Shown here: positions 1 to 64,000 of the stretch, one piece after another | How positions within the stretch are numbered: the first letter of the stretch is position 1 | Layout: each line of letters opens with the position of its first letter | Source of the DNA: Archangium violaceum | Lineage (GTDB): Bacteria > Myxococcota > Myxococcia > Myxococcales > Myxococcaceae | DNA length: 64,000 bases | Direction of reading: 5' to 3' | Assembly: GCF_016887565.1 (NCBI RefSeq) | Contig: NZ_CP069396.1 | Span: 3,375,001 to 3,439,000 of the forward strand | The notes under the pieces: model-generated | Told to the model about the DNA's origin: nothing | Seen by the model: only the letters and a program-made list of their open reading frames with translations | Database searches by the model: none | Position numbers and translations under genes: made by a program

Positions 1-299
1 CCGGTGGAACCCATGGGAGTGATGGTGGTGTCCGTCGAGAGGTACACCTCCACGCCGGTGCTGCCCCCTTGCGTACCCTGGTTGCACACCGTCACCGAGG
101 CAGTGAGCTGCTGCCCGGGCATGGCGCTGGCGGGCCCCGTCACCGAGGACACCACGAAGTCCGGACCGGATACGACAGCCTGGCTCGTGGTACCGCGCTC
201 AACTGCCGTGCTGCTGTCCGCCGAGCCCTCGCACCCCGCCGCCGCCAGCAACGCCACCGCTCCCAGAAGGCTTCCGACCCTGCTGGTCCTTCGATTCAT
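1..299 (-). CDS. CARDB-domain lipoprotein, N-terminal part
   Basis: The reading frame starts at the ATG at 299 and runs off the window edge, so only about 99 residues are visible. They begin with a basic, hydrophobic signal ending in a lipobox (LLAAAGC, Cys at about residue 23), so the product should be a lipoprotein exported by Sec. After a Ser/Thr-rich spacer the stretch GPDFVVSSVTGPASAMPG followed by a Val-rich beta segment is typical of a CARDB (cell-adhesion-like, bacterial) repeat. Such domains in myxobacterial secreted proteins usually sit in proteases or surface proteins, but the catalytic or C-terminal part is outside the window. A GGGGTGG ribosome site lies just upstream of the start. 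Function beyond 'surface lipoprotein with CARDB' cannot be claimed. Confidence 0.75.
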   Translation of the reverse strand, partial: MNRRTSRVGSLLGAVALLAAAGCEGSADSSTAVERGTTSQAVVSGPDFVVSSVTGPASAMPGQQLTASVTVCNQGTQGGSTGVEVYLSTDTTITPMGST

Positions 300-425
300 G
301 CGCCACCCCAGGTGAAATCAGTCAGTCCGGCCTACCGCGCAATTCACGCGAAGGGCGAAATAACAACTCGGGCGATGAAGGGACAAGCAAAATTGCCGCA
401 ACTTTCCTCTCTCAGAGTATGAAAA

Positions 426-468
426 AGCCACCTCTGCCTACTTGGAACGAGGGAGAGGTGGCTCTTCG
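426..468 (-). terminator. Rho-independent terminator on the minus strand
   Basis: Arms AGCCACCTCT (426-435) and AGAGGTGGCT (454-463) form a perfect 10-bp stem. On the minus strand the stem is followed by a T-run (the A-run at 422-426 on the plus strand). It would end transcripts coming from the IS91-like remnant. Confidence 0.7.
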
Positions 469-499
469 CAGCAGGGAGCGGCGTATAGGCAGGATAAAG

Positions 500-1200
500 G
501 CCGTGTTGAGGGGAGGGCTGGTGCAGAGGGGCCGCTGAGGGCCGCTGACGGGTGCCCCCCGGGCTATGCGGCAGGCCGGTGCGGAGAGAGTGCAGCCTCC
601 TGGAGGCACACGCCGGCCCAAGGGGCCCCGCCTCCTGGAAGGACGCAGCAGGGGCGTGGGCTTGTGGGGCAGCGCGACTGCTTGGGGCTCAACACCACGC
701 CAGCTGCGCTGGCCCCTGCGCCGGGGCCAGCTGAGCAGGCCACGAGGGCAGCCCCAAGTGCTCCAGAATGGCGCGCACCCCACCAGGAGCCGTCAGGTAC
801 GCCAGCACCCGCCGCCTGCCCCCACACCTCTGGCAAGTGAAGACGTCCACCAGCAGTGTGGCCAGGTTGTCCCTCACCGCCTCGTACAGCACCGTCCCCT
901 CCGGCTGCCTCCGCCGGTACGCCCACCCGCGCTCCTCCACCTGCCCCTCCCCAGCTACACCTCGCCAGGGCACACGCTACCGTCCGCTTCCCACGGGCCT
1001 GTGTGGAGCCCCTGCCTGCTTGTGGGGTTCGGGGCCTACGAGAGCAGAAGGCGCAGGAGGGTCGCGGCCCGCGCTGGGTTGCCTCCTTCCAGGGCCGCCA
1101 GGGCCGCCGCGACGTGCCTTGCTACATTGCTACAGCAGACCCGCGCTGAAGCGCTCTCAACACAGCCCGGCATGGGGTAGGGGACGGCGTAAGCGGCTGG
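500..1200 (-). mobile_element. IS91-like element remnant, internally deleted (copy A)
   Basis: One end (about 505-600) carries the GAGGGCTGG...GAGGGGCC sequence seen at four other places in the window. The other end (about 1150-1210) matches the segment at about 56630-56690: both contain a CTGTGTTGAG-type stretch next to GGAACTCCTACG. Between the ends lie a collapsed transposase (689-973) and an Ala-rich coding-like stretch around 1036-1140 on the minus strand ([18 protein letters not shown]) that I cannot name. The element is far shorter than an active IS91 member, so it is a non-autonomous remnant. Boundaries are approximate. Confidence 0.5.
689..973 (-). pseudogene. IS91-family transposase with internal deletion
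   Basis: This 94-residue frame joins the two ends of an IS91/Y2-type transposase. The first part ([20 protein letters not shown]) looks like the conserved N-terminus. The second part has the zinc-ribbon-like [14 protein letters not shown] and the ILEHLGLP...APAQGP tail that normally ends these proteins. The catalytic middle, including the HUH motif and two tyrosines, is missing, so the product cannot transpose. Family assignment rests on the characteristic N- and C-terminal phrases. The deletion seems to be in frame. Confidence 0.6.
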
Positions 1201-1231
1201 AACTCCTACGAAAACCGCTCTCGACCGTTCT

Positions 1232-1286
1232 GGAGCGCTCTGGCCGGAAGCCTCGGGACGCGGGTTCGATTCCCGCCGCCTCCACT
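1232..1286 (+). other. tRNA/tmRNA 3'-end-like segment (possible attachment site)
   Basis: GCGGG-TTCGATT-CCCGC forms a T-arm and is followed by a CGCCTCCA acceptor strand. The GGACGCGGGTTC wording is that of tmRNA (ssrA) 3' ends more than of a standard tRNA. No matching 5' acceptor strand (GGAGGCG) is seen within 350 bases upstream, so only the 3' part is present, as left by integrases that target such genes. A terminator follows directly. Related segments occur at 32281, 51349 and 55768. Confidence 0.55.
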
Positions 1287-1298
1287 GGAAGTAAAGAG

Positions 1299-1335
1299 CC
1301 CCGGGCGCCATCAGGCGACCCGGGGTTTTCTTTTT
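1299..1335 (+). terminator. Rho-independent terminator after the tRNA/tmRNA-like end
   Basis: CCCCGGG (1299-1305) pairs with CCCGGGG (1319-1325) and is followed by TTTTCTTTTT. Its position just behind the RNA-like 3' end suggests it came with that RNA gene. Confidence 0.75.
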
Positions 1336-1472
1336 CCGCTGAAGCCGCCAGCCGCAGCCGGACGAGCTGGTAAGCGCTCGTGGCGCTGGACCTGAAGCTT
1401 CGCCACCTCGGCGCAGAGGGCCTCCCACGGGACGAGGGTGTAGAGGTCGATGGTGTTGCCGCTCTTGCTCCT
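1311..1472 (-). pseudogene. C-terminal gene fragment, unknown
   Basis: After a stop at 1473-1475 the minus strand encodes SGNTIDLYTLVPWEALCAEV followed by AKLQVQRHER and a basic tail. The composition is protein-like, unlike the other two frames. There is no start codon in good context. The position beside an RNA-gene 3' end would suit the tail of an integrase gene, but no recombinase motif is visible and that idea is only a guess. Confidence 0.35.
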
Positions 1473-1551
1473 TCACCCGCCGCTTGTAGGAGTGGTGATC
1501 CGTCCGCTGAGATCACAGGCGCACAAAGTGCGCGGGTCTCAGTCTACGGAC

Positions 1552-1670
1552 TCACTTCGAGTTTGAATCTTTGACCCCGACCCATTCGAGAGCTTCCTCG
1601 TTTTCGCCGAAAGTGCGCATCTCAATGGCCTTGCCGTTTCGGAACGTGAAGACATCCATGATAGGCGATG
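1552..1670 (-). pseudogene. SnoaL/NTF2-like protein, C-terminal fragment
   Basis: The frame ends with DVFTFRNGKAIEMRTFGE and then NEEALEWVGV. This is the usual last strand-turn-strand of SnoaL-like/NTF2-fold proteins (V-F-x-F-R-D-G-K-I...F-x-D...A-L-x-A-x-G). Upstream residues in the same frame are arginine- and serine-rich with no domain character, so only about 35-40 residues of the original gene survive. No function should be assigned to such a fragment. Confidence 0.5.
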
Positions 1671-1780
1671 GAAAAATGGCAGCGTGAGGCACCGCGAGCC
1701 TGGAGAACGCCAAAAGCGTTCGGAGGGACGCGGGCGGGAGTTTTTCGTAGCGACTTGCGCGGAGAAAAACGGACCGCATA

Positions 1781-1897
1781 AGGCTCGACGGCTCCCTGGC
1801 GTACGCGCAGCAGAAGGGCGACACGCTGAAGGCGGTGGTGGAGAGACTGGGAGTGTCGGAGCCGACGTTGCAGGCGTGGTCGAGCGCGGAGGGGTGA
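1781..1897 (+). pseudogene. Short HTH-like fragment, possibly transposase OrfA
   Basis: The plus strand encodes LAYAQQKGDTLKAVVERLGV and SEPTLQAWS before a stop. This has the spacing of a helix-turn-helix (VVERLGVSEPTLQAW), as in IS3-type OrfA proteins or small regulators. It has no start, no ribosome site and no partner gene. It is best read as a fragment. Confidence 0.35.
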
Positions 1898-1934
1898 TTG
1901 CGGAGGAGCCCGAGGGCGCCCTCCTCGAGCCATC

Positions 1935-3017
1935 CTATGGCGTTGCCATCAACGTCGGAATCGATGCGAAGCTCCGCGGATCATGCGCGACGACGATGGT
2001 CATCTCCGGATGTCGCGCCGATATCGCGGCCATATGCGCGAGGTTCTCACGAACGAGCTGAGGCTCGACGTCCGCGAGGCGCTGCGTGAGAGGTCGCTCC
2101 TCCTGCTCGGTGACGCCCTCCAGCTGCCAGGCGAGGTCTCCGATGAAGGCATAACGCTTGTTGTCCGGAAGCGTCACGAAGACAATCACAGAGCCTGGCG
2201 TATGGCCGGGCGCCGGGACGATCACCACCGCGCCATCTCCGTAGACATCATGGCTCTCCGCGAAGCCGAGATAGGGATGCGCTTCAAACCGATACTCTTC
2301 GATTTGAAGCGATTTGATAGTTCTTGCCGGGGCCGTCGTGAAGTTTTCACTTTGGGCGAAGCTTCGTTCCGCGGGAGGTATCCAGACAGGTACCTCGGGA
2401 AAATCCGCGGCGCCGCTGATGTGATCCCAGTGGGAGTGGGTCAAAAGGATCGCACGCAGCCGGGTCAGGTCATACCCGCTCGATTGGAGCTGCTCCCTCG
2501 CGGTCTTGTCCAGCGTATACCGGGTCAGGAGTTGAAAGACGAGCGGCAGCGTCGCGAGGTGCTGTGCGATGTCCCGGCCGAACCCTGTGTCGATCAAGAG
2601 ATCGCCCTTGGGGTGCTTGATCAGGATCGCGGTCATGGAAAACCCTCGCGGCTCGAAGAGAGAGCCACCGCGATACCCAAAGGACGCGCTGCGATAGGTG
2701 GCGCCGGTCGGAAGCTGGGCGATCGACATCTCGGAAGGCGCGGAAGCCGGCGGGAGAGCGCCGATATCGAAGTTCTTTGATACAGAGAATGGCGACGCAC
2801 GATAGGTAGACAAGAGCCCCAGCGGCAGCAGATAAAGCGTGAGCGAGAGCGCACGCAGGGGGCGAGAGAACGAGCGCAGAAAAGAAGAGCCAGCGGCGCA
2901 GGCAATGCCAATCAGGGCGCCAGGCAATACCAGCCATGAGGTCGGTCCGTGAGCGCTCAAGAACAGGATCCACACCGCGAGCAGGACCGGCGCGACGCAC
3001 GCAAGGAGCAATTTCAT
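1935..3017 (-). CDS. Membrane-anchored MBL-fold metallo-hydrolase
   Basis: This 360-residue protein starts at ATG 3017 (MKLLLACVAP), which places a hydrophobic segment at the N-terminus. At least two further membrane segments follow within the first 70 residues. The rest is a metallo-beta-lactamase fold. HSHWDH at about residues 194-199 is the HxHxDH metal motif, LLIDTGFG lies before it, and GHTPGS, GDLAW and VAHD supply the later metal ligands. The domain resembles quorum-quenching lactonase-like MBL hydrolases, but substrate cannot be read from sequence. A longer start at 3122 would put a charged stretch before the signal and is less likely. The gene stands alone between gene fragments. Confidence 0.8.
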   Translation of the reverse strand: MKLLLACVAPVLLAVWILFLSAHGPTSWLVLPGALIGIACAAGSSFLRSFSRPLRALSLTLYLLPLGLLSTYRASPFSVSKNFDIGALPPASAPSEMSIAQLPTGATYRSASFGYRGGSLFEPRGFSMTAILIKHPKGDLLIDTGFGRDIAQHLATLPLVFQLLTRYTLDKTAREQLQSSGYDLTRLRAILLTHSHWDHISGAADFPEVPVWIPPAERSFAQSENFTTAPARTIKSLQIEEYRFEAHPYLGFAESHDVYGDGAVVIVPAPGHTPGSVIVFVTLPDNKRYAFIGDLAWQLEGVTEQEERPLTQRLADVEPQLVRENLAHMAAISARHPEMTIVVAHDPRSFASIPTLMATP

Positions 3018-3190
3018 GGGGGACCGCCTGGGAGTTCGGTGCACACGCAGAGGAGATGCGCTGCTCTCGCGAGCGCTCGAGAGGCCGTCCACCTGGAGCG
3101 CGGGTTTGAAGACATCGATCACCTCCAGGGAACAACCTTATTCCTGTAGCCCACGTGGGCATAGGAAAAATGGGAGGAAGCCTGGGGGCG

Positions 3191-3523
3191 TCAGAAGGCG
3201 TAGCGTACCCGGCAGTAGGGCATGCGCCGGGCCAGGAGTTGCTTGAACTCCGAGACGAGCCGGCCCTTCAACCCGGTGCGGTAGCGCACGTTGGTGCCGC
3301 CGCCCTGGGACACCTTGGCCTCCTGGGTCTCCGGTGTCCACAGCAGCTCCTCGGCCCGGGGGTGCCACTCTTGGCAAGCCCCTGGTACCAGGGCTGGTGC
3401 TGCTGGACATTGTGACAGCCGTGACGACACTCGACCTGCAACAACGCAACGTGTTGGAGCACCTCGCCGAACGCCTCCGCGCATCGGCGAGGGCTGCCTC
3501 CTGCCTTCCCTCCTCCCATTCAC
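3191..3523 (-). pseudogene. Frameshifted gene of unknown function
   Basis: Two minus-strand frames read as one protein if a frameshift near 3350-3370 is repaired. The first part contains AFGEVLQHVALLQVECRHGC and HNVQQHQPWYQG, the second EELLWTPETQEAKVSQGGG and ends LLARRMPYCRVRYAF. The join falls at a GGGGTGCCAC-type stretch. I do not recognise the family. The second half keeps coding character (alternating hydrophobic and charged residues), the antisense frames do not. It is most likely a decayed accessory gene. Confidence 0.4.
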
Positions 3524-3566
3524 GACCAGAGCTCAGGCTGCGCTCTCTGCCTGAGCCGGTGAACGG

Positions 3567-5957
3567 TTACTCGATCGCCATCAGCGCGTGCACGCGATGT
3601 TCGGGGCTCTTGAGGCCGGCTGGTCCCGTTACCTCGATCTCCGCCCAGTCCACCGTGCCGGTGAAGCGGTTGTTCCCTTCGAAGTCCTCGCACAAGGGGC
3701 CGCCAGTCTTGTTGCCGACCATCAGGAAGGCGTCCACGTTGAAGACAACCGGATTGGTCTTTGGGATGACGCCCTGGCCGAGTTGGACCTCGCTCGCCCC
3801 GTCTTTTCGGAAGAGTTTCACCGTGCCGCCCTGGCCGGTCTCCTCGCCGCCGTCGTACGTGAACTCCATGCGGACCTGGTACGTGCCCGACGGCAGCAAG
3901 GTCGCGTTATCATCCTGACGGACGTAGAAGATCTCGAGCCCCAGGTAGTTGTAGACGTAAGTGAGAATTCCATTTTTGGCATAGAGGCCAAAGCCGCCAA
4001 AATCGTTGCCACGGGCGAGGATCACGCCTTGCACTGGCCCAGATAGATCGGCCGGCACTGTGATCTGTGCGGTGATATTGAAAGAGCGGTTGAAGTTGTC
4101 GATCACGACCGGGTCGGCAACGAAACTACCGTCGACGTACCTTTGGCGGAGGGCGCCCTCCGCGGGGGGCAGGCGCTCTATCTTTCGGTCGTCGAGGGGG
4201 AAGACGTTGTAACGGGCCGCCTCGATCTGAAAAAGGTTCTTCAGCTCCTCTAGCTTGTCGGGGTATTCTGCGGCGAGGTTTTTTGCCTGGGTCCAGTCCT
4301 GCTTATTCAAGTCCTCCGACTTCTCGGCATACGTGAAGTAGAGCTCCCACTTATCGTCTGCGTAGTCCGGTAGGTTGTAGAAGTCCCAGGGCCTCGAGTG
4401 GAGGGTGACGGCAGTCCAGCCTTCATGGTAGATGCCACGATTGCCAAACATCTCGAAGTACTGGGTCCTGTGGCGCTCAACCGCGTTGGGGTCCTTGAAC
4501 GTGTAGAAGAAGCTCAGACCCTCGATGGGTTTCTGCAGCACTCCGTCGACGCTTAACGGCTCCGGCAGCCCGATCGCTTCGAGGACCGTCGGAAGCACAT
4601 CGGTCACGTAAATGAACTGGTGTCGCAGGTTGGCGGGTCCCGCAATGACCTTTGGCCAATGGACGATCATGCCGTTGCGCGTGCCTCCGAAGTGGCTGGC
4701 GACTTGCTTGGTCCACTGATACGGCGTGCACATGGCCTGGGCCCAGCCGACGGCGTAGTGATTATACGCTTTCTTGGTGCCGAAATCTTCTATGTGATTA
4801 TTGATGATATCTATCTGTTCCTGCGGCGTCATCTCGATGCCGTTGAAGCCGATCATCTCGTTGAAAGTGCCGAGAAACGTGCCTTCGGCGGACGCTCCGT
4901 TGTCGCCGAGGATGTAGATGATGAGCGTGTTCTCGAAGATATCGAGGGTCTTGAGCGTCTGGATCACCCTGCCGATCTGGTAGTCGGTATGTTCGAGGAA
5001 GCCGGCGTAAATTTCCATCTCGCGCTTCAGGGAATCTTGGACCTCGGGCGCCATTGTTTCCCAGGCTGGAACACCATCGTTGGGAGGTGTCAGTTGCGCG
5101 GACCTCGGGATGACTTGTATGTTTCTTTGGCGCTCGAACGTGGCCGCGCGCAGGGCGTCCCAGCCTTCGTTGAATTTCCCTCTGTACTTGTTACTCCACT
5201 CTTCCGGGACCTGGTGGGGGGCATGGGTCGCGCCTGGAGCGAAATACATGAAGAAGGGCTTGTCCGGCGCAAGGGACTTCTGAGTCTCAATCCACTTGAT
5301 GGCCTGATCGGCCAAATCCGTGGTCAGGTGGTAGTTCCCACGTTCTGGCATTTCGATGTAAGTCGTTCCATCGTAGAGCGTAGGGTAGTACTGGTTGGTT
5401 TCGCCACCCACAAAGCCATAGAACTTCTCGAACCCCATGTAGGTGGGCCAGTGGTCGAAGGGCCCCGTGGTGCCAGTTTCCCAGGTGGGCACCTCGTGGC
5501 ACTTACCGAACTGAGCCGTCGAGTAGCCGTTGTACCTGAGTATCTTGGCGATCGAGGCGGCGCTGTTGGGGATCACCGAGGTGGCGCCGGGCGCCGAGGT
5601 CGCCATCTCGGTGATGCAACCCATGCCGACGGAGTGGGGGTTGCGGCCAGTCAGTAAGGCGGCGCGCGTCGGACTGCACAGGGCTGACGTATGGAAACGG
5701 GTGTACTTGATGCCCCCCGCGGCGAGCTCCTTGGCTGTCGGAGTCTCGATGGGCCCCCCGAAGGTTTCAGAGGCGCCGAACCCCACATCGTCGATCAGGA
5801 TGACGATGACGTTGGGGGCGCCCTCGGGCGGGCGGATCGGTAAGAGGGGAGGGAATTCAGGCTGCGGGTCCGCGGCATTGTACTTCGTCGGGCCGACATA
5901 GGGACGGTCGGGGATCGGCAAGATTTCGCGTTTGGGAAGGTCTCGATCCAACGGCAT
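3567..5957 (-). CDS. Arylsulfatase (type I, formylglycine-dependent)
   Basis: The 796-residue product hydrolyses sulfate esters in family members. The sulfatase signature CSPTRAALLTGR starts at Cys94, the residue that is oxidised to formylglycine, and the paired metal aspartates IDDVGFG lie at about residues 55-61. Other expected elements are GKCHE/WHxG-like residues, a long insert and a C-terminal beta-rich domain (about 600-796) typical of the large arylsulfatases of this clade. The ATG at 5957 is preceded by AGGAG at a good distance; the upstream in-frame ATG at 6011 has none. No signal peptide is visible, so the enzyme may be cytoplasmic or use another route. No maturation enzyme gene is nearby. 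Confidence 0.9.
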   Translation of the reverse strand: MPLDRDLPKREILPIPDRPYVGPTKYNAADPQPEFPPLLPIRPPEGAPNVIVILIDDVGFGASETFGGPIETPTAKELAAGGIKYTRFHTSALCSPTRAALLTGRNPHSVGMGCITEMATSAPGATSVIPNSAASIAKILRYNGYSTAQFGKCHEVPTWETGTTGPFDHWPTYMGFEKFYGFVGGETNQYYPTLYDGTTYIEMPERGNYHLTTDLADQAIKWIETQKSLAPDKPFFMYFAPGATHAPHQVPEEWSNKYRGKFNEGWDALRAATFERQRNIQVIPRSAQLTPPNDGVPAWETMAPEVQDSLKREMEIYAGFLEHTDYQIGRVIQTLKTLDIFENTLIIYILGDNGASAEGTFLGTFNEMIGFNGIEMTPQEQIDIINNHIEDFGTKKAYNHYAVGWAQAMCTPYQWTKQVASHFGGTRNGMIVHWPKVIAGPANLRHQFIYVTDVLPTVLEAIGLPEPLSVDGVLQKPIEGLSFFYTFKDPNAVERHRTQYFEMFGNRGIYHEGWTAVTLHSRPWDFYNLPDYADDKWELYFTYAEKSEDLNKQDWTQAKNLAAEYPDKLEELKNLFQIEAARYNVFPLDDRKIERLPPAEGALRQRYVDGSFVADPVVIDNFNRSFNITAQITVPADLSGPVQGVILARGNDFGGFGLYAKNGILTYVYNYLGLEIFYVRQDDNATLLPSGTYQVRMEFTYDGGEETGQGGTVKLFRKDGASEVQLGQGVIPKTNPVVFNVDAFLMVGNKTGGPLCEDFEGNNRFTGTVDWAEIEVTGPAGLKSPEHRVHALMAIE

Positions 5958-6336
5958 TGATGACTCCTGTTCGTGGCGGCACCCAAGTATCGTGGGGCAC
6001 CAGTGGGGCACTCAAGAGAGCTGAATTCCTGTGCAAACGTCAAGAAGATATTTGGGCTCTACACTTGGTTTATAGCGTCTCAGCAAAGGCTCGCATTCAC
6101 GTGCCGGAGTGGGCCTGCCCCTGTTTTGTGGCTCTCCCGCAGTTTGTGTAATCGACGCACTCACGCGGCGAGCAGCACGCTCAAAAAGCTTGAGTTCTGG
6201 AGTGCTGCCTTCTCAGGAGACCGAGCGGCGCCTTCTTCTGCTAGGGTCTGATTTGTTATACCAAGCCCTGGTCTCGAGCAGAGGGCAGAGCGCTCATGCC
6301 TGCGGGTTCGATGCAACCTTCAGAGAGGCTTTGCGC
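5958..6336. other. Intergenic stretch upstream of the sulfatase gene
   Basis: About 380 bases that are lower in GC than the flanks. They should hold the sulfatase promoter on the minus strand. I see no clear coding frame, repeat or hairpin. Confidence 0.5.
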
Positions 6337-6742
6337 TCAGGGCACGTACACTTCCGTCGTGGCAGGTGGGCGGGTGCCATCTTCGCCACCCACGACGAGA
6401 ACCCTGCCTGAGGGAAGCAGCGTCGCGGTGTGGCGGGAGCGGCCTTCGACCATGGAGCCAGCCACAGACCAGCTGTTGGTGTCTGGATCATACAGCTCAG
6501 AGGAAGAGGGATCGGTGAGCGATTGCCCCCTGAGACGAGCACATTACCCGAGGGGAGCCGCGTGATGGTGTGATGGTAGCGGCCCATGGCCATGTCACCG
6601 GCGTAATACCAGGCGTCGGTAGCTGGATCGTACACCTCCGCAGGCGAGAAGGGAGAGCGGTAGGTTTTTCATGCGAAGTGGCCCTGGGTTCATGGTGGGG
6701 AAAGGCCCAGACGGCCAGCAGCCAGAGGAGGTGCCGGGTCAT
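6337..6742 (-). pseudogene. Kelch-repeat secreted protein, frameshifted
   Basis: The coding signal jumps between frames. A signal-like start (MTRHLLWLLAVWAF) is followed in a second frame by a kelch blade (YDPATDAWYYAGDMAMGRYH, then HTITRLPSGNVLVSGG). A third frame gives another blade (LYDPDTNSWSVAGSMVEGRS, then HTATLLPSGRVLVVGGEDG) and the stop. Myxobacterial kelch proteins of this type usually have five or more blades, so this is both frameshifted and shortened. The pattern of one blade per frame points to two or more small indels. Confidence 0.7.
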
Positions 6743-6812
6743 GCCTGCGCAGCCACATCTACCCAGAGTGTCAGGTCATGGATATTGGACCTAGTGCCTA
6801 CACAGCGCGGGC

Positions 6813-7427
6813 TCAGCCCTGGCCCAGCCGGTCCACGAACCGCACCAGCTCCGCCACCGAGTCCACGTCCAGCTTCTGGATGACGCGGGCGCGGTGCACC
6901 TTGATGGTCTTCTCGGTGGTGCCCAGCCGCTGGGCGACCTCCTTGTTGGTCAGCCCCTGGGCCACCAGCGCGCATACCTCGCGCTCGCGGGGAGTGAGGA
7001 CGGCATGACGGGCATGCAGCGCGGCTGTCTCGGCGCGGCCGGCGCGGGCCGCCGCGTCCTTGAGCAAGGCCTCGGAGATGGCTCCCAGCAGTTGTTGCTC
7101 ATCAAAGGGCTTCAGGAGGAAGTCCACGGCGCCGGCCTTCATGGCCCTGACGCTGGCCGGCACATCCCCGTGGCCGGAGATGAAGATGACAGGCAGGTGG
7201 CAGTCCTTGGACTCCATGGCCTGCTGCAGCTCCAGCCCGTTCAGCCCCGGCATCCGCAGGTCCAGCACGGCGCAGCCCGGCGTGTCCCCGGACAGCTGCG
7301 CGAGGAACTCGGAGGGCGAGGCGAAGGGCTTCGTGGCATGGCCGGCGGCCCGCAGCAGCCGACCCAGCCCCCGCAGCACGGACTCATCGTCGTCCACGAG
7401 GAAGATGGTGGCGGGGGCTTGTGTCAT
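6813..7427 (-). CDS. FixJ/NarL-type response regulator
   Basis: The 204-residue protein has a receiver domain (residues 8-120) with acidic pocket DDD at 12-14, phosphoacceptor Asp56 in LDLRMPG, and the conserved Thr/Ser and Lys (FISGHG; LLKPFD). A LuxR-type HTH follows (LTPREREVCALVAQGLTNKE, then VAQRLGTTEKTIKVHRARVI). This order and the receiver sequence match FixJ/TodT-like regulators. Its ATG (7427) overlaps the stop codon of the histidine kinase gene upstream (ATGA), so the two are translationally coupled and form a pair. The downstream neighbour is a dead kelch gene, so targets are unknown. Confidence 0.9.
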   Translation of the reverse strand: MTQAPATIFLVDDDESVLRGLGRLLRAAGHATKPFASPSEFLAQLSGDTPGCAVLDLRMPGLNGLELQQAMESKDCHLPVIFISGHGDVPASVRAMKAGAVDFLLKPFDEQQLLGAISEALLKDAAARAGRAETAALHARHAVLTPREREVCALVAQGLTNKEVAQRLGTTEKTIKVHRARVIQKLDVDSVAELVRFVDRLGQG

Positions 7428-9355
7428 GGCGAGGACTCCGTGTGCGCTGCTGGAAGCACGCACCGTAACAGAGCCCCCTGCCCCGGAGGGCTCTCGGCTT
7501 GCAAGCGGCCGCCGTGCGCCTCGACGATGGAGCGGCTGATGGACAGCCCCATGCCCAGCCCCTGCTCCTTGGTGGAGTAGAAGGGCTCGAAGATGAGGGC
7601 CAGCCGCGACGGCTCGATCCCTCCTCCCGAGTCCTGCACGCTCAGCTCCACCTGCCCCGGGCCAGGCGAGGCGGTGCGGACCCGCAGCTGGCGCTGGCCC
7701 GCGGGGACATCGGCCATGGCATCCATGGCGTTGATGAGCAGGTTGAGCACCACCTGTTGGAGCTGGATTCCGTCCCCCTGGACGGCGGGCAGAGACGGGG
7801 CCAGCGCCAGCTGCAGGGTCGCGCCGCGCAGGTGCATGTCGTTGGCCAACAGGCGAGCCACCTCGCGCACCAGGTCATTGAGCGAGTGGAGCTCCTGCCG
7901 GGGCTCCCCCCGCTTGAGCAGCGCGCGCATGCGGTGAATGACTTCGCCCGCGCGCTTGTCGTCGGAGATGATGTCCCCGAGGGCCTCGCGCACCTCGTCC
8001 AGCTCCATGGGGGTGGCGTTCAGCAGGCGGCGTGCGGCCTGGGCGTTGCTGAGGATGGCGGCCAGGGGCTGGTTGAGCTCATGAGCCAGTGAGGCGGCCA
8101 GCTCGCCCAGGGCGGCCACCCGGCTCACGTGGGCCAGCTGATCCAGGGTTCGACGCGCCTCCATCTCCGCGAGTTTCTCCAGGCGTTGGCGCTCGAGGAG
8201 CTCGGCCTGGGCACGCATGCGGCGGCGGCGCTCCACCACGAGCCCCCCGGCCACCAGCGCCTGCAGGCCGCTGATCGTCAGGGCCCCCAGGACCCACCAG
8301 CGGTAGCGCTCCCAGAGCGTGGGTTCGTCGAAGGCGAGCCGCACCTCGGGAGGCACCCGCTCGCGGGGGATGCCCCAGCGCCGCAGCGCGCGGGCATCGA
8401 CCGTCGGCGTGTCCACGGGTGCCGGCTTCAGGGGCGCGAGGAATTCCTCCTGCTCTCCGCGCAACACGCGGGAGGTGAGCATGCCCAGCTGTTGGCCCAC
8501 GGCCTCGTAGCTGACGAGCGCTCCGCCGACGAACCCCAGACCCAGGACGGTGTCGTGGAGGGCGAAGCAGGGCCGGTTGCTGGCGGAGAGCAACATGCGT
8601 GCGATCTCGCGCCCCACGAAGGGTCTCCCGCTGGGATCGGTCATGAAGGTGAAGGTGAGGACAGTGGTGTCGTCCGGCAGGGTCCTCGCGCGCTCGAGCA
8701 GCTCGGCCAGCGGCAGGTTGCTCAGATCGATGAGCTCCAGCCCCCGCTGCGCCAGCAGCGGTTGCAGCTCTCGCACCATCTGCTCCTGCTGAGCGCGCTC
8801 CCAGGGACTGGAGCCGTTGACGAGCGCCAGCCTCCGTGTGCCAGGCAGCATCTGCAGGGCCAGCTCCGCGGTGGCCCGCATGTCATAATGCAGCCAGAGG
8901 CCCGCCACCCGCTCCGGGCGAGGCTGCTGCTCCCAGAGCCGCTCGTCCTCGGAGAGGACGATCATCGGGATATCCGGCCACAGCTCCCGGCGCAGCTGCA
9001 GGGCCAACTGGACGGCGTCGGAGCGGAAGGCGATGAGGGCATCCGGCCGGCGCTCCCGGTACTTGGCCAGATACCAGGTGTGCAGGGCGTGTGTGTAGGC
9101 AGGCCCGCGGGCCCAACCCAGATCCAGGCTCTCGACATCCAGAGTGATCGGGCCGTCCTGGGCCTCCCACAAGGAGGAGCGGAGACTGGCGACGAGCGTC
9201 GCCATGGCGGGCAGCGCCGTATCCTCGGGAATGAGCAGGAGCACGGACTTTCCAGCCGGACGCGCCTCCTGGGCCACCGCCTGGGAGGGCAGCAGCGATA
9301 GGATGCAGAAGACAAAGACCATGCGCCAGGACATGGTGGACACTTTGAACCGCAT
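7424..9355 (-). CDS. Sensor histidine kinase with periplasmic ABC-substrate-binding-like input domain
   Basis: About 643 residues from ATG 9355. A signal sequence (MVFVFCILSLLPSQAVAQ) is followed by a long periplasmic domain (about 30-340) resembling the periplasmic-binding-like sensor domain of PBP1/ABC-sub-bind kinases. A membrane segment lies near residue 350-372, then a short coiled coil. HisKA has its phosphoacceptor His at about 425 in LAHELNQPLAAILSNAQ, and HATPase_c has N (VLNLLINAMDAM), G1 (DSGGGI) and G2 (GLGMGLSISRSIV) boxes. The ELNQPL wording is that of FixL/DctB-like kinases. The frame extends upstream to 10108, but that part is a decayed TPR gene, so I used the signal-peptide start. 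Three closely spaced ATGs (9355, 9334, 9322) are possible. Confidence 0.85.
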   Translation of the reverse strand: MRFKVSTMSWRMVFVFCILSLLPSQAVAQEARPAGKSVLLLIPEDTALPAMATLVASLRSSLWEAQDGPITLDVESLDLGWARGPAYTHALHTWYLAKYRERRPDALIAFRSDAVQLALQLRRELWPDIPMIVLSEDERLWEQQPRPERVAGLWLHYDMRATAELALQMLPGTRRLALVNGSSPWERAQQEQMVRELQPLLAQRGLELIDLSNLPLAELLERARTLPDDTTVLTFTFMTDPSGRPFVGREIARMLLSASNRPCFALHDTVLGLGFVGGALVSYEAVGQQLGMLTSRVLRGEQEEFLAPLKPAPVDTPTVDARALRRWGIPRERVPPEVRLAFDEPTLWERYRWWVLGALTISGLQALVAGGLVVERRRRMRAQAELLERQRLEKLAEMEARRTLDQLAHVSRVAALGELAASLAHELNQPLAAILSNAQAARRLLNATPMELDEVREALGDIISDDKRAGEVIHRMRALLKRGEPRQELHSLNDLVREVARLLANDMHLRGATLQLALAPSLPAVQGDGIQLQQVVLNLLINAMDAMADVPAGQRQLRVRTASPGPGQVELSVQDSGGGIEPSRLALIFEPFYSTKEQGLGMGLSISRSIVEAHGGRLQAESPPGQGALLRCVLPAAHTESSP

Positions 9356-9438
9356 GAGGGGTATCAGGAGACTCCAACGCTGGACGGCGAGGAGCGGTTC
9401 CTCGTGTGGGCACGTTGGAGGGTGTTGAGAAGAGGTAA

Positions 9439-9955
9439 TCAGGCCCAAGATATAGGGGTGAGGGCTGGAGCGGAGGGGCCGAGAAGGGCCGCTGCCGGGG
9501 CCAGCAAGGCCGCGCGCCGCGCCGGTACACGGGACGGTGCAACCCGTTGGGGCACACCCCTGCCCTGGCCGCCCTGGCTCGAGGAGAGAGGCAGGGAGTT
9601 GGGGCGTATTGACAGCGGCTGCGCCAGCGCCGTGCCCAGCGATGCCGCGGAAATGGCCAGACACGCCCCCTGCGTCACCGCCAGCACGGTTCCCTGGGTG
9701 CGCCGGCCGTGCTGGAAGTGGCCCACGCCGAAGGGCACCAGGTACCAGCCACGCGAGGGGGAGGCTGTTCCCCGGAGTGCCAGATCCGCCGGAGAGGGCG
9801 AGCTTCGTGTCATGACTCGCGCCGAGCCCCAGCACCGCCTCGTTTTCGGCGCGGGCCGGATCCTCCTGAGCGTGGTAGGTGGCGGCCAGCAGCAGATGGG
9901 CCTCGCCCTCCAGTTCGTCCCCGTGCAGTTGCAGTGGGTAGCATTGTAGGGCCCG
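9439..9955 (-). pseudogene. TPR-type protein with membrane C-terminal domain, truncated and frameshifted
   Basis: In one minus frame the segment around 9830-9950 encodes a TPR-like stretch (LEGEAHLLLAATYHAQEDPA, then RAENEAVLGL). After a frameshift near 9810 a second frame gives RGWYLVPFGVGHFQHGRRTQ followed by a Gly/Ala-rich membrane segment. The 'PFG.GQFQNG' phrase followed by a hydrophobic helix is common at the end of myxobacterial TPR surface proteins. The 3' end runs into an IS-end repeat (about 9458-9510) instead of a normal stop. Confidence 0.55.
9458..9510. repeat. Dispersed IS-end repeat, copy B
   Basis: Begins GTGAGGGCTGGAGCGGAGGG and continues with a GGCCGCTG-C-GGGGCC stretch. 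The same sequence with small changes lies at about 505, 16971, 32926 and 44296. No transposase accompanies this copy. Confidence 0.7.
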
Positions 9956-9978
9956 GCCTCCCGGGAGCAACCTTCGTC

Positions 9979-10944
9979 TCAGGGCAGGCGGCAGGCGCGG
10001 AGCGCCGTCGAGCCCACCTGCACGCACGAGCCCACCGCGCCTCCGGGGCAGTCCCGGTCGAGTTGGCAGGGCTGGCGGCACTGCTTCACGGCACCGGAGG
10101 CCACACAAAAGCCGCAGCGGGCGCAGTCCATGGAGGATTCACACGTGAGGCCCACCGTCTCCGGCGGCGCGCTGGTGCACTCGTTCACGCACACCGAGTC
10201 TGGGGCACACCGGTAGTCGAGCGGGCAACTCGAATCCGTCTTGCAGATCGTCGTGCAGCGGTGCTGGGCATTGCATGTCGCGGAGCCCTGGCAGTCGAAG
10301 CTGTCGCGGCACGCCTCACCGAGCCGCGGCCCCTTCTCGCACTGGTTCCACACTTCGTTGCAGCGCGAGCCGTCCGGGCAGTCCGAGTCCCGGGTGCACG
10401 TTCGGACGCACACGCTGTCGACGCAGTCCGCCCCGGGGGTGGCGCAGTCGCAGGCCTGGGCACAGCGCTCGTTCAGGGGCACCTGTCCCGTGCAGCCCGC
10501 GTCCTCCGAAGGAGCCGAGGTCCCCCCGTCCCCTCCGTTGCTGGAGGTGGGCGCGCAGGCCCAGGTGTTGCTCCCAGGCTGCGGCACGGGCCCGCACGCG
10601 TAGCCCGGGCGGCTGCATGCCTCGCCACAGGCGCGCATGCACCGGCCCAGCTCCTTCACACACACCGAGCCCGAGGCGCAGGTGCTTCCTTCGCCGCATG
10701 GCGCAAGGCAGTAGCCGCCAGGGAAGCCCGTTCCACAGGTGAGCCCGGCGCCACACGCGGCGTCGGAGGTGCAGGCCGCACCCACCTGCGCGGACTCCCA
10801 CTCCACCCGGACACACGCGCCCGCCACGCATGCCTCGCCGTCGTTGCATGGGAAGGACTCGTCGCAGCGGACCTGGATGGTGAGCGGGCACCCGGCGGCC
10901 ACCAGGGCGATGAGTGCGGAGGCGATGAAGAGGAGTCGGCGCAT
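9979..10944 (-). CDS. Cysteine-rich secreted lipoprotein
   Basis: This 321-residue protein has a signal ending in LVAAGC, so Cys19 is the probable lipid attachment site. The mature part holds many short cysteine repeats of the form C-x-S/D-x-x-x-C-x(5)-C (for example CTSDAACGAGLTCGTG, CTRDSDCPDGSRCNEV), as in Dickkopf/EGF-like cysteine-rich lipoproteins common in myxobacteria. A low-complexity Gly/Ser linker splits it in two near residue 140. No catalytic motif is seen. The next gene on the same strand encodes a second protein of the same kind, so they may be co-transcribed surface proteins or adhesins. Function is not known. Confidence 0.75.
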   Translation of the reverse strand: MRRLLFIASALIALVAAGCPLTIQVRCDESFPCNDGEACVAGACVRVEWESAQVGAACTSDAACGAGLTCGTGFPGGYCLAPCGEGSTCASGSVCVKELGRCMRACGEACSRPGYACGPVPQPGSNTWACAPTSSNGGDGGTSAPSEDAGCTGQVPLNERCAQACDCATPGADCVDSVCVRTCTRDSDCPDGSRCNEVWNQCEKGPRLGEACRDSFDCQGSATCNAQHRCTTICKTDSSCPLDYRCAPDSVCVNECTSAPPETVGLTCESSMDCARCGFCVASGAVKQCRQPCQLDRDCPGGAVGSCVQVGSTALRACRLP

Positions 10945-11054
10945 GGGGAAACAGGGGGACTCTATGTGAGCAGGGGCGGAAGGACAGCTCCGGCAGGGGA
11001 GCCGTCCGACCGCCCTCCTGTCACAGGTTCACGCGTGGTGGAGCGAGGGTCGCG

Positions 11055-11825
11055 CTACATGCACACGCCGCTCATGCCCGGGAAGGAAGCGCAGTTGTTG
11101 CTGGCGCACTGTTCGTTGCTCGCGCAGGGCATGCCAGGAGCGCCGGAGCTGCAGAAGCCGAGGACCGCATTGGTATAGGGCTTCACGCAGTTCCAGTTGG
11201 AGGGGCAGTTCGAGTTGTCCTTGCACATGCCCTCCATGCAGAAGCGTCCCTTGCCGCTGAGGTAGCCGTCGTTGCAGACGGCGCCGAACTGGCCCGTCGG
11301 GCACACGCCGCTCTGCGGGCACGGCGGGAACGAGGCGCAGTAGGCGTCCTGCTTCGTGTTATTCTGCTCGTTCGGGTCGACGCAGATGGCGTACTTGTCG
11401 CAGCCGTCCTCCGCGGAGCCCGCCCTGTCCGGGTCGCACGTGGGCTTCACCTCGGGCGGCTTGAGGCTGCAGAAGTTCTTGAGACACACCTGCGTCTCGG
11501 CGCACTGGCTGTCCGAGGTGCACGTGGGCACCGTCTTGTTCTTGCAGAAGAACGGCGGGCCGATGTCCTCGGTGTCGCAGTACATGCTGTCACCGCAGTC
11601 CTTGTTGGAGGTGCAGCCCAGGGCGCAGATGCCGTTGAAGCAGAACTGGCCGTCGGGACACCTGTGGGTGGCGTTGCACAGGCCCTGCGGGAGGGTGTCT
11701 CCGCCGCCGTTGTTGCTCCCGCCGTTGTTGCCGCCTCCGTTGTTGGTGCCATTGCCTTCGCCGCCCGAGCTGTTGCCACAGCCCACCGCCAGCACCAGGA
11801 GGAAAGCCATCATCATCCGCTTCAT
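11055..11825 (-). CDS. Cysteine-rich lipoprotein with Asn/Gly spacer
   Basis: The 256-residue product starts at ATG 11825 with GAGGG at a good distance. The signal ends LVLAVGC (Cys16). It is followed by a Gly/Asn-rich spacer (NNGGGNNGGSNNGGG), then cysteine repeats of the CPDGQFCFNGICALGC type to the C-terminus, about 26 cysteines in all. Architecture (lipid anchor, flexible tether, disulfide-rich head) matches the gene at 9979-10944, which lies 110 bases downstream on the same strand. An upstream in-frame ATG at 11945 would bury the signal and is rejected. Role unknown; a surface-exposed binding protein is the simplest reading. Confidence 0.8.
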   Translation of the reverse strand: MKRMMMAFLLVLAVGCGNSSGGEGNGTNNGGGNNGGSNNGGGDTLPQGLCNATHRCPDGQFCFNGICALGCTSNKDCGDSMYCDTEDIGPPFFCKNKTVPTCTSDSQCAETQVCLKNFCSLKPPEVKPTCDPDRAGSAEDGCDKYAICVDPNEQNNTKQDAYCASFPPCPQSGVCPTGQFGAVCNDGYLSGKGRFCMEGMCKDNSNCPSNWNCVKPYTNAVLGFCSSGAPGMPCASNEQCASNNCASFPGMSGVCM

Positions 11826-12065
11826 GTGTTTGCCCTCGTGAGTCCTGCGCATCGGCCCCTGCCGGCGCAGCTGGGCACTCCCTGGGCAAGTGGAGTGCCA
11901 GGGGGCTTCGGCGCGGTGGAAGCCCACCATTTCGCGGACTTGCACGCCTGGGAGTCCCGGGAAGGCCCTCCGGCGCGGGAGGAACGTGCCAGAACTGGCA
12001 CGCGCGAGGGCCCTCCCGAGGGGACACGCGTGTCAGTCCCCTTCGCCCAAGTAGCGGAACAGCGA

Positions 12066-12336
12066 GCCGGGGGTGACCCTGCTCGGCGACGCCTCCCACC
12101 TCATGCTTCCGTCGGGCGAAGGCGCCAACCTCGCCATGTACGACGGCGCCGAGCTCGGCAAGGCCATCGCCGCGCACCCCAATGACGTCGAGGCCGCGCT
12201 TGCGGAGTACGAGACGGCCCTGTTCCCCCGCGCCGTCGCGGTCGCCATCGACGGTGATCGCCTCCACAAGGCCCTCAGAGACGACGACGCACCTCGAGGC
12301 TTCCTCGACCTGCTCACTGGACACGCGCAGAACTGA
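12066..12336 (+). pseudogene. FAD-dependent monooxygenase, C-terminal fragment
   Basis: The frame begins abruptly with GVTLLGDASHLMLPSGEGAN and ends AEYETALFPRAVAVA...LLTGHAQN. GDA(S/A)H-x-M-x-P-x-GEGAN is the FAD-ribityl contact of PHBH-type flavin monooxygenases, here of the TetX-like kind. The first three-quarters, including the dinucleotide-binding GxGxxG, are missing, and there is no start codon. It cannot be active. Confidence 0.7.
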
Positions 12337-12346
12337 GGTCGCCGTT

Positions 12347-12776
12347 TCATTGCGGTTTCGGGCCGTCCGAAATCGCAACGTCGCGAAGATCAGCGAAGGC
12401 CGGGAGCAGTGCGACAGGGCCGGAGAAGATCACGCTCTCGACGATGGACCAGGCGGGATGGCCGACGAGGGGATCGCCGGGCGCGGCGTTCCACTCCACT
12501 TCGACCGGAAGGCCGTGGTGGAACGTGCGCACACGCTGGAAAGGACGGGCGAGGCGCGGCCGCTCGTCGTCGAGGAGCCGCTCGTGACGTTTGAGCTGGC
12601 GGTGGGTGAGGTTCTCGGCGCAATCGAGGGTGATGAATTGGAGCGATGGGGTGCACGAGGCGAGGCGATCGGAGTAGTCCTTCGCGGCGAGCGCGTCGAA
12701 CCACTTGATGCAGGCGGTGAGCTCGGCCCGGGTGGACTCGACATCGCCGCGCACGCTAGCAACGAAGCCCGACGTG
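12347..12776 (-). pseudogene. Unrecognised protein, C-terminal part
   Basis: From about 12776 to the stop the minus strand has clear coding character (VRGDVESTRAELTACIKWFD; SPSLQFITLDCAENLTHRQ-like; HHGLPVEVEWNAAPGDPLV). The same frame upstream of 12776 lacks it and lies opposite a pirin fragment, so the 5' end has been lost. I do not recognise the family. It may be the remains of a tunicamycin/stress-type accessory gene, but nothing supports a specific role. Confidence 0.4.
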
Positions 12777-12829
12777 TGTAGGAAGGAAAGGAGCCCTGTT
12801 GGGGGTAGAGGGCGGGAGCAGAGCGGGAG

Positions 12830-13006
12830 GTGAGGGGCGGCGAGGGACTGCTGCGCGTCGGCGAGGTGCAGCGCATGACGGCGGGAACCGGCGTCCTCCA
12901 TGGCGAGATGAACGGCGCGGACGAGGAACTGCACTTCCTGCAGATCTGGCTCCTCCCCAACCAGCGCGCACTGGCCCTGCCCGCGGGCGAGTGGAGCGTC
13001 CACGCG
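12830..13006 (+). pseudogene. Pirin-family fragment
   Basis: Encodes GEVQRMTAGTGVLHGEMN and then ELHFLQIWLLPNQRAL. This is the conserved cupin stretch of pirins (GxVQxMxAGxGxxHSE...LQxWxxxP) with the metal-ligand His and Glu. Only about 60 of roughly 280 residues remain and both ends are lost. The 3' end is cut by the 25-bp tandem repeat. Confidence 0.75.
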
Positions 13007-13056
13007 GGGTCTCATCCCTGACATGGGTGATGGGTCTCATCCCTGACATGGGTGAT
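13007..13056. repeat. Perfect tandem repeat of a 25-bp unit (two copies)
   Basis: The unit starts GGGTCTCATCCCTG and ends CATGGGTGAT. Copies are 13007-13031 and 13032-13056 with no mismatch. It sits where the pirin fragment stops and just before an intact gene. The arrangement is like the multiple terminal repeats of IS21-type elements, but no transposase is present. Confidence 0.85.
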
Positions 13057-13139
13057 GACAATGCCGCCTTTCTCCAACATTTTGAGTGGGAATTCAGCGG
13101 GGAGCCACATCGCGACCCGCCGACCTTCAGGAGAAAGAC

Positions 13140-13892
13140 ATGCGCCTCACACTGAAGCACGAGCTGCTCGCCCTGGGTCTTGTTCTCACACTCGGTGCGT
13201 CATGGCCAGCACTCGCCGAGAACGCGAAGCCGCCGCCCGAGAAGAAATTCGAGACACCGGTGGGGCTTGCGTTGAGCGTCAAGCAGATCGGCCCGGTCAC
13301 CCAGACCACCGACCTGCAGATCCTCTGTGTGTTGAAGCACGATCCCGCAGGGGACCAGTACATCGAGGCGATGCAAGACTTCAATGAGAAGCAGGGGGGA
13401 CTGCTCTCGGCGCTGCGCGAGCGGGGCGAGTTCGTGGGCGAGCTGGGGGAGACGCTGCTCTACACGCCGCCGCCGCGCTCCATCACGCCGAAGCGGGTGC
13501 TGCTGATTGGCATTGGGGATGCCAGGGAGCTGTCGCTGGACAGGCTGCGGTTGGCGGGACGGATCGCGGTGCGCGAGGCCGTGCGCCTGGGAGTGAAGCA
13601 CGCGTCGTTCGCGCCTACGCTGCGCGATCAGGGAAGCTCGGTCATCGATGTGGGCGAGGGAGACGCGGCCGTGGTGGAGCAGGTGCTGCTGGCCTTCGAC
13701 ACGGAGAAGCGGCTGCAGCAACAGGGCCTGGCGCCCAGACTCCAGCTCTCGTCGTGGGTCATCGAGGCGGGTCCGAAGTACTTCGATGGCGTCATCACCC
13801 ACGTGGGCGAGACGCTCCAGACCGTCAGCAAGACGCTCGAGCAGCGCGAGAAGAAACCGTACGTGAACGCGGCCCCGGCCCCCGCGAAGTAG
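13140..13892 (+). CDS. Secreted stand-alone peptidase M17 N-terminal-domain protein
   Basis: This 250-residue protein begins at ATG 13140, 8 bases after AGGAG, with a signal peptide cut near ALAEN. The mature part has the alpha/beta order of the leucine-aminopeptidase N-terminal domain (macrodomain-like; RVLLIGIGDARELSLDRLRL). The catalytic M17 domain, with its metal-binding and NTDAEGR motifs, is absent and the gene ends normally, so this is a stand-alone form. It cannot be a peptidase. In leucine aminopeptidases this domain helps assembly and DNA binding; a role in the periplasm is unknown. The next gene, 110 bases downstream on the same strand, encodes an outer-membrane protein. Confidence 0.75.
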   Translation: MRLTLKHELLALGLVLTLGASWPALAENAKPPPEKKFETPVGLALSVKQIGPVTQTTDLQILCVLKHDPAGDQYIEAMQDFNEKQGGLLSALRERGEFVGELGETLLYTPPPRSITPKRVLLIGIGDARELSLDRLRLAGRIAVREAVRLGVKHASFAPTLRDQGSSVIDVGEGDAAVVEQVLLAFDTEKRLQQQGLAPRLQLSSWVIEAGPKYFDGVITHVGETLQTVSKTLEQREKKPYVNAAPAPAK

Positions 13893-14001
13893 CCACCTGC
13901 TTGGGAGGACATCAAGTCGCTCGAGTCCGTCCCCCGCCCACTCCCATGGAGCCCGCCTGTTCCCCCGTGGCCAGGGACGGGGGCTCATCATCGAGGTGAT
14001 T

Positions 14002-15444
14002 ATGCGAACCCGGCAACGTCGAATGCACCGCCTGCCCCATCGCGGATGGACCGTGCTCGCGCTGCTCGTCGTGGGGCTGCTCGTTGGCGGGCGCGCCCGG
14101 GCACAGGCCCCGCGGAAGCCGTCCTCGCCACCCCCCTTCGAGGTGCTACGCGCGGAGGAGGACTACCGCTACCTCCGCGACCCGGACGCGCCTCGCGCGC
14201 CCCTCGACGGAATGAAGTACCTCCCGCTCAACGAGAAGGGCTCTGTGTTCCTCTCGCTGGGGGGCGATCTGCGCCAGCGGGTGGAGTATTACCGCCACCC
14301 CGACTGGGCCGAGGCACCCGCTGCGGACGGCGCCTGGCTGCAGCGCTACATGCTGCACGGGGATGTGTGGCTGTGGAATCTGGCCCGGGCCTTCTTCCAG
14401 CTCAAGAGCGGGTGGACACACGGACGCGAGGGAGGCCCCGGCCCCACGGACGAGGACCGGCTGGATGTACACCAGGCCTTCGTGGAGGCCCGCCCATGGG
14501 AGCGCGCGGACGAGGGACTCCAGGTGCGGCTGGGACGCCAGGAATTGCAATTCGGCTCGGCCCGCCTCGTCTCGGTGCGCGAGGGCCCCAACGTACGCCG
14601 GACCTTCGATGGGGCACGCACGCGGCTTCGGCTCCACCAATGGGACCTCTCCGCCTTCGCCGTGAGGCCTGTCGCCACGGAGCCCGGCGTCTTCGATGAC
14701 GGCCCGTTGCGCACCCAGGGCTTCTGGGGACTGTACGCGGAGCATCCCCTGCCCGTACTCCCGGGTGGGAACGTGGACCTCTACTACCTCGGCTTCTCCA
14801 ACAGTCAGGCCCGCTACGCACAGGGCGAGGGCCGCGAACAGCGCCACTCCTTCGGTACCCGGTGGTGGGGGACATCCGGGCGGTGGGATTACAACCTCGA
14901 AGCCGTGCTGCAGGTGGGACGCTTCTCGGGCGCGCCCCTCCTCGCCTGGACGGTGGCGAGCGACACCGGCTTCACTCTCGAGCGCCTGCCGCTGTCCCCG
15001 AGGCTGGGGGTGATGGCGGACATCGCCTCCGGGGACCCGGACGCGGAGGCCCCGTCGCTGGGGACCTTCAATCCGCTCTTCCCGCGCGGCAGCTACTTCG
15101 GGGAGATCGCCCTGCTGGGACCCTACAACTTCATCGACCTCCACCCCGTGCTGCGCCTGCACCCCAGCCGCTCACTCGTGCTGTCGGCCGAGTGGACCGG
15201 CTTCTGGCGGCAGAGGGTGGAGGATGGCATCTATGGTCCGAGCGGTGCGCTGGTGAGACCGCCCGGCGGGAGCAGCAGCCGCTGGGTGGGGCATCAAGTG
15301 AACTTCACGGCCAACTGGCAACTCGGCCGGTACACGCACGTGTACGCCACCGCGTCACGCTTCTTCGCCGGCACCTTCCTCCAGCAGACGGGCTCCTCCC
15401 GCGACGTCATCTTCCTCCAGGCCGAGGTGTCGCTGCGCTTCTGA
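14002..15444 (+). CDS. Alginate-export (AlgE-like) family outer-membrane protein
   Basis: The 480-residue product starts at ATG 14002 behind GAGGTGAT. It has a cleavable signal (ALLVVGLLVGGRARAQA) and then an acidic, aromatic beta-barrel sequence through to a final Phe (QAEVSLRF), the classic end of outer-membrane barrels. Phrases such as LGGDLRQRVEYYRHPDW, VRLGRQELQFGSARLVSVRE and GPNVRRTFDGAR match the alginate-export domain family. Members form narrow pores for polysaccharide or other solutes. No alginate polymerisation genes are near, so polymer export is not implied; an uptake or efflux porin is equally possible. Confidence 0.8.
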   Translation: MRTRQRRMHRLPHRGWTVLALLVVGLLVGGRARAQAPRKPSSPPPFEVLRAEEDYRYLRDPDAPRAPLDGMKYLPLNEKGSVFLSLGGDLRQRVEYYRHPDWAEAPAADGAWLQRYMLHGDVWLWNLARAFFQLKSGWTHGREGGPGPTDEDRLDVHQAFVEARPWERADEGLQVRLGRQELQFGSARLVSVREGPNVRRTFDGARTRLRLHQWDLSAFAVRPVATEPGVFDDGPLRTQGFWGLYAEHPLPVLPGGNVDLYYLGFSNSQARYAQGEGREQRHSFGTRWWGTSGRWDYNLEAVLQVGRFSGAPLLAWTVASDTGFTLERLPLSPRLGVMADIASGDPDAEAPSLGTFNPLFPRGSYFGEIALLGPYNFIDLHPVLRLHPSRSLVLSAEWTGFWRQRVEDGIYGPSGALVRPPGGSSSRWVGHQVNFTANWQLGRYTHVYATASRFFAGTFLQQTGSSRDVIFLQAEVSLRF

Positions 15445-15607
15445 GGCCGGGCTTCCTTCTGAGACGCGACAGGTGCTCCTCGCCGCTCTCCACGAAGCGC
15501 CGCGCCAGCTCGACCTGGCCCTCCGCGCCATGCTCCAGCAGGTACGCCAGCTCCGAGGGCAGCAGCGCCTTGACGGTGACGAGCTTCACCTCCCCATACG
15601 GTGTGGA
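15407..15607 (-). pseudogene. Possible gene fragment, unknown
   Basis: The minus strand reads YGEVKLVTVKALLPSELAYL then LEHGAEGQVELARRFVESGE, which looks coding, but it lacks an upstream partner and its 3' part overlaps the end of the alginate-export gene. The remaining stretch to 15808 on either strand shows nothing convincing. Confidence 0.3.
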
Positions 15608-15808
15608 GAAGTATGTGGGCGGCCTACGAAGCGGCCGGGTTCTCGCGCCTCACCGTCAACCCCGCGCCCATGATCGACGTCGCCGCCCGGGTACACCTCA
15701 CCGTGCACGGCTTGCTGTCAGCGACGGCGCGCGATCGCGTGAGCGAGAAGGGGTCTCGCTCTCTTGCCCGTCGTCTTCGCGGCGGCGGCTTGATAGACCG
15801 ATCTACCC

Positions 15809-16969
15809 ATGACTCGCCGCCACCTCCGCCTTCTCGCGCTCGGCGCTTTCGTCGTGGCCGTTCTCGTGGCCATGCTCCTCGAGCCCGCGTGGGTCGCCCG
15901 CAACACGGTCTTCTTGGTAGGTTTGATCGCGGCCATGCTCTGGACCATCGCACGAGATTTCGTGATGGGGGTGGTCTCCGCAGAGGACTACGATGCGCTG
16001 ACGTCGTGGCTCTTCGTCGCCGGTCGTCGTGACACCTATCCGGTCGCCCAAGTCGCCATCGTGGGGTGCCAAGGCTGCTCGCGCGCCGACAGCAAGAAGC
16101 TCCGTGACGAGCTTCGCGCCGCTCGACGAGCGCTCGCCGCCGACGGCGTGTACGTCGAGCGCACGAGCTGGGAGGCGTTCGCGGATCGGCTCGACGAGGC
16201 ACCGCTCGTCCCCGAGGGCGAGGACGACCTGTTCCGGCTCGCCGTGCTCGGCCAGCTCGACCGCGGGCGCGAGCGCATCGTCACCAAGGTCTCCGAGCTG
16301 CGGCAGGGCGGAAACGAGGAGGCCCACGCCCTCGCGCTGGTGCTCGAATGGATGGCATCCGGTTCGACCGACGACGCGGAGATGGATCGGCTCGCAGAGA
16401 GGCTCGAGCCCGACGAGGCGTGGGCCGGCGACTTCGACTCCTGCTGGCCATGGCTCCTCTTCGCTCGACCCAACGAGCGAGCCCGGCGCCTGCTGTTGCG
16501 GGCGCGCAAGACGTGGAACAAGGACCGCCGCGCGCTCGCGTCGGACGGCGACGGGGACTTCGCCGAGTACGTCCATCGTGAGGGCGCCGCGGTCGAGCTC
16601 TTGGCCGCCGTGGTGTCGGCTTGGGAGGGCGGCGTCTCGCGCGCCGCGCTCTCGAATGCGTTCCGCGCGTACTACGACAAGACCGTCGACTTTTACGGGC
16701 TCGCCGGCCCCGTTTCGGCCACCTGGCTCGAGATGAAGATCGCCGAAGAGCCGCTCTTGCCCGGCGAGGCGCTGGCTCGGCTTCGACCCTTGATCCACCC
16801 GCCGATCACGCCGCGCCCCGATCGAAGGGCCGCCGCCGCCCCCGCGCTCCGGGCCGTCGACGCGATCCTCGAAAAGCTCGTGCTCGGCATGGGGCTGACC
16901 GTTCGTCAGGGCCACGATGGGGTCTGGCTCGTGGCGAAGCCGGGGGAAGTCAGCCGGGACTTCATCTGA
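15809..16969 (+). CDS. Membrane-anchored protein of unknown function
   Basis: This 386-residue protein begins with two adjacent hydrophobic helices (residues 8-27 and 32-48; LALGAFVVAVLVAMLLEPAW and a VFLVGLIAAMLWTIA segment). A soluble, charged, mostly helical part follows. A CQGC motif at about residue 88 could bind metal or form a disulfide. I do not recognise a named domain. The soluble part has alternating Glu/Arg-Leu helices that resemble solenoid repeats. The gene stands alone; the IS-end repeat copy C begins two bases after its stop codon, so an element probably landed right behind it. Confidence 0.7.
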   Translation: MTRRHLRLLALGAFVVAVLVAMLLEPAWVARNTVFLVGLIAAMLWTIARDFVMGVVSAEDYDALTSWLFVAGRRDTYPVAQVAIVGCQGCSRADSKKLRDELRAARRALAADGVYVERTSWEAFADRLDEAPLVPEGEDDLFRLAVLGQLDRGRERIVTKVSELRQGGNEEAHALALVLEWMASGSTDDAEMDRLAERLEPDEAWAGDFDSCWPWLLFARPNERARRLLLRARKTWNKDRRALASDGDGDFAEYVHREGAAVELLAAVVSAWEGGVSRAALSNAFRAYYDKTVDFYGLAGPVSATWLEMKIAEEPLLPGEALARLRPLIHPPITPRPDRRAAAAPALRAVDAILEKLVLGMGLTVRQGHDGVWLVAKPGEVSRDFI

Positions 16970-16970
16970 T

Positions 16971-17040
16971 TTGAGGGTGAGGGCTGGAGCGGAGGCGCCG
17001 AGGAGGGCCGCTGACGGGGGCCGCCCGAGCAGTGAGCCCC
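16971..17040. repeat. Dispersed IS-end repeat, copy C
   Basis: TTGAGGGTGAGGGCTGGAGC followed by GGAGGCGCCGAGGAGGGCCG and CTGACGGGGGCCG. It matches copies A, B, D and E. On the minus strand between here and 17160 a coding-like stretch (QVPARLARLPRSTVDEALEG) may be the tail of another lost gene. Confidence 0.7.
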
Positions 17041-17205
17041 GCACCTGCCGTGGGCAAGCCTTCAAGCGCCTCGTCCACCGTGCTCCGGGGCAGCCTCGCG
17101 AGCCGGGCCGGCACCTGCTGGTTGTCTGCCTGGAGGAGTGGCGCGTTCACGCCCGGCCTCGGACGTGAACGCTTCGAGCAATTCCACCCCGGAAGGCACC
17201 AGGGA

Positions 17206-19542
17206 TCAGAGCGACTTCACGAAGTCGATCAGCTTGCCGCGCTCTTCCTTTGACATGGCCTTGAAGCGGTCCCGGCTCGCGCGGCCCTGCCCTCCGTGCC
17301 ACAAGATGGCCTCTTCGATGGTGCGGGCACGACCATCGTGGAGGAAACGCGCACCGGGATTGGTGTGCTCGAGCAGACCCAGGCTCCACAGCGGCGCGGT
17401 GCGCCACTCCCGCCCGGTGGCGACACCTTGAGGGAAGTTGTCTCCAAGCTCAGGCCCCATGTCGTGCAGCAGCAGATCCGTGTACGGATGAATGGTCTGC
17501 TCCCGCAGCTCGGCATAGCGGTGTTCGGTTCCAGTGGTCAGCGTCGCCACGTGGCACGCATTGCAGCGAGCCTGCGTGAACAGCACGGAGCCGGCAGCGA
17601 CGCGCTCCTGCATCTGACGCTCGGCCGCTTCGTCCTCCCGCATCTTCGCCAACTCAGCCTCGAGCTTGGACTGATCCGGATCCTGGACCAGCGCTCCGAA
17701 GTCCACGGCGTAATTCCGGAGAGGCTGCTCACCGGGGAAGTGGCGCTGGGGCGGGACCGCCAGGAGGCTCGTGTAATCCACGATGAGGCGCACGTTCTCG
17801 TTGCTGAGCTCCGGAGTGGTGGAATTCGCATTGCGGCAATCCACGTCGTCCTTGGCCAGGCTGCAGTTGTGGGTGGGGAACATCGACGTCGTCACGCCCA
17901 TGTCGTTGTTCAGGGCGCCTGAGACCTGCTCCTCCACGGTCGAAGCCGTGCCGCGCCAACCGAAGCGACCCACGCGGATGACCGACGGGGAACGTGGATC
18001 CGGAATCAACTGAAGCTTGCCGACCGCACCATCGGGATCGTGTTGGCTCGCTTCGGCAAGGGCCTTCAGCTGCTTCTCCGGCACTGCCTCCAGGAGGCCC
18101 ATCCCCACCATGTGCGGAGCCGTGTGCACCGACATGCGGGCAGGCATCTCCAGCGTATTGCCCATCCGATCCGTCAGCGAATAGATGGGCTCTTGCAGCG
18201 TGTATGCAGTGCCATCCGGATACTGCCCCGGGATCTCTCGATACGAGGTGATCTTCAGTACCGCGTTGCGTCCGTCGTACACGGTCTTGCCGTTGTTCAC
18301 CACTCCCTGCCAGAGGTGCCCGCCGAAGCGGCTGTCCGGCACGAGCTCGCCGGTGGCGTCCACGTCCGCGGTGAGCACCACCATCGTCGACAATGGCGTG
18401 TTGAGCGCAGGAGAGCTCTTGCCGTTGTTCACGTGGCAGTCGATGCATGAGGCCTGCTGGAACCTGGGGCCTGCCTTGTTCATGGCAGCCGTGACAGGCG
18501 GATTGCCAGGCTCGTGGTGGCCACCGGTGAGGAAGGAGGTATGGATCAGGCGTCGCCCTTCGGTGAAGGCCTGGATGTTGCGACCCGCGATATTGAGGCT
18601 CGCCTGCATGAAATTGATGTGAGTGAACCCCGAGGTGTTTTCCTGCAGGGTCATCATCTTGCCGCCAGCCAGAGCGCTGTCCGGGATGGGAGTCGAGTCC
18701 CAGGGAATCGAGGGGGCATCACAGCAGGGGCCTCGGTACCAGGGCACGATGCCGGGAGAGCCGACGCGGTAGACGAGCGCATCCGAGTAGTAGTTGAAGC
18801 GACCGAGTTCGTCGCCCTTGGGGCCGTCCAGGAAGATGCCGAGCTCGAACTCATACAGGTCGCCCTCTCGCAGATCCCGATTGAGCGCGGGAGAGCGCGT
18901 GATCTGCTTCACCAACACGAACTCGCCGTCCGCGAGAGGAACATTGAGATCCCGATAGGTGCTTGGGCTGTTGTTGTCCGGCAGGGCGTCGTAGTTCTCG
19001 ATCGGAGTCTTCAGCTCCTGGTCCTTCAGAAGGGTCCCGGGGGGCAGCTGCTTCATGCCACCGTTGTCGCCGTAGAGCGCCACCGACATCGGCAGGTAGG
19101 GCTCGTCTCCGCGCCGCCCGATGTATCCGCCCCGGAAGTTCGTCCCGTACAACCACCATTGCGGACGCACGACGATCGTCAGGATGCGGGTACCGGGCTT
19201 CTTGGAATTGGGATTGTCGTAGATGGTGATGTCGTGGGTGCGGCGCTCGAAATAGTGCGCCGCGAAGGTCATGTAGTTGTCCCCGCCCATCGGATCGCCC
19301 TTCGGGGGCATCTCGCGTGCGTGGCGGTCGCGCGTGCGTCCGCCGACCTTCGTCACGAGCGTGCCACTGGGGAGCGTGTAATGGGTCGTGGGCTGCTGCT
19401 CGGGCCAGGTCAGCTCGGTATAGCCGTCAGATCCATTGGCCGGCGCTGGCCCGTCGCCGATTTGCGCGGTGCCGGGGCTGCATGCGGCAACCGCCAGACA
19501 TACCCAGGAAACCGCCGCGAACAGTGCGGGCCGGATGCTCAC
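17206..19542 (-). CDS. Di-haem cytochrome c of the DHOR family, lipoprotein
   Basis: The product is about 778 residues from GTG 19542. The signal ends LAVAAC, so it should be lipid-anchored on the periplasmic side. Two haem c motifs are present: CIDCH near residue 366 and CNACH near 660. The C-terminus has the family pattern TIHPYTDLLLHDMGPEL, REWRTAPLWSLG, FLHDGRA, ILWHGGQG. This is the DHOR (formerly DUF1111, 'thiol oxidoreductase') family, related to MauG-type di-haem peroxidases; substrate is unknown. The N-terminal 330 residues form a beta-rich extension shared with the paralogue at 30267-32186. It is the last gene of the minus-strand cluster. The start is uncertain: another GTG lies about 30 bases upstream. 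Confidence 0.85.
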   Translation of the reverse strand: MSIRPALFAAVSWVCLAVAACSPGTAQIGDGPAPANGSDGYTELTWPEQQPTTHYTLPSGTLVTKVGGRTRDRHAREMPPKGDPMGGDNYMTFAAHYFERRTHDITIYDNPNSKKPGTRILTIVVRPQWWLYGTNFRGGYIGRRGDEPYLPMSVALYGDNGGMKQLPPGTLLKDQELKTPIENYDALPDNNSPSTYRDLNVPLADGEFVLVKQITRSPALNRDLREGDLYEFELGIFLDGPKGDELGRFNYYSDALVYRVGSPGIVPWYRGPCCDAPSIPWDSTPIPDSALAGGKMMTLQENTSGFTHINFMQASLNIAGRNIQAFTEGRRLIHTSFLTGGHHEPGNPPVTAAMNKAGPRFQQASCIDCHVNNGKSSPALNTPLSTMVVLTADVDATGELVPDSRFGGHLWQGVVNNGKTVYDGRNAVLKITSYREIPGQYPDGTAYTLQEPIYSLTDRMGNTLEMPARMSVHTAPHMVGMGLLEAVPEKQLKALAEASQHDPDGAVGKLQLIPDPRSPSVIRVGRFGWRGTASTVEEQVSGALNNDMGVTTSMFPTHNCSLAKDDVDCRNANSTTPELSNENVRLIVDYTSLLAVPPQRHFPGEQPLRNYAVDFGALVQDPDQSKLEAELAKMREDEAAERQMQERVAAGSVLFTQARCNACHVATLTTGTEHRYAELREQTIHPYTDLLLHDMGPELGDNFPQGVATGREWRTAPLWSLGLLEHTNPGARFLHDGRARTIEEAILWHGGQGRASRDRFKAMSKEERGKLIDFVKSL

Positions 19543-19687
19543 TCCCTGCTTTGGATTCCGACAATAGATGGCCACCTGCGAAGAACTGCTCGCGGGGGCG
19601 AACTTTTCAGGAACGCAGCTCACATTTCGACTCCTTTCAAGACAACGTGCCGCCACAACGACGAGACGACGCCGACGTCGAATCAGC

Positions 19688-20782
19688 TCAAGGCGCGTAG
19701 AGGCTCTTGAGCGCCTCGTACGCGGGCCGCGTGTTTCGGTCGACGTCGACGAGACCCCACCACTCCTCATTGAAGGTGCTGTCAGGGTAGGGGCCACCGC
19801 CGGGGGCAGTGCCGCCGTTGTCGTGCTGGGAGGGATTCCCGGACTTCCACCACTCGTCCGACCACTCGAAGATGGTGCCGCCGGAGCACACGCCGCCTTT
19901 GTTCGCGGTCGAGTGAGCGAGAATCTCCTGGGTCAGCTCGTGGGTCGCCTTGCCCTGGCTTTCGGGATCGTATCCGGGGATCTTCGCATTGAAGGCATCC
20001 GCACCGTACTCGGCGACGAACATGGGCTTGGGGCTGAGGTCCTTCCACCTGGTGAAGGCGTCTCCGAACGTGATTCCGCGATACATGTTCAGGCCCCAGA
20101 CGTCGATGTCCGGCATTGCTTCGATGGTGGCCTTGGAGGGCAGCTCGCCATAGACGGTCGCGATGGGGTGCTTGGAATCGAGCGCCTTGATCGCGGCGGC
20201 GATCTGGTTCAAGCGAGCCATCGAGTCATTGAAGGACATATTGGTATACAGGCCGTTGTAGTTCCATTCATTGCCAAGGGACCACATGAGGATGGAGGGG
20301 TGATCCTTGAGCGCCGTGACGTGCTCGGAGGCGCGAGAAGCGGGGTCGCCACCGTAGGCGTACACGCTCATGATCACGCGGATGCCCGCGGCGTGCAGCT
20401 TGTCCAGCACCGCGGTGTCGCGGATGGTGTCGTAGGTGCGGACCACGTTGATGCCCGCGGCCTTCATCAGCGCGATATCCTTGTCGGCGAAGGCGGCGTA
20501 GTCACCCCTGGGCGGGTGGTCGTGACCCTTTCCGACAGGATTCCAGCAGACGCCCTTCAACTGGACGGCCTTGCCACCTGCCTTGATGGCTCGCCCATCC
20601 ACCGAGATCGCACCGTTGCCCCAGTCGTCTGTGCCACCATCAGCGGAACCACCGTCGGGAACTCCTCCATCCGCACGCGGGCTCCCGCCATCCCCGATGG
20701 GATCGTTCGGCTCGCTGGGAGCGACCGCACAGGACTGGATTGAAACCATCAGGAGGCTGAAAACGAGGCCACGAAGTATCAT
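19688..20782 (-). CDS. Glycoside hydrolase (GH2/GH5-like TIM barrel) lipoprotein
   Basis: The 364-residue protein has a signal ending SIQSC (Cys18) and an Asp/Gly/Ser-rich tether. From about residue 60 a clan GH-A barrel follows. The acid/base Glu172 lies in SLGNEWNYN and the nucleophile Glu258 in MFVAEYG. FADKDIALMKAAGINVVRTY fits the barrel start of GH2-type catalytic domains, and the overall form recalls beta-1,3-glucanosyltransferase-like or glucanase enzymes. Polymer specificity cannot be fixed from sequence. The neighbours encode a TOS1-like lipoprotein, an outer-membrane protein and a DHOR cytochrome on the same strand, so it probably acts at the cell surface in the same process. Confidence 0.85.
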   Translation of the reverse strand: MILRGLVFSLLMVSIQSCAVAPSEPNDPIGDGGSPRADGGVPDGGSADGGTDDWGNGAISVDGRAIKAGGKAVQLKGVCWNPVGKGHDHPPRGDYAAFADKDIALMKAAGINVVRTYDTIRDTAVLDKLHAAGIRVIMSVYAYGGDPASRASEHVTALKDHPSILMWSLGNEWNYNGLYTNMSFNDSMARLNQIAAAIKALDSKHPIATVYGELPSKATIEAMPDIDVWGLNMYRGITFGDAFTRWKDLSPKPMFVAEYGADAFNAKIPGYDPESQGKATHELTQEILAHSTANKGGVCSGGTIFEWSDEWWKSGNPSQHDNGGTAPGGGPYPDSTFNEEWWGLVDVDRNTRPAYEALKSLYAP

Positions 20783-20817
20783 AAGCGCTTTTGAAGTGGG
20801 TTGGGGTGGAAGTGCTC

Positions 20818-22227
20818 TTAGAAGGATGCGCCCAACGTCCAGGTCAGGCCGGAATAGCTCTCCTGGGAGATGCCTCCCTTGGTCCAGTCCGTCCCCGCTC
20901 CGGAGAATGTGTCCGCGTATTTCTGGAAGCGGTAGCGAATGCTGTAGTCGAGCGGCCCGAAGAGATCGCCACTGACTCCCGCCTCGAACCCGAAGCCGCT
21001 GCTCGACACCTCGGGACCATAACGCTCCTTCTGCTCCTGGCCCGGCTGCGGCCGGATGAAGTACAGGAAGCCCGCCTCGACCCGAGCCAGACGGGTCAGG
21101 GTCACTGACACATCCAGGCCCAACGACGCATGTGTGCGACTCGTCTTGGGAAGCAGCGCCTGGTACTCCTCGGCCACCTCGAACGAGCGGGAAATCATCC
21201 CCCCCCGAAGCCCCACGAACGCGGGGAGGGGCGTGGCCGTAAACGATAGCGGGAAGTACAAACGATAGGTGCCGAAGAGCGACCAATACATGTCCGCGGC
21301 GCTCGTGGTTCCCTCACGTCCGCCTCCGTTGACACTGACCTGGGGCCAGCGACGCGACAGCTCGGCGGTTACGCCCAGGCCCTTCAGCGCCGTGTCTCCC
21401 AGGAGGACCAGCGGAAACACATCGAGCTCGGCGCTCAAGCCCGAGTACGGACTCTGCGTTCCGAACAACAGGTAGTTCCCCGGCCTCTCCTCCACCGGCT
21501 GCGATTCCAGTTGACCGCACGACGCGATGCCGGGGGCCGCACAATAGGAGCGCCAGGTGGTGGCTCCACCGAACCTCACGGAGACCCATCGAGGCCCCAT
21601 CATCGGCGCAGGAGCCTTCACCAGCGGCACTTCCTCCCCTGGAACTGCTGGAGCTGCGGGAACTGCCTCGACCTTGGCCGTGGGTTCGGCGGTGCCGGCG
21701 CCACTCGAAGCGAGTGCATCTGCCGTGGCTGGCATTGCCGCCTCCACGGACTCCTGGGGGACGACCTCCGCTGCGGCTCCGCGCAACGTCGTCAAGATCG
21801 CTTCCGCAACGCGGAAGGCGTCCTTCTGTGAAAGCTTTCCCTTCTTGAGCGGGTATGACTCGGTTCCGAGCAACCTTCCTGACGTGCTCACCACTTTCAC
21901 GGTGAGCGTAGGTCCCGACACGGCTCCCCGGACGGTTGCCGCGAGCCCCAGTTCCCGCGAGAGCACGGCGATGGCCGCATCCGTGTAGGCCTCGCGTCCC
22001 CGGAACCCCAACCGTCGCGCACGGGTTTCATACAGCTTGCCCTTGACGACCTCGGAGCCCTTGGCCTGCAACGAACGTTCGAGCTGTCCCCGAACCGCGT
22101 CCCGACGGTCCCCGATGAGCTCGAGAACCGTGACGCCCTGCTCCGCACGAGCCCAGAAGGACATCAAGAGCACGCACAGAGAAACCACTGCATTCGACCA
22201 CTGGCCGCGAAGAATCACTCGTCCCAT
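20818..22227 (-). CDS. Two-part outer-membrane protein, unknown function
   Basis: 469 residues. A signal peptide (LCVLLMSFWARA) precedes an alpha/beta domain (about 30-155; GVTVLELIGDRRDAVRGQLE...) resembling periplasmic domains that sense or bind in TolB-N/CsgG-like fashion. A Pro/Ala-rich linker (about 160-220) is followed by a beta-barrel-like part ending in ASF, the usual aromatic end of outer-membrane barrels. The protein encoded at 29312-30253 beside the sigma factor has the same order of parts (periplasmic domain, Pro/Ala linker, small barrel), which suggests a duplicated module. No enzyme motif is visible. It lies 35 bases upstream of the glycosidase gene, so co-transcription is likely. 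Confidence 0.7.
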   Translation of the reverse strand: MGRVILRGQWSNAVVSLCVLLMSFWARAEQGVTVLELIGDRRDAVRGQLERSLQAKGSEVVKGKLYETRARRLGFRGREAYTDAAIAVLSRELGLAATVRGAVSGPTLTVKVVSTSGRLLGTESYPLKKGKLSQKDAFRVAEAILTTLRGAAAEVVPQESVEAAMPATADALASSGAGTAEPTAKVEAVPAAPAVPGEEVPLVKAPAPMMGPRWVSVRFGGATTWRSYCAAPGIASCGQLESQPVEERPGNYLLFGTQSPYSGLSAELDVFPLVLLGDTALKGLGVTAELSRRWPQVSVNGGGREGTTSAADMYWSLFGTYRLYFPLSFTATPLPAFVGLRGGMISRSFEVAEEYQALLPKTSRTHASLGLDVSVTLTRLARVEAGFLYFIRPQPGQEQKERYGPEVSSSGFGFEAGVSGDLFGPLDYSIRYRFQKYADTFSGAGTDWTKGGISQESYSGLTWTLGASF

Positions 22228-22269
22228 ACCTCTGTCACGTCGCCTTCAAAAGTGAACCGAACTCGCCTA

Positions 22270-23514
22270 TCACCTGGGCAGCCGCAAGGTCCGGACTGCT
22301 TCGACGGTCGACGCCTCCATCTGGGCCGGCAATCCGGGGAGCAGCGCGCCGACCGAGGCGGGAACATTGAGCGGATGGATGATCGCCAACTGGACGGTCC
22401 GGTTCGGAACGTCGAGGAGGATCAAGAAGTAGCGATAGCCAGACACCGGACGGCGGAGCGCTGCACCAGGCCCACGGGTGGGGCTGGCGACCGCGCCCCG
22501 CGCCGCTTCGGTACTCGTCGATTTGTCGATCAGATCGGCCTCACTGCCCAGAGAGCCGACCTTGCACCTCGAGCCACAGGGGCCCTCGCCGACGTAGCCC
22601 GCATAGCCGAACATGTTGGTGCTGAAGACGTCGAAGTTCCGGAAGTCGTTGTTGTCGTTCACGACCTCGAAGACGTTGAACTGACCGCAGCCGTCACCCA
22701 GGTACCACTTGTCAGGCTCCTTGGCATAACAGTGGCAGCTGCCGAAGGCGCCAGCGCGCACGAGCTCTCCATGACTGAGGCCCACCCACGGGGCATCGAA
22801 CCAGTTTCCGCCCGAACCCTGCGAGCAAGCATGGCCCAGCGAACCCGCGTGGGGCATGGTGGCGAGCATCACGAAGAGCTTCGAGCCAGACCAACCCCAG
22901 GTCTTCTTCTTTCCGCTACCTTGCGGCGGGCAGTACGGCACGCTTCCCGGACCGCACGCGAAGTCCTCGCTCGTCGAGACGTCGACCAGACATTCGGTCC
23001 CGATGATGCCGTCGAACCCCTTCTCCTCGGTGCTGTTCCCCTCGAAGTGGAGGCCCCGCGGGCTTTTCGGGCTCCGATCGTCCCAAGAAGACACCAGGTT
23101 CCAGGGACCCTTCGAATCGCCCGCCGGTTGATACACGGCAAACTGCTTGACCTTCATCGGACCACGCAGGGTCACGATGAGATCCTCGTCCCACGGGGTC
23201 AGCGCATTGCTTTCGATGGTATGCTTGCTGAGACAACAACCCGAGGCCTGGTAGGCATCGCAGGGCCCCGTCTCGGGATCACGCCGACTCGGGTACCAAC
23301 CCGGCGCACCGATGGACTCGAAGGTGATGGTACCTCCATGCGAGACCGGGTCCAGCTCCGAAGGATCCAGGTCCGCTCCCAAGCCACCATCGACGGGACC
23401 CGGCTTGGGACCGGGGTTCTGCGTCTGGGGGCCGCCATCCGGCGACTGCGAACCGAGACCTTGCGAACATGCACACAGCAGCGCCAGGAGCAGACTCTTC
23501 ACTTTGAAGTTCAT
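22270..23514 (-). CDS. TOS1-like (DUF2403/DUF2401) lipoprotein
   Basis: The 414-residue product has a lipoprotein signal (LLLALLCACS) and a Pro/Gly/Asp tether. A secreted domain rich in Gly, Trp and Cys follows, with phrases such as GTITFESIGAPGWYPSRRD, CCLSKHTIESNALTPWDEDL and GFDGIIGTECLVDVSTSEDF. These match the DUF2403/DUF2401 pair known from fungal Tos1 and from a few bacteria, regarded as a putative glycosyl hydrolase of fungal cell walls. About a dozen cysteines suggest disulfides. The gene sits in line with the glycosidase and DUF1552/1592 genes. Its presence in a predator fits action on fungal-type glucan, which is inference. Confidence 0.75.
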   Translation of the reverse strand: MNFKVKSLLLALLCACSQGLGSQSPDGGPQTQNPGPKPGPVDGGLGADLDPSELDPVSHGGTITFESIGAPGWYPSRRDPETGPCDAYQASGCCLSKHTIESNALTPWDEDLIVTLRGPMKVKQFAVYQPAGDSKGPWNLVSSWDDRSPKSPRGLHFEGNSTEEKGFDGIIGTECLVDVSTSEDFACGPGSVPYCPPQGSGKKKTWGWSGSKLFVMLATMPHAGSLGHACSQGSGGNWFDAPWVGLSHGELVRAGAFGSCHCYAKEPDKWYLGDGCGQFNVFEVVNDNNDFRNFDVFSTNMFGYAGYVGEGPCGSRCKVGSLGSEADLIDKSTSTEAARGAVASPTRGPGAALRRPVSGYRYFLILLDVPNRTVQLAIIHPLNVPASVGALLPGLPAQMEASTVEAVRTLRLPR

Positions 23515-23563
23515 ACGGGTTGTCGTTGTCTCGGGTTCGTTCGTTCCGGTCAGCTTCCGGTCC

Positions 23564-24250
23564 TCAGCGCCGGCTGCGCCGACGACTCTGGAGGACAACC
23601 ACCGTGGCGCCGAGTAGCGCGAACGTGGAAGGAGCCGAGGCGGCCGTGCATCCAAAGCCATAGTGAATGGGGGGCGCCACTGCCACTCCGTGCTGCTGGC
23701 TGTCGTTGGAGTCGGTGCGGGTCACCGCCCTGGCCCAAAGCGTGTGCTCGACCGAGCGGATTCCGAATGGAAGTGTCAAACGCCCTGCCCTGATGAACAG
23801 CGCATCATCCAGCAGGGTGGCTCCCAGCCAATGCTCGCGGCTGATGAGCTTCGGCCCGTCGATGTCGCCGACAGGGGTCAGGCTGGCCGCGAAGGCGCGG
23901 CGGGGTGCCACACCGAGCGAGGCCATGGCCCGGAAGGCTCCCGCCACCACCGCGGCGCGAACATCGGCGGCCATCACCACGGGGACCAGCACGTCGCGGA
24001 CCTGGCCCTCGTTGCTCGAGGCTCCGAGATTCACCGAGCGCGAGAAGAGGCCACCCGCGCGCACCGACAACTCCGGCAGAAACCACTCCGGGCGCGAGGA
24101 ACCGAGCGCGCCATGGAGGAACTGGGTGTTGGGGTTCGCTTCACCCTCCAGGTTGGGCGTCCCCCATTGGGTCTCGAGGAGCGTCTGCTGCTGGCGTGAG
24201 CCCTCGAGGCGGCTCCGTGGTTGAAGGCACGCACCCAAGAGAGAGCTCAC
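23564..24250 (-). CDS. Porin-like segment fused to a MYXO-CTERM-like tail
   Basis: GTG 24250 overlaps the stop of the DUF1552 gene (GTGA), giving a 228-residue frame. The middle (SREHWLGATLLDDALFIRAG, LTLPFGIRSVEHTLWARAVT, RTDSNDSQQHG) resembles the barrel strands of phosphate-selective-porin-like proteins seen in DUF1552/1592 clusters. Then, without the rest of the barrel, the frame ends with FGCTAASAPSTFALLGATVV and an Arg-rich end. That is the Gly-Cys, hydrophobic helix, Arg cluster pattern of MYXO-CTERM sorting signals. There is no signal peptide at this start. The simplest reading is a large in-frame deletion that fused an N-terminal porin part to a sorting tail; it may be non-functional. 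Confidence 0.55.
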   Translation of the reverse strand: MSSLLGACLQPRSRLEGSRQQQTLLETQWGTPNLEGEANPNTQFLHGALGSSRPEWFLPELSVRAGGLFSRSVNLGASSNEGQVRDVLVPVVMAADVRAAVVAGAFRAMASLGVAPRRAFAASLTPVGDIDGPKLISREHWLGATLLDDALFIRAGRLTLPFGIRSVEHTLWARAVTRTDSNDSQQHGVAVAPPIHYGFGCTAASAPSTFALLGATVVVLQSRRRSRR

Positions 24251-25761
24251 GCGAGGAGCTCGGTGAGCTCCGCGTTCGCCACGCCTCGGGCGTCCTCTCC
24301 GAACGAGGTCACAGGCATGCCGAAGACGTGCCGCATGATGGTGTACCACATATCGCGGAGCTGCCGGTCGTTGCCCACCGAGTCATAGGCGATGTGCGTG
24401 TTCCGCTTCAGGACACCGTTGCCACCGGCGATCAGGATCGGCAGATCGAACGCATCGTGGTCGTGCGTGCGCATCTCGCTGAGGAACACGAGCGTGGTGT
24501 GATCGAGCACGGTGCCATCGCCTTCGGGGATGGCATCCAGCTTGAGAGCGAGTTCCGCCACCTTGCGGCCCATCCAGGCGTTGATGGCCGCGAAGTCGCG
24601 GTTGCTCGGCCTCACGATCTTGTACTTGCCATTCTCCGTCGTATCGGCCAGCTCGCCCTCTCCGTGCTGGCTGCCGTGGTAGTGGAGGCTGGCTCCCGCA
24701 TTGTACGCGAGCCCCACGCGCGTACGGTCCGAGGCGGGGATGTTGCGATATTCGAACTCGGAACGCGCGTCATCGAGCAGGTGGGTCACCACGCGCGTGC
24801 GATCGCACTCGAAGGCGAGTGTGATGAGATCGTTCATCACGTCGGCGTGGAGCTCGTGATCGTACCCGTCCTGTCCCTGGGACAGACCCTGCTGCGGGCC
24901 GGGCGGCTCGGGCACTGCGTTGGGGGCGGGAAGCGTACGGCATGTGGCCGAGACCTGATCGGCGGCGAGCTCGAGGCTCCGCACGGTCGTCAGATACTGG
25001 TCCAGCACCTGCTGATCGCGGCTGCTCACGCGCTTCTTGATGCGATTCGTGTCCTCGCGGACCGCGTCCAGCACGCTCTTCTCTCGCGCCTTGAGCCTGG
25101 CGAGCTCCGCCGGAGTCTGAGCGTTGCCGCTTCCGACCAACGCGTCGAAAATGACACGTGGATTGACGTTCCGCTTGAGCGGCTCGGTCGGCGACTTCCA
25201 CGACAGCACTTGGTTGTAGGCGTAGCTGCGGTAGTCGAAGAAGCCGGGCTTGACGCCCAGACCGGTCTGCATCGAGTTGAGGCCGGTCTGGCCCCGCAGG
25301 GTCTGCGCGATGAGCTGATCCACCGAGGTGGTGCTTCGCACCGCGGAGTCGAGGGGGAGGTTCGCCTTACGCGCGGCCTCATCGGCATCGATGCAGGTGG
25401 TGACGGCCGACATGCAACGCGCGTGCGACGGCTCGACGCTCGGGGTCGGCTTGTCGCCGTCGTTGCTCCACGTGTAGTTGCCCAGTCGGCTCACCATCAT
25501 CACCTTGTGCTTGATGGGCTGGAAGGGCGTGAGCACGTTGGGCAGCTGGAACGCGTCACCCGAGACCGACGTTCCGAACGCGGGAGCCGTGCTCCACCAA
25601 TCGTGCGGAGCGCCGTTGGGGAAGGCGCAGATCAACAAACGGCGAGGAATGCTCCCGGCCGCGGCGCGGGCGACGCGAGGCGCGAGCGCCTCCAACCAGG
25701 GAAGGAAAAGCGCGACGCCTGCTCCACGCAGGACGGTTCGGCGCGACAATTGGGTCTTCAT
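24247..25761 (-). CDS. DUF1552 domain protein, Tat-exported
   Basis: 504 residues. A twin-arginine signal (SRRTVLRGAG, then a hydrophobic stretch to ARAAAG) indicates folded export. The remainder matches DUF1552 throughout: CAFPNGAPHDWWSTAPAFG, a region with MSAVTTCID, and near the end FLSEMRTHDHDAFDLPILIAGG. The fold is alkaline-phosphatase-like by family knowledge; the reaction is unknown. These proteins nearly always pair with DUF1592 proteins, as here: the start overlaps the stop of the DUF1592 gene by ATGA. The gene is the second in the minus-strand cluster. Confidence 0.9.
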   Translation of the reverse strand: MKTQLSRRTVLRGAGVALFLPWLEALAPRVARAAAGSIPRRLLICAFPNGAPHDWWSTAPAFGTSVSGDAFQLPNVLTPFQPIKHKVMMVSRLGNYTWSNDGDKPTPSVEPSHARCMSAVTTCIDADEAARKANLPLDSAVRSTTSVDQLIAQTLRGQTGLNSMQTGLGVKPGFFDYRSYAYNQVLSWKSPTEPLKRNVNPRVIFDALVGSGNAQTPAELARLKAREKSVLDAVREDTNRIKKRVSSRDQQVLDQYLTTVRSLELAADQVSATCRTLPAPNAVPEPPGPQQGLSQGQDGYDHELHADVMNDLITLAFECDRTRVVTHLLDDARSEFEYRNIPASDRTRVGLAYNAGASLHYHGSQHGEGELADTTENGKYKIVRPSNRDFAAINAWMGRKVAELALKLDAIPEGDGTVLDHTTLVFLSEMRTHDHDAFDLPILIAGGNGVLKRNTHIAYDSVGNDRQLRDMWYTIMRHVFGMPVTSFGEDARGVANAELTELLA

Positions 25762-27314
25762 GGAGCCTCCTCGGCGTGCCCACGGAAGGCGGGCGAAACC
25801 ACGACCTGGTGAAGGAGCTCGCGGAGCGTTCCTGCATTCCAGGTGGATGTTAACCTGGCGACCTGTGGCTCATCGTCCGGCCCCAGGCTGCGGCGCATGG
25901 CGAAGCTGTACAGCTTCCGCGGCGCGCAAGCGCCGAGTCGCGAATCCTTCGCAAGCAGCGGCAGCAGCTCCGACACGTTGGCGATGGGTGTGCCCTCGTA
26001 GACGCCGCTCGCGTCAATGGGCTGCCCCTCGTCCTGGGTGCGGTAGCGGCCCACTGCATCGAAGTTCTCGAGGCTGAGTCCGAGTGGATCGAGCATGTTG
26101 TGGCAGCCCGCGCAGGACGGATTACGCCGGTGCGCCTCGAGTCGCTCACGGACGGTTTTGGGCGTCGGGCCATCCTGCGGCGGAAGCTCCGTGATGACTC
26201 CTGGCGGAGGCGTCATGTCGGTGCAGAAGAGCGACGTGATGACGCCCTTGGCTCGGGAGGTGGGCGAGGTGCGATCGCTGTGGGAGCTGAGCGTCAGGAA
26301 GGCCGGCAGCGTCAGGAAGCCGCGGCGCTGCAGGGTCGTCGGGTCCGCGGCGAGCAGCGGCTGGATCGCCGTGTTCGCCGGGTGCGGGGCCAGGAACAGC
26401 TCTCTCCAGGGAGTGGTCCCGGTCACGAAGCCATACAAGAAGTCGTTGGCCTGCGCCTCGACCCCCTTTGCCACCGTCGGCGTCCATTGGGGGAAGCGGC
26501 TGGTGTCGACGCTGTGGCTCGAGAGGCGCACGGTGCCGAGCCATTGGCCGAGGAAGTGGGAGACGAAGCGCTGACCTCGCGGATCCGCGAGCATCTTGTC
26601 CGTCATGGCGATCAGCGCCGCGTCATCGTCGAGCTTGCCGCTCTCGGCGATATCGAGCAGCTCATCGTCGGGCATGGAGCCCCAGAGCAGGTAGGAGAGG
26701 CGGCTCGCCAGCGCCGCGGACTCGAATGCGCTCTTCCCTTGTCCGGGACGCTCGATGCGAAGGAAGAACGATGGACTGCTGAGCATCACCCGGAGCACGT
26801 GCGCGACCGCGTCCACGTGGCCCATCTCCAGCGACTGTCTCGCCTTGTGGTAGGTCGCCATGTACGCGTCCACCTCTTCGGCGTCGAGGGAGCGGCGAAA
26901 CGCGCGGCGACCCAGCTTCTTCACGAGGGACTTCGGACATTCATCATCCGTGTCACTGGTGGGAGTGCAGGTGACCAGGCGCGCGGTAAGCGCGGGCGAC
27001 TCGAAGGCCTTGTCCACCACGTCGCGGGCGGCGTTGAAGACCGCTTCACTTTGAACCTGTGACAGGGAGGCGAGCACGCCCACGTTCGCGTCGAACTCGG
27101 ACGCTGAAACCGCTGGGAAGTAGTCGGCCGGCCGAGACGTGACTCCGAGCAGATCCTGAATCGTCGCGTTGTATTCCGACGCTGTCAGCAGATGCGCCGA
27201 CATCGTCTCGCCCTCACCTCGGTTCGACAGAGAAAGATAGGAAGATCCCTCGCATGCCGAGAGCCCGAGAAAAACACAGACTCCAACACGTTTGAAGGCC
27301 AAGCCGAGACGCAT
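25758..27314 (-). CDS. DUF1592/DUF1588 cytochrome-like lipoprotein
   Basis: 518 residues from ATG 27314, preceded by AAGGAG at good spacing. The signal ends FLGLSAC. The order is DUF1587-like (LLTASEYNATIQDLLG), DUF1595-like (FGRRAFRRSL form: KLGRRAFRRSLDAEEVDAYM), DUF1592 (SRLSYLLWGSMPDDELLDIA), DUF1588 with one haem-c type site CAGCH followed by NMLDPLGLSLENFD, then a DUF1585-like end (RKLYSFAMRRSLG). Family members are thought to be periplasmic mono-haem proteins that work with DUF1552 partners; the substrate is unknown. It is the first gene of the minus-strand cluster and faces the sigma-factor gene across a 270-base divergent gap that must hold both promoters. Confidence 0.9.
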   Translation of the reverse strand: MRLGLAFKRVGVCVFLGLSACEGSSYLSLSNRGEGETMSAHLLTASEYNATIQDLLGVTSRPADYFPAVSASEFDANVGVLASLSQVQSEAVFNAARDVVDKAFESPALTARLVTCTPTSDTDDECPKSLVKKLGRRAFRRSLDAEEVDAYMATYHKARQSLEMGHVDAVAHVLRVMLSSPSFFLRIERPGQGKSAFESAALASRLSYLLWGSMPDDELLDIAESGKLDDDAALIAMTDKMLADPRGQRFVSHFLGQWLGTVRLSSHSVDTSRFPQWTPTVAKGVEAQANDFLYGFVTGTTPWRELFLAPHPANTAIQPLLAADPTTLQRRGFLTLPAFLTLSSHSDRTSPTSRAKGVITSLFCTDMTPPPGVITELPPQDGPTPKTVRERLEAHRRNPSCAGCHNMLDPLGLSLENFDAVGRYRTQDEGQPIDASGVYEGTPIANVSELLPLLAKDSRLGACAPRKLYSFAMRRSLGPDDEPQVARLTSTWNAGTLRELLHQVVVSPAFRGHAEEAP

Positions 27315-27584
27315 GGTCGCTCCTTGCAGAGACGCCGAAGGACCGAAAGGAGCTTCGGGAAAAGCGCATGTCTGCGAATGCCATCGCGTCTGTAGAGACT
27401 CTTGCGGCTGTATTCGGCTCAACAAAATCGACAAGCCTTGTTCGTTTGCTCGAGGTGTGGAGGCAGGCAGCGCCCGGTGTAGGTGAAGGAAGCACCTTGA
27501 GCTCTCAGTGTGCTGTGGTGTGGGTGACCATGCGTGAACACCGTGGCGTGACCTGGTTTTGCGCGGTAGTGTCTCTAAAGAGTC

Positions 27585-28130
27585 ATGTCTGTACCCGGGC
27601 GACTCATTCCATTGCACCAGGACCCCACCGAGCTGGAGGTCGACCCGGCCGACTTCACAGCCGTGGTTCGGGCGTACCGCCCCTACATAGCGGGGGTGGT
27701 GAAGCGCATGTTGGGGCGTGACGACGAGGTCGACGACATCGTGCAGGACACCTTCGTGCGTGCCCTCGATGGTCTCAAGCGGCTCGAAAACCCCCTGCGG
27801 ATCAAGCCCTACCTGGCGTCGACCGCGGTGCGGCTGACGCTGAGGCGGCTGCGAAGGCGGCGGGTGCAGCGCGCTTTCGGCCTGTGGGAGCGTTGGCACC
27901 CCACGCTGCTCTCCACGCCCCGCGCCAACGGCGAGCACCGGGCGCTGTTGAGCGACGTGTACCGGGTGCTCGACGGCAGGTCGGCGGACGAGCAGGTGGC
28001 GTGGAGCCTGCGCTATCTCGAGGGGGAGCGGCTCGAGCGCGTCGCCGAGCTGTTGGGCTGCTCGCTCTCGACGGCCAAACGACGCATCGCCGCGGTGGAC
28101 GCGGCGATGGAGGAGGCGCACCGTGACTGA
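27585..28130 (+). CDS. ECF-type RNA polymerase sigma factor
   Basis: The 181-residue protein has a sigma-2 region (YRPYIAGVVKRMLGRDDEVD, then DIVQDTFVRALDGLKRL) and a sigma-4 region with the HTH (LERVAELLGCSLSTAKRRIAAVDAAM). Length and lack of regions 1 and 3 are those of ECF sigma factors. The gene ends inside the start of the anti-sigma gene (8-base overlap), so the two are coupled. It is transcribed divergently from the DUF1592/DUF1552 cluster. By analogy with other sigma/FecR pairs it should direct transcription of its own operon and perhaps of the divergent cluster. Confidence 0.9.
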   Translation: MSVPGRLIPLHQDPTELEVDPADFTAVVRAYRPYIAGVVKRMLGRDDEVDDIVQDTFVRALDGLKRLENPLRIKPYLASTAVRLTLRRLRRRRVQRAFGLWERWHPTLLSTPRANGEHRALLSDVYRVLDGRSADEQVAWSLRYLEGERLERVAELLGCSLSTAKRRIAAVDAAMEEAHRD

Positions 28131-29259
28131 ACTGCACCAGCGTCTGGCTGAGGCGGCGCGCTCGCTCGAACCGCAGTACTCGACCCACGAGGCGACCCTG
28201 TTCGAAGCGGAGGTGCGCCGGCGCTACCACCAACGGGCGGTGCGCCGGCGGGTGGCTCTGGCCGGGCTCGGCGTTGCGGTGCTCCTGCTGGTCGGGCTCT
28301 TCGTCCCGTCGAAGCTGCGCGGGCCCGGCGTTCCCGAGGTCGCGATCGGTGAAGACGCGCGGGTGGTGATGCCCATCGGCGCGCCGGTGCGCACCCTCCG
28401 CTCGGAGCCGGGACTCTTGTGGCTCGAGGTCGAGCGTGGCGCCATGCGCTTCAGTGTCGCCCCGCAGCACGGGCGGCTGGTGCGGGTGTCGGCTGGCGCG
28501 GTGGATGTCGAGGTGGTCGGCACTGTGTTTTCGGTCACCCGAGGTGACGAGCAGGTGAGCGTGGTGGTCACCGAGGGCCGCGTTCGGGTGCGCGCCGGAG
28601 CTCGGGAGACGCTGCTGGCGGCGGGCGAGCAAGGCACCTTCCGCGCCGAGGCGCTCGCCCCTGAAGCTGCCGGCGCGCCCGCCGGGCCTGAGAAGGTGAC
28701 GACCGAGGCGGGCGAGGACGGTGGTGTGCCCGCGATGCCCGGGGCGCCGAGCGTGGCGTCGGCACCGCAGCCCCCGGGCAGGAAGAGCGTGCGTCGTCCG
28801 GCCACCTGGCGAGCGCTCGCCGAGCAGGGCAATTTCCAGACTGCATGGTCGGCGCTGCAGCGCGAGGGCGCTCCCGATGACGAGCCCGGCGATCTGCTCC
28901 GCGCCGCCGACGTGGCCCGTCTCAGTGGCCACCCCGAGGCTGCGCTCGCCCCGCTCCGCCGGGTGCTGTCGCGCTTTCGCGGTGACCCGCGCGCGTCGCT
29001 CGCCGCCTTTACCCTTGGTCGGGTGCTGCTCGACGACCTGGGCAACCCGCGAGAGGCGGCCGACGCGTTTCTCGAGGCGCACGCGCTGGCCCCGAAGGGC
29101 CCGCTCGCCCCCGACGCGCTTGCCCGCGCCGTCGAGGCCCAGGCCCGGGCGGGAGACGCCGCGGCCGCCCGCAGCACTGCCGAGCGCTTCGTCGACGAGT
29201 TTCCGCGGTCGGGGCGGGTCGACGCCGTGAGACAGTGGGGAAGGCTCGGAGCACCGTGA
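28123..29259 (+). CDS. FecR-type anti-sigma factor with TPR-like C-terminal part
   Basis: 378 residues. A cytoplasmic N-terminus of about 40 residues is followed by one membrane helix (VALAGLGVAVLLLVGLFV, about 45-63). A FecR domain covers about 85-180 (LWLEVERGAMRFSVAPQHGR, VEVVGTVFSVTRGDEQVSVV, VTEGRVRVRAG). A Pro/Ala linker and C-terminal helical repeats resembling TPRs (GHPEAALAPLRRVLSRFRGD) complete it. It should hold the sigma factor at the membrane and read a periplasmic signal, as FecR proteins do. The sigma gene overlaps its start and a 17-codon frame begins at its stop codon. Confidence 0.85.
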   Translation: MTELHQRLAEAARSLEPQYSTHEATLFEAEVRRRYHQRAVRRRVALAGLGVAVLLLVGLFVPSKLRGPGVPEVAIGEDARVVMPIGAPVRTLRSEPGLLWLEVERGAMRFSVAPQHGRLVRVSAGAVDVEVVGTVFSVTRGDEQVSVVVTEGRVRVRAGARETLLAAGEQGTFRAEALAPEAAGAPAGPEKVTTEAGEDGGVPAMPGAPSVASAPQPPGRKSVRRPATWRALAEQGNFQTAWSALQREGAPDDEPGDLLRAADVARLSGHPEAALAPLRRVLSRFRGDPRASLAAFTLGRVLLDDLGNPREAADAFLEAHALAPKGPLAPDALARAVEAQARAGDAAAARSTAERFVDEFPRSGRVDAVRQWGRLGAP

Positions 29260-29312
29260 TGTCCCCTCTTTCGTCCAGGTACCCCGGCGCCGCGCAGGGG
29301 GCCCAGGCGTGA
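29259..29312 (+). CDS. 17-codon linking reading frame
   Basis: ATG 29259 shares its A with the anti-sigma stop (TGATG). The frame reads MSPLSSRYPGAAQGAQA and its TGA overlaps the next gene's ATG at 29312 (TGATG again). The peptide has no domain. It may simply carry ribosomes across a gap of about 50 bases. Confidence 0.35.
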   Translation: MSPLSSRYPGAAQGAQA

Positions 29313-30253
29313 TGGTCGCTGTGGTGTGGTTGGTGGCCGCCGTCTCGATGCCTGGCTCGGGGCGTGTAGCGATGCGCGCCACGGGTTGCCCACCAGGCGT
29401 CGAACCTGAGCTGCGCCGGCTGCTGGCGGTCGAGCTCAAGGTGCCCGTCGACGCGGCGTCCAGCGAGGGTGACACGCTGGTGACCGTCGACTGCACGGCG
29501 CCGCGCTACAGGGTGGCGCTCGAGGTGTTGAGCCGAAAGCCCGAGCAGTTCGAGGTCGACACCTCCGACATCAGCGGGTTGGCCGTTCCCCGAACGGTCG
29601 CGTTGTTGGTGGCCGAAGCCGTCGCGCGGCTGTGGTCTTCGCCCCCAGCGGAGCCTCCCCACCCGCCGGTCGAGGCCCCGCCCGCCCCACAGGCCCCGCC
29701 TCCTCCACCGACCCCGCCCGCCCCGCAGGGTGCGCCCGCTCCCATCGCTGAGCCGGGCCGGGTGCAGCTCGGCCTGTTCGGTGTCGGCCGCTCGGGGGCG
29801 GTGCCGCTGTTTGGCGGGGGGCTTGCGGCCGACGTGCGGCTTGGGAGCTGGGTGGGCATGCGCCTCGACGTGGCGTCGCTGCGGGGAGGAGCACAGCGGG
29901 CCTCGGGCTCGGTGTCGGCGACGCTGGTCGATGGGGGTGTCACCTTCGACGTGCGGGCCGAGCGGGCGCGGTGGATGGTTCGGGGCGGCGTCGGGCTGCG
30001 CGGCGGGCTCGGGGTGCTCAAGGGACTGCCCGCGGAAGGGCATGTGGGGGCTGTCACGCAGGGCGTGCTCTGGGGTCCCCAGGTGGGGGTGAGCGGCGAG
30101 TGGCGGCCGTGGAGGTGGCTTGCACTCGGGCTGGGCCTCGATGGAGCCGTCTGGGCCCCGCGCCTCGAGGGCACCGTGGTGGGCGAGTCGCCCGTTCGCG
30201 TCGGCGGCGCCTTCGGCTCGCTCTGGTTCTCGGGCGGCGTGCGCGGGTGGTAG
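29312..30253 (+). CDS. Periplasmic/outer-membrane protein with Pro-rich linker
   Basis: Roughly 313 residues, from ATG 29312 (GTG 29309 also possible). A hydrophobic N-terminus (VAVVWLVAAVSM) leads to an alpha/beta domain of about 100 residues with two cysteines. A proline-rich linker (PPAPQAPPPPPTPPAPQ) follows, then a Gly/Val/Arg beta-barrel-like part (GRVQLGLFGVGRSGAVPLFG) to the C-terminus. The order is the same as in the protein at 20818-22227 in the divergent cluster. No enzyme motif is present. Third in the sigma operon, it may be the surface partner of the cytochrome that follows 13 bases downstream. Confidence 0.7.
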   Translation: MVAVVWLVAAVSMPGSGRVAMRATGCPPGVEPELRRLLAVELKVPVDAASSEGDTLVTVDCTAPRYRVALEVLSRKPEQFEVDTSDISGLAVPRTVALLVAEAVARLWSSPPAEPPHPPVEAPPAPQAPPPPPTPPAPQGAPAPIAEPGRVQLGLFGVGRSGAVPLFGGGLAADVRLGSWVGMRLDVASLRGGAQRASGSVSATLVDGGVTFDVRAERARWMVRGGVGLRGGLGVLKGLPAEGHVGAVTQGVLWGPQVGVSGEWRPWRWLALGLGLDGAVWAPRLEGTVVGESPVRVGGAFGSLWFSGGVRGW

Positions 30254-30266
30254 ACTGGCGAAGCCG

Positions 30267-32186
30267 ATGCGCAGACGGTCGCCCGACATGCTGGTGCTGG
30301 CGCTGGTGCTCGCGGGGTGCGAGCCGGTCAAGCTCGGTGGCGGCGCTGGGGTGGTGCTCGGTCCCGGCCCGCAGCAGTGCCGGCAGGCGTCGCTCCCCCG
30401 GGTGACCCCGCTGTTCGCCGAAGGCCCCGCCGAGACCGGCCCCATCATCCGCCACCGGGAGGACGGCGTCCTCGTCACCGAGGTCGCCGGGCGGGTGCGC
30501 GGCCGTCATGAGCGCGAGGAGCGCTTCGGTTCCTTCGACACGCGCTCGTTCGAGAACCGGAGCTACCGGCTCGTGGTCGAAGACGCGGTCGCGGCCGGCC
30601 GTTCCGAAATCAAGATCACGTACTACCCCATCGCCGATGTCTCGATGTACGGCCCAATCACCAACTTCCGCAGCTGGAAGAAGTACGGCCTCGAGGGAAA
30701 CCAGAACGGGGGCTACACCTTTCACGTCAACCAGCAGATGCGTCAGGTGTCGCCGCGCCAGCTCGATCAGACGGTGACCGACAACGTCCGCGAAGGCCGG
30801 CCGCTCCGCGCGGGTGACATCCTCGACTTCGAGCTCGGCATCTACCTTGCCGGCGCCGATCCCATGGACCCCGCCCCCATTGCCGGCGGGTCGTCCTATT
30901 TCTCCGACACCTTCCGCTACCAGGTCGGCCTCGGCGGCCTCACTCCAGAGACCTTCGACTCCGCCGGCATGTTGGGGCCTCCTCCCGACGCCCGCCTCGG
31001 CGGAGGCACCACCGTGCCATTCGTCGCCCTCGCCGACGGCACCCCGGTCGAGCCGAAGTACGCGCTCTCGCAGTTGGCGCTCAACATCCAGTGGCCACAC
31101 CCTCAAGGGTTTCTCGAAGGCCGCCGGCTCTTCTACACCGAGCTCGACACGGGCGCCCACGTCGAGGCGGGCAACCCGCCCCTACCGTTGCAGGACGTGC
31201 TGGGGCCGCTGTTCAACGCCAGGAGCTGCATCGCCTGCCATGCCTTCAACGGCCGCGGCGTGTTGCCGCCGGTGGGAGAGCAGGTGCAATCGCTGGTGCT
31301 CAGGCTGACCGGCGAGCCGGAATTCGGCGACCAGCTTCAGCCCCAGGAGGCCCCGGTGCGGCTTTCGCGCATCGAGCCGCAGCCGGTGACGCTCAGCGAC
31401 GGCGAGGTGGTGATGCTGCACCGGCCGGTGTTCGACGCCGGCCGGCCGCTGCGCGCGTCGGCGCGGCTGGCGCCGGCTCTGGTCGGCCTGGGGCTGCTCG
31501 AGGCGGTCGACGAATCGACCATCCTGGCGGCCGCCGACGAGACCGACTGCGACGGGGACGGCATCTCGGGCCGCCCTGTGCTGAGCAGAGGCGCGCCGGG
31601 TGAAGAACCGCGGCTCGGCCGCTTTGGCTGGAAGGCTGAGCACCCGTCGGTCTCCGCGCAGGTCGACGCCGAGCTCGAGGCCCACCTCGGAGTGGGGGTG
31701 ACGGCGAGCGCGCTCAGCGGCGAAGACCGGTCTCGCCTCGTCACCTATCTGCGGCTGCTCGGGGTCATACCGCAGCGCGTGACCTCGCCGGTGCAGGTCC
31801 GTCGCGGCGCCGAGGTGTTCGCCGCGGTGGGTTGTGGCGCCTGTCACCTGCGCGAGCTGACGACGGGTGGGCGCCACCCGTTCGAGGAGCTCCGTGCACA
31901 GACGGTGCACCCCTATACCGACCTGCTGCTTCACGACATGGGCGCGGGGCTGGCGGACGACTCCGGCCTGCCCGAGGCGAGTGAATGGCGCACGGCTCCA
32001 CTGTGGGGCCTGGGCTTCACCGCGCAGGTGTCTGGCGCCGTCAACCTGCTGCACGATGGGAGGGCCGGCTCGGTGCTCGAGGCGGTGCTGTGGCACGGCG
32101 GGGAAGCGCAGGCGGCGCGGGACGCGGTGGTGGCGCTGCCGCGAGAAGACCGCCTGGCGTTGCTCACCTTCCTCGACAGCCTCTGA
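30267..32186 (+). CDS. Di-haem cytochrome c of the DHOR family, lipoprotein (second copy)
   Basis: 639 residues. The signal MRRRSPDMLVLALVLAGC gives a lipoprotein. An N-terminal beta-rich part carries TYYPIADVSMYGPITNFRSW; haem motifs CIACH (about residue 321) and CGACH (about 523) follow. The C-terminal DHOR pattern is TVHPYTDLLLHDMGAGL, SEWRTAPLWGLGF, LLHDGRA, VLWHGGEA. It is a paralogue of the protein at 17206-19542 with the same order of parts, but shorter. It is the last gene of the sigma/anti-sigma operon, so expression is probably under that sigma factor. A near-identical copy of its last 298 coding bases plus 3' region is found at 44893-45267. Confidence 0.9.
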   Translation: MRRRSPDMLVLALVLAGCEPVKLGGGAGVVLGPGPQQCRQASLPRVTPLFAEGPAETGPIIRHREDGVLVTEVAGRVRGRHEREERFGSFDTRSFENRSYRLVVEDAVAAGRSEIKITYYPIADVSMYGPITNFRSWKKYGLEGNQNGGYTFHVNQQMRQVSPRQLDQTVTDNVREGRPLRAGDILDFELGIYLAGADPMDPAPIAGGSSYFSDTFRYQVGLGGLTPETFDSAGMLGPPPDARLGGGTTVPFVALADGTPVEPKYALSQLALNIQWPHPQGFLEGRRLFYTELDTGAHVEAGNPPLPLQDVLGPLFNARSCIACHAFNGRGVLPPVGEQVQSLVLRLTGEPEFGDQLQPQEAPVRLSRIEPQPVTLSDGEVVMLHRPVFDAGRPLRASARLAPALVGLGLLEAVDESTILAAADETDCDGDGISGRPVLSRGAPGEEPRLGRFGWKAEHPSVSAQVDAELEAHLGVGVTASALSGEDRSRLVTYLRLLGVIPQRVTSPVQVRRGAEVFAAVGCGACHLRELTTGGRHPFEELRAQTVHPYTDLLLHDMGAGLADDSGLPEASEWRTAPLWGLGFTAQVSGAVNLLHDGRAGSVLEAVLWHGGEAQAARDAVVALPREDRLALLTFLDSL

Positions 32187-32210
32187 CGTGCCAAAACGTG
32201 CACCGGCGCT

Positions 32211-32234
32211 GACCCGAGCTTCGCTCGTCGGGTC
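32211..32234 (+). terminator. Hairpin after the DHOR gene
   Basis: GACCCGA (32211-32217) pairs with TCGGGTC (32228-32234), with an inner AGC/GCT pairing around a TTC loop. A TCTCTC stretch follows instead of a T-run, so it is a weak or imperfect terminator. It is copied in the 44893-45267 duplicate. Confidence 0.5.
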
Positions 32235-32280
32235 TCTCTGGACGCAGTCCGGAGACGACACATCCACCTCAGGCGTATAG

Positions 32281-32316
32281 AAGCCTCCGGCGGGTTCGAT
32301 TCCCGTCGGGGACAAC
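32281..32316 (+). other. tRNA 3'-end-like segment
   Basis: AAGCCTCCGGCGGGTTCGAT followed by TCCCGTCGGGGACA gives a T-arm and a GTCGGGGA-type acceptor strand but no 5' part. It shares GAAGCCTCCGGCGGGTTCGA with the segment at 51349. It may be a target-site remnant. Confidence 0.45.
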
Positions 32317-32468
32317 CTGGGAAGCCCAGCAATCTCAAGGGGTTGCTCCCTCCGGCATCTCTAGCCGGGAGGGTAGCGGTCGATTTCATGCAACGGTGTC
32401 GCCCGGCCTGTCTCTTCCCGTCAGGAGGGGGCGTTCATGCCCCCCCAATAACTCCTCGGGAGGACGAC

Positions 32469-32837
32469 ATGAAGGCGACGACGCGGTACCTGGTGCTTCT
32501 CTCCATGCTGGTGGTGGGCTGTGGTGACTCGAACGAAGACGATGTGGACGGGGACACCAACTCGTTCCCAGAGACCCTTGAGTGTGGCGACATAAGCTGC
32601 AAGCGCGCCACTCAATACTGCGCGACCATCGCAAACGCTGAGACGCGCTCTGTGTGTCTGAATAAGAAGGAGAGCTGCAAGAGCTGTGACTGCGTGAATA
32701 TGGACACAGACCTCACCGCCCAGACCGGGCGCCAGGACTGCACCGCGACCGACAGGCTAAATGTGTACCTCTCATGCGCTTATTATGATGATGTGGACTA
32801 CATCAAGACCCACTGCATAGTACGCGCTCGCTATTAG
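32469..32837 (+). CDS. Small cysteine-rich lipoprotein
   Basis: 122 residues from ATG 32469 behind CTCGGGAGG. The signal ends SMLVVGC (Cys18), followed by an Asp/Glu-rich tether and a domain with ten cysteines (LECGDISCKRATQYCA, CKSCDCVNMD). No family is recognised. A partial second copy of the domain start (IECGDNTCQR) follows at 32859-32924, which shows that the gene once had a tandem neighbour. The product is probably a surface lipoprotein of unknown role. Confidence 0.65.
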   Translation: MKATTRYLVLLSMLVVGCGDSNEDDVDGDTNSFPETLECGDISCKRATQYCATIANAETRSVCLNKKESCKSCDCVNMDTDLTAQTGRQDCTATDRLNVYLSCAYYDDVDYIKTHCIVRARY

Positions 32838-32858
32838 AACAGTCAGCAGAGCGCGCCC

Positions 32859-32924
32859 ACGACCATCGAGTGCGGCGACAACACATGCCAACGCATACGC
32901 ATAGGACGAATGGGAGGCCTGTAG
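32859..32924 (+). pseudogene. Fragment of a second cysteine-rich lipoprotein gene
   Basis: Encodes TTIECGDNTCQRIRIG, matching ECGDISCKRA of the gene just upstream, then stops where IS-end repeat copy D begins. It has no start codon and no signal. Confidence 0.55.
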
Positions 32925-32925
32925 A

Positions 32926-33015
32926 GAAGGTGAGGGCTGGAGCAGAGGGGCCAAGGAGGGCTGCGGACGGGTGCCGCTGAGCTGTGCGCCAGGCCGGTGG
33001 AGAGGCCGTGAGGGC
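32926..33015. repeat. Dispersed IS-end repeat, copy D
   Basis: GAAGGTGAGGGCTGGAGCAG, then GGGGCCAAGGAGGGCTGCGG and CGCCAGGCCGGTGGAGAGG. The inner part (GGCCGGTG...GAGAG) matches copy A at 570-595 and extends the shared unit to about 80-90 bases. Confidence 0.7.
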
Positions 33016-33099
33016 AACGCCGCTCCCGGCTCGGTCCTGACAGTCAATACCCCTCTTCAAGACGGTCCGATACATTGTCGACGGCTGGGAGGAGGACCG

Positions 33100-33763
33100 C
33101 ATCCCCTCTCAGCTCGGGGGGGCGTCTGTTGCATGCTCGACGGGTCGTCCCCTCGGAGGCCATGGTGCAGGAGGCCTGCACGTGCTGGCTCCAGATGCTG
33201 CTCGGGGTGGGGCAGACGCTGCGTAAGAGCGTGACCCACCATGAGCGAGTGGACGCGGGTGGCGGTGAAGCCGTGGAGTGCTTCGGCCTGCTTGTCGTCG
33301 GTCTTCGCGAGGAAGGCCTGCAGGTCGGCGAGGGCGGTGGCCTCGGACGTGAGCGAGCCGACCAGGTTGTGGACCGCGCCATCCGTGTCGGAGAGCGCGG
33401 CGCGGATGGCGGTGATGCCCGCCGAGCCCTGATAGACGGAGGTGTCGCCCCAGGTGAAGCTGAGCGCGGTGCCGGCGCTGTAGGCGCTGAGCGCGCAGGA
33501 GCCCCCGGGCCGGCAGCCTCGACCAGGATGACCTGGCGGAGGCGATGCTGGGGGTTCAGGAGCGCGAGACACTCGTCGCCCTCGACGCCGTCATAGTTGG
33601 CGGCGGGGAGCACGGCCTCGACGATGTTGTAGACGCGGAAGCTGGGGTCCGTGGCCTGCTGCTCGGTGGCCTGGAGGGAGTCGACGTCCGTCTCGCCGCC
33701 CTGGCAGCCGACGGCGAGGGTGGACGCAACGAGGAAGGAGGAGAATGTCAGGGATGGGCACAT
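33100..33763 (-). pseudogene. Frameshifted secreted lipoprotein
   Basis: It starts as a lipoprotein (CPSLTFSSFLVASTLAVGCQ) and continues SFRVYNIVEAVLPAANYDGV. Near 33500 the coding signal moves to another frame: SAGTALSFTWGDTSVYQGSA, GITAIRAALSDTDGAVHNLV, then LADLQAFLAKTDDKQAEALH. A further shift occurs near 33190. The family is not recognised. The composition is that of a periplasmic all-helical protein. At least two indels make it a pseudogene. Confidence 0.6.
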
Positions 33764-34155
33764 GCCAATTTCATGTACAGTAACGCGCGCACCGTACGCT
33801 GCTTGTCCTCCTCATCCAGTCCTTGCCAGCACGGCAGTGGCGCCAGCTCCAACTCCACCGGTTCGGCCCATTCTTCGGCGAAGGGCCCTGGCTGCGCCGC
33901 CAGGTACTCGCTCGTGCGTCCACTCCAGCGCTTCGTCCAGATGAACCACCGGAAGAGCCGCCGCGCAGGACCCAGCAACTGAGGCAGGCACGTGAGGCCC
34001 GGCCACTCGGCACTCCTCTCCACCAGTCCTTCCTTCACTCCGTGGGCGAGCATGTAGCTCAGTCGTCCCACCAACGCGGTGTCGTCCAGCACCGGCTCGG
34101 CGGAGTAGCGCTTTGACTCCGTCTCGGCGCCCCGGGGGGCCCGGAGTTCTTTGAC
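33748..34155 (-). pseudogene. REP-associated tyrosine transposase-like fragment
   Basis: The C-terminal half of a Y1/RAYT-like protein: LDDTALVGRLSYMLAHGVKE, GLVERSAEWPG...PRRLFRWF-like and LLYMKLACAHP. Proteins of this type are common in myxobacteria. The catalytic HUH part and tyrosine lie in the missing 5' section. The fragment ends upstream at about 34155, exactly where the foreign-looking island starts. Confidence 0.5.
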
Positions 34156-34178
34156 ACCAGCCCTCGAGCCGGAGATTT

Positions 34179-34193
34179 GTATCTCACTGTATC
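34179..34193 (+). promoter_or_regulatory. Direct-repeat box GTATC-N5-GTATC before the ohr operon
   Basis: GTATCTCACTGTATC has two GTATC half-sites 10 bases apart, as OmpR-type regulators bind. It lies upstream of the SnoaL remnant and ohr gene. The same box, inverted, occurs at 37778-37792. The island's own OmpR-type regulator (39674-40414) is the natural candidate to bind both. Confidence 0.5.
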
Positions 34194-34297
34194 TGGAGCG
34201 GCTACAGACACACAACATTGAACTGAGACCGGTTCGGGACACATCCCGGATACGTTGCGGGCCTTGAATGCGGTCATCCGAGAAACAGGACCGCATC

Positions 34298-34447
34298 ATG
34301 AATACACCGATAGAGGCTTCACTCGCATTGCTGGCCGGCACCCTCACCGTCGCCTCGACCTGCGTGCGGCAACCTACCTGATCAACAAGAAGGACCAGGG
34401 AAACCGAAGCCGCCATCCGCGCCCTGCTCGCCGAACCGAACCAAGTC
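34298..34447 (+). pseudogene. Secreted SnoaL-like protein, decayed
   Basis: ATG 34298 begins MNTPIEASLALLAGTLTVAS, a signal-like start that stops after 27 codons. A second frame then gives ETEAAIRALLAEPNQV, the typical first helix of SnoaL/SgcJ-type proteins. The rest of the domain is missing and the next gene follows at 34494. This is a gene lost to a frameshift and deletion at the head of the island operon. Confidence 0.45.
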
Positions 34448-34493
34448 TGTCGCTCCACCGTTGCATCACTCAATCCACCTGAAAGGAAGCATC

Positions 34494-34910
34494 ATGAGCA
34501 AGATCGAAAAAGTCCTCTACACCGGCAAGACCCACACCACCGGCGGCCGCGACGGTGTCGCGCAAAGCGGCGATGGCCGCCTGAACATCAAGCTGTCCGC
34601 CCCCGGCAGCCACGGCGCCGGCACCAACCCGGAGCAGCTGTTCGCCGCCGGCTGGTCGGCCTGCTTCATCGGAGCCATGGGCCTGGCCGCCAAGGAAAAG
34701 AAGGTGGCCCTTCCCGCCGACACCGCGGTCGATGCCGAAGTCGACCTCGGTACCGGCAACGGCGGGTTCTTCCTGCAGGCGCGCCTCAACGTGAGCCTGC
34801 CCGGCCTGCCGCGCGATGTTGCGCAAGCATTGGTCGATGCTGCGCACCAGACCTGCCCGTACTCGAAGATGACGCGCGGCAACATCGACGTGAGCATCAC
34901 CCTGGCCTGA
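34494..34910 (+). CDS. ohr: Organic hydroperoxide resistance protein (Ohr/OsmC family)
   Basis: The 138-residue protein reduces organic peroxides by a dithiol mechanism in this family. Both catalytic cysteines are present: Cys57 in GWSACFIGA and Cys121 in HQTCPYSKM, spaced as in Ohr. YTGKTHTTGGRDG at the N-terminus is the usual Ohr start and carries a conserved Arg. The ATG at 34494 follows AAAGGAAG. It is cytoplasmic. A secreted hydrolase gene follows 28 bases downstream in the same direction. No OhrR regulator is adjacent; instead a GTATC-type direct repeat lies upstream. Confidence 0.95.
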   Translation: MSKIEKVLYTGKTHTTGGRDGVAQSGDGRLNIKLSAPGSHGAGTNPEQLFAAGWSACFIGAMGLAAKEKKVALPADTAVDAEVDLGTGNGGFFLQARLNVSLPGLPRDVAQALVDAAHQTCPYSKMTRGNIDVSITLA

Positions 34911-34938
34911 AGCCCCAGTCCGTACGGAAGGAACCATC

Positions 34939-35745
34939 ATGAAGAACCTGCTGCTCTCTCTCGCCGCTTCGAGCGTCCTTGCCGCCGTCGTACCGACGGC
35001 CCATGCCGAAGCACCCATCACTGCCGTACAGGGCACCGTCGCCAAGCCCACCATCGTGCTGATCCACGGCGCCTTTGCCGACTCGAGCAGCTGGGACGGT
35101 GTGGCAAAGAAGCTCACGGCCAAGGGCTATCCGGTGCTGAGCGTGGCCAATCCGCTGCGCAGTGTCGGCAATGACGCGCAATATGCCGCCAGCGTGATCG
35201 GCGCCGTCAAGGGCCCGTTGGTCCTAGTCGGCCACTCCTACGGCGGCATGGTGATTTCCAAGGCTGCCGAGGGCAACCCCGAAGTGAAGGCGCTGGTCTA
35301 CGTCGCCGCCTTCGCGCCCGAGCAGGGCGAGACCGTCGCCGGCCTAGCCGGCAAGTTTCCCGGCGGCACGCTGGGCGATGCGCTCGCCGATCCGGTGGCG
35401 CTGGCTGACGGCGGCAAGGAGCTCTACATCCGCCAGGACAAGTTCCACCAACAGTTCGCCGCCGACGTGGCGCCCAAGCAAGCCGCGTTGATGGCCGCCG
35501 GCCAGCGCCCGGTGACCGTGGCCGCGCTCAATGAGGCCGCGAGCGGTTCTGCCTGGAAGCAGTTGCCGTCCTACTTCGTCTATGGCACCGCCGACAAGAA
35601 CATCCCGCTCGAAGGCCTGCGCTTCATGGCCAGGCGCGCCAACCCGAAGGATGTCGTCGAAGTGAAGGGCGCTTCGCATGTGGTCATGGTCTCGCACCCG
35701 GATGCGGTAGCGAAGGTGATCGAAGAGGCTGCCCAAGCAAAGTAA
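34939..35745 (+). CDS. Secreted alpha/beta hydrolase
   Basis: 268 residues with a cleavable signal (SVLAAVVPTAHAEA). The alpha/beta fold shows the oxyanion motif LIHGAFADSSSW, the nucleophile Ser in VGHSYGGM and the catalytic His in GASHVVMVSHP. Close relatives are annotated only as alpha/beta hydrolases and occur beside ohr in several Proteobacteria. The ester substrate is unknown. A GGAAGGAA ribosome site precedes the start. The gene at 38001-38372 is a paralogue that has lost its catalytic core. Confidence 0.9.
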   Translation: MKNLLLSLAASSVLAAVVPTAHAEAPITAVQGTVAKPTIVLIHGAFADSSSWDGVAKKLTAKGYPVLSVANPLRSVGNDAQYAASVIGAVKGPLVLVGHSYGGMVISKAAEGNPEVKALVYVAAFAPEQGETVAGLAGKFPGGTLGDALADPVALADGGKELYIRQDKFHQQFAADVAPKQAALMAAGQRPVTVAALNEAASGSAWKQLPSYFVYGTADKNIPLEGLRFMARRANPKDVVEVKGASHVVMVSHPDAVAKVIEEAAQAK

Positions 35746-35807
35746 TCAATACCGACCGGATCGGCATGCACTGCCGATCCGGCGAACAATCCTCGAATGA
35801 GAAATTC

Positions 35808-36869
35808 ATGTCAGAAGAATTCAACCAGCAGCGTCGCGGTTTTCTCGGTACGGCAGCCTTCGGCCTGCTTGCAACCCAGCTCGGCCTGATGGGCAATGCC
35901 GAAGCCGCGCCGGTCGTGCAAGACAGCACCCCCAGCGACAGAGGTATCACCGACGCCGGCACCCGCTTCTCGACGCTGAAACAGATCAAAGCCGGCGTGC
36001 TCAACGTCGGTTATGCCGAAGCGGGCCCCGCCGATGGCTACCCCATCCTGCTGCTGCATGGCTGGCCCTATGACATCCACGCGTTCGTAGACGTCGCACC
36101 CATCCTTGCCGCAGCCGGCTATCGCGTCATCATTCCGCATTTGCGCGGTTACGGCACGACGCGCTTTCTCTCTGCCGATACGCTGCGCAACGGGCAGCAG
36201 TCCGTGTTCACCGCCGATGCGATTGCCTTCATGGATGCGCTCAAGGTCGACAAGGCCGTCGTCGCCGGTTTCGACTGGGGCGCGCGCATCGCCGACACGC
36301 TGGCCGCGCTGTGGCCGGAACGTTTCACGGCGCTGGTGTCGGTCAGCGGCTATCTGATCGGCAGCCAGGAGGCGAACCGAAAGCCCCTGCCGCCCAAGGC
36401 CGAGCTGCAGTGGTGGTATCAGTACTACTTCGCCACCGAGCGCGGCGAGGCGGGTTATCGGCAATACACGCACGAGTTCGCCCGACTGATCTGGGAACTG
36501 GCGTCGCCGCAGTGGAAGTTCGACGATGCGACCTTCGCGCGCTCCGCTGCGTCGCTCGACAATCCCGACCACGTCGCGATCTCGATCAGCAACTATCGCT
36601 GGCGTCTGGGCCTGGCGCCGAGCGAGGCGAAGTACGAAGCGCTGGAAAAAAAGCTCGCGCAGTTTCCCAACATCACTGTCCCGACCATCACGATGGAGGG
36701 CGACGCCAATGGTGCTCCGCATCCGGACCCCAAGGTCTACGCCAAGAAATTCCTAGGAAAGTACGAGCATCGCCACCTTACCGGCGGCATCGGCCACAAC
36801 CTGCCGCAGGAAGCACCGCGCGCATTCGCCCAGGCGGTTCTCGACGTGGCGAAGCTGGTTGCACGCTAA
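35808..36869 (+). CDS. Exported alpha/beta hydrolase, epoxide-hydrolase/haloalkane-dehalogenase-like
   Basis: 353 residues from ATG 35808. A Tat-like signal (QQRRGFLGTAAFGLLATQLG) suggests folded export. The fold shows LLLHGWPYDIHAF (HGxP oxyanion motif), the nucleophile Asp in VAGFDWGARIA, and the catalytic His in GGIGHNLPQEAP. An Asp nucleophile places it with epoxide hydrolases and dehalogenases. An upstream in-frame ATG at 35766 would bury the signal. A terminator follows the stop. The C-terminal 50 residues have a homologue in the gene fragment at 43402-43572 at the far end of the island. Confidence 0.9.
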   Translation: MSEEFNQQRRGFLGTAAFGLLATQLGLMGNAEAAPVVQDSTPSDRGITDAGTRFSTLKQIKAGVLNVGYAEAGPADGYPILLLHGWPYDIHAFVDVAPILAAAGYRVIIPHLRGYGTTRFLSADTLRNGQQSVFTADAIAFMDALKVDKAVVAGFDWGARIADTLAALWPERFTALVSVSGYLIGSQEANRKPLPPKAELQWWYQYYFATERGEAGYRQYTHEFARLIWELASPQWKFDDATFARSAASLDNPDHVAISISNYRWRLGLAPSEAKYEALEKKLAQFPNITVPTITMEGDANGAPHPDPKVYAKKFLGKYEHRHLTGGIGHNLPQEAPRAFAQAVLDVAKLVAR

Positions 36870-36880
36870 GCTACAAAACG

Positions 36881-36913
36881 AAAGGCCCGGTACCGGACGG
36901 TAGCGGGCCTTTT
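36881..36913 (+). terminator. Rho-independent terminator of the ohr-hydrolase operon
   Basis: AAAGGCCCG (36881-36889) pairs with CGGGCCTTT (36904-36912) and ends in a T-run. The stem is symmetrical and A/T-flanked, so it could also serve the convergent minus-strand gene. Confidence 0.8.
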
Positions 36914-36984
36914 GCCATCAGTGCTGGATTTCGTTCAGACCTTCTTGGGCAGGCCCCGCAGCGAGAAGCGCGGCAGCGTCCCGT

Positions 36985-37659
36985 TCAGGCCTCGGTCGGA
37001 GCCAGGAGAGACCGCGTGCCGCGCCGGAGGGCCTGGGCGCGCCCGGCGATCAGCCGCACTACCACCGCGGTGAACAGCAGCGCCGAAGGCACGGCGTACC
37101 AGTAGTTCATCGGCACGCGCTTGAAATACGAAAAGGTGAACACCGCCGCGATTACCCACATGCCGGTGACGTGCAGCCGTCGCCAGGCGGTCGGGCCCAT
37201 GCGCCGGGCAAGACCGCGATGGGAGGTCACCGCCAGCAGCAGGATGGACACGTAGCCGAGCGTGCCGGGCAGGTTGGTCAGGGTGGAGCGGCTGGGCCAG
37301 AACTCGGGATTGAGCTGGCCGAAGGCGTAGATCGCGATCGCGTGCAGCAGGTGCGAGAACGCGAACGACAGGCCGACGATGCGACGCTCGCGCAGCAATG
37401 CCTGGGTGAACGGGCCGGGCAGCAGCGAGGCGAAGGAGGACGCGGTGAACGCGGCCAGGAACAGCACGAAGGAGGTACGGGCGGTGACGCGGATGGCGCG
37501 GCGGCTGCCTTCCACGGCGTCGGGGCCGAGCAGATAGGCGGCGCCCGTGGCGCCCATCAGCAGCGCGGCCAGCATCAGGAACAATTTCCAGCCGCCGAAG
37601 CGGCGGGGCGAGGGGAGCGGGTTCTCGCGGATGGGGGAGGCGGGATGCTGCGTTGACAT
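36985..37659 (-). CDS. MsrQ/ferric-reductase-like haem membrane protein
   Basis: 224 residues from ATG 37659 behind CAGGAG. Five to six membrane helices cover the protein (for example LFLMLAALLMGATGAAYLLG, a VLFLAAFTASSF helix and SILLLAVTSHRGL). Conserved histidines in SHLLHAIAIYAFG and WRRLHVTGMWV are those that hold haem b in the ferric-reductase-like (YedZ/MsrQ) domain. MsrQ passes electrons to the periplasmic methionine-sulfoxide reductase MsrP; no msrP lies in the window. The thioredoxin and CcdA genes nearby support a periplasmic repair or redox role. The gene is divergent from the next hydrolase remnant and a GTATC box lies between them. Confidence 0.8.
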   Translation of the reverse strand: MSTQHPASPIRENPLPSPRRFGGWKLFLMLAALLMGATGAAYLLGPDAVEGSRRAIRVTARTSFVLFLAAFTASSFASLLPGPFTQALLRERRIVGLSFAFSHLLHAIAIYAFGQLNPEFWPSRSTLTNLPGTLGYVSILLLAVTSHRGLARRMGPTAWRRLHVTGMWVIAAVFTFSYFKRVPMNYWYAVPSALLFTAVVVRLIAGRAQALRRGTRSLLAPTEA

Positions 37660-37777
37660 GGACGGCTCCTGGCAAGGGTGGCGGTGAGCGGAGGGTGGCC
37701 ATTGCAAGGGGGCGAGGTATCCGTACCGTGTCGGGCGGGCCGTCGTTTTGTCAGCGCCTGTGTCGCGGACGGCGGTC

Positions 37778-37792
37778 GATACATTGCGATAC
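37778..37792 (-). promoter_or_regulatory. Direct-repeat box GTATC-N5-GTATC (minus orientation)
   Basis: GATACATTGCGATAC on the plus strand is GTATC-GCAAT-GTATC on the minus strand, the same half-sites and spacing as at 34179. It lies 119 bases upstream of the MsrQ-like gene start and upstream of the divergent hydrolase/CcdA/redoxin/two-component operon. An OmpR-type operator is the likely reading. Confidence 0.5.
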
Positions 37793-38000
37793 GAAGTGCC
37801 CGGCGGCGGGCGCGGTGGGAGACTGGCACGGGGAGAGGTCACGCGACCGTGCATCGGCGTGGCCGGCGCGGGCGTTGTGTGTCGAAACGTAGCCCCGCGC
37901 CGCGCCGACACCTTGTGTGACAAGAAGCCGGCCGCGCGGAAACAGCGGAGATACAGTCCTGGCCCGCAATGGGCGCTCCTCTTCCACAGGAGTGCATTCC

Positions 38001-38372
38001 ATGATTCGCAAGACGATGCTGGCCGCGCTGATGGCCACCGCCCTGATTCCGGCCGCCGCGGGTTCGCGTCCGGTGCATGTCGAGCCGGCCGCGCCCACGG
38101 TGAGCCTGGTGCATGGCGCCTTCGCCGACGGTTCGAGCTGGAGCAAGGTCATCCCGCGCCTGGAGGCCAGGGGAGCGCCCGCCTTGGCCGTGCAGAACCC
38201 GCTGACGTCGCTGCAGGACGACGTGGCAGCCACGCGCCGCGCCATCGCCGCCGCGCCGGGCAAGGTGGTGCTGGTCGGGATGCTGTCCCATCCAGGTGAG
38301 GTCGCCGACGTCATCCTCGAGGCCGCCGGGGCGAAGTCGGCCGCTCCGTTGCCGGCCAAGGCGGGTGGCTGA
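38001..38372 (+). pseudogene. Alpha/beta hydrolase with its catalytic core deleted
   Basis: ATG 38001 begins a signal peptide (MLAALMATALIPAAAGS), then TVSLVHGAFADGSSWSKVIP, as in the hydrolase at 34939. After APGKVVLVG the frame jumps straight to MLSHPGEVADVILEAAGAK, which is the last helix of the fold. The GHSYGG nucleophile elbow and about 130 residues are missing without loss of frame. The 123-residue product cannot be a hydrolase. The downstream ccdA-like gene starts two bases after its stop, so retention of the frame may serve translational coupling. Confidence 0.75.
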
Positions 38373-38373
38373 C

Positions 38374-39066
38374 ATGTGGGCCTTCGTCCTGGCCGCGCTG
38401 GCTGGCGTGGCCACCATCCTCTCTCCGTGCGTGCTGCCGATGCTGCCCATCGTGCTGGCGCGCGGGGCAGGCGGCGACCGCCGCGAACCGCTGCTGATCG
38501 TCGTCGGCTTCGTTGCCTCCTTCGCCGCCGGCGGCATCGCCATCGGAGCGCTGGCGGCGTCCTCCGGCCAGTTCGAGGCGGGCGTGCGCGTGGTCGCGCT
38601 CGTGGTGCTGCTGCTGGCCGGGCTGGCCTGCGTGTGGCCGACGCCATTCGAACGGCTGCGGCAGCGCTGGCTGGCCGGCTTCCGTCTGTTCGCCTGGCAA
38701 CCGCGAGCGGCTGGCGCGGGCGGCGCGCTGCTGGTCGGAGTCTCGCTTGGCATCGCCTGGACGCCATGCGCCGGGCCCGTGCTGGCCTCGGTGCTGGCGC
38801 TGGCCGCCAGCGCCCAGGCCACCGCGCGCGCCTGCGCCCTGCTCGGCGTGTACGCGCTCGGCGCGGCCACTCCGTTGCTGGCCCTGGTCCACGGCGGTCG
38901 CTGGGCCAGTGCCCGGCTGCGCCCGCTGCAACGCCACACCGCCTGGGTGCGGCGCGGCTTCGGCGTCTGCGCCGTGGCCATGGCCCTGCTCCAGTTGTGG
39001 CAGCTCGATGCCGCGCTCACCGCGCGACTGCTGCCATGGCTGCCCTCCATCTCCACCGGACTGTGA
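38374..39066 (+). CDS. CcdA/DsbD-type thiol-electron transporter
   Basis: 230 residues with six membrane helices. Two conserved cysteine motifs face each other across the bundle: LSPCVLPMLPIV near residue 18 and IAWTPCAGPVLAS near residue 130, both as in CcdA and the core of DsbD. It carries reducing equivalents from cytoplasmic thioredoxin to periplasmic thiol proteins. Two bases separate it from the gene upstream, and the redoxin gene starts two bases after its stop, so the three are one transcription and translation unit. The pair CcdA + redoxin matches the two halves of fused DipZ proteins. Confidence 0.9.
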   Translation: MWAFVLAALAGVATILSPCVLPMLPIVLARGAGGDRREPLLIVVGFVASFAAGGIAIGALAASSGQFEAGVRVVALVVLLLAGLACVWPTPFERLRQRWLAGFRLFAWQPRAAGAGGALLVGVSLGIAWTPCAGPVLASVLALAASAQATARACALLGVYALGAATPLLALVHGGRWASARLRPLQRHTAWVRRGFGVCAVAMALLQLWQLDAALTARLLPWLPSISTGL

Positions 39067-39068
39067 AC

Positions 39069-39608
39069 ATGCCTACCTTCCTTCGTGTCTTTCTCATCGC
39101 CGCCATCGCCGCCGTGTCCATCGTGCTGGCCTGGTCCTCCGCTCGCGCCGACGAGGCGCGGCTGGCCACTCTCACCACCGCGCCGGACTTCAGCGGCGGC
39201 GGTGAGTGGATCAACAGCCCGCCGTTGCGCATGTCGCAGCTGCGCGGCAAGGTCGTGCTGGTCGAGTTCTGGACCTACTCGTGCATCAACTGCCTGCGCG
39301 TGGCGCCTTACGTCTCGCAATGGCACGCGCGCTACGCCGATCAGGGCCTAGTCGTGGTGGGAGTGCACACGCCCGAATACGGCTACGAACGCGTGGGCGC
39401 CAACGTGCGCGAGGCGGTGCGGCATCTGGACATCCAGCATCCGGTGGTGCAGGACAACGGCTATCGGATCTGGAACGCCTATGGCAACCAGTACTGGCCC
39501 GCGCTCTACTTGATCGACAGAGAGGGCAGGGTGGTATACCGCCATTTCGGCGAGGGTGCCTACGACCGCACCGAGGCGCGGATCCGGGCCCTGCTGGCCG
39601 CGCGCTGA
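39069..39608 (+). CDS. Periplasmic redoxin, DipZ C-terminal-domain type
   Basis: 179 residues. A signal or anchor helix (LRVFLIAAIAAVSIVLAWSS) is followed by a thioredoxin fold. The active site is CINC (Cys72, Cys75) within VEFWTYSCINCLR, the wording of the DipZ C-terminal domain and TlpA-like redoxins. The cis-Pro region is YWPALYLIDREG. It should be reduced by the CcdA-type protein encoded directly upstream and in turn reduce periplasmic disulfides or peroxides. The next genes, a two-component pair, follow after 65 bases in the same direction. Confidence 0.9.
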   Translation: MPTFLRVFLIAAIAAVSIVLAWSSARADEARLATLTTAPDFSGGGEWINSPPLRMSQLRGKVVLVEFWTYSCINCLRVAPYVSQWHARYADQGLVVVGVHTPEYGYERVGANVREAVRHLDIQHPVVQDNGYRIWNAYGNQYWPALYLIDREGRVVYRHFGEGAYDRTEARIRALLAAR

Positions 39609-39673
39609 GTCCGGTGCGCTAACATGGCGGTGGCCGCGGCGCGGCCGTCGCCATCCTTCTCCCGGACGACACC

Positions 39674-40414
39674 ATGGCTCATACAGACCACATCCTCATC
39701 GTCGACGACGACCGCGAGATCCGCCGCATGGTCGGCGATTACCTGCAGCGCAACGGCCTGCGCACCACGCTCGCCGCCGACGGCCGCGAGATGCGCGCGG
39801 CGCTGGACACCAGCGACGTCGATCTGATCGTGCTCGACGTGATGATGCCCGGTGAGGATGGTCTGTCGCTGTGCCGCAACCTGCGCGCCGGCAAGCACCG
39901 CGGCGTGCCGGTGGTGATGCTCACCGCGCGCGACGACGAAACCGATCGCATCATCGGCCTGGAGATGGGTGCGGACGACTACGTGGTCAAGCCGTTCTCC
40001 GCGCGCGAGCTGCTGGCGCGCATCAACGCGGTGCTCCGGCGCACGCGCATGCTGCCGCCCAACCTGCAGGTCACCGAGGCCGGCCGGCTGATCGGCTTTG
40101 GCCAGTGGCGGCTGGACACCGCCGCGCGCCACCTGCTCGACGAAGATGGCACCGCCTATCCGCTCAGCGGCGCGGAGTTCCGCCTGCTGCGCGTGTTCCT
40201 CGACCACCCGCAGCGCGTGCTCAGCCGCGACCAGTTGCTCAACCTCACCCGGGGCCGCGACGCCGAGCTGTTCGACCGCTCCATCGACCTGCTCGTCAGC
40301 CGCCTGCGCCAGCGCCTGCGCGACGACGCGCGCGAGCAGGCCTACATCAAGACCGTGCGCAGCGAGGGCTACGTGTTCTGCCAGCCCGTGGTCCTGCTCG
40401 GCGAGAACGCATGA
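39674..40414 (+). CDS. OmpR-family response regulator
   Basis: 246 residues. The receiver domain has acidic residues DDD near 11-13, phosphoacceptor Asp55 in VLDVMMPG, Thr in MLTARDDE and Lys in VVKPFSARE. The C-terminal winged helix (FRLLRVFLDHPQRVLSRDQL, then RSIDLLVSRLRQRLRDD and IKTVRSEGYVF) is that of OmpR/PhoB. Such regulators bind two half-sites 10 bases apart, which is the spacing of the GTATC boxes at 34179 and 37778. The stop overlaps the kinase start (ATGA). Confidence 0.95.
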   Translation: MAHTDHILIVDDDREIRRMVGDYLQRNGLRTTLAADGREMRAALDTSDVDLIVLDVMMPGEDGLSLCRNLRAGKHRGVPVVMLTARDDETDRIIGLEMGADDYVVKPFSARELLARINAVLRRTRMLPPNLQVTEAGRLIGFGQWRLDTAARHLLDEDGTAYPLSGAEFRLLRVFLDHPQRVLSRDQLLNLTRGRDAELFDRSIDLLVSRLRQRLRDDAREQAYIKTVRSEGYVFCQPVVLLGENA

Positions 40415-41763
40415 ACGCCGCCCCGAGCACCGGCTGGCGGCGCCTGCTGCCACGCACCCTCGCCGCGCGCCTGGCCCTGATCCTGTTCTCCGGATTGCTG
40501 CTCGCGCACGCGCTGTCCTTCGCTCTGCTGTTCTCCGAGCGCTACATGGTCGCGCGTTCGATGATGCTCACCCACCTGGACCAGGACGTGGTCGTCAGCG
40601 TGGCCCTGCTCGAACGCCTGAGCCCGGCCGAGCGCGCGCGATGGGCGCCCCGCCTGGAGCGGCGCACCTACCGCTACCTGCTCGGCCCGGCGCGGCCCGG
40701 CGTGCCGCTGACCAGCGACCGGGCGCGCGAGGTCACCGCCCTGATCGACCGCAGCCTGGACCATCGCTACCGCTTGCAGGCGCGCACGGTGTCCACCTCG
40801 CCGGAGCGCTTCGAGGTGCAGCTCACCCTGGCCGATGGCCAGCCGCTGACCATCGAGGTCACGCCCTCGGTGATGCCGATCGCGCGCTGGCTGCCGGTGG
40901 TGCTGGCGGCGCAGCTGGCGCTGCTGTTGCTGTGCGCGTGGCTGGCGGTGCGGCTGGCGACGAGGCCGCTGGTGCAGCTCGCCGACGCGGTCGAGCGGCT
41001 GGACCCGGCGCGCGCACATCCGCCGCTGCCGCGGGAAGGGCCGGTGGAAGTGGTCAAGGCCGCCACCGCGTTCAATGCGATGCAGGCACGCATCGGCCAC
41101 TATCTCGCGGAGCGGTTGCAGATCCTCGCCGCGATCTCGCACGACCTGCAGACTCCGATCACGCGCATGAAGTTGCGCCTGGAAGCGATGGAGGAGGGCG
41201 CCGACCGCGATCGCCTGATCGACGACCTGGAGCAGTTGCTGCAACTGGTGCGCGAGGGCATCGCCTACGCGCGCAGCACCCACGGGGCCACCGGCCCGGC
41301 GGTGTGGCTGGACCTGCACGCATTGCTCGACAGCGTGGTGTGCGACTACCAGGACGCGGGCAAGCCGGTCACGCTGGGCGAATGCGCGCGCGCTTCGTTG
41401 AGCACGCGGCCACCGACATTGCGGCGCATCGTCGAGAACCTGATCGACAACGCGGTGAAGTACGGCGGCAGCGCCGAGGTCGGCGTGCGCCGGCTCGACG
41501 ACGGGCGCATGGCCGTGGACGTGTGCGACCGGGGCCCGGGCATTCCCGAACAGGAGATGCAGGCGGTGCTGCAACCGTTCTACCGGCTGGAAAGCTCGCG
41601 CAACCGCGATACCGGCGGCACCGGGCTGGGGCTGGCCATCGCCCAGCAGTTGGTGGTCACGCTGGGCGGCGAGCTCGTGCTCGCCAACCGTGACGGTGGT
41701 GGCCTGCGCGCGACGCTGCTGCTGCCGGTGGCGCCGGCATCCACGCCCACGCCGGCGCGCTAG
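40411..41763 (+). CDS. Sensor histidine kinase of the EnvZ/OmpR type
   Basis: 450 residues. An N-terminal helix (LALILFSGLLLAHALSFALL) and a second helix (LPVVLAAQLALLLLCAWLAV, about 170-190) frame a periplasmic domain of about 120 residues. HAMP follows, then HisKA with His244 in AAISHDLQTPITRMKLRLEA, and HATPase_c with N box VENLIDNAVKYGG, G1 DRGPGIP and G2 GTGLGLAIAQQL. Coupling by ATGA to the OmpR-type gene makes them a pair. By context it probably senses a periplasmic redox or oxidant signal; this is inference. Confidence 0.95.
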   Translation: MNAAPSTGWRRLLPRTLAARLALILFSGLLLAHALSFALLFSERYMVARSMMLTHLDQDVVVSVALLERLSPAERARWAPRLERRTYRYLLGPARPGVPLTSDRAREVTALIDRSLDHRYRLQARTVSTSPERFEVQLTLADGQPLTIEVTPSVMPIARWLPVVLAAQLALLLLCAWLAVRLATRPLVQLADAVERLDPARAHPPLPREGPVEVVKAATAFNAMQARIGHYLAERLQILAAISHDLQTPITRMKLRLEAMEEGADRDRLIDDLEQLLQLVREGIAYARSTHGATGPAVWLDLHALLDSVVCDYQDAGKPVTLGECARASLSTRPPTLRRIVENLIDNAVKYGGSAEVGVRRLDDGRMAVDVCDRGPGIPEQEMQAVLQPFYRLESSRNRDTGGTGLGLAIAQQLVVTLGGELVLANRDGGGLRATLLLPVAPASTPTPAR

Positions 41764-41779
41764 CCGGCCCGCTGGCGCT

Positions 41780-42748
41780 TCACGGGATGAGCAGGAGCTT
41801 ACCGGTCGTGCGGCGGCTTTCCATGTCCGCATGGGCCCGCGCGGCTTCGGCCAGCGGATAGACGCCCCCGATCCTGACCTTCAGCGAGCCGGCGGAGATC
41901 CAGTCGAACAGGCGCGCGGCGCGGCTGCGCAGCAGCTCGCTGGTCGCGATATGGTCGGAGAAGACCGCGTAGCCGATCTTGATGCTCTTGGGCAGGCTCA
42001 TCAAGTCGATGGGCCCGGGCCCGCCGAGCACCGGCCCGTACCAGCAAAAGGTCCCGCTGCGGCGCAAGGAGGCCAGGGAGGCCTGGAAGGTCTTCGGACC
42101 CGAGCCGTCGTAGACCACGTGCACGCCGTCGCCGCCGGAGAGACGGACCGTCTCGTCGGCGAACCGGCCCTCGTCGTCGACGATCACATGGTCGGCGCCC
42201 GCCTCGCGCGCGACGGCGACCTTGTCCGCGTGCGACACACGGCCGATGACCTTGCCACCCCTCAGCTTGATGATCTGGGTGAGGAGCAGGCCAAGGCCGC
42301 CAGCGGCGGCATGGACGAGCGCGACCTCGCCGGGCTGCACGGGGTGGAAGTCGGTGGCGAAGTGGCTCGCGGTCAGACCCTGCATCATCACCGCCGCTGC
42401 CGTGCGATCGTCGATGGCGTCGGGCAGTGGCACGAGCGCGTCGGCCGGGATGGCGACCCGTTCGGCGTAGCTGCCGGGCGCGTAGACCCAGGCGACCCGG
42501 CGTCCCACCCACGTCGGATCGACGCCGGCTCCGACCGACAGGACCCGCCCGGCGCCCTCGACGCCCAGGACCTTCGGGTCTGGCTTGTCGCTCCAGGCGA
42601 GCCCCCGCCGCACGCCGGTGTCCATGAAGTTCACGCCCGCCGCGGCGATCTCGACGAGCGCCTCGCCCGGCCCAGCGACCGGCTCGGGACGCTCGACGAA
42701 CGCCATGACCTCGGGCCCGCCCTGGCGGGTCATCACGACAGCTTTCAT
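41780..42748 (-). CDS. Quinone oxidoreductase (zeta-crystallin type, MDR family)
   Basis: 322 residues from ATG 42748 (AAGGAG at good spacing). The medium-chain fold has an N-terminal GroES-like part (MKAVVMTRQGGPEVMAFVER; AAGVNFMDTGVRRG) and the Rossmann motif VHAAAGGLGLLLTQIIKLRG. No catalytic or structural zinc cysteines are present, as in NADPH:quinone reductases (QOR). It lowers reactive quinone or enone levels in the cytoplasm. A TetR gene lies upstream on the same strand, 54 bases away, with a palindrome in the gap. Confidence 0.9.
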   Translation of the reverse strand: MKAVVMTRQGGPEVMAFVERPEPVAGPGEALVEIAAAGVNFMDTGVRRGLAWSDKPDPKVLGVEGAGRVLSVGAGVDPTWVGRRVAWVYAPGSYAERVAIPADALVPLPDAIDDRTAAAVMMQGLTASHFATDFHPVQPGEVALVHAAAGGLGLLLTQIIKLRGGKVIGRVSHADKVAVAREAGADHVIVDDEGRFADETVRLSGGDGVHVVYDGSGPKTFQASLASLRRSGTFCWYGPVLGGPGPIDLMSLPKSIKIGYAVFSDHIATSELLRSRAARLFDWISAGSLKVRIGGVYPLAEAARAHADMESRRTTGKLLLIP

Positions 42749-42765
42749 CGTTCTCTCCTTGAGTT

Positions 42766-42777
42766 GAATGTTCATTC
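42766..42777. promoter_or_regulatory. Palindrome between tetR-like and qor-like genes
   Basis: GAATG-TT-CATTC is a perfect inverted repeat located 18 bases before the qor-like start. It suits an operator for the adjacent TetR-type repressor. Confidence 0.45.
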
Positions 42778-42802
42778 CAGAATCGCGCAAAAAAAGAGAA
42801 GC

Positions 42803-43369
42803 TCACCGCAGGGCGCGCAGCGCGAGACGGCCCAGGCCGCGGAGCTGGTCGGTGTCGGCGCCTCCCCGGGCGGCGATGCGGATGGCGGCGAAGCTCGAGA
42901 TGAGGAAACCCGCCGCCTCTTCGGGGTTCAGATCGACGCCGACGTCGCCGTCGGCCTGGGCCGCGCGCACGCGTTCGACGATCGCGCGGTGCAGCGCCCG
43001 CTCGGCGGCGTCGTGGATCTTCGCCAGCTCGGCCCGCGCGCGGCCGAACTCGCAGATGGACCCGATCCCCAGACAGGCCTGCCCGGCGTCCTCGACCAGG
43101 CGCTCCACCATGGCCCGAAGGCCTTCGATGGCCCGCGGCCGACTGCGCAGGGCCGCGACGTGGGCGCCGCCTTCCAGGGCCGAATAGCGCTGTACGGCGG
43201 CGCAATAGAGGCCCCATTTGTCGCCGAAGGTGTCGTAGAGGCTCTGGCGGCCGATCCCCATGGCCTTGACCAGCATGTCGGCCGAGGTCCCCTCGAAGCC
43301 ATGCTCGCGGAACACGCCGATCGCGGCGTCCAGCGCCTCATCCGTGTCGAACGCCTTGGGTCTGGCCAT
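42803..43369 (-). CDS. TetR-family transcriptional regulator
   Basis: 188 residues from ATG 43369. The N-terminal HTH is clear (FDTDEALDAAIGVFREHGFE, then GTSADMLVKAMGIGRQSLYD and TFGDKWGLYCAAV). The C-terminal part, helical with Cys in QACLGIGSICEF, resembles the AcrR/TetR C-terminal domains of regulators that control oxidoreductases in response to electrophiles. It is encoded directly upstream of the quinone oxidoreductase on the same strand, so it probably represses it. Confidence 0.9.
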   Translation of the reverse strand: MARPKAFDTDEALDAAIGVFREHGFEGTSADMLVKAMGIGRQSLYDTFGDKWGLYCAAVQRYSALEGGAHVAALRSRPRAIEGLRAMVERLVEDAGQACLGIGSICEFGRARAELAKIHDAAERALHRAIVERVRAAQADGDVGVDLNPEEAAGFLISSFAAIRIAARGGADTDQLRGLGRLALRALR

Positions 43370-43401
43370 GGTCGTTGGATACAGGGTTTTGGAACAGATA
43401 G

Positions 43402-43572
43402 TCAAGAAAGGGCGGTGGGCCGCCGCTCTTTTCCGATCCAGGTCAGTTTGGTCACGTCGAGCACCGCCCGGGCGAAGGCCTTGGGCGCCTCCTGCGGCAG
43501 GTTGTGGCCGATCCCGCCGGAGATCAGGCGATGGGCGTAGGGCCCGGAAAACTTCGCCCTGTAGGCCGCCGG
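43402..43572 (-). pseudogene. Alpha/beta hydrolase, C-terminal fragment
   Basis: Encodes YRAKFSGPYAHRLISGGIGH then NLPQEAPKAFARAVLDVTKL. It is homologous to the last 50 residues of the hydrolase at 35808-36869 (GGIGHNLPQEAPRAFAQAVL). The upstream part is cut at about 43573. The position at the right edge of the island and its likeness to a gene at the left suggest that the ends derive from related hydrolase genes. Confidence 0.7.
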
Positions 43573-43592
43573 CTACGGATGGGGTGCGCCGC

Positions 43593-43872
43593 GTGGGAGT
43601 GGTCACCGAGGTGTACGGGCGGATGGAGCGGGCAACCTGACGCCAGCGTCCTCACCCTGCGCGAGCTGTGCATGGTGCTGCGGGTGGATGCCAGTGCCGC
43701 CCTGGGACTGCAAGCGGGCGAGGCGACGGCCTGGTTGAAGGAGTCCGAGCTCACCTCGGAAGAATCGCCGCAGATGCGCCGTCTGCTGCGCACCTTGCGC
43801 CAGTTGGACGACAAGCAGCTCACCGCTGTCGGTTACATGGCTCGCAGCCTCGTGCCGCCCGAGGCCCGTTAG
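43593..43872 (+). pseudogene. XRE-type regulator, C-terminal piece
   Basis: The first part reads GVVTEVYGRMER in one frame. Two missing bases near 43630-43640 move it to the frame ASVLTLRELCMVLRVDASAA, GLQAGEATAWLKESELTSEE, then LLRTLRQLDDKQLTAVGYMA. GVVTEVYGRMERGNLTPSV is the usual second half of an XRE helix-turn-helix. The matching first half (LRLGLTQAEVAKN) lies at 45268-45355 on the opposite strand. Together they would give one ordinary XRE protein of about 130 residues. Confidence 0.65.
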
Positions 43873-43959
43873 CTCTCATCGGAGAGGTGGGTATCAGCCG
43901 TCTCCAGCAGCTTGCGCAAGAGCGCCAAGCTCTCCGGCGGCCACGCCTGCAAGACAAAG

Positions 43960-44351
43960 ATGGTGGTTCTACGCATTGTTTTCGATTCGCGAAAGACAAC
44001 AGTGAACCGCCAGAAAATCATTATGGCAAGTGGGTGACCCCTGCCATTACTACCTGGTATGAATTGACTGGGGATGGTATTGGTAATCAGGAGATGCGGA
44101 ATAAGCTGAATGGCTTCAATTATGGCTCCGCATCCATCAAAGTAAAAGACAGCGCATTCCTGTCATTCCTCAACACCTGGAAGCCATCGAATTATCCGAC
44201 GTTTACCCAACAGAGTATTGAGGCATCAAATCCTGTGTCCAAGAAGGATGGAAAGACTGTTGAGGGAGCGTCTAATAAGGCGGCGTCCAAGAAGGATGGA
44301 AGGCCTGTAGAGGGAGAGGGCAAGAGCGGCGGGACAGAGGCGGGCCGCTGA
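43960..44351 (+). pseudogene. AT-richer orphan coding fragment
   Basis: One frame reads HCFRFAKDNSEPPENHYGKW, VTPAITTWYELTGDGIGNQE, MRNKLNGFNYGSASIKVKDS, then AFLSFLNTWKPSNYPTFTQQ. Codon use is clearly AT-richer than anything else in the window. No start codon or ribosome site precedes it; coding character begins near 43965. I do not recognise the family; a fragment of a prophage or toxin gene is possible. The end consists of a short repeat (SKKDGKTVEG / SKKDGRPVEG) that merges into IS-end repeat copy E. Confidence 0.4.
44238..44315. repeat. Direct repeat of a 30-bp unit
   Basis: TCCAAGAAGGATGGAA followed by (A/G)G(A/C)CTGT(T/A)GAGGGA occurs at 44238-44267 and 44286-44315, 48 bases apart. 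The second unit overlaps the IS-end repeat. Confidence 0.7.
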
Positions 44352-44390
44352 CGGGGGCCGGCCGAGCAGTACGCCAGGCGGGGAACAAGT
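44296..44390. repeat. Dispersed IS-end repeat, copy E
   Basis: GGAAGGCCTGTAGAGGGAGA, then GGGCAAGAGCGG and GGGCCGCTGACGGGGGCCGG. It is the most diverged of the copies, but the CCGCTGACGGGGGCCG part equals copy C. On the minus strand next to it (44390-44500) lies a coding-like stretch (LRRLRKGDNVGVTLVVFYDG) of unknown origin. Confidence 0.6.
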
Positions 44391-44494
44391 CCTTTGACAC
44401 CTTTCCCGCGGGGGTCAGCGGGCCGCTGACGGTGGCGCCGTCGTAGAACACCACCAGGGTGACACCGACGTTGTCACCCTTTCGCAGTCGTCTG

Positions 44495-44890
44495 AGTGAT
44501 GCCTGGAGGCTACCCATGGAACCATAGGGTGAAAGTCCCAAAGCGGTAAAAGGTCGAGGCCTCATAGCTCGGATGGCACCGACAGGGGAGACCCCTGCGG
44601 TGAAGCCCATCGACAAAGCCCCGGAAAGCGGGGTGAGCGAGTGAGCGGGCCGCAACGACGAGTGAACACCCGGTAGAGGCCTCGTGACTCGTCAACTCCG
44701 GATGCCGAGCCGACTCAGACGCGGCGAAGGCAACAGGACTCCTCCGAAGACGACCTTGGGGAGAGTCCATCCGGCGGGGTGGAGGGTGGCGGCACGCCCA
44801 TACGGCCATGGGTGGAAACAGGGAAGGGCTCCCCGCCCCGCGGAGAAAGCCCGCGGAAGCAAGGTAGCCCTCGACCCGACCACCCTTTCG
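44495..44890 (+). mobile_element. Group II intron RNA, 5' portion
   Basis: TGATGCCTGGAGGCTACCCA, ATAGGGTGAAAGTCCC, GGCACCGACAGGGGAGACCC and several short hairpins are in the style of domain I of a bacterial group II intron of the class whose reverse transcriptase lies at 46476. The stretch ends at about 44890 against the duplicated DHOR segment, so no intron ORF or domains V/VI follow in place. Assignment is from remembered intron wording, not from folding. Confidence 0.5.
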
Positions 44891-44892
44891 TG

Positions 44893-45267
44893 GCTCCGTG
44901 CACAGACGGTGCACCCCTATACCGACCTGCTGCTTCACGACATGGGCGCGGGGCTGGCGGACGACTCCGGCCTGCCCGAGGCGAGTGAATGGCGCACGGC
45001 TCCACTGTGGGGCCTGGGCTTCACCGCGCAGGTGTCTGGCGCCGTCAACCTGCTGCACGATGGGAGGGCCGGCTCGGTGCTCGAGGCGGTGCTGTGGCAC
45101 GGCGGGGAAGCGCAGGCGGCGCGGGACGCGGTGGTGGCGCTGCCGCGAGAAGACCGCCTGGCGCTGCTCGCCTTCCTCGACAGCCTCTGACGTGCCAGAA
45201 CGTGCACCGGCGCTGACCCGAGCTTCGCTCGTCGGGTCTCTCTGGACGCAGTCCGGAGACGACACAT
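44893..45267 (+). repeat. 375-bp duplicate of the DHOR gene 3' end
   Basis: Identical to 31889-32263 except for three substitutions I can count (two within the last codons, one just after the stop), with no indels. It carries the last 98 codons of the di-haem cytochrome gene, stop, hairpin and 30 bases beyond. There is no start codon or haem motif, so it is not a gene. The left junction is to group II intron sequence, the right one to the XRE gene 5' part. Confidence 0.95.
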
Positions 45268-45355
45268 TCTTGGCCACCTCCGCCTGCGTAAGGCCCAGCC
45301 GCAGGCGAGCAGCTCGGGCCGCGTCTCCCAGCGCGTGTCGCAGCTTCTCGTCCAT
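45268..45355 (-). pseudogene. XRE-type regulator, N-terminal piece
   Basis: ATG 45355 begins MDEKLRHALGDAARAARLRL and GLTQAEVAKN, the first half of an XRE helix-turn-helix (ARxRxGLTQxEVA). It is then cut at 45267 where the DHOR duplicate starts. The missing second half is present at 43593-43872 in the opposite orientation. Confidence 0.7.
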
Positions 45356-45801
45356 GGTGTCCGTCTACCCCAACAGGAAGGGGACCGCGATGATCATAGG
45401 GAGATGCTCCCGATTTCGTTCTGTCAGCCCTCCCGCGGTTTCGAACGCCCCGGCCACCTCGCCAATCGGTAGGGTTATCCGAATTCGAGCAAGACCCCCG
45501 CCCCTGGGGGACAGGGGTTCCTTTCTCATGGGTCCAATTTCAAGTGGGCCTCCGCCATCTTCGAGATGGCCTCAGAGGCTGGATGGGTCATGGCGAGACT
45601 GCACGAGCGCACCGTCGCCGTAGCCAGCACCTCCCGGGTGAGCCAGAGTGCGCGCCCTCGCCCCGACGTCCGGGGCGGACGATCGTCCGCTCCTCCGAGT
45701 CTCAATCCCTCTCTCTCGCAACCGCGTAGGGGGGGGCAAAATCCTTGCCATCCTGGATGTGCTGTGCAGAGTGCCCGTGCGGTCTTCGATGCCGAGGAGG
45801 C
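45356..45801. other. Gene-poor stretch between the XRE piece and a collagen-like lipoprotein gene
   Basis: Contains the presumed upstream region of the former XRE gene and a hairpin-like ACCCCCGCCCCTGGGGGACA stretch near 45500. The minus strand (45526-45654) reads LWLTREVLATATVRSCSLAM, then THPASEAISKMAEAHLKL, possibly the end of a lost gene. Nothing else is convincing. Confidence 0.35.
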
Positions 45802-46386
45802 ATGATGCGTCAATCCAGGATGTTCGCAGTAGCGATGCTGCTGGGAGGGCTGGTGGCCTGCACCGAGAGCCAGGGGCCCAAGGGAGACACGGGGCCCCAG
45901 GGGCCCAAGGGAGACACAGGCCCCCAGGGTCCCGCCGGCACTTCGCTCCCCGTCGCCGTGTGGCGGGATGCGAACAACACGTTGATCGGCCCGGGAGTGA
46001 GCGTGGACGACATCGACGATGTGCCCTATTTCGATTCCAGGGGCCTCATCTGGTTCCTGGATGGGTCGACCGGAAATATCCGGAAGAAAACGGCTTCCAT
46101 CTACTACGACGGCGTCGGTTGCACGGGCACTGCATATATCTCCACATACCGCATGCCCCGGCTCGTTTTCTCGGTGGCTGGCGACGCCCCCGATACATTC
46201 CGGACCCTGCCCGATACGTTCACCGCCACGACGGTCCAGACCAAGTCCTACCGGAACAGCGCGGGGGTTTGCGCCAACTACACGGATGAGGTCCAGGTCG
46301 TGCCGCCCGCGGACACTCTGCCCGCGACGCCCATCGTCAAGCCCACCATCAACTTCGTGGGCCCCCTCCGCCTCGTCGTGCAGTAG
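45802..46386 (+). CDS. Lipoprotein with short collagen-like repeat
   Basis: 194 residues from ATG 45802 directly behind GAGGAGG. The signal ends LLGGLVAC. Immediately after it lies a Gly-X-Y stretch (two copies of GPKGDTGPQ, then GPAG) of about 22 residues, as in bacterial collagen-like tethers. The rest is a beta-rich domain with two or three cysteines (YYDGVGCTGTAYIST) and no known motif. Such proteins are usually cell-surface and the collagen-like part acts as a stalk. The gene is free-standing, between the XRE fragment and the intron reverse transcriptase. Confidence 0.75.
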   Translation: MMRQSRMFAVAMLLGGLVACTESQGPKGDTGPQGPKGDTGPQGPAGTSLPVAVWRDANNTLIGPGVSVDDIDDVPYFDSRGLIWFLDGSTGNIRKKTASIYYDGVGCTGTAYISTYRMPRLVFSVAGDAPDTFRTLPDTFTATTVQTKSYRNSAGVCANYTDEVQVVPPADTLPATPIVKPTINFVGPLRLVVQ

Positions 46387-46475
46387 CCTCCGGGCCTCCA
46401 GGCGGTGCGGCCCGAAACCCGCCTCACCCCCTCCCGCTGCCAGACTCGTTTCCGCCGGCTGGAGCATGCGGTGCA

Positions 46476-47292
46476 TTGAGCAGTCTTCAGGACTTGAGAC
46501 GAAGGATATACGTCAAGGCGAAGGCCGAACCGTCCTGGCGCTTCTGGGGATTGTTCGTCCACGTGTGCAAGTGGGAGACGCTGCGCGCTGCCTATGAGAT
46601 GGCCAGACAGAACAACGGGGCACCCGGTAGTGACGGGGTCACGTTCGAGGCCATCGAAGCAGGTGGGGTGGACGCCTTCCTGGGACAGATTCGAGATGAG
46701 TTGAGCTCGGGGCAGTACCGTCCCATGCGCAACCGGAAGAAGGAGATACCGAAGGATGGCGGCAAAGTGCGCGTCCTGTCGATCCCCTCCATCCGGGACC
46801 GAGTGGTGCAGGGTGCGCTCAAGCTCATCCTGGAGCCGATTTTCGAAGCCGGCTTCCAGGACGGCAGCTATGGCTACCGTCCCAAGAGAAGCGCACACGA
46901 TGCGATTGCCCGTGTCGCTCAAGCCATCGTCCATGGCAAGACGCGCGTTATCGACATTGACCTGCGGGCCTACTTCGACAACGTGCAGCACCATGTGCTG
47001 CTGACGAAGGTCGCCCTGCGCGTCAATGACGACGACGTGATGCACCTGCTGAAGATGATGCTGAAGGCGAACGGAGAGCTCGGAGTGCCGCAGGGAGGAG
47101 TGCTGTCGCCCGTACTCAGCAACCTCTACCTCAACGAGGTGGACCGGATGCTGGAGCGGGCCCGCGAGGCGACGAGGGAGAAGGTAAGGACGCACGTGCA
47201 GTATGCGCGTTACGCCGACGACCTGGTCGTCCTCGTGGACCCCACCCGCGGGTACGCGTGGCTGGAGGGAGCGGTGGTCCGGCGGCTGAGGG
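46476..47292 (+). pseudogene. ltrA: Group II intron reverse transcriptase, 3'-truncated
   Basis: From TTG 46476 the frame has the usual start of this intron RT clade (SLQDLRRRIYVKAKAEPSWR) and then RT motifs: NNGAPGSDGVTFEAIE, RPMRNRKKEIPKDGGKVRVL, SIRDRVVQGALKLILEPIFE, GYRPKRSAHDAI, VIDIDLRAYFDNV, GVPQGGVLSPVLSNLYLNEV and the catalytic YARYADD. After RRLREP, about residue 268 of some 420, the RT sequence ends; the thumb/X and GIIM/endonuclease parts are gone. The frame stays open into the protein at 47373, giving a fused ORF of 637 codons. The intron RNA part lies 1.6 kb upstream, so the intron is dismembered. Confidence 0.85.
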
Positions 47293-47372
47293 AACCCCGA
47301 TGCCGAGGGAGCAGCAATACTCGCCCGGGAGCGGCTCCGGCGTTAAGAGACGTCCCAAGCCCAGAGTCGCGA

Positions 47373-48389
47373 ATGATGATCGATCTCCAGAAGCTTGCTG
47401 CCGTTCCCAACCCCACCCTGCTCCGGAGCCCCGAGGTCGAGCGCGGAATTGCCGATTCCGTCGCCTACCTCGGCTCGGACGCCGCGCTGCGCGGCATCGA
47501 GCTCGATCCGTACTGGCCCAAGTGGCACTCCCCGTGGTGGCACATGCTGCTGCTCCACGAGCTCGGCGAGGCACGCCAGATCCCAGCGCGTGCCTCCGCG
47601 GCGATGGCCGCGAGGATCGATCGCATCCTGCACCTCTTCCCGATCCACCCGAGCGATGCTCCGGGCGCCGACCTGCAGCGCGACAGCGCCTGTCACTGCG
47701 CCCTCGGCACGATGTACCCGGTGCTGGCCGCGTGCGGCATCGACGTCGAGCGCGCGCTGCCCTGGGTCAGGCCCTGGTTCGTGCGCTACCAGATGGCCGA
47801 CGGCGGCCTCAACTGCGACAACACCGCGTACCTCCAGACCGGCGAGTGCCCGAGCTCGATGGTCGGGACTGTCCCGCCGCTCGATGCCATGCTTCTCGGC
47901 GGACCCGGGATGGCCGAGCAGCGCGCCTTCGTCGCTCGCGCGGGGGGCTTCATGATCGATCGTGCCCTCATCCACGGCTCGCGGACCGTGCACAACGCCG
48001 AGGAGCGCGACGCGGCGGCGGCCTGGCGCGCGCTCACGTTCCCGCGCTTCTACTTCTATGACGTGCTGCGCGGGCTGGCGGCCCTGGTGCGGTGGGCCGA
48101 GGCGACCGAGCAGCGGCTGCCGCGGGCCGCGGTCGCGACCGTCGTCAATGCCCTCGTCGAGCGCTGGCCCGATGGCGTCGTGCGCGTCGAGCGCCAGGCC
48201 CATGCCGGGAAGACGACGATCCTCCCGACGGTCGACCGCTCGCCCAGCCCGCGCGCGCCGACCTCGACGTTCCCGCTGCTCGACGCCACCAGCAGGCTCG
48301 GTGAGCCGTCCGAAGCGCTGACGCGGCAGTGGTCAGAGGCTCGCGCCGGCCTGCTCCGGCTCGCCCACATGGGGCGCCTCGTCGCCTAG
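47373..48389 (+). CDS. Alpha/alpha-toroid (prenyltransferase/squalene-oxidase-repeat-like) protein
   Basis: 338 residues from the double ATG at 47373/47376. The protein is helical with motifs LPWVRPWFVRYQMADGGLNC, DNTAYLQTGECPSSMVGTVP and the FYFYDVLRGLAALVRWAE phrase, like the toroid fold of squalene-cyclase/prenyltransferase-type proteins. The terpene-cyclase DxDD motif is not seen. It could be cytoplasmic and its reaction is unknown. The RT fragment is in frame upstream, and no separate ribosome site is clear, so the first codons may have been replaced at the junction and expression may depend on the fusion. Confidence 0.65.
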   Translation: MMIDLQKLAAVPNPTLLRSPEVERGIADSVAYLGSDAALRGIELDPYWPKWHSPWWHMLLLHELGEARQIPARASAAMAARIDRILHLFPIHPSDAPGADLQRDSACHCALGTMYPVLAACGIDVERALPWVRPWFVRYQMADGGLNCDNTAYLQTGECPSSMVGTVPPLDAMLLGGPGMAEQRAFVARAGGFMIDRALIHGSRTVHNAEERDAAAAWRALTFPRFYFYDVLRGLAALVRWAEATEQRLPRAAVATVVNALVERWPDGVVRVERQAHAGKTTILPTVDRSPSPRAPTSTFPLLDATSRLGEPSEALTRQWSEARAGLLRLAHMGRLVA

Positions 48390-48644
48390 TCCAGTCTTGT
48401 GCTCTCGGATGCTGAGTCGGTAAGCAGGTCGGCCGGGAAGCCTCGGCGCTGGTGCTCGCGGGGCACTTCGCTGTAGAAAGAGCACGGCGATCCAGAGGAC
48501 GGGCGGGGGGCTGCCCGAGGACCCTGGCGCCTCGTCAGCCGCCCTGCGCTGGCGACTCATGCCCCGCCTGGCACACGCCACGGCACCTGTCCCTTCCATG
48601 CGTAATGCCATCGCGTGCGCCCTCACCTGGGTTCGGGAGCAGTC

Positions 48645-51038
48645 ATGACAGCGAGCAACCCGCAGCACTGGCGCTCGGGGCTGCCCCCGGCGGCAGAGCA
48701 AGTGCTCCCATTGCTCCTCGGCTGCCTTGGCCTCGTCGGGGCCTACCTCGTCCTCGCGGAGGTCAACTATGTCTTCGTCATCCCTCCGCAGAAGAGCTCC
48801 ATCTTCTGGCTGCCGAGCGGCATGGCCCTGGCCTGGTTCCTCCGCACGCCCCGCTCTCGCTGGCCCGCCTGGCTCCTCGCCATCTTCGTCGCAGGGACGT
48901 TGATCAACCTGCGCCATGGCCTCCCACTCTCCGTCTCCCTGGCTTGGGGGGTGGCGGACTGTTCTCTGCCTCTCACCACCGCCTGGCTCCTCCGCCCGCC
49001 GACAGGCCACCGTTTCGTGTTCAGGCGCGCTGGGGACGTCATCCGCCTGGCCGTGCTGGGCGCCGGGCTCGGCGCACTCCCAGGCGCGCTCCTCGCCGCG
49101 GCGGTCAACGTCACATGGCTGGAGCCAGGTGAGTTCTGGTCCAAGGTGGCCAGCTGGTGGAGCAGCGATGCCCTCGGGGCGATCCTCGTCGGTCCCTTCT
49201 TCCTGACCTGGAAGGCGCCCGAGAGGCCTCGCTTCGGCCGCGCTGTCGAAGCCGTGGCCTTGCTCGTGCTGCTGACGACCGCGGGGTGGTGGGTGTTCGC
49301 CACCATGCGGCCGCGTGAGCTCGACGCGGCGCTTCCCTTCTTCCTGCTCCCCGTGATCACGTGGCCGGCCTTCCGGCTGGGAGTGCGAGGCGCGACGGCA
49401 GCCACGGTCATCCTCGATCTGATGGCGACCTGGTACACGCATCACGGGCGCGGCCCCTTCGCCATGCTGAGCATCGCCGTCGGCACGCGCGTCCTGAACC
49501 TGCAGCTCTACATCGCGTTCCTCAGCGTCTTCGTCCTGATCCTGGCGGTGGTCGTCGTCACGGAGCAGCAGGCGCGCGCCGCCGCCGAGCAAGCGGAGGA
49601 GCGCGCCCGGTTTCTCGCCGCCGCGACCGAGAGCCTGTCGGCCTCGCTGGACTACGCGGAGAGCCACGCCAAGCTGCCGCGGCTGTGCGTGCAGTCGCTG
49701 GCGGACTGGTGCGTGCTCGACGTCGTCGAGGACACCGGGCTGCGGCGCCTGGGCTCCGCGCATCGAGATCCCTCGAAGCAGAGGCTCCTCGAGGAGCTCA
49801 CGGCGCGCTATTCGCCCGACAGCCGCTCGCCTCAGCCCGCGGCTCAGGTTCTCCGCACGGGTGAGCCGCTCCTGCTGCCTCAGCTCACCGACGAGGCCAT
49901 CCGGGCGAACAGCGTCGACGAAGAGAACGCGCGCCTGGTCCGGGAGCTGGGCACGCGGACGGTGATGGCCGTCCCGCTCGCCGTCCGCGGGAAGATGATC
50001 GGTGTGCTCACCCTCTCCTCGGCGATCCCAGGCCTCGTGTACGGCCCCGCCGATATCGTGTTCGTGAGCGAGCTCGGGCGCCGGGCCGCGATCGCGCTCG
50101 AGAACGCACGGCTGTACGCGGACGTGCAGCGCGGCAAGGCGGAGCTGCGCCGGGCCAACGACGAGCTCGAGCAACGGGTGGAGGAGCGCACGCGCGAGCT
50201 CAAGCAGGCCCAGGCGCGGCTGGTGGACACGGCGCGCGAGGTGGGCATGTCCGAGGTGGCCTCCAACGTGCTGCACAGCGTGGGCAATGTGCTCACCAGC
50301 GCCATCATCAACCTGGAGACCATGTCGAAGGCGGTGGGCTCCTCTCGCATCGGCCGGTTGAAGCGGGCCACGGAGCTGCTGCTGGAGCACCGGGACACCC
50401 TGGCGGACTTCCTGGCCCCGGGAGCGCGCGGCAATTACCTGCCAGAGTACCTCTCAGCGGTGGCTGACGACCTCGCGGTCGAGCAGTCCCGCCTGCTGGA
50501 AGACATGGATGCGTTGGGCCGGCACGTCGAGCACATCCGCAAGATCGTCCATGTGCAGCAGAACTACGCCAGGACCGCGCTCATGCCGGAGGAGTGCGAC
50601 CTGGTTCAGCTCATCGACGACGCCCTGCGCATCCAGCTGGCGGCGCTCCAGCGCCACGGGGTGACCGTCCGGCGTGAGCTGTCACAGGTACCCCGGCTGA
50701 AGGTGGACAAGCACAAGGTGCTGCAGATCCTCGTCAACCTCATCAGCAACGCGAAGGACGCCCTGGACGCGGTCCCCGAGGGGAGCCGCAACCTGAGCGT
50801 GCGACTCAGCGCGGAGGGGAAGCTGGCGCGCATCGAGGTGCGGGATGACGGAGGGGGAATCGCGCCGGAGGTGCGGGAGAAGCTCTTCGTGCACGGCTTC
50901 ACCACGCGCAAGGACGGCCACGGCTTCGGACTGCACACCAGCGCGCTGGCGGCGCAGCTTCTCGGGGGGAGCCTCATGCTGGAGAGCGAGGGCCTGGGCA
51001 AGGGCGCCGTGGCCACGCTGGAGATTCCGCTCCCCTGA
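48645..51038 (+). CDS. MASE1-GAF sensor histidine kinase
   Basis: 797 residues from ATG 48645 (GGGAG upstream). About eight membrane helices form a MASE1-type sensor (residues 20-310; SSIFWLPSGMALAWFL is its hallmark phrase). A GAF domain (about 330-490; VMAVPLAVRGKMIGVLTLSS) and a coiled coil (RANDELEQRVEERTRELKQA) lead to an atypical dimerisation domain. The putative phosphoacceptor is His544 in VASNVLHSVGNVLTSAIINL, the HxxxN type found in many myxobacterial kinases. HATPase_c follows (ILVNLISNAKDALD, DDGGGI, HGFGLHTSALAAQ). No response regulator is adjacent; a Ser/Thr kinase start follows 46 bases later. Confidence 0.9.
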   Translation: MTASNPQHWRSGLPPAAEQVLPLLLGCLGLVGAYLVLAEVNYVFVIPPQKSSIFWLPSGMALAWFLRTPRSRWPAWLLAIFVAGTLINLRHGLPLSVSLAWGVADCSLPLTTAWLLRPPTGHRFVFRRAGDVIRLAVLGAGLGALPGALLAAAVNVTWLEPGEFWSKVASWWSSDALGAILVGPFFLTWKAPERPRFGRAVEAVALLVLLTTAGWWVFATMRPRELDAALPFFLLPVITWPAFRLGVRGATAATVILDLMATWYTHHGRGPFAMLSIAVGTRVLNLQLYIAFLSVFVLILAVVVVTEQQARAAAEQAEERARFLAAATESLSASLDYAESHAKLPRLCVQSLADWCVLDVVEDTGLRRLGSAHRDPSKQRLLEELTARYSPDSRSPQPAAQVLRTGEPLLLPQLTDEAIRANSVDEENARLVRELGTRTVMAVPLAVRGKMIGVLTLSSAIPGLVYGPADIVFVSELGRRAAIALENARLYADVQRGKAELRRANDELEQRVEERTRELKQAQARLVDTAREVGMSEVASNVLHSVGNVLTSAIINLETMSKAVGSSRIGRLKRATELLLEHRDTLADFLAPGARGNYLPEYLSAVADDLAVEQSRLLEDMDALGRHVEHIRKIVHVQQNYARTALMPEECDLVQLIDDALRIQLAALQRHGVTVRRELSQVPRLKVDKHKVLQILVNLISNAKDALDAVPEGSRNLSVRLSAEGKLARIEVRDDGGGIAPEVREKLFVHGFTTRKDGHGFGLHTSALAAQLLGGSLMLESEGLGKGAVATLEIPLP

Positions 51039-51084
51039 GCTTCACGAGGGCCTCATCCCACGCTCCGACAGGACAAGGGGGAGG

Positions 51085-51348
51085 ATGGACGTGAAGATGA
51101 ACGTGCTGCCCGGTTACACCCTGGACGAGCTCGTGCGTCGGGACGAGAGCGCTGTTCTCTACCGGGGAGTGTCCTCGGACGGGCGCCGCGTGATCGTCAA
51201 GACGCTGTGCTCCCAGCAGCCCTCTCCGAGAGAGCTCACGGAGCTCCGCCATGCGTTCGAGCTCGGGCGTGAACTCGACTCTCCGGCTGCGGTGCGCGCG
51301 CTGGCCTTGGAAACGGCTGGCAACCGCTCCTCCCTGGTATTCGAGAAC
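51085..51348 (+). pseudogene. Ser/Thr kinase/AAA/histidine-kinase hybrid, 5' stub
   Basis: ATG 51085 behind GGGGGAGG encodes MNVLPGYTLDELVRRDESAV then LYRGVSSDGRRVIVKTL, the N-lobe of the large kinase-ATPase-GAF-HK hybrids of myxobacteria. It continues to SSLVFEN (residue 88) and there meets the tRNA/tmRNA-like 3' end in antisense. The protein normally exceeds 1,500 residues, so this is a stub. It may be co-transcribed with the MASE1 kinase. Confidence 0.8.
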
Positions 51349-51405
51349 AGTGGAGGCGGCGGGAATCGAACCCGCCGCCGGAGGCTTCCGGAGAGAGCGC
51401 TACAG
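51349..51405 (-). other. tRNA/tmRNA 3'-end-like segment (possible attachment site)
   Basis: Read on the minus strand: TAGCGCTCTCTCCGGAAGCC, then TCCGGCGGCGGGTTCGATTC and CCGCCGCCTCCACT. It shares about 50 bases with the segment at 1232-1286 but faces the other way. It joins exactly to the cut end of the kinase stub, so a site-specific recombination breakpoint is likely. Confidence 0.55.
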
Positions 51406-51502
51406 AATGGAATGTCCCCCCTTCCGCCGCCTCCTGCGGGCGGCCGCGCCTGGAGCGATGGGAGCCCGAGTGGTGGCCCAGACACCCTGAGCCCACCTGG
51501 GA

Positions 51503-51613
51503 TCAGCGCCCGCGCTGGCGGATGTAGTCGCGGGCCCCGGGTCCTTCTGGACCGTTGCCGGTCTTGATGTTCTCGGGGAGCTTGTCGAACAGGTTGGCTG
51601 CCCAGTTGGTCAT
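51503..51613 (-). CDS. Possible small protein or gene fragment (36 residues)
   Basis: ATG 51613 follows AGGA too closely and reads MTNWAANLFDKLPENIKTGN, then GPEGPGARDYIRQRGR. The sequence looks coding but may be the C-terminus of a lost gene. No homologue is recognised. Confidence 0.3.
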   Translation of the reverse strand: MTNWAANLFDKLPENIKTGNGPEGPGARDYIRQRGR

Positions 51614-51731
51614 CTTCCTGCCGGAGCGTGAAGTGGAACCCGTTTCTGGACCGCCCCGCCATCGAGGTCATCAACTGCCCCGGGTAGCGGACTGAGAGAC
51701 GGGGACGCTCCGCCAGGCAGTGCCAGCCCGC

Positions 51732-53234
51732 TCAGGGCTTCGGCCAGAGCCGTACCCAATCGTCCTGGATGAGCTTGCCGCTCACCCGGTCGGTGCTGCC
51801 GCTCGCCATGAAGTCGCGGGGACCGCGCAGGGCGAGCGTCCCAGCCTCGAGCCACAACAACAACAGGACGCACGAGGCAAGCACCGGAAGTCTCCCGGCC
51901 AGCGAGGGGCGGCTGTCGGTGAATGCCTTCAGGGGCAGCAGGAGCAGCGGCAGCAGCGTGGGAAAGAGGACCAGCATGCCGCGCGTGTACCCGAAGAAGG
52001 CCAGGGTGATGAGCGCGCGGTGCAACAGCACCAGGGTGAACAGGCTGAAAACCCGGTGCGGCGCGCGCAACGAGAGCCCCGCTCCCACCAGGAGCAGCAG
52101 CGCGAGCGGCCACTTCAGCCAGGTGCTCTCCGGGACGAAGACATCCACCGGCGCACGGGCCCCCTCGAGTCCTCCAGGCAGGTTGGAGGCGCCATACCCC
52201 AGGCTCAGGCCGTCCAGCCAACGCCCCAGCTTGGCGGCCAGCAGGCGGACCGCGCCGGCCGGGTGCTCGCCCATCCATCGCAGGCCTTCCTCGTAGCCGT
52301 GCAGCAGCAGGTGGCGCTGGGAGGAATTCGCCGCGTCCAGCCACCCGTCCTGGCCGAGCCGGTTGACCAGGTCCGGCGTGAAGCCGCCCGTGGCTCCGGC
52401 GTGATTGGCCATGGCGAAGCTGATGGGGCCATAGACGGTAACCGGAGCCACCACCGGCAGCGGCTCGAGCTCCGGCGTGCGTGCGTTGAGTTCCTGGAGC
52501 ACGCGCGCGTTGTGGAGCCCCCACGGCGCGAGCACCACCAGGGACACGCCCACCGCCCCCGCCCACCGCACGAGTTGCGCGCGCACCGGGGCCCGCCGGT
52601 CCCGGTGGAGCCAGGCGTAGACGAGGAGGAAGGGCCACAGGTGCAGGTGCTCGGCCCGGGTCAGCGCGCCCAGCCCCATCACCCCGCCCAGGAGCACCGC
52701 GCCCCGCCACGGCAACCCGCTCCGGTGCTCGAGCATCAGCCAGCACGTGGCCGACAGGAAGAGCACGTACAGCACCTCGTTGCTGTACGTCGTCGAGAGC
52801 ACCAGCCATCCGAAGCTGGCCGAGAAGAGCACCGCTGCCAGCAGGCTCCACCCCACTCCGAGCACCCGGCGCCACCACCACCAGGTGAAGGCCACCGTGG
52901 CCGAGTTCAACAGCGCCAGGCTCAGCTTGTAGGGATGGGCGCTGCCTCTCGGCTCCCCCAGGAGCTGGTACAGCAGCCCGAGGCTCCAGGAGAACAACGG
53001 TGGGTGGTACGGGAGCGACGCCTGCGCGGGCCGCCCCCGGGCCCAGTCGAGGGCATAGGTATGGAAGAAGCGCGAGTCCCCGTAGAAGAAGATGGAGAAC
53101 GGCCAGTTCCGATCCATCGACGCCTCGAGGAACAGCAGCCGCAGCACGAGGCTCAACAGGAACGTCCCGGCCACCCCCACGGCCACGGGGCGCCGCATCA
53201 GGAATCCAGGAACGCTGAAGCTTGACGGTTTCAT
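51732..53234 (-). CDS. Integral membrane glycosyltransferase (GT-C/PMT-ArnT type)
   Basis: 500 residues. About ten membrane helices cover it, starting with VAVGVAGTFLLSLVLRLLFL. The first periplasmic loop has the acidic pair region FYGDSRFFHTYALDWARGRP and YHPPLFSW, the Asp-centred loop typical of GT-C enzymes that use polyprenyl-phosphate sugars. A further helix block LFPTLLPLLLLPLKAF lies near the end. It should transfer a sugar to lipid or protein on the periplasmic face. The gene stands alone with the protease gene divergent 155 bases away. Confidence 0.8.
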   Translation of the reverse strand: MKPSSFSVPGFLMRRPVAVGVAGTFLLSLVLRLLFLEASMDRNWPFSIFFYGDSRFFHTYALDWARGRPAQASLPYHPPLFSWSLGLLYQLLGEPRGSAHPYKLSLALLNSATVAFTWWWWRRVLGVGWSLLAAVLFSASFGWLVLSTTYSNEVLYVLFLSATCWLMLEHRSGLPWRGAVLLGGVMGLGALTRAEHLHLWPFLLVYAWLHRDRRAPVRAQLVRWAGAVGVSLVVLAPWGLHNARVLQELNARTPELEPLPVVAPVTVYGPISFAMANHAGATGGFTPDLVNRLGQDGWLDAANSSQRHLLLHGYEEGLRWMGEHPAGAVRLLAAKLGRWLDGLSLGYGASNLPGGLEGARAPVDVFVPESTWLKWPLALLLLVGAGLSLRAPHRVFSLFTLVLLHRALITLAFFGYTRGMLVLFPTLLPLLLLPLKAFTDSRPSLAGRLPVLASCVLLLLWLEAGTLALRGPRDFMASGSTDRVSGKLIQDDWVRLWPKP

Positions 53235-53389
53235 GAAACCTCGTTGAGCCTTCCATCGCTATTTCTCATAGCTAGCTAGTAAACGCACTCCCAGCCAGGG
53301 CAGTATTCACGGCCCGTCCGGCTCTCTCCGTACGACGAGAGAAACGGGCGAATCCAGTCCCCCCGTAGGTCCAACCCAAGAGGTGTGAC

Positions 53390-55753
53390 ATGAAGCGTTT
53401 CATGGGCGCCGCAGCACTTGCCACCGTGCTGAGCTCCGGCGCGAGCTGGGCTGTGCATCCCGAGCATGGGCCGTCGCGAAGCGCCGTGGCCCGCAATGCC
53501 TTCTTCAATTCCGAGCTCTCCATCAGCTCGAACAACCTCGAGCTCGGTGAGGCCCGGGCGAAGAGGATGCTGGACCCCGCGAGGGAGCGGGCGTTGAGCG
53601 ACTTCTTCCAGCGCTACGGGAAGGACACCAACGTCTACTTCGAGCCGCGCTCGGGAGCGGCCACCGGTATCCATACGCACATCCCGATGATCCCGGGCAA
53701 CGGCCTGGACAACCGGGTGACGCTGAGCAACCTGGGCCAGAGCCTCGGCCGCGCGGTGTCCACGGTGGACGAGGCCCTGGTGGGCGAGCTCGTCGTCAAG
53801 TTCGCCCGCGATAACGAGGAGGTGCTGGGCATCGATGTGTCGCAGCTCGGCACGCCGCGCGTCACGCAGGTCACCGAGCACCTCTGGCAGGTCCACATCC
53901 CGCAGCAGCTCCAGGGCATCCCCGTGCGCGAGGGCCGGCTGGCGGCCACCATCAGCCATGGCAACCTCGTGCTCATCGGCACCGAGGGGTGGGCCGACGT
54001 GAAGATCCGCACCCTGCCGCTCGTCTCCGCGGATCAGGCGATGGAGCGCGGGCTGGGTCGCGCCGGGCTGGCCCACAGCCCGAAGTCCATCTGGAAGGAC
54101 GCGAGCCTGGAGGTGGTGCCCATCTCGAAGGGTGAGGGTTACGGCCACAAGCTCGTCTGGACCTACGGCTTCCAGGACGAGGGGGACGATGCCACCTGGG
54201 AGGTGCTCGTCGACGCCCACACGGGTGAGGTGATCGCCCTCGAGGACAAGAACCAGTACCTCGACGCGTCCATCACCGGCGGCGTCTACCCGCTGACCAA
54301 CACGGAGACCTGCCCGACCGACGGGACGTGCGGCACGATGCAGGCCAACTACCCCATGCCGTGGGCCAACACCGGCCTGGCGTCGCCCAACAACTACACC
54401 AACGGCGCGGGCGTCTTCAGCTACACCTCCGGAACCGTCACCACCACGCTGAGCGGCAAGTACATCGGCATCAGCGACAGGTGCGGTACTGTCAGCAACA
54501 ACTCCACCACCGGCAACATCAACCTGGGCGGCACCAACGGCCAGCACGACTGCACCACGGGAAGCGGCTCCGCGGGCAACACCCCGGCGGCCCGTGCCGC
54601 GTTCTACGAGCTGAACAAGCTGGCGGAGCAGGCGCGCGGCTGGCTCCCCTCCAACACCTGGGTCAACGCGAAGCTCACCGCCAACGTCAACATCGCCAGC
54701 ACCTGCAACGCCTACTGGAGCGCCGGGACGGTCAACTTCTACCGGAGCGGCGGCGGCTGCCGGAATACCGGTGAGATCGGCGCGGTGTTCGACCACGAGT
54801 GGGGCCATGGCATGGACGACAACGATGCCAACGGCACGCTGAGCGCCTCCAGCGAGGGGTACGCGGACATCGCGGCCATCTACCGGCTGCAGACCTCGTG
54901 CGTGGGCCACGGCTTCTTCGCCACGAGCAACAGGAGCTGCGGCATGACGGCGGATGGGACGGGCTACAACCAGAACGAGGCGCAGACGGGCGCGGCGCAC
55001 TGCGATCTCAACTGCTCGGGCGTGCGCGACGCGGACTGGGCGCAGCACTCGGACAACACCCCGGACACTCCGCAGAACCACGTCTGTGTCCGGTGCACCA
55101 CCTCCACTGGCCTGTGTGGCCGCCAGACGCACTGCGCCGCCGCGCCCACCCGCCAGGCCGCCTGGGACCTGGTGGCCCGCGACCTGCGCGCCGCCCCGTT
55201 CAACTACGACGCGAACACCGCCTTCATCGTCGGCAACAAGCTCTTCTACCAGGGCAGCGGCAACGTCGGCTCGTGGCACGCCTGTGACTGCACCGCCAAG
55301 ACCTCCAGCGGCTGCGGCTCCACCAACGGCTACATGCAGTGGCTGGCCGCCGATGACGACAACGGCAACCTCAACGACGGCACGCCGCACATGACGGCCA
55401 TCTACAACGCCTTCAACCGGCACAACATCGCCTGCGCCACCCCGGTGCCGCAGAACGGTGGCTGCTCGACCGGTCCCACCGCGACGCCCTCCGCCACGCT
55501 CACCCCCGGCACCCGCCAGGTGGCGATCTCCTGGACGGGCGTCACCAACGCCGCCAAGTACTGGGTGCTGAAGACCGAGGGCCACGCCGGCTGCAACTTC
55601 GGCAAGGCGCTCAAGGCCACCGTCACCGGCACGACCTGGACGGACACCGAGGTCCTCCCGGGCCGGCAGTACTGCTACTCCGTGGTGGCCGCCGGCTCGA
55701 GCAACGCCTGCTACACCCAGGCCAGCACCTGCTCCTGCGTCACGCCCAACTAA
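53390..55753 (+). CDS. Secreted FTP-domain zinc metalloprotease (gluzincin)
   Basis: 787 residues. A signal peptide (FMGAAALATVLSSGASWA) precedes a propeptide with an FTP/PepSY fold (about 60-290; LWQVHIPQQLQGIPVREGRL; ATWEVLVDAHTGEVI). The catalytic part has the zinc motif HEWGHGMD with His469 and His473, and a third ligand Glu489 in SSEGYADIAAIY, 20 residues later. Numerous cysteines and Asn/Thr-rich loops fit an extracellular enzyme. A C-terminal fibronectin-III-like domain starts at about 700 (TLTPGTRQVAISWTGVTNAA, AKYWVLKTEG). Family placement near M4/M36 is by motif; the short His-Glu spacing is unusual. It probably serves prey protein digestion. A terminator follows. Confidence 0.9.
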   Translation: MKRFMGAAALATVLSSGASWAVHPEHGPSRSAVARNAFFNSELSISSNNLELGEARAKRMLDPARERALSDFFQRYGKDTNVYFEPRSGAATGIHTHIPMIPGNGLDNRVTLSNLGQSLGRAVSTVDEALVGELVVKFARDNEEVLGIDVSQLGTPRVTQVTEHLWQVHIPQQLQGIPVREGRLAATISHGNLVLIGTEGWADVKIRTLPLVSADQAMERGLGRAGLAHSPKSIWKDASLEVVPISKGEGYGHKLVWTYGFQDEGDDATWEVLVDAHTGEVIALEDKNQYLDASITGGVYPLTNTETCPTDGTCGTMQANYPMPWANTGLASPNNYTNGAGVFSYTSGTVTTTLSGKYIGISDRCGTVSNNSTTGNINLGGTNGQHDCTTGSGSAGNTPAARAAFYELNKLAEQARGWLPSNTWVNAKLTANVNIASTCNAYWSAGTVNFYRSGGGCRNTGEIGAVFDHEWGHGMDDNDANGTLSASSEGYADIAAIYRLQTSCVGHGFFATSNRSCGMTADGTGYNQNEAQTGAAHCDLNCSGVRDADWAQHSDNTPDTPQNHVCVRCTTSTGLCGRQTHCAAAPTRQAAWDLVARDLRAAPFNYDANTAFIVGNKLFYQGSGNVGSWHACDCTAKTSSGCGSTNGYMQWLAADDDNGNLNDGTPHMTAIYNAFNRHNIACATPVPQNGGCSTGPTATPSATLTPGTRQVAISWTGVTNAAKYWVLKTEGHAGCNFGKALKATVTGTTWTDTEVLPGRQYCYSVVAAGSSNACYTQASTCSCVTPN

Positions 55754-55767
55754 TCCTCCTCGGCCCC

Positions 55768-55799
55768 GACGAATTCGAATCCCGTCGCCTCCACTCTTC
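55768..55799 (+). other. Degenerate tRNA/tmRNA 3'-end-like segment
   Basis: CCCGACGAATTCGAATCCCG and TCGCCTCCACT keep the acceptor strand CGCCTCCACT and a T-loop-like TTCGAAT, but the T-stem is mispaired. A terminator follows directly, as at 1299. Confidence 0.45.
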
Positions 55800-55805
55800 A
55801 GGGCT

Positions 55806-55840
55806 CCAGGTTCTCCGGAACCTGGGGCCTTTTGTTTTTT
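55806..55840 (+). terminator. Rho-independent terminator downstream of the protease gene
   Basis: CCAGGTTC (55806-55813) pairs with GAACCTGG (55818-55825), followed by GGCCTTTTGTTTTTT. It would end the metalloprotease transcript. Confidence 0.85.
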
Positions 55841-56027
55841 CGGGGGAGCACTGGTGCCAAGGCGCCGGTCGCGTCCTTTGACACCATCGTATGCGCCGTT
55901 CCAAGAAGGATGTCGCTGGTCGCCCTTACGACTCGGCACGGGGACAAGTCCGTGTGACATGAAGGTGCAGGTTTAGCTCCCCTCGCGGGGCGGCGACGCC
56001 TCGGTGAACTGCAGACCGTGCGCCACT

Positions 56028-56267
56028 TTAACAAACACACGCGGCGCAGCGATCAACGGCTCCACTGAGCGGCTCGCGACGGATCCTGCCTTTCGCATCG
56101 AGCGGGAAGATATAGAAGAAGCGAAGTCTCGAAGCGGAGCCAGAGACCGAGCCCAGCCCATTGGCCAGGACGAGATAACGTTCCTTGCCCCACTCGAGTC
56201 CGAACGCCTGGTGTCCTTCTTCGAGCCAACCTCCGAAGGGAGCGTCGCGCGCCACCACGCGAAAGAC
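56028..56267 (-). pseudogene. Unrecognised protein, C-terminal part
   Basis: Encodes VVARDAPFGGWLEEGHQAFG, LEWGKERYLVLANGLGSVSG, then LRFFYIFPLDAKGRIRREPL and a stop. Coding character is good but there is no start; upstream the frame runs into the IS91-like transposase fragment. I cannot name the family. The fragment was joined to, or cut by, the mobile element at about 56270. Confidence 0.5.
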
Positions 56268-56269
56268 TT

Positions 56270-56770
56270 TCGCTCCGAGGGTTCCAGCCCCTGCCTGTCA
56301 TTGGCATGCAGGTGCGTGTTGGCGTGCAGGGGAAGCCCTCCAGCAAGGCGCACCGGGGTTGCTTTCGGGGAGGGGGCCGGACGTCCACCTCCGTCCAACG
56401 CAGCCGCTGCTGCAGCGAGTGCGCCTGCCAGGCCTGCAGCGCGTCCTCGGGCCCTTCGGCGGCGGCTGGCCCGGGCGCTGCGGTTGTCCGGCGCCCCCGC
56501 GGAGGCCTGTCAGGAGGCTCGGCGGGCCTGGACGGAGAGGGGCCCTGGCGCGCGGGTAGTCCTCGAGGCGCGGGCCGAGCTGGGGCCCTGCGCCCGCTAG
56601 CCCGTCGATTTTCCGCAACACGCTGGAGCGTCCTCAACACAGCTCGGAGTAGGGCAGGGGGCGGCGTAACTGGCCGGAACTCCTACGGAACCGCTCTCGA
56701 CCGCTCTGGAGCGCTCTCGCAGGAAGCCTCCAGGTCGCTTCTGGAGGTGCGGGTTGCCGGCTCCCGGTGC
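56270..56770 (-). mobile_element. IS91-like element remnant (copy F)
   Basis: The minus strand holds, in shifting frames, a piece of an IS91-type transposase: SLQQRLRWTEVDVRPPPRKQ, PRCALLEGFP and HANTHLHANDRQGLE. The last phrase (HANxxxHANDRxGLE) is the region just before the catalytic domain. Nearby (56630-56730) is the same end sequence as in copy A: GGAACTCCTACGG and CGACCGCTCTGGAGCGCTCT. At least two frameshifts and loss of the 3' half make it inactive. Confidence 0.6.
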
Positions 56771-56794
56771 GGGGCCGAGAACATTGCACTGCCG

Positions 56795-56815
56795 TTATTG
56801 GCGAATTGCCAATAA
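56795..56815. promoter_or_regulatory. 21-bp palindromic operator before the alcohol dehydrogenase gene
   Basis: Arms TTATTGGC and GCCAATAA flank GAATT, a perfect 8-5-8 inverted repeat. It ends 9 bases before the ATG at 56825, so a bound repressor would cover the ribosome site. No TetR- or MarR-type gene lies next to it within the window. Confidence 0.7.
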
Positions 56816-56824
56816 TATGGCCCC

Positions 56825-57943
56825 ATGGGTCCTCCGGTGCGTGCCGCGGTGCTGCAGGTGGTGAATGGTCCCTTTGCCATCGACGAGGTCGAGCTCGAGT
56901 CGCCACGGACGGGCGAGCTGCGGGTGCGGGTGACGGCGAGCGGCATCTGTCACACCGACCTCACCTACCGGGCGGGCGCGGGCCGCTTCCCGTTCCCCGC
57001 CGTGCTCGGCCACGAAGGCGCGGGCGTCGTGGAGGCCGTGGGTGACGGCGTGACGGACTTCGTGCCCGGCGACGCGGTGGTGCTCAGCTACTTCTCGTGC
57101 CGCGCGTGTGGCACGTGCGCACGCCGCCATCCCGCGTATTGCGAGCACGGGTACGCGGGGAACTTCTCCGGTGCCAGGCCTGATGGCTCCTTCCCCATGC
57201 GGTGGCACGGTGAGCCGATTCGCTCCAGCTTCTTCCACCAGTCCTCGTTCGCCACGCACGTGCTGGCGCACCAGCACAACGCGGTGAAGGTCGACGCGTC
57301 CGCGCCGCTGGAGCTGCTCGCGCCGCTGGGCTGCGGGTTCCAGACCGGCGCGGGCGCGGTGCTCGAGGCGTTCCGGCTCGAAGCCGGGCAGCAGCTCGCG
57401 GTGTACGGAGCGGGCGCCGTTGGCCTCGCGGCCATCATGGCGGCGCGAGTCGCCGGCGCGGCGCGCATCATCGCCGTGGACCTCCGCGCGGAGCGGCTCG
57501 AGCTGGCGCGCGAATTGGGCGCCACCGACACCTTCCTGGCGCACGAGCCCGAGCTCACGAAGACGATTCTGAAGCGAACCCGGGGCGGCGTGGACCTGGC
57601 CCTGGAGTGCGTGGGCTCACCCCAGGTGCTGCGTCAGGCGTTCGACGTGACGCGGCCCCTGGGCACCTGCGCGTTGCTCGGCCTGCCGGGTCGCGGCGCG
57701 GAAGTCTCGCTCCCGATGATCCCGCTCCTCTCTGGGAAGAAGCTGGTGGGCATCCTGGAGGGGAATGCCGATCCGAAGACCTTCATTCCGCGCCTGGTCT
57801 CCCTGCACGCGGAAGGACGGTTTCCCATCGAGAAGCTGAGCCGCCCCTATGCCTTCGAGGCCATCAACGACGCGGTTCACGACATGGAGACGCGCACGGC
57901 AATCAAGCCGGTGCTGCACATGCACGGAGGAAGGACGCCATGA
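56825..57943 (+). CDS. Zinc-dependent alcohol dehydrogenase (aryl/allyl type)
   Basis: 372 residues. Catalytic zinc ligands are Cys in SGICHTDL and His/Glu in LGHEGAGVVEAVG; the structural zinc cluster is CRACGTCARRHPAYC. The Rossmann motif VYGAGAVGLAAIMAARVAGA binds NAD(P). Together these fit class III/aryl-alcohol-type MDR enzymes oxidising or reducing primary alcohols in the cytoplasm. No good ribosome site precedes the ATG; the palindrome sits there instead. The gene overlaps the next one by ATGA. With the aldehyde dehydrogenase and beta-oxidation genes downstream it may feed alcohol-derived acyl groups into that pathway. Confidence 0.9.
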   Translation: MGPPVRAAVLQVVNGPFAIDEVELESPRTGELRVRVTASGICHTDLTYRAGAGRFPFPAVLGHEGAGVVEAVGDGVTDFVPGDAVVLSYFSCRACGTCARRHPAYCEHGYAGNFSGARPDGSFPMRWHGEPIRSSFFHQSSFATHVLAHQHNAVKVDASAPLELLAPLGCGFQTGAGAVLEAFRLEAGQQLAVYGAGAVGLAAIMAARVAGAARIIAVDLRAERLELARELGATDTFLAHEPELTKTILKRTRGGVDLALECVGSPQVLRQAFDVTRPLGTCALLGLPGRGAEVSLPMIPLLSGKKLVGILEGNADPKTFIPRLVSLHAEGRFPIEKLSRPYAFEAINDAVHDMETRTAIKPVLHMHGGRTP

Positions 57944-58473
57944 CCTTCGACGAAGCAGTGAAAGCAGGGAACATCAATACCGAAGCGGCGCTCGCGTTGT
58001 TCGACAGCCTGCCCACGTTGGAGCTCGCCTTCATGCGCGGCAAGTGGAAGGGCAGCGAGCTTCGGACGGGGCACCCGATGGACGGAATGCTCAGCGCGAC
58101 CGGCTGGTACGGCAAGCAGTTCATCGACGCCGAGAGCGTGCACCCGCTGCTGTTCTTCACGGAGGACCGCGCGTCGGTGTTCCCGGTGGACCCACGCAAG
58201 TGGCCGTCGCCGAGGATTCAAGGCTTCGTGGGCCCGCACCGGGCCGACGTGGAGACCGGGCAGTTCAAGGCGCGGCTGCGCATGACGGAGTACCGCGGGA
58301 AGCTCAGCGCGACGATGATCTACGATGACCGGCCCACCCTCGACGTGTTCCGGAGGGTCGACGCGGACACGGTGCTCGGCGCGATGGATGCGCGAGGAAT
58401 GGCGGCGCCGTACTTCTTCGTCCTGCGCCGCGATTCCGGCGTCCCTCCCCTTTCGGTGAGGGACGGCGCATAG
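57940..58473 (+). CDS. GXWXG / DUF4334 domain protein
   Basis: 177 residues. The ATG overlaps the stop of the alcohol dehydrogenase gene (ATGA) and is preceded by GGAGGAAGG, so the two are coupled. The GXWXG motif is GKWKG near residue 34 (MRGKWKGSELRTGHPM), and the DUF4334 part follows (KLSATMIYDDRPTLDVFRRV, ADTVLGAMDARG, YFFVLRRD). Family members are small cytoplasmic proteins of unknown role, with a lipocalin-like fold expected. Coupling suggests a helper of the dehydrogenase, for example substrate binding; this is inference. Confidence 0.85.
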   Translation: MTFDEAVKAGNINTEAALALFDSLPTLELAFMRGKWKGSELRTGHPMDGMLSATGWYGKQFIDAESVHPLLFFTEDRASVFPVDPRKWPSPRIQGFVGPHRADVETGQFKARLRMTEYRGKLSATMIYDDRPTLDVFRRVDADTVLGAMDARGMAAPYFFVLRRDSGVPPLSVRDGA

Positions 58474-58524
58474 GACTGCCAGAGGACTTTCGCGCAGGCG
58501 GCGGGTGCTACACCCGCTGCCCAT

Positions 58525-59931
58525 TCACAAGAAGCGCTTGAAGAGGCCGAGCTTTCCGCCATAGGGCGGGTAGCGCAGCTTCATGTCGAGCGCGAGGGGC
58601 CGCTTCACCACGCTCTTCTTGTGACTGAAGGCATCGAAGCTGGCCTGACCGTGATAGCCGCCGAGCCCCGACTCGCCCACTCCTCCGAAAGGAAGCCCCT
58701 CGACGGCGAAGTGAACGCACACGTCGTTGGCGACCGCTCCGCCGCTCGAGGTCTCCCTGAGGACGCGCTCGTTCACCGCCGCGTCGCGCGCGAAGCTGTA
58801 GAGGGCGAGCGGCTTCGGACGGGAGCGCACGAAGCGGATGGCGTCGTCGATGCTCGGACAGTCGACGAGCGGGAGCAGGGGACCGAAGATCTCCTCCTGC
58901 ATCAGCGGACTCGACAACGGTGCATCGGTGATGACGGTGGGCGCGAAGTAGCGGCTGGGCGCGTCGCGCTCGCCGCCGAAGGCGATCTGACCGTCGGCCG
59001 CGAGCGCGGAGATGCGCTCGAAGTGGCGAGGGCTGACGATGCGGCCATAGTCGCCGCTCGTGAGCGCATCGGCACCGTAGAAGCTTCTGACGGCTTTCTG
59101 GACCAGGTCGATGAAGCGGCCCTTGAGCTCGGGTGGAATGAGCACGTAATCCGGTGCGACGCATGTCTGTCCGGCGTTGACGTACTTGCCCCAGGCGATG
59201 CGTCGCGCGGTGATCTCCAGGTCCGCGCTTCTGTCGACAATGCAGGGGCTCTTTCCACCCAGCTCGAGAACGGTGGGCGTGAGGTGCCGGGCGGCGGCTT
59301 CGGCCACCACCCGGCCCACCTGGGTTCCACCGGTGAAGAAGATGAGGTCCCAGCGCTCCGCGAGGAGCGCCTGGCTCGCCTCCGAGCCCCCCTCGACGAC
59401 CGAGACGACTTCCGCCGGGAAGGCCTCGCCCAGCATCCGCCTGAGCACATCCGAAGTCGCGGGTGACAGCTCGCTGGGTTTCAACACGGCCGTGCAGCCC
59501 GCGGCGAGTGCCCCGATGAGCGGCGCCATCGACAACTGGTAGGGGTAGTTCCAGGGCGAGATGATGAGCGTCACGCCGAGCGGATCCGCGTATTGGTAGG
59601 CCCGCGCCGGCTGGATGATGAGGGGCGCCGACCCCCGCCGCGGCTCCATCCACGCCTTCACGTTCTTGAGCGCGTTCTTGAGCTCGCCGTAGATGTTCCC
59701 GACCTCGGTGAGGTAGGCCTCCTCCGGACTCTTCGAAAGATCCGCCTTGAGGGCGGCGAGGATCTCCTCCTCGTACTTACGCGCCGCCCGGCCGAGCGCC
59801 TGCAACTGCTCCCGCCGCCAGTGGAGCGGGAGCGTGACTCGGGTCTCGAAGTAGGCACGCTGTTTTTCGACGAGCGCCTTCGTGTCGAGCGAAGGCGGAA
59901 CGGCGGCGAGGGTGTTGAGACTCCGAGCCAT
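58525..59931 (-). CDS. Aldehyde dehydrogenase (class 3/coniferyl-fatty aldehyde type)
   Basis: 468 residues from ATG 59931 behind AGGAG. Conserved elements are ISPWNYPYQLSMAPLIGALA, the cofactor loop FFTGGTQVGR, the general base Glu in LELGGKSPCIV, and the nucleophile Cys257 in NAGQTCVAPDY. Length and the GGYHGQASFDAFSHKKSV end are typical of the ALDH3-like group that oxidises aromatic or fatty aldehydes with NAD(P). The C-terminus is not strongly hydrophobic, so it is likely soluble. It is convergent with the alcohol dehydrogenase operon and lies 26 bases downstream of the fadB-like gene. Confidence 0.9.
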   Translation of the reverse strand: MARSLNTLAAVPPSLDTKALVEKQRAYFETRVTLPLHWRREQLQALGRAARKYEEEILAALKADLSKSPEEAYLTEVGNIYGELKNALKNVKAWMEPRRGSAPLIIQPARAYQYADPLGVTLIISPWNYPYQLSMAPLIGALAAGCTAVLKPSELSPATSDVLRRMLGEAFPAEVVSVVEGGSEASQALLAERWDLIFFTGGTQVGRVVAEAAARHLTPTVLELGGKSPCIVDRSADLEITARRIAWGKYVNAGQTCVAPDYVLIPPELKGRFIDLVQKAVRSFYGADALTSGDYGRIVSPRHFERISALAADGQIAFGGERDAPSRYFAPTVITDAPLSSPLMQEEIFGPLLPLVDCPSIDDAIRFVRSRPKPLALYSFARDAAVNERVLRETSSGGAVANDVCVHFAVEGLPFGGVGESGLGGYHGQASFDAFSHKKSVVKRPLALDMKLRYPPYGGKLGLFKRFL

Positions 59932-59957
59932 GGGACTTCTCCTTCCGTGGGAGGGGG

Positions 59958-62135
59958 CTACTTCAGGAACTCGCCTCTTTCGGCCTTCGCGACGAGCGAC
60001 GCGGGCGGCAGGAAGTGCTTCCCGTAGCGCTCCGCGAGCTCGCGCGCGCGGGTGACGAAGCCGCGCGGCCCCGTGCCGGTACGCCCTTCGTAGCCGTTGA
60101 TGTATTGCACGACACCTCCCGTCCACGGCGGGAAGCCGATTCCGAGGAGGGAGCCCACGTTCGCGTCGGCGGCGGAGCGGAGGACGCCTTCGTCGAAGCA
60201 CTTCACCGTGTCGATGGCCTCGGCGAACAGCATCCGCTCCTTCATGTCCTCGAAGGGGATGGTGTAACCGGGCCGGGTGTAGTGCTGGGCAAGCCCCGGC
60301 CAGAGGCCCGTGCGCTTGCCATCCACGTAGTCATAGAAGCCGCCTCCGGTGGAGCGGCCCTTGCGCTGGTACTGATCGATCATCGCGTCCATGACCGCGT
60401 AGCTGCCGTGGTCCATCCACGGCTGGCCAGCGGCCTCGGCGGCGGCCTTGGTCTCGAGGCGGATCTTTCGCGGCAGCGTCAACGTCAATTCGTCCACCAG
60501 CTGGAGCGGAGCCGCGGGGTAGCCCGCCTGGAGGCCCGCCTGCTCGATGGAGGCAGGCGAGATCCCCTCGCCCACCATGGCGATGGCCTCGTTGAGGAAC
60601 GTGCCGATCACCCGGCTGGTGAAGAAGCCCCGGCTGTCGTTGACGACGATGGGCGTCTTTCCAATCTGGACCGCGATGTCGATGGCCTTCGCCAGCGTGG
60701 CGTCGCTCGTCGTCTTGCCCGCGATGAGCTCGAGCAGCGGCATCTTGTCCACCGGGGAGAAGAAGTGCATCCCGACGAAGTCGGCCGGCCGCTTCACGCC
60801 CTCGGCGAGCAGGGTGATGGGCAGGGTCGAGGTGTTGGAAGCAAGTACCGCGTCCGGGGCGACCACGCCTTGAATCTCCTGGAAGACCTGGTGCTTGAGC
60901 TTCACGTCCTCGAAGACCGCTTCGATGACCAGGTCACAACCCGCGAGCGCGGCGGCATCCGCGGCGGGGTGGATTCGCGCCAGGAGCGCGTCGCCCTTCT
61001 CCTTCGTGGACTTGCCCTTCTGGATGGCCTTCTCCACCAGCTTGACGGAGTACTGCTTGCCCTTCTCGGCGGAGGCGAGGCTCACGTCCTTGAGCACCAC
61101 GTCGATGCCGGCCTTGGCGCACACATAGGCGATGCCGGCGCCCATCATCCCGGCGCCGAGGACACCGACCTTCTTCGCCGTGTGCTGCGGGAAGCCCTTC
61201 GGACGGCCGCCGCCCGACTTGATGTGCTGCATGTCGAAGAAGAACGCCTGAATCATGTTCTTCGCGACCTGGCCGGTGACGAGCTCGGTGAAGTAGCGCG
61301 ACTCGATGGTGAACGCGGTGTCGATGTCCACCTGCGTGCCCTCGACGGCCACCGCCATGATGGCGCGCGGCGCGGGCATGTTCGCGCCCTTGAGTTGCTT
61401 GCGCAGGTTGGCGGGGAACGCGGGCAGATTCGCCGCGAGGGATGGCGAGGACGGGGTGCCGCCCGGAATCTTGTGGCCCTTCTGGTCCCACGGCTGCTGC
61501 GCCGTGGGGTTCGCCTTCACCCAGGCCCTGGCCGCGGGCAGGAGCGCGTCCACCGAGTCCACCACCTCGTGCACGAGGCCCAGTTCCTTCGCCTCCTGCG
61601 GCCGGTAGCTCTGGCCCTGGAGCAGGACCTTCATCAGCGCGTCCACGATGCCGAGCATGCGCACCGTGCGCACCACGCCTCCACCGCCGGGAAGCAGCCC
61701 GAGCGTCACCTCTGGCAGCCCTATCTGCACGCCCTTGACGTCGGCGACGATGCGCCGGTGACACGCGAGCGCGATCTCGAGCCCACCCCCGAGCGCCGCG
61801 CCGTTGATGGCCGCGACCACGGGCTTGCCCAGGGTCTCCAGCGTCCGCAGCTGCGCTTTGATCTCCTGTCCGAGCTCGAAGACCTGCTTCGCCTCGTCCT
61901 TCTTCACGTTGCGCAAATCGTTCAGGTCACCGCCCGCGAAGAACGTCTTCTTCGCCGAGGTGATGATGACGCCCGTGAGGGTGTCCTTCTCCTTGACCAG
62001 GCGGTCCACGGTCGCGCGCATGGACTTCACGTACGCGGCGTTCATCGTGTTGGCGGACTGGCCCGGATCATCCAACGTCAAGACCACGATGCCGTCGGCG
62101 TCTCGCTCCCAGCGGATGGTGTTCTGCTCGCTCAT
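59958..62135 (-). CDS. fadJ/fadB-like: Fatty-acid oxidation multifunctional protein (enoyl-CoA hydratase / 3-hydroxyacyl-CoA dehydrogenase)
   Basis: 725 residues. The N-terminal crotonase part has the hydratase glutamates around FAGGDLNDL, GGGLEIALACHR and LPEVTLGLLPGGGG. The dehydrogenase part begins with GVLGAGMMGAGIAYVCAKAG at about residue 322 and contains the catalytic SNTSTLPI and HFFSPVDKMPLLE regions. Together they carry out hydration and oxidation in beta-oxidation. The length is that of FadB/FadJ. With the thiolase gene 42 bases upstream on the same strand and an acyl-CoA dehydrogenase before it, it forms a complete beta-oxidation operon. Confidence 0.95.
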   Translation of the reverse strand: MSEQNTIRWERDADGIVVLTLDDPGQSANTMNAAYVKSMRATVDRLVKEKDTLTGVIITSAKKTFFAGGDLNDLRNVKKDEAKQVFELGQEIKAQLRTLETLGKPVVAAINGAALGGGLEIALACHRRIVADVKGVQIGLPEVTLGLLPGGGGVVRTVRMLGIVDALMKVLLQGQSYRPQEAKELGLVHEVVDSVDALLPAARAWVKANPTAQQPWDQKGHKIPGGTPSSPSLAANLPAFPANLRKQLKGANMPAPRAIMAVAVEGTQVDIDTAFTIESRYFTELVTGQVAKNMIQAFFFDMQHIKSGGGRPKGFPQHTAKKVGVLGAGMMGAGIAYVCAKAGIDVVLKDVSLASAEKGKQYSVKLVEKAIQKGKSTKEKGDALLARIHPAADAAALAGCDLVIEAVFEDVKLKHQVFQEIQGVVAPDAVLASNTSTLPITLLAEGVKRPADFVGMHFFSPVDKMPLLELIAGKTTSDATLAKAIDIAVQIGKTPIVVNDSRGFFTSRVIGTFLNEAIAMVGEGISPASIEQAGLQAGYPAAPLQLVDELTLTLPRKIRLETKAAAEAAGQPWMDHGSYAVMDAMIDQYQRKGRSTGGGFYDYVDGKRTGLWPGLAQHYTRPGYTIPFEDMKERMLFAEAIDTVKCFDEGVLRSAADANVGSLLGIGFPPWTGGVVQYINGYEGRTGTGPRGFVTRARELAERYGKHFLPPASLVAKAERGEFLK

Positions 62136-62177
62136 GGGTTCGCTCGAATGTTGTCGATAAAAAGAGGAGGAAGAGAT

Positions 62178-63389
62178 TCAAACGCGCTCGACGAGGGTGG
62201 CCACGCCCATCCCGCCGCCGACGCACAGGGTGACGACCGCGCGGCGTGCCTTCCGCCGCTCGAGCTCGTCCACCACGGTCCCGAGAATCATCGCGCCAGT
62301 GGCCCCGAGCGGGTGGCCCATGGCGATCGCGCCACCGTTGACGTTGAGCTTCTCGCTCGGGATGGCGAGATCCTTCTGGTACTTGAGGACCACGGAGGAG
62401 AAGGCCTCGTTGAGCTCGAAGAGGTCGATGTCCCGGATGGAGAGGCCGGCAATGTCGAGCAGCTTCCGGGTGGCCGGAATCGGGCCGGTGAGCATGAGGG
62501 TCGGGTCCGCGCCGGACGTGGCGACGGCGACGATGCGCGCCCGCGGCGTGAGGCCGAGCTCCTTGCCGACCTTCTCCGAGCCCAACAGCACGAGCGCCGC
62601 GCCATCGACGATGCCGGACGAGTTCCCCGGCGTGTGCACGTGGTGGATCTTCTCCACGAAGTGGTACTTCTGCAGCGCCACCGCGTCGAAGCCGCCGGCC
62701 TCGCCGACCCCGGCGAAGGATGGGTTGAGCTGACCGAGCGAGGCCACGGTGGAGTCCGGACGCATCTGCTCGTCGCGGTCGAGCACGGTGAGGCCGTTCT
62801 GGTCCACCACCGGGACGACGGAGTTCTTGAAGTATCCGGCGGCCCAGGCCCTGGCCGCGCGCTCCTGCGACTGCGCGGCATAGCGGTCCACGTCCTCGCG
62901 GGTGAAGCCCTCCATCGTCGCGATCAGGTCCGCGGAGATGCCCTGAGGCACGAAGTAGGTGTCATAGTTGGTGGCGGGGTCCTGGGCCCAGGCGCCGCCG
63001 TCCGAGCCCATCGGGACGCGCGACATGCTCTCCACGCCACCCGCGATGACCAGGTGTTCCCATCCCGAGCGCACCTGCTGGGCGGCCATGTTCACCGCGG
63101 TCAGGCCCGAGGCGCAGAAGCGGTTGAGCTGGACTCCGCCGGTCGTCTCCGGGAGGCCGGCCGCGAGCACCAGGGTCCGGGCGATGTCCGCGCCCTGGTC
63201 TCCGACCGGGGAGACCACGCCGAGCACCACGTCGTCGATCCGCTGGGGATCCAGCTTCGGGTGACGCTTCTTGAGCGCATCCACCAGGCCGACGAGCAGC
63301 GATAGGGGCTTGATTCCGTGCAGCGCGCCCTTCTTGCCCTTGCCGCGGGGGGTGCGAACGGCGTCGAAGATGAAAGCTTCCTGGCTCAC
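62178..63389 (-). CDS. fadI/fadA-like: Acetyl-CoA C-acyltransferase (thiolase)
   Basis: 403 residues. Active-site Cys near residue 92 is in [13 protein letters not shown], His near 352 in [11 protein letters not shown] and the second Cys near 392 in [13 protein letters not shown]. These are the three catalytic motifs of thiolases. It cleaves 3-ketoacyl-CoA in the last step of beta-oxidation. The [13 protein letters not shown] start is that of the FadI/FadA type, not of biosynthetic PhaA. It is in line with the fadB-like gene downstream and the acyl-CoA dehydrogenase gene upstream (32 bases). Confidence 0.95.
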
Positions 63390-63421
63390 CGGGAGCCTCC
63401 TTGCGAAACGGTTGGAGTGGT

Positions 63422-64000
63422 TCAGAGGGAACGGGCGACGAGCTCTTTCATGATCTCATTCGCGCCGGCGAAAATCCGCAACACGCGGGTATCGGCGAAC
63501 AGGTGGGCAATGGGGTATTCTTTCATGTACCCGTACCCGCCAAAAAGTTGCAGGCAGCGATCCACGACGATGCATGCCTGGTCGGTCACCCAGTATTTGG
63601 CCATGGCCGCCGTGGTCACGTCGAGCTGGCCCTCGATGTGGGATTGGATGCAGTCATCGATGAAGGTGCGGCAGACGCGCTTCAGGGTCGCGCACTCCGC
63701 GAGCTCGAAGCGCGTGTTCTGCAAGGCGATGAGGGGCTTGCCGAAGACGTGACGCTGCTTGGTGTACTCGACCGTCAAATCCACGGCGCGCTCGAGGCTC
63801 GCCATGCCCATGAGCGCCACGATCAGCCGCTCCTGGGGCAGCTGCTGCATCATCTGGACGAAACCATGGCCCTCCTCGCCGCCGAGCAGATTGACGGCGG
63901 GGACCTTCAGGTCATCGAAGAAGAGCTCGGTCGTGTCCTGGCCCTTGCCGCCAAGCTTGTCGAGGATGCGGCCCCGCGTGAAGCCGGGCGTCGTGTCGGA
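63422..64000 (-). CDS. Acyl-CoA dehydrogenase, C-terminal part
   Basis: The frame enters the window at 64000 and ends at 63422, giving 192 residues. [20 protein letters not shown] and [14 protein letters not shown] are the middle beta domain. The C-terminal helical domain has [53 protein letters not shown] and [15 protein letters not shown]-like wording ([16 protein letters not shown]). This is the ACAD C-terminus with the FAD-contacting GGYGY and the GANEIM end. It makes the first oxidation of beta-oxidation, using FAD and ETF. It leads the operon with thiolase and fadB-like genes. The N-terminal half is outside the window. Confidence 0.9.

Follow-up and report, generated by a model that had tools for sequence, protein, structure and literature searches.

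OmpR binds tandem half-sites that recur with a 10-bp period. Upstream of Escherichia coli ompF a TGTAACCAAAAGTAAA tandem is present, which we take to be OmpR site F1; another place in the same upstream region is matched better by letter count. PhoB pho-box promoters carry a tandem box with an 11-bp period that lies about 10 bp before the -10 element and replaces the -35 element. The published DsbR site is TTA-N8-TTAA, and the sensor uses a copper-binding cysteine, Cys82. DsbRS of Pseudomonas aeruginosa is described, in the available portion of PMC10141476, as a copper-responsive two-component system for periplasmic thiol-disulfide genes and copper tolerance, and excerpts of PMC13101516 give the P. 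fluorescens gene set as dsbRS-dsbDEG. Finally, sigma factor and NrsF genes accompany Buf1 clusters among the copper bufferin (MNIO) operons covered by the accessible part of PMC12452194; its main text uses neither the term two-component nor response regulator.

Here we describe a gene island in a 64-kb window (the whole stretch of DNA analyzed) that encodes a response regulator (RR) and a sensor kinase for which OmpR and EnvZ are the best NCBIfam models. The RR consists of a receiver and a winged-helix C-terminal domain (Response_reg, 107.5 bits; Trans_reg_C, 76.3 bits) and is 44% identical to E. coli OmpR over 236 residues; the kinase is 29% identical to EnvZ. However, both proteins fall below the curated cut-offs of the equivalog models (248.3 versus 331 bits for OmpR, NF007005; 174.7 versus 415 bits for EnvZ, NF007004), which together with the 44% identity indicates that this is not OmpR/EnvZ proper. 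Further differences include a Leu/Leu pair in place of OmpR V203/Q204, a TGTATC half-site rather than one of the TGTAAC type, a three-box promoter, and predicted envelope-stress targets with no porin among the families shown.

Results

The island contains the following genes.

34298-34381 (+): remnant of a ccdA/dsbD N-terminus, beginning MNTPIEASLALLAGTLTVAS; longer (about 65 aa) in the sister species
34494-34910 (+): ohr, OsmC/Ohr-family peroxiredoxin
34939-35745 (+): hyd1, alpha/beta hydrolase (Pfam)
35808-36869 (+): hyd2, alpha/beta hydrolase with an RRGF Tat-like start
36985-37659 (-): MsrQ-like ferric-reductase-type membrane protein
38001-38372 (+): hyd3, internally deleted alpha/beta hydrolase remnant
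38371-39066 (+): CcdA/DsbD-type membrane protein
39069-39608 (+): TlpA/ResA-type thioredoxin
39674-40414 (+): OmpR-family RR, proposed reader of the boxes; Leu206/Leu207 align with OmpR V203/Q204
40411-41763 (+): EnvZ-like HAMP sensor kinase lacking cysteine in the part presumed to be periplasmic

A TetR-type regulator gene is also found in the island, at 42803.

Orthology to DsbRS was considered but not adopted, as both the gene neighbors and the kinase cysteines differ. In place of dsbDEG, the genes nearby are of the CcdA/TlpA, DUF2790, hydrolase and Ohr kinds; a Pfam search of ten island proteins returned CcdA and TlpA types and no DsbG type, and the RR was not beside a dsbDEG operon among the ORFs of 14 relative loci, judged by eye. 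In the region matching the presumed periplasmic part of the kinase, 37 of 41 homologous loci have no cysteine and two have one; the remaining two gave no alignment. The conserved site of our system is TGTATC-N4-TGTATC.

Two boxes singled out in a sequence-only reading of this DNA are present letter for letter, GTATCTCACTGTATC at 34179-34193 (+) and GTATCGCAATGTATC at 37778-37792 (-). Their placement was also described correctly: the first lies before ohr, with the decayed ccdA/dsbD start intervening, and the second lies in the divergent gap between the msrQ-like gene (starting at 37659) and the hydrolase remnant (38001). The RR is the one OmpR-type regulator seen in the island, in line with that reading, and among the matches listed it is the sole own-genome match inside the window. 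Exact GTATC-N5-GTATC occurs twice in the window, compared with a shuffled mean of 0.01 (at least two in 0 of 100 shuffles). Allowing one mismatch leaves two sites in the window, a number reached by 18 of 100 shuffles; this small excess places the strength of the pattern in the exact match. A scan of the whole genome (13,213,980 bases) found three exact matches, namely the two island sites, 3.6 kb apart, and one at 9351527 that lies outside any composite module in the genome profile search. At 3 in 13.2 Mb, the box is not frequent.

Alignment of 69 distinct sites revealed conservation extending far downstream of the first box, and the conserved unit is a promoter module of roughly 90 bases, of which the two noted boxes are the visible part. 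Box I, TTTGTATC-N4-TGTATC, is a direct repeat with a 10-bp period that spans 0 to +14 from its first G. Box II is an inverted Box I (GATACA-N4-GATACAAA-like, +28 to +45) whose second half is often degenerate. Box III, GACACA-N5-GATAC, is inverted with an 11-bp period and is located at +59 (18 sites), +60 (31 sites) or +61 (5 sites), followed 10 bp further on, at about +86, by a -10-like TNNAAT hexamer. Each promoter carries six half-sites, arranged as tandem pairs in Boxes I, II and III. GACACN6GATAC with at most two mismatches was present at +59 to +61 in 54 of the 69 sites, versus 2 of 69 in an upstream control and 2 of 69 in a reversed control. Besides k=6 (54 sites), other spacings also score (k=4, 42; k=8, 27), so the 10-bp period of Box I is better established than the 11-bp period of Box III; the extra spacings probably arise from self-overlap of ACAC.

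A two-part weight matrix was trained on 46 non-redundant of 51 sites, with the window and same-genus sequences excluded. On the 64-kb window it found three modules, at 34179 (+), 37792 (-) and 37879 (+), which scored 84.6, 64.8 and 29.7 bits, respectively. The next-best window score, -6.6, is a register shift of module 1, and the best score across 40 first-order simulated windows was -11.1 bits. The modules and their parts are as follows.

34176-34269 (+): module 1, facing the decayed ccdA/dsbD start and ohr-hyd1-hyd2; Box I 34179-34193, Box II 34207-34222, Box III 34238-34253 (GACACATCCCGGATAC), -10-like TTGAAT 34264-34269
37701-37795 (-): module 2, facing the msrQ-like gene; Box I 37778-37792, Box II about 37749-37764, Box III 37717-37732, -10-like hexamer 37701-37706
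37876-37970 (+): module 3, facing hyd3 remnant-ccdA-tlpA-RR-kinase; degenerate Box I (GTGTCGAAACGTAGC) 37879-37893, Box II 37907-37922, Box III (GAAACAGCGGAGATAC) 37939-37954, -10-like CGCAAT 37965-37970

Absent from the sequence-only reading were Boxes II and III at each site and the more degenerate third module, which was overlooked because its Box I is degenerate. Module 3 is weak; it was detected at E = 9e-5 in a profile search of its own genome, and the same module is present in the sister species. That it faces the operon encoding the RR points to probable autoregulation. With a sequence-only profile (R1), the own genome gave exactly the three window modules, the sister genome (G001) the same three, G005 one, and G029 one partial match; another 35 relatives gave no module at E up to 0.01.

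The transcription start of module 1 would lie at about 34276. Downstream of it come the first codons of the decayed ccdA/dsbD gene (34298) and then ohr; module 1 probably once served a ccdA/dsbD gene that has since decayed in front of ohr. Other identities for the conserved sequence were set aside. A structured RNA was rejected, given that an Rfam search of 33900-38300 yielded no family at gathering score and that the conserved part lies upstream of the presumed transcription start. A plain sigma-factor promoter rather than an operator was judged unlikely from the tandem letters, and an RstA-type box was considered but not adopted.

Comparison of the upstream regions of homologous clusters, a check proposed in the sequence-only reading, showed that box and spacing are conserved in alpha-, beta- and gammaproteobacteria. 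Within the genus, RR copies are 98% identical in one genome, which has both boxes, and 82% identical in another, which has an exact box before its msrQ-like gene. A species-genome scan for RR relatives, with the best 80 of 567 kept, covered identities from about 80% (Lysobacter and Pseudomonas) down to about 51%, passing through Rhizobium, Burkholderia and Massilia relatives. Across 36 of the 38 close loci (L055 and L057 left out), GTATC-Nk-GTATC gave 35 exact matches at k=5, in 26 of the 36, and 0-2 at any other k from 0 to 20; 42 distant loci gave three matches at k=5 and also three at k=13. Enrichment of the 5-base spacing alone in close loci accords with the direct-repeat half-sites of the OmpR/PhoB family, and Box III, with its period of 11, does so less cleanly. 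The close-locus sites precede RR operons, ccdA/dsbD, secreted hydrolase, ohr or msrQ-like genes in varying neighborhoods, and several loci carry two modules back to back.

At the scale of whole genomes, 30 of the 38 that carry a close-clade RR contain TTGTATCNNNNTGTATC, with 46 sites in total and a single site in the reversed control. Among genomes whose RRs are more distant, 39 of 42 were counted (L067, L081 and L089 left out); five of them contain the sequence, at 6 sites, and the reversed control has 0. Modules were found in all three genomes that have the RR (own, G001 and G005), and the other 36 relatives yielded one partial match, in G029, without the RR. We also surveyed 79 Pseudomonas genomes from the genus of G041, a genome at the center of the panel that itself supplied training sites, calling the RR at E up to 1e-90 and the module at E up to 1e-5. 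Modules were present in 44 of 44 genomes with the RR versus 2 of 35 without it (Fisher 3e-20, kinship ignored); the two exceptions, G126 and G137, carry modules with no RR match.

A relaxed pattern, TGTnnC-N4-TGTnnC, lies within 1.5 kb upstream of 56 of 84 regulators, with 19 hits in the reversed control. The half-site series excluded GC-rich half-sites, accepted a site only when T or A preceded it and gave priority to symmetric pairs, which kept 53 of the 84 loci; the other 31 had no qualifying half-site pair. The middle two letters were compared with the residue pair aligned with OmpR V203/Q204 (RR 206/207). An LL pair goes with AT/AT in 22 of 26 loci, VQ with AA/AA in 4 of 7, VL with TT/TT in 3 of 4, NQ or NH with CG/CG in 3 of 5 and IQ with AT/TT in 4 of 8 (the remainder being IL, 2, and LM, 1), a covariation that follows the RR tree, so that the loci are related by descent and the counts are not independent. 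VQ-type L062 is an exception that carries TGTATC. A change of half-site letters with residues 206/207 is expected if the RR itself reads the box. Outside the close clade Box III is often unrecognizable, for example in IQ-type loci, where Boxes I and II are clear. (G/C)TTAC replaces GATAC in the Box III region of four of the seven VQ-type loci (L062, L064, L065 and L067), and no (G/C)TTAC was found in that region of the other three (L059, L073 and L079). We lean, by a modest margin, toward an undescribed, horizontally mobile OmpR-like system whose conserved six-half-site promoter has moved with it among Alpha-, Beta- and Gammaproteobacteria and reached this large-genome bacterium, and whose paralogous clades follow a helix code from two residues to the middle two letters (LL, TGTATC; VQ, TGTAAC; VL, TGTTTC; NQ/NH, TGTCGC).

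A candidate regulon was compiled from 100 of 101 non-own modules listed at E up to 4e-8 (one at a contig edge was skipped), many of which also trained the profile. The first ORF was chosen within about 85-417 bp by a coding-bias rule, which can err (L206, L217 and L273), and 88 of the 100 start codons fell 100-200 bp away from Box I. Alpha/beta hydrolase was the most frequent Pfam assignment among these ORFs (22), followed by thioredoxin-like (15), DUF2790 (15), DUF4148 (14), CcdA/DsbD (10), cupin (4) and OsmC (3), with MNIO, epoxide-hydrolase N-terminus, DoxX, LTXXQ and formamidase at 2 each (25 of 54 families shown). By eye, a GEGKCG-repeat protein follows one module (L237), and the protein following another (L274) is presumably DUF2282-like. 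Many of the products have export-signal-like starts by inspection. The predicted targets read as an envelope regulon against thiol, peroxide and metal damage.

Discussion

We propose, with a probability of roughly 0.8, that the island's own OmpR/EnvZ-like two-component system uses the boxes as its operators and that each promoter is a three-box activation module. The earlier suggestion of dimer sites for the island's OmpR-type regulator is supported by genomic rarity, conservation, co-occurrence and half-site letters, all of them read from sequence; it was incomplete in that the unit has three boxes and the modules number three, not two. The module travels between distant bacteria with its OmpR-like regulator and probably turns on cell-envelope stress genes. 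A literature search on the box spellings, and on GTATC with response-regulator terms, listed no match evidently about the box, with subscription papers thinly covered.

The system probably works like an OmpR/PhoB-type activator system. Phosphorylated RR dimers would bind Boxes I and II cooperatively and then fill Box III, which occupies the -35 position, ending 10 bp before the -10-like hexamer. From there the RR would recruit RNA polymerase in place of a -35 element, activating its own operon along with envelope genes whose products counter damage to thiols and damage by peroxides and metals. The geometry resembles that of pho-box promoters in its tandem box, 11-bp period and distance to the -10 element, but Box III is inverted here and stands with two upstream boxes. 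Regulator and operators probably arrived in this bacterium jointly, with the island acting as a portable unit.

That the GTATC-N5-GTATC match is chance or a genome-wide repeat could be argued from the pattern having been picked after the sequence was read; this reading, to which we assign next to no weight, is already refuted by the three occurrences in 13.2 Mb, the fixed spacing conserved in other genomes and the scores of the three modules far above those of simulated windows. We also think it improbable that another transcription factor, such as the TetR-type protein encoded at 42803 or a housekeeping OmpR, reads the module while the RR merely co-travels. The presence of that TetR-type gene and the two Pseudomonas genomes with modules and no RR match would fit such a reader, but the module otherwise tracks the RR across the panel (44/44 versus 2/35), its tandem half-sites have an OmpR-like 10-bp period, their letters follow the RR helix, and sites flank the RR gene across genera despite different neighbors.

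If the RR is indeed the reader, it may still mainly repress, or Boxes I and II may serve the divergent gene in a two-way switch. The inverted arrangement of these boxes and the back-to-back modules of several loci are compatible with this, and the OmpR record names a dual regulator. However, Box III and the -10-like hexamer lie at a fixed distance on one side, 88 of 100 start codons are 100-200 bp from Box I (searched about 85-417 bp), and a Box III that replaces the -35 element is expected of an activator-dependent promoter. We therefore regard repression or two-way switching as unlikely, somewhat less so than an unrelated reader, and favor the three-box activation module read by the island's own RR.

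Gene content and literature make copper the leading candidate signal; more broadly, the system probably responds to periplasmic stress from oxidants or thiol-reactive metals. In Pseudomonas some modules are followed immediately by MNIO and GEGKCG-repeat genes, as in copper bufferin operons, and bufferins are linked to copper stress in the accessible part of PMC12452194. In portions of the respective reports, arsenite and antimonite strongly induced a DUF4148 operon, which ranked among those with the highest induction (PMC11719878), and 4 of 7 DUF2790 genes responded to lanthanides (PMC11520305). These links to metals speak against the tentative alternative in which reactive chlorine or an organic peroxide, and not copper or a different metal that binds thiols, is the signal; that alternative draws on the Ohr, MsrQ-like, hydrolase and DoxX genes near or behind modules, and we hold it to be a possible but less favored signal. 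The sensor itself lacks cysteine in its presumed periplasmic part.

From this analysis an uncharacterized two-component family gains a candidate operator, a set of predicted target genes and a geometry of activation that can be tested. The sequence profile can annotate targets in many soil genomes, and it connects one candidate regulator with bufferin operons and with functionally uncharacterized proteins (DUF2790, DUF4148 and secreted hydrolases). The helix/half-site series makes a DNA code of this OmpR subfamily testable, and the island offers a putative case of a regulator moving together with its operators. Box III runs in the direction opposite to Box I, an unusual arrangement for an activator.

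Module-associated genes in Pseudomonas

In Pseudomonas, the three-box promoter module, a putative operator of the island's OmpR-family response regulator (RR), precedes bufferin-type genes at loci L023 (11127, minus strand), L237, L251, L254, and L274. The genes behind these modules encode an MNIO enzyme, GEGKCG-repeat proteins, and DUF2282-like proteins (the latter two recognized by eye). This placement suggests that the RR/kinase system controls bufferin-type genes in Pseudomonas. Modules also occur where a close RR match is absent, in two Pseudomonas genomes (G126 and G137) and, as a partial module, in a further genome (G029, C18:25528-25602). These may represent orphan sites, sites whose regulators were missed, or sites bound by a different reader.

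Island boundaries and variation within the genus

The island was compared with the RR locus of a sister genome (L016), to which window positions 34165-43435 are approximately 97-98.5% alike. Homology begins 14 bp upstream of Box I of module 1 and stops at ~43435; beyond both ends, no alignment to L016 was found within the stretch compared. Repeats in the window are as follows:

31889-32188 and 44893-45192: 300-nt direct repeat flanking the island on both sides; copies 99% identical, 13,004 bp apart
36762-36857 and 43444-43539: 96-nt inverted repeat; copies 79% alike

The direct repeat is the terminal part of a 688-codon ORF (30120-32186), and the inverted repeat is perhaps the tail of a second gene resembling hyd2, an alpha/beta hydrolase gene, adjoining the TetR-type gene.

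The hydrolase upstream of ccdA (window 38001-38372; L016 ~8965-9285) carries internal losses that differ between the two sister species: its N-terminal half is better kept in the window and its C-terminal half in L016. The counterpart at a second same-genus locus, L017, is intact. In L016, an additional SDR-like ORF, recognized by eye, separates hyd2 from the msrQ-like gene.
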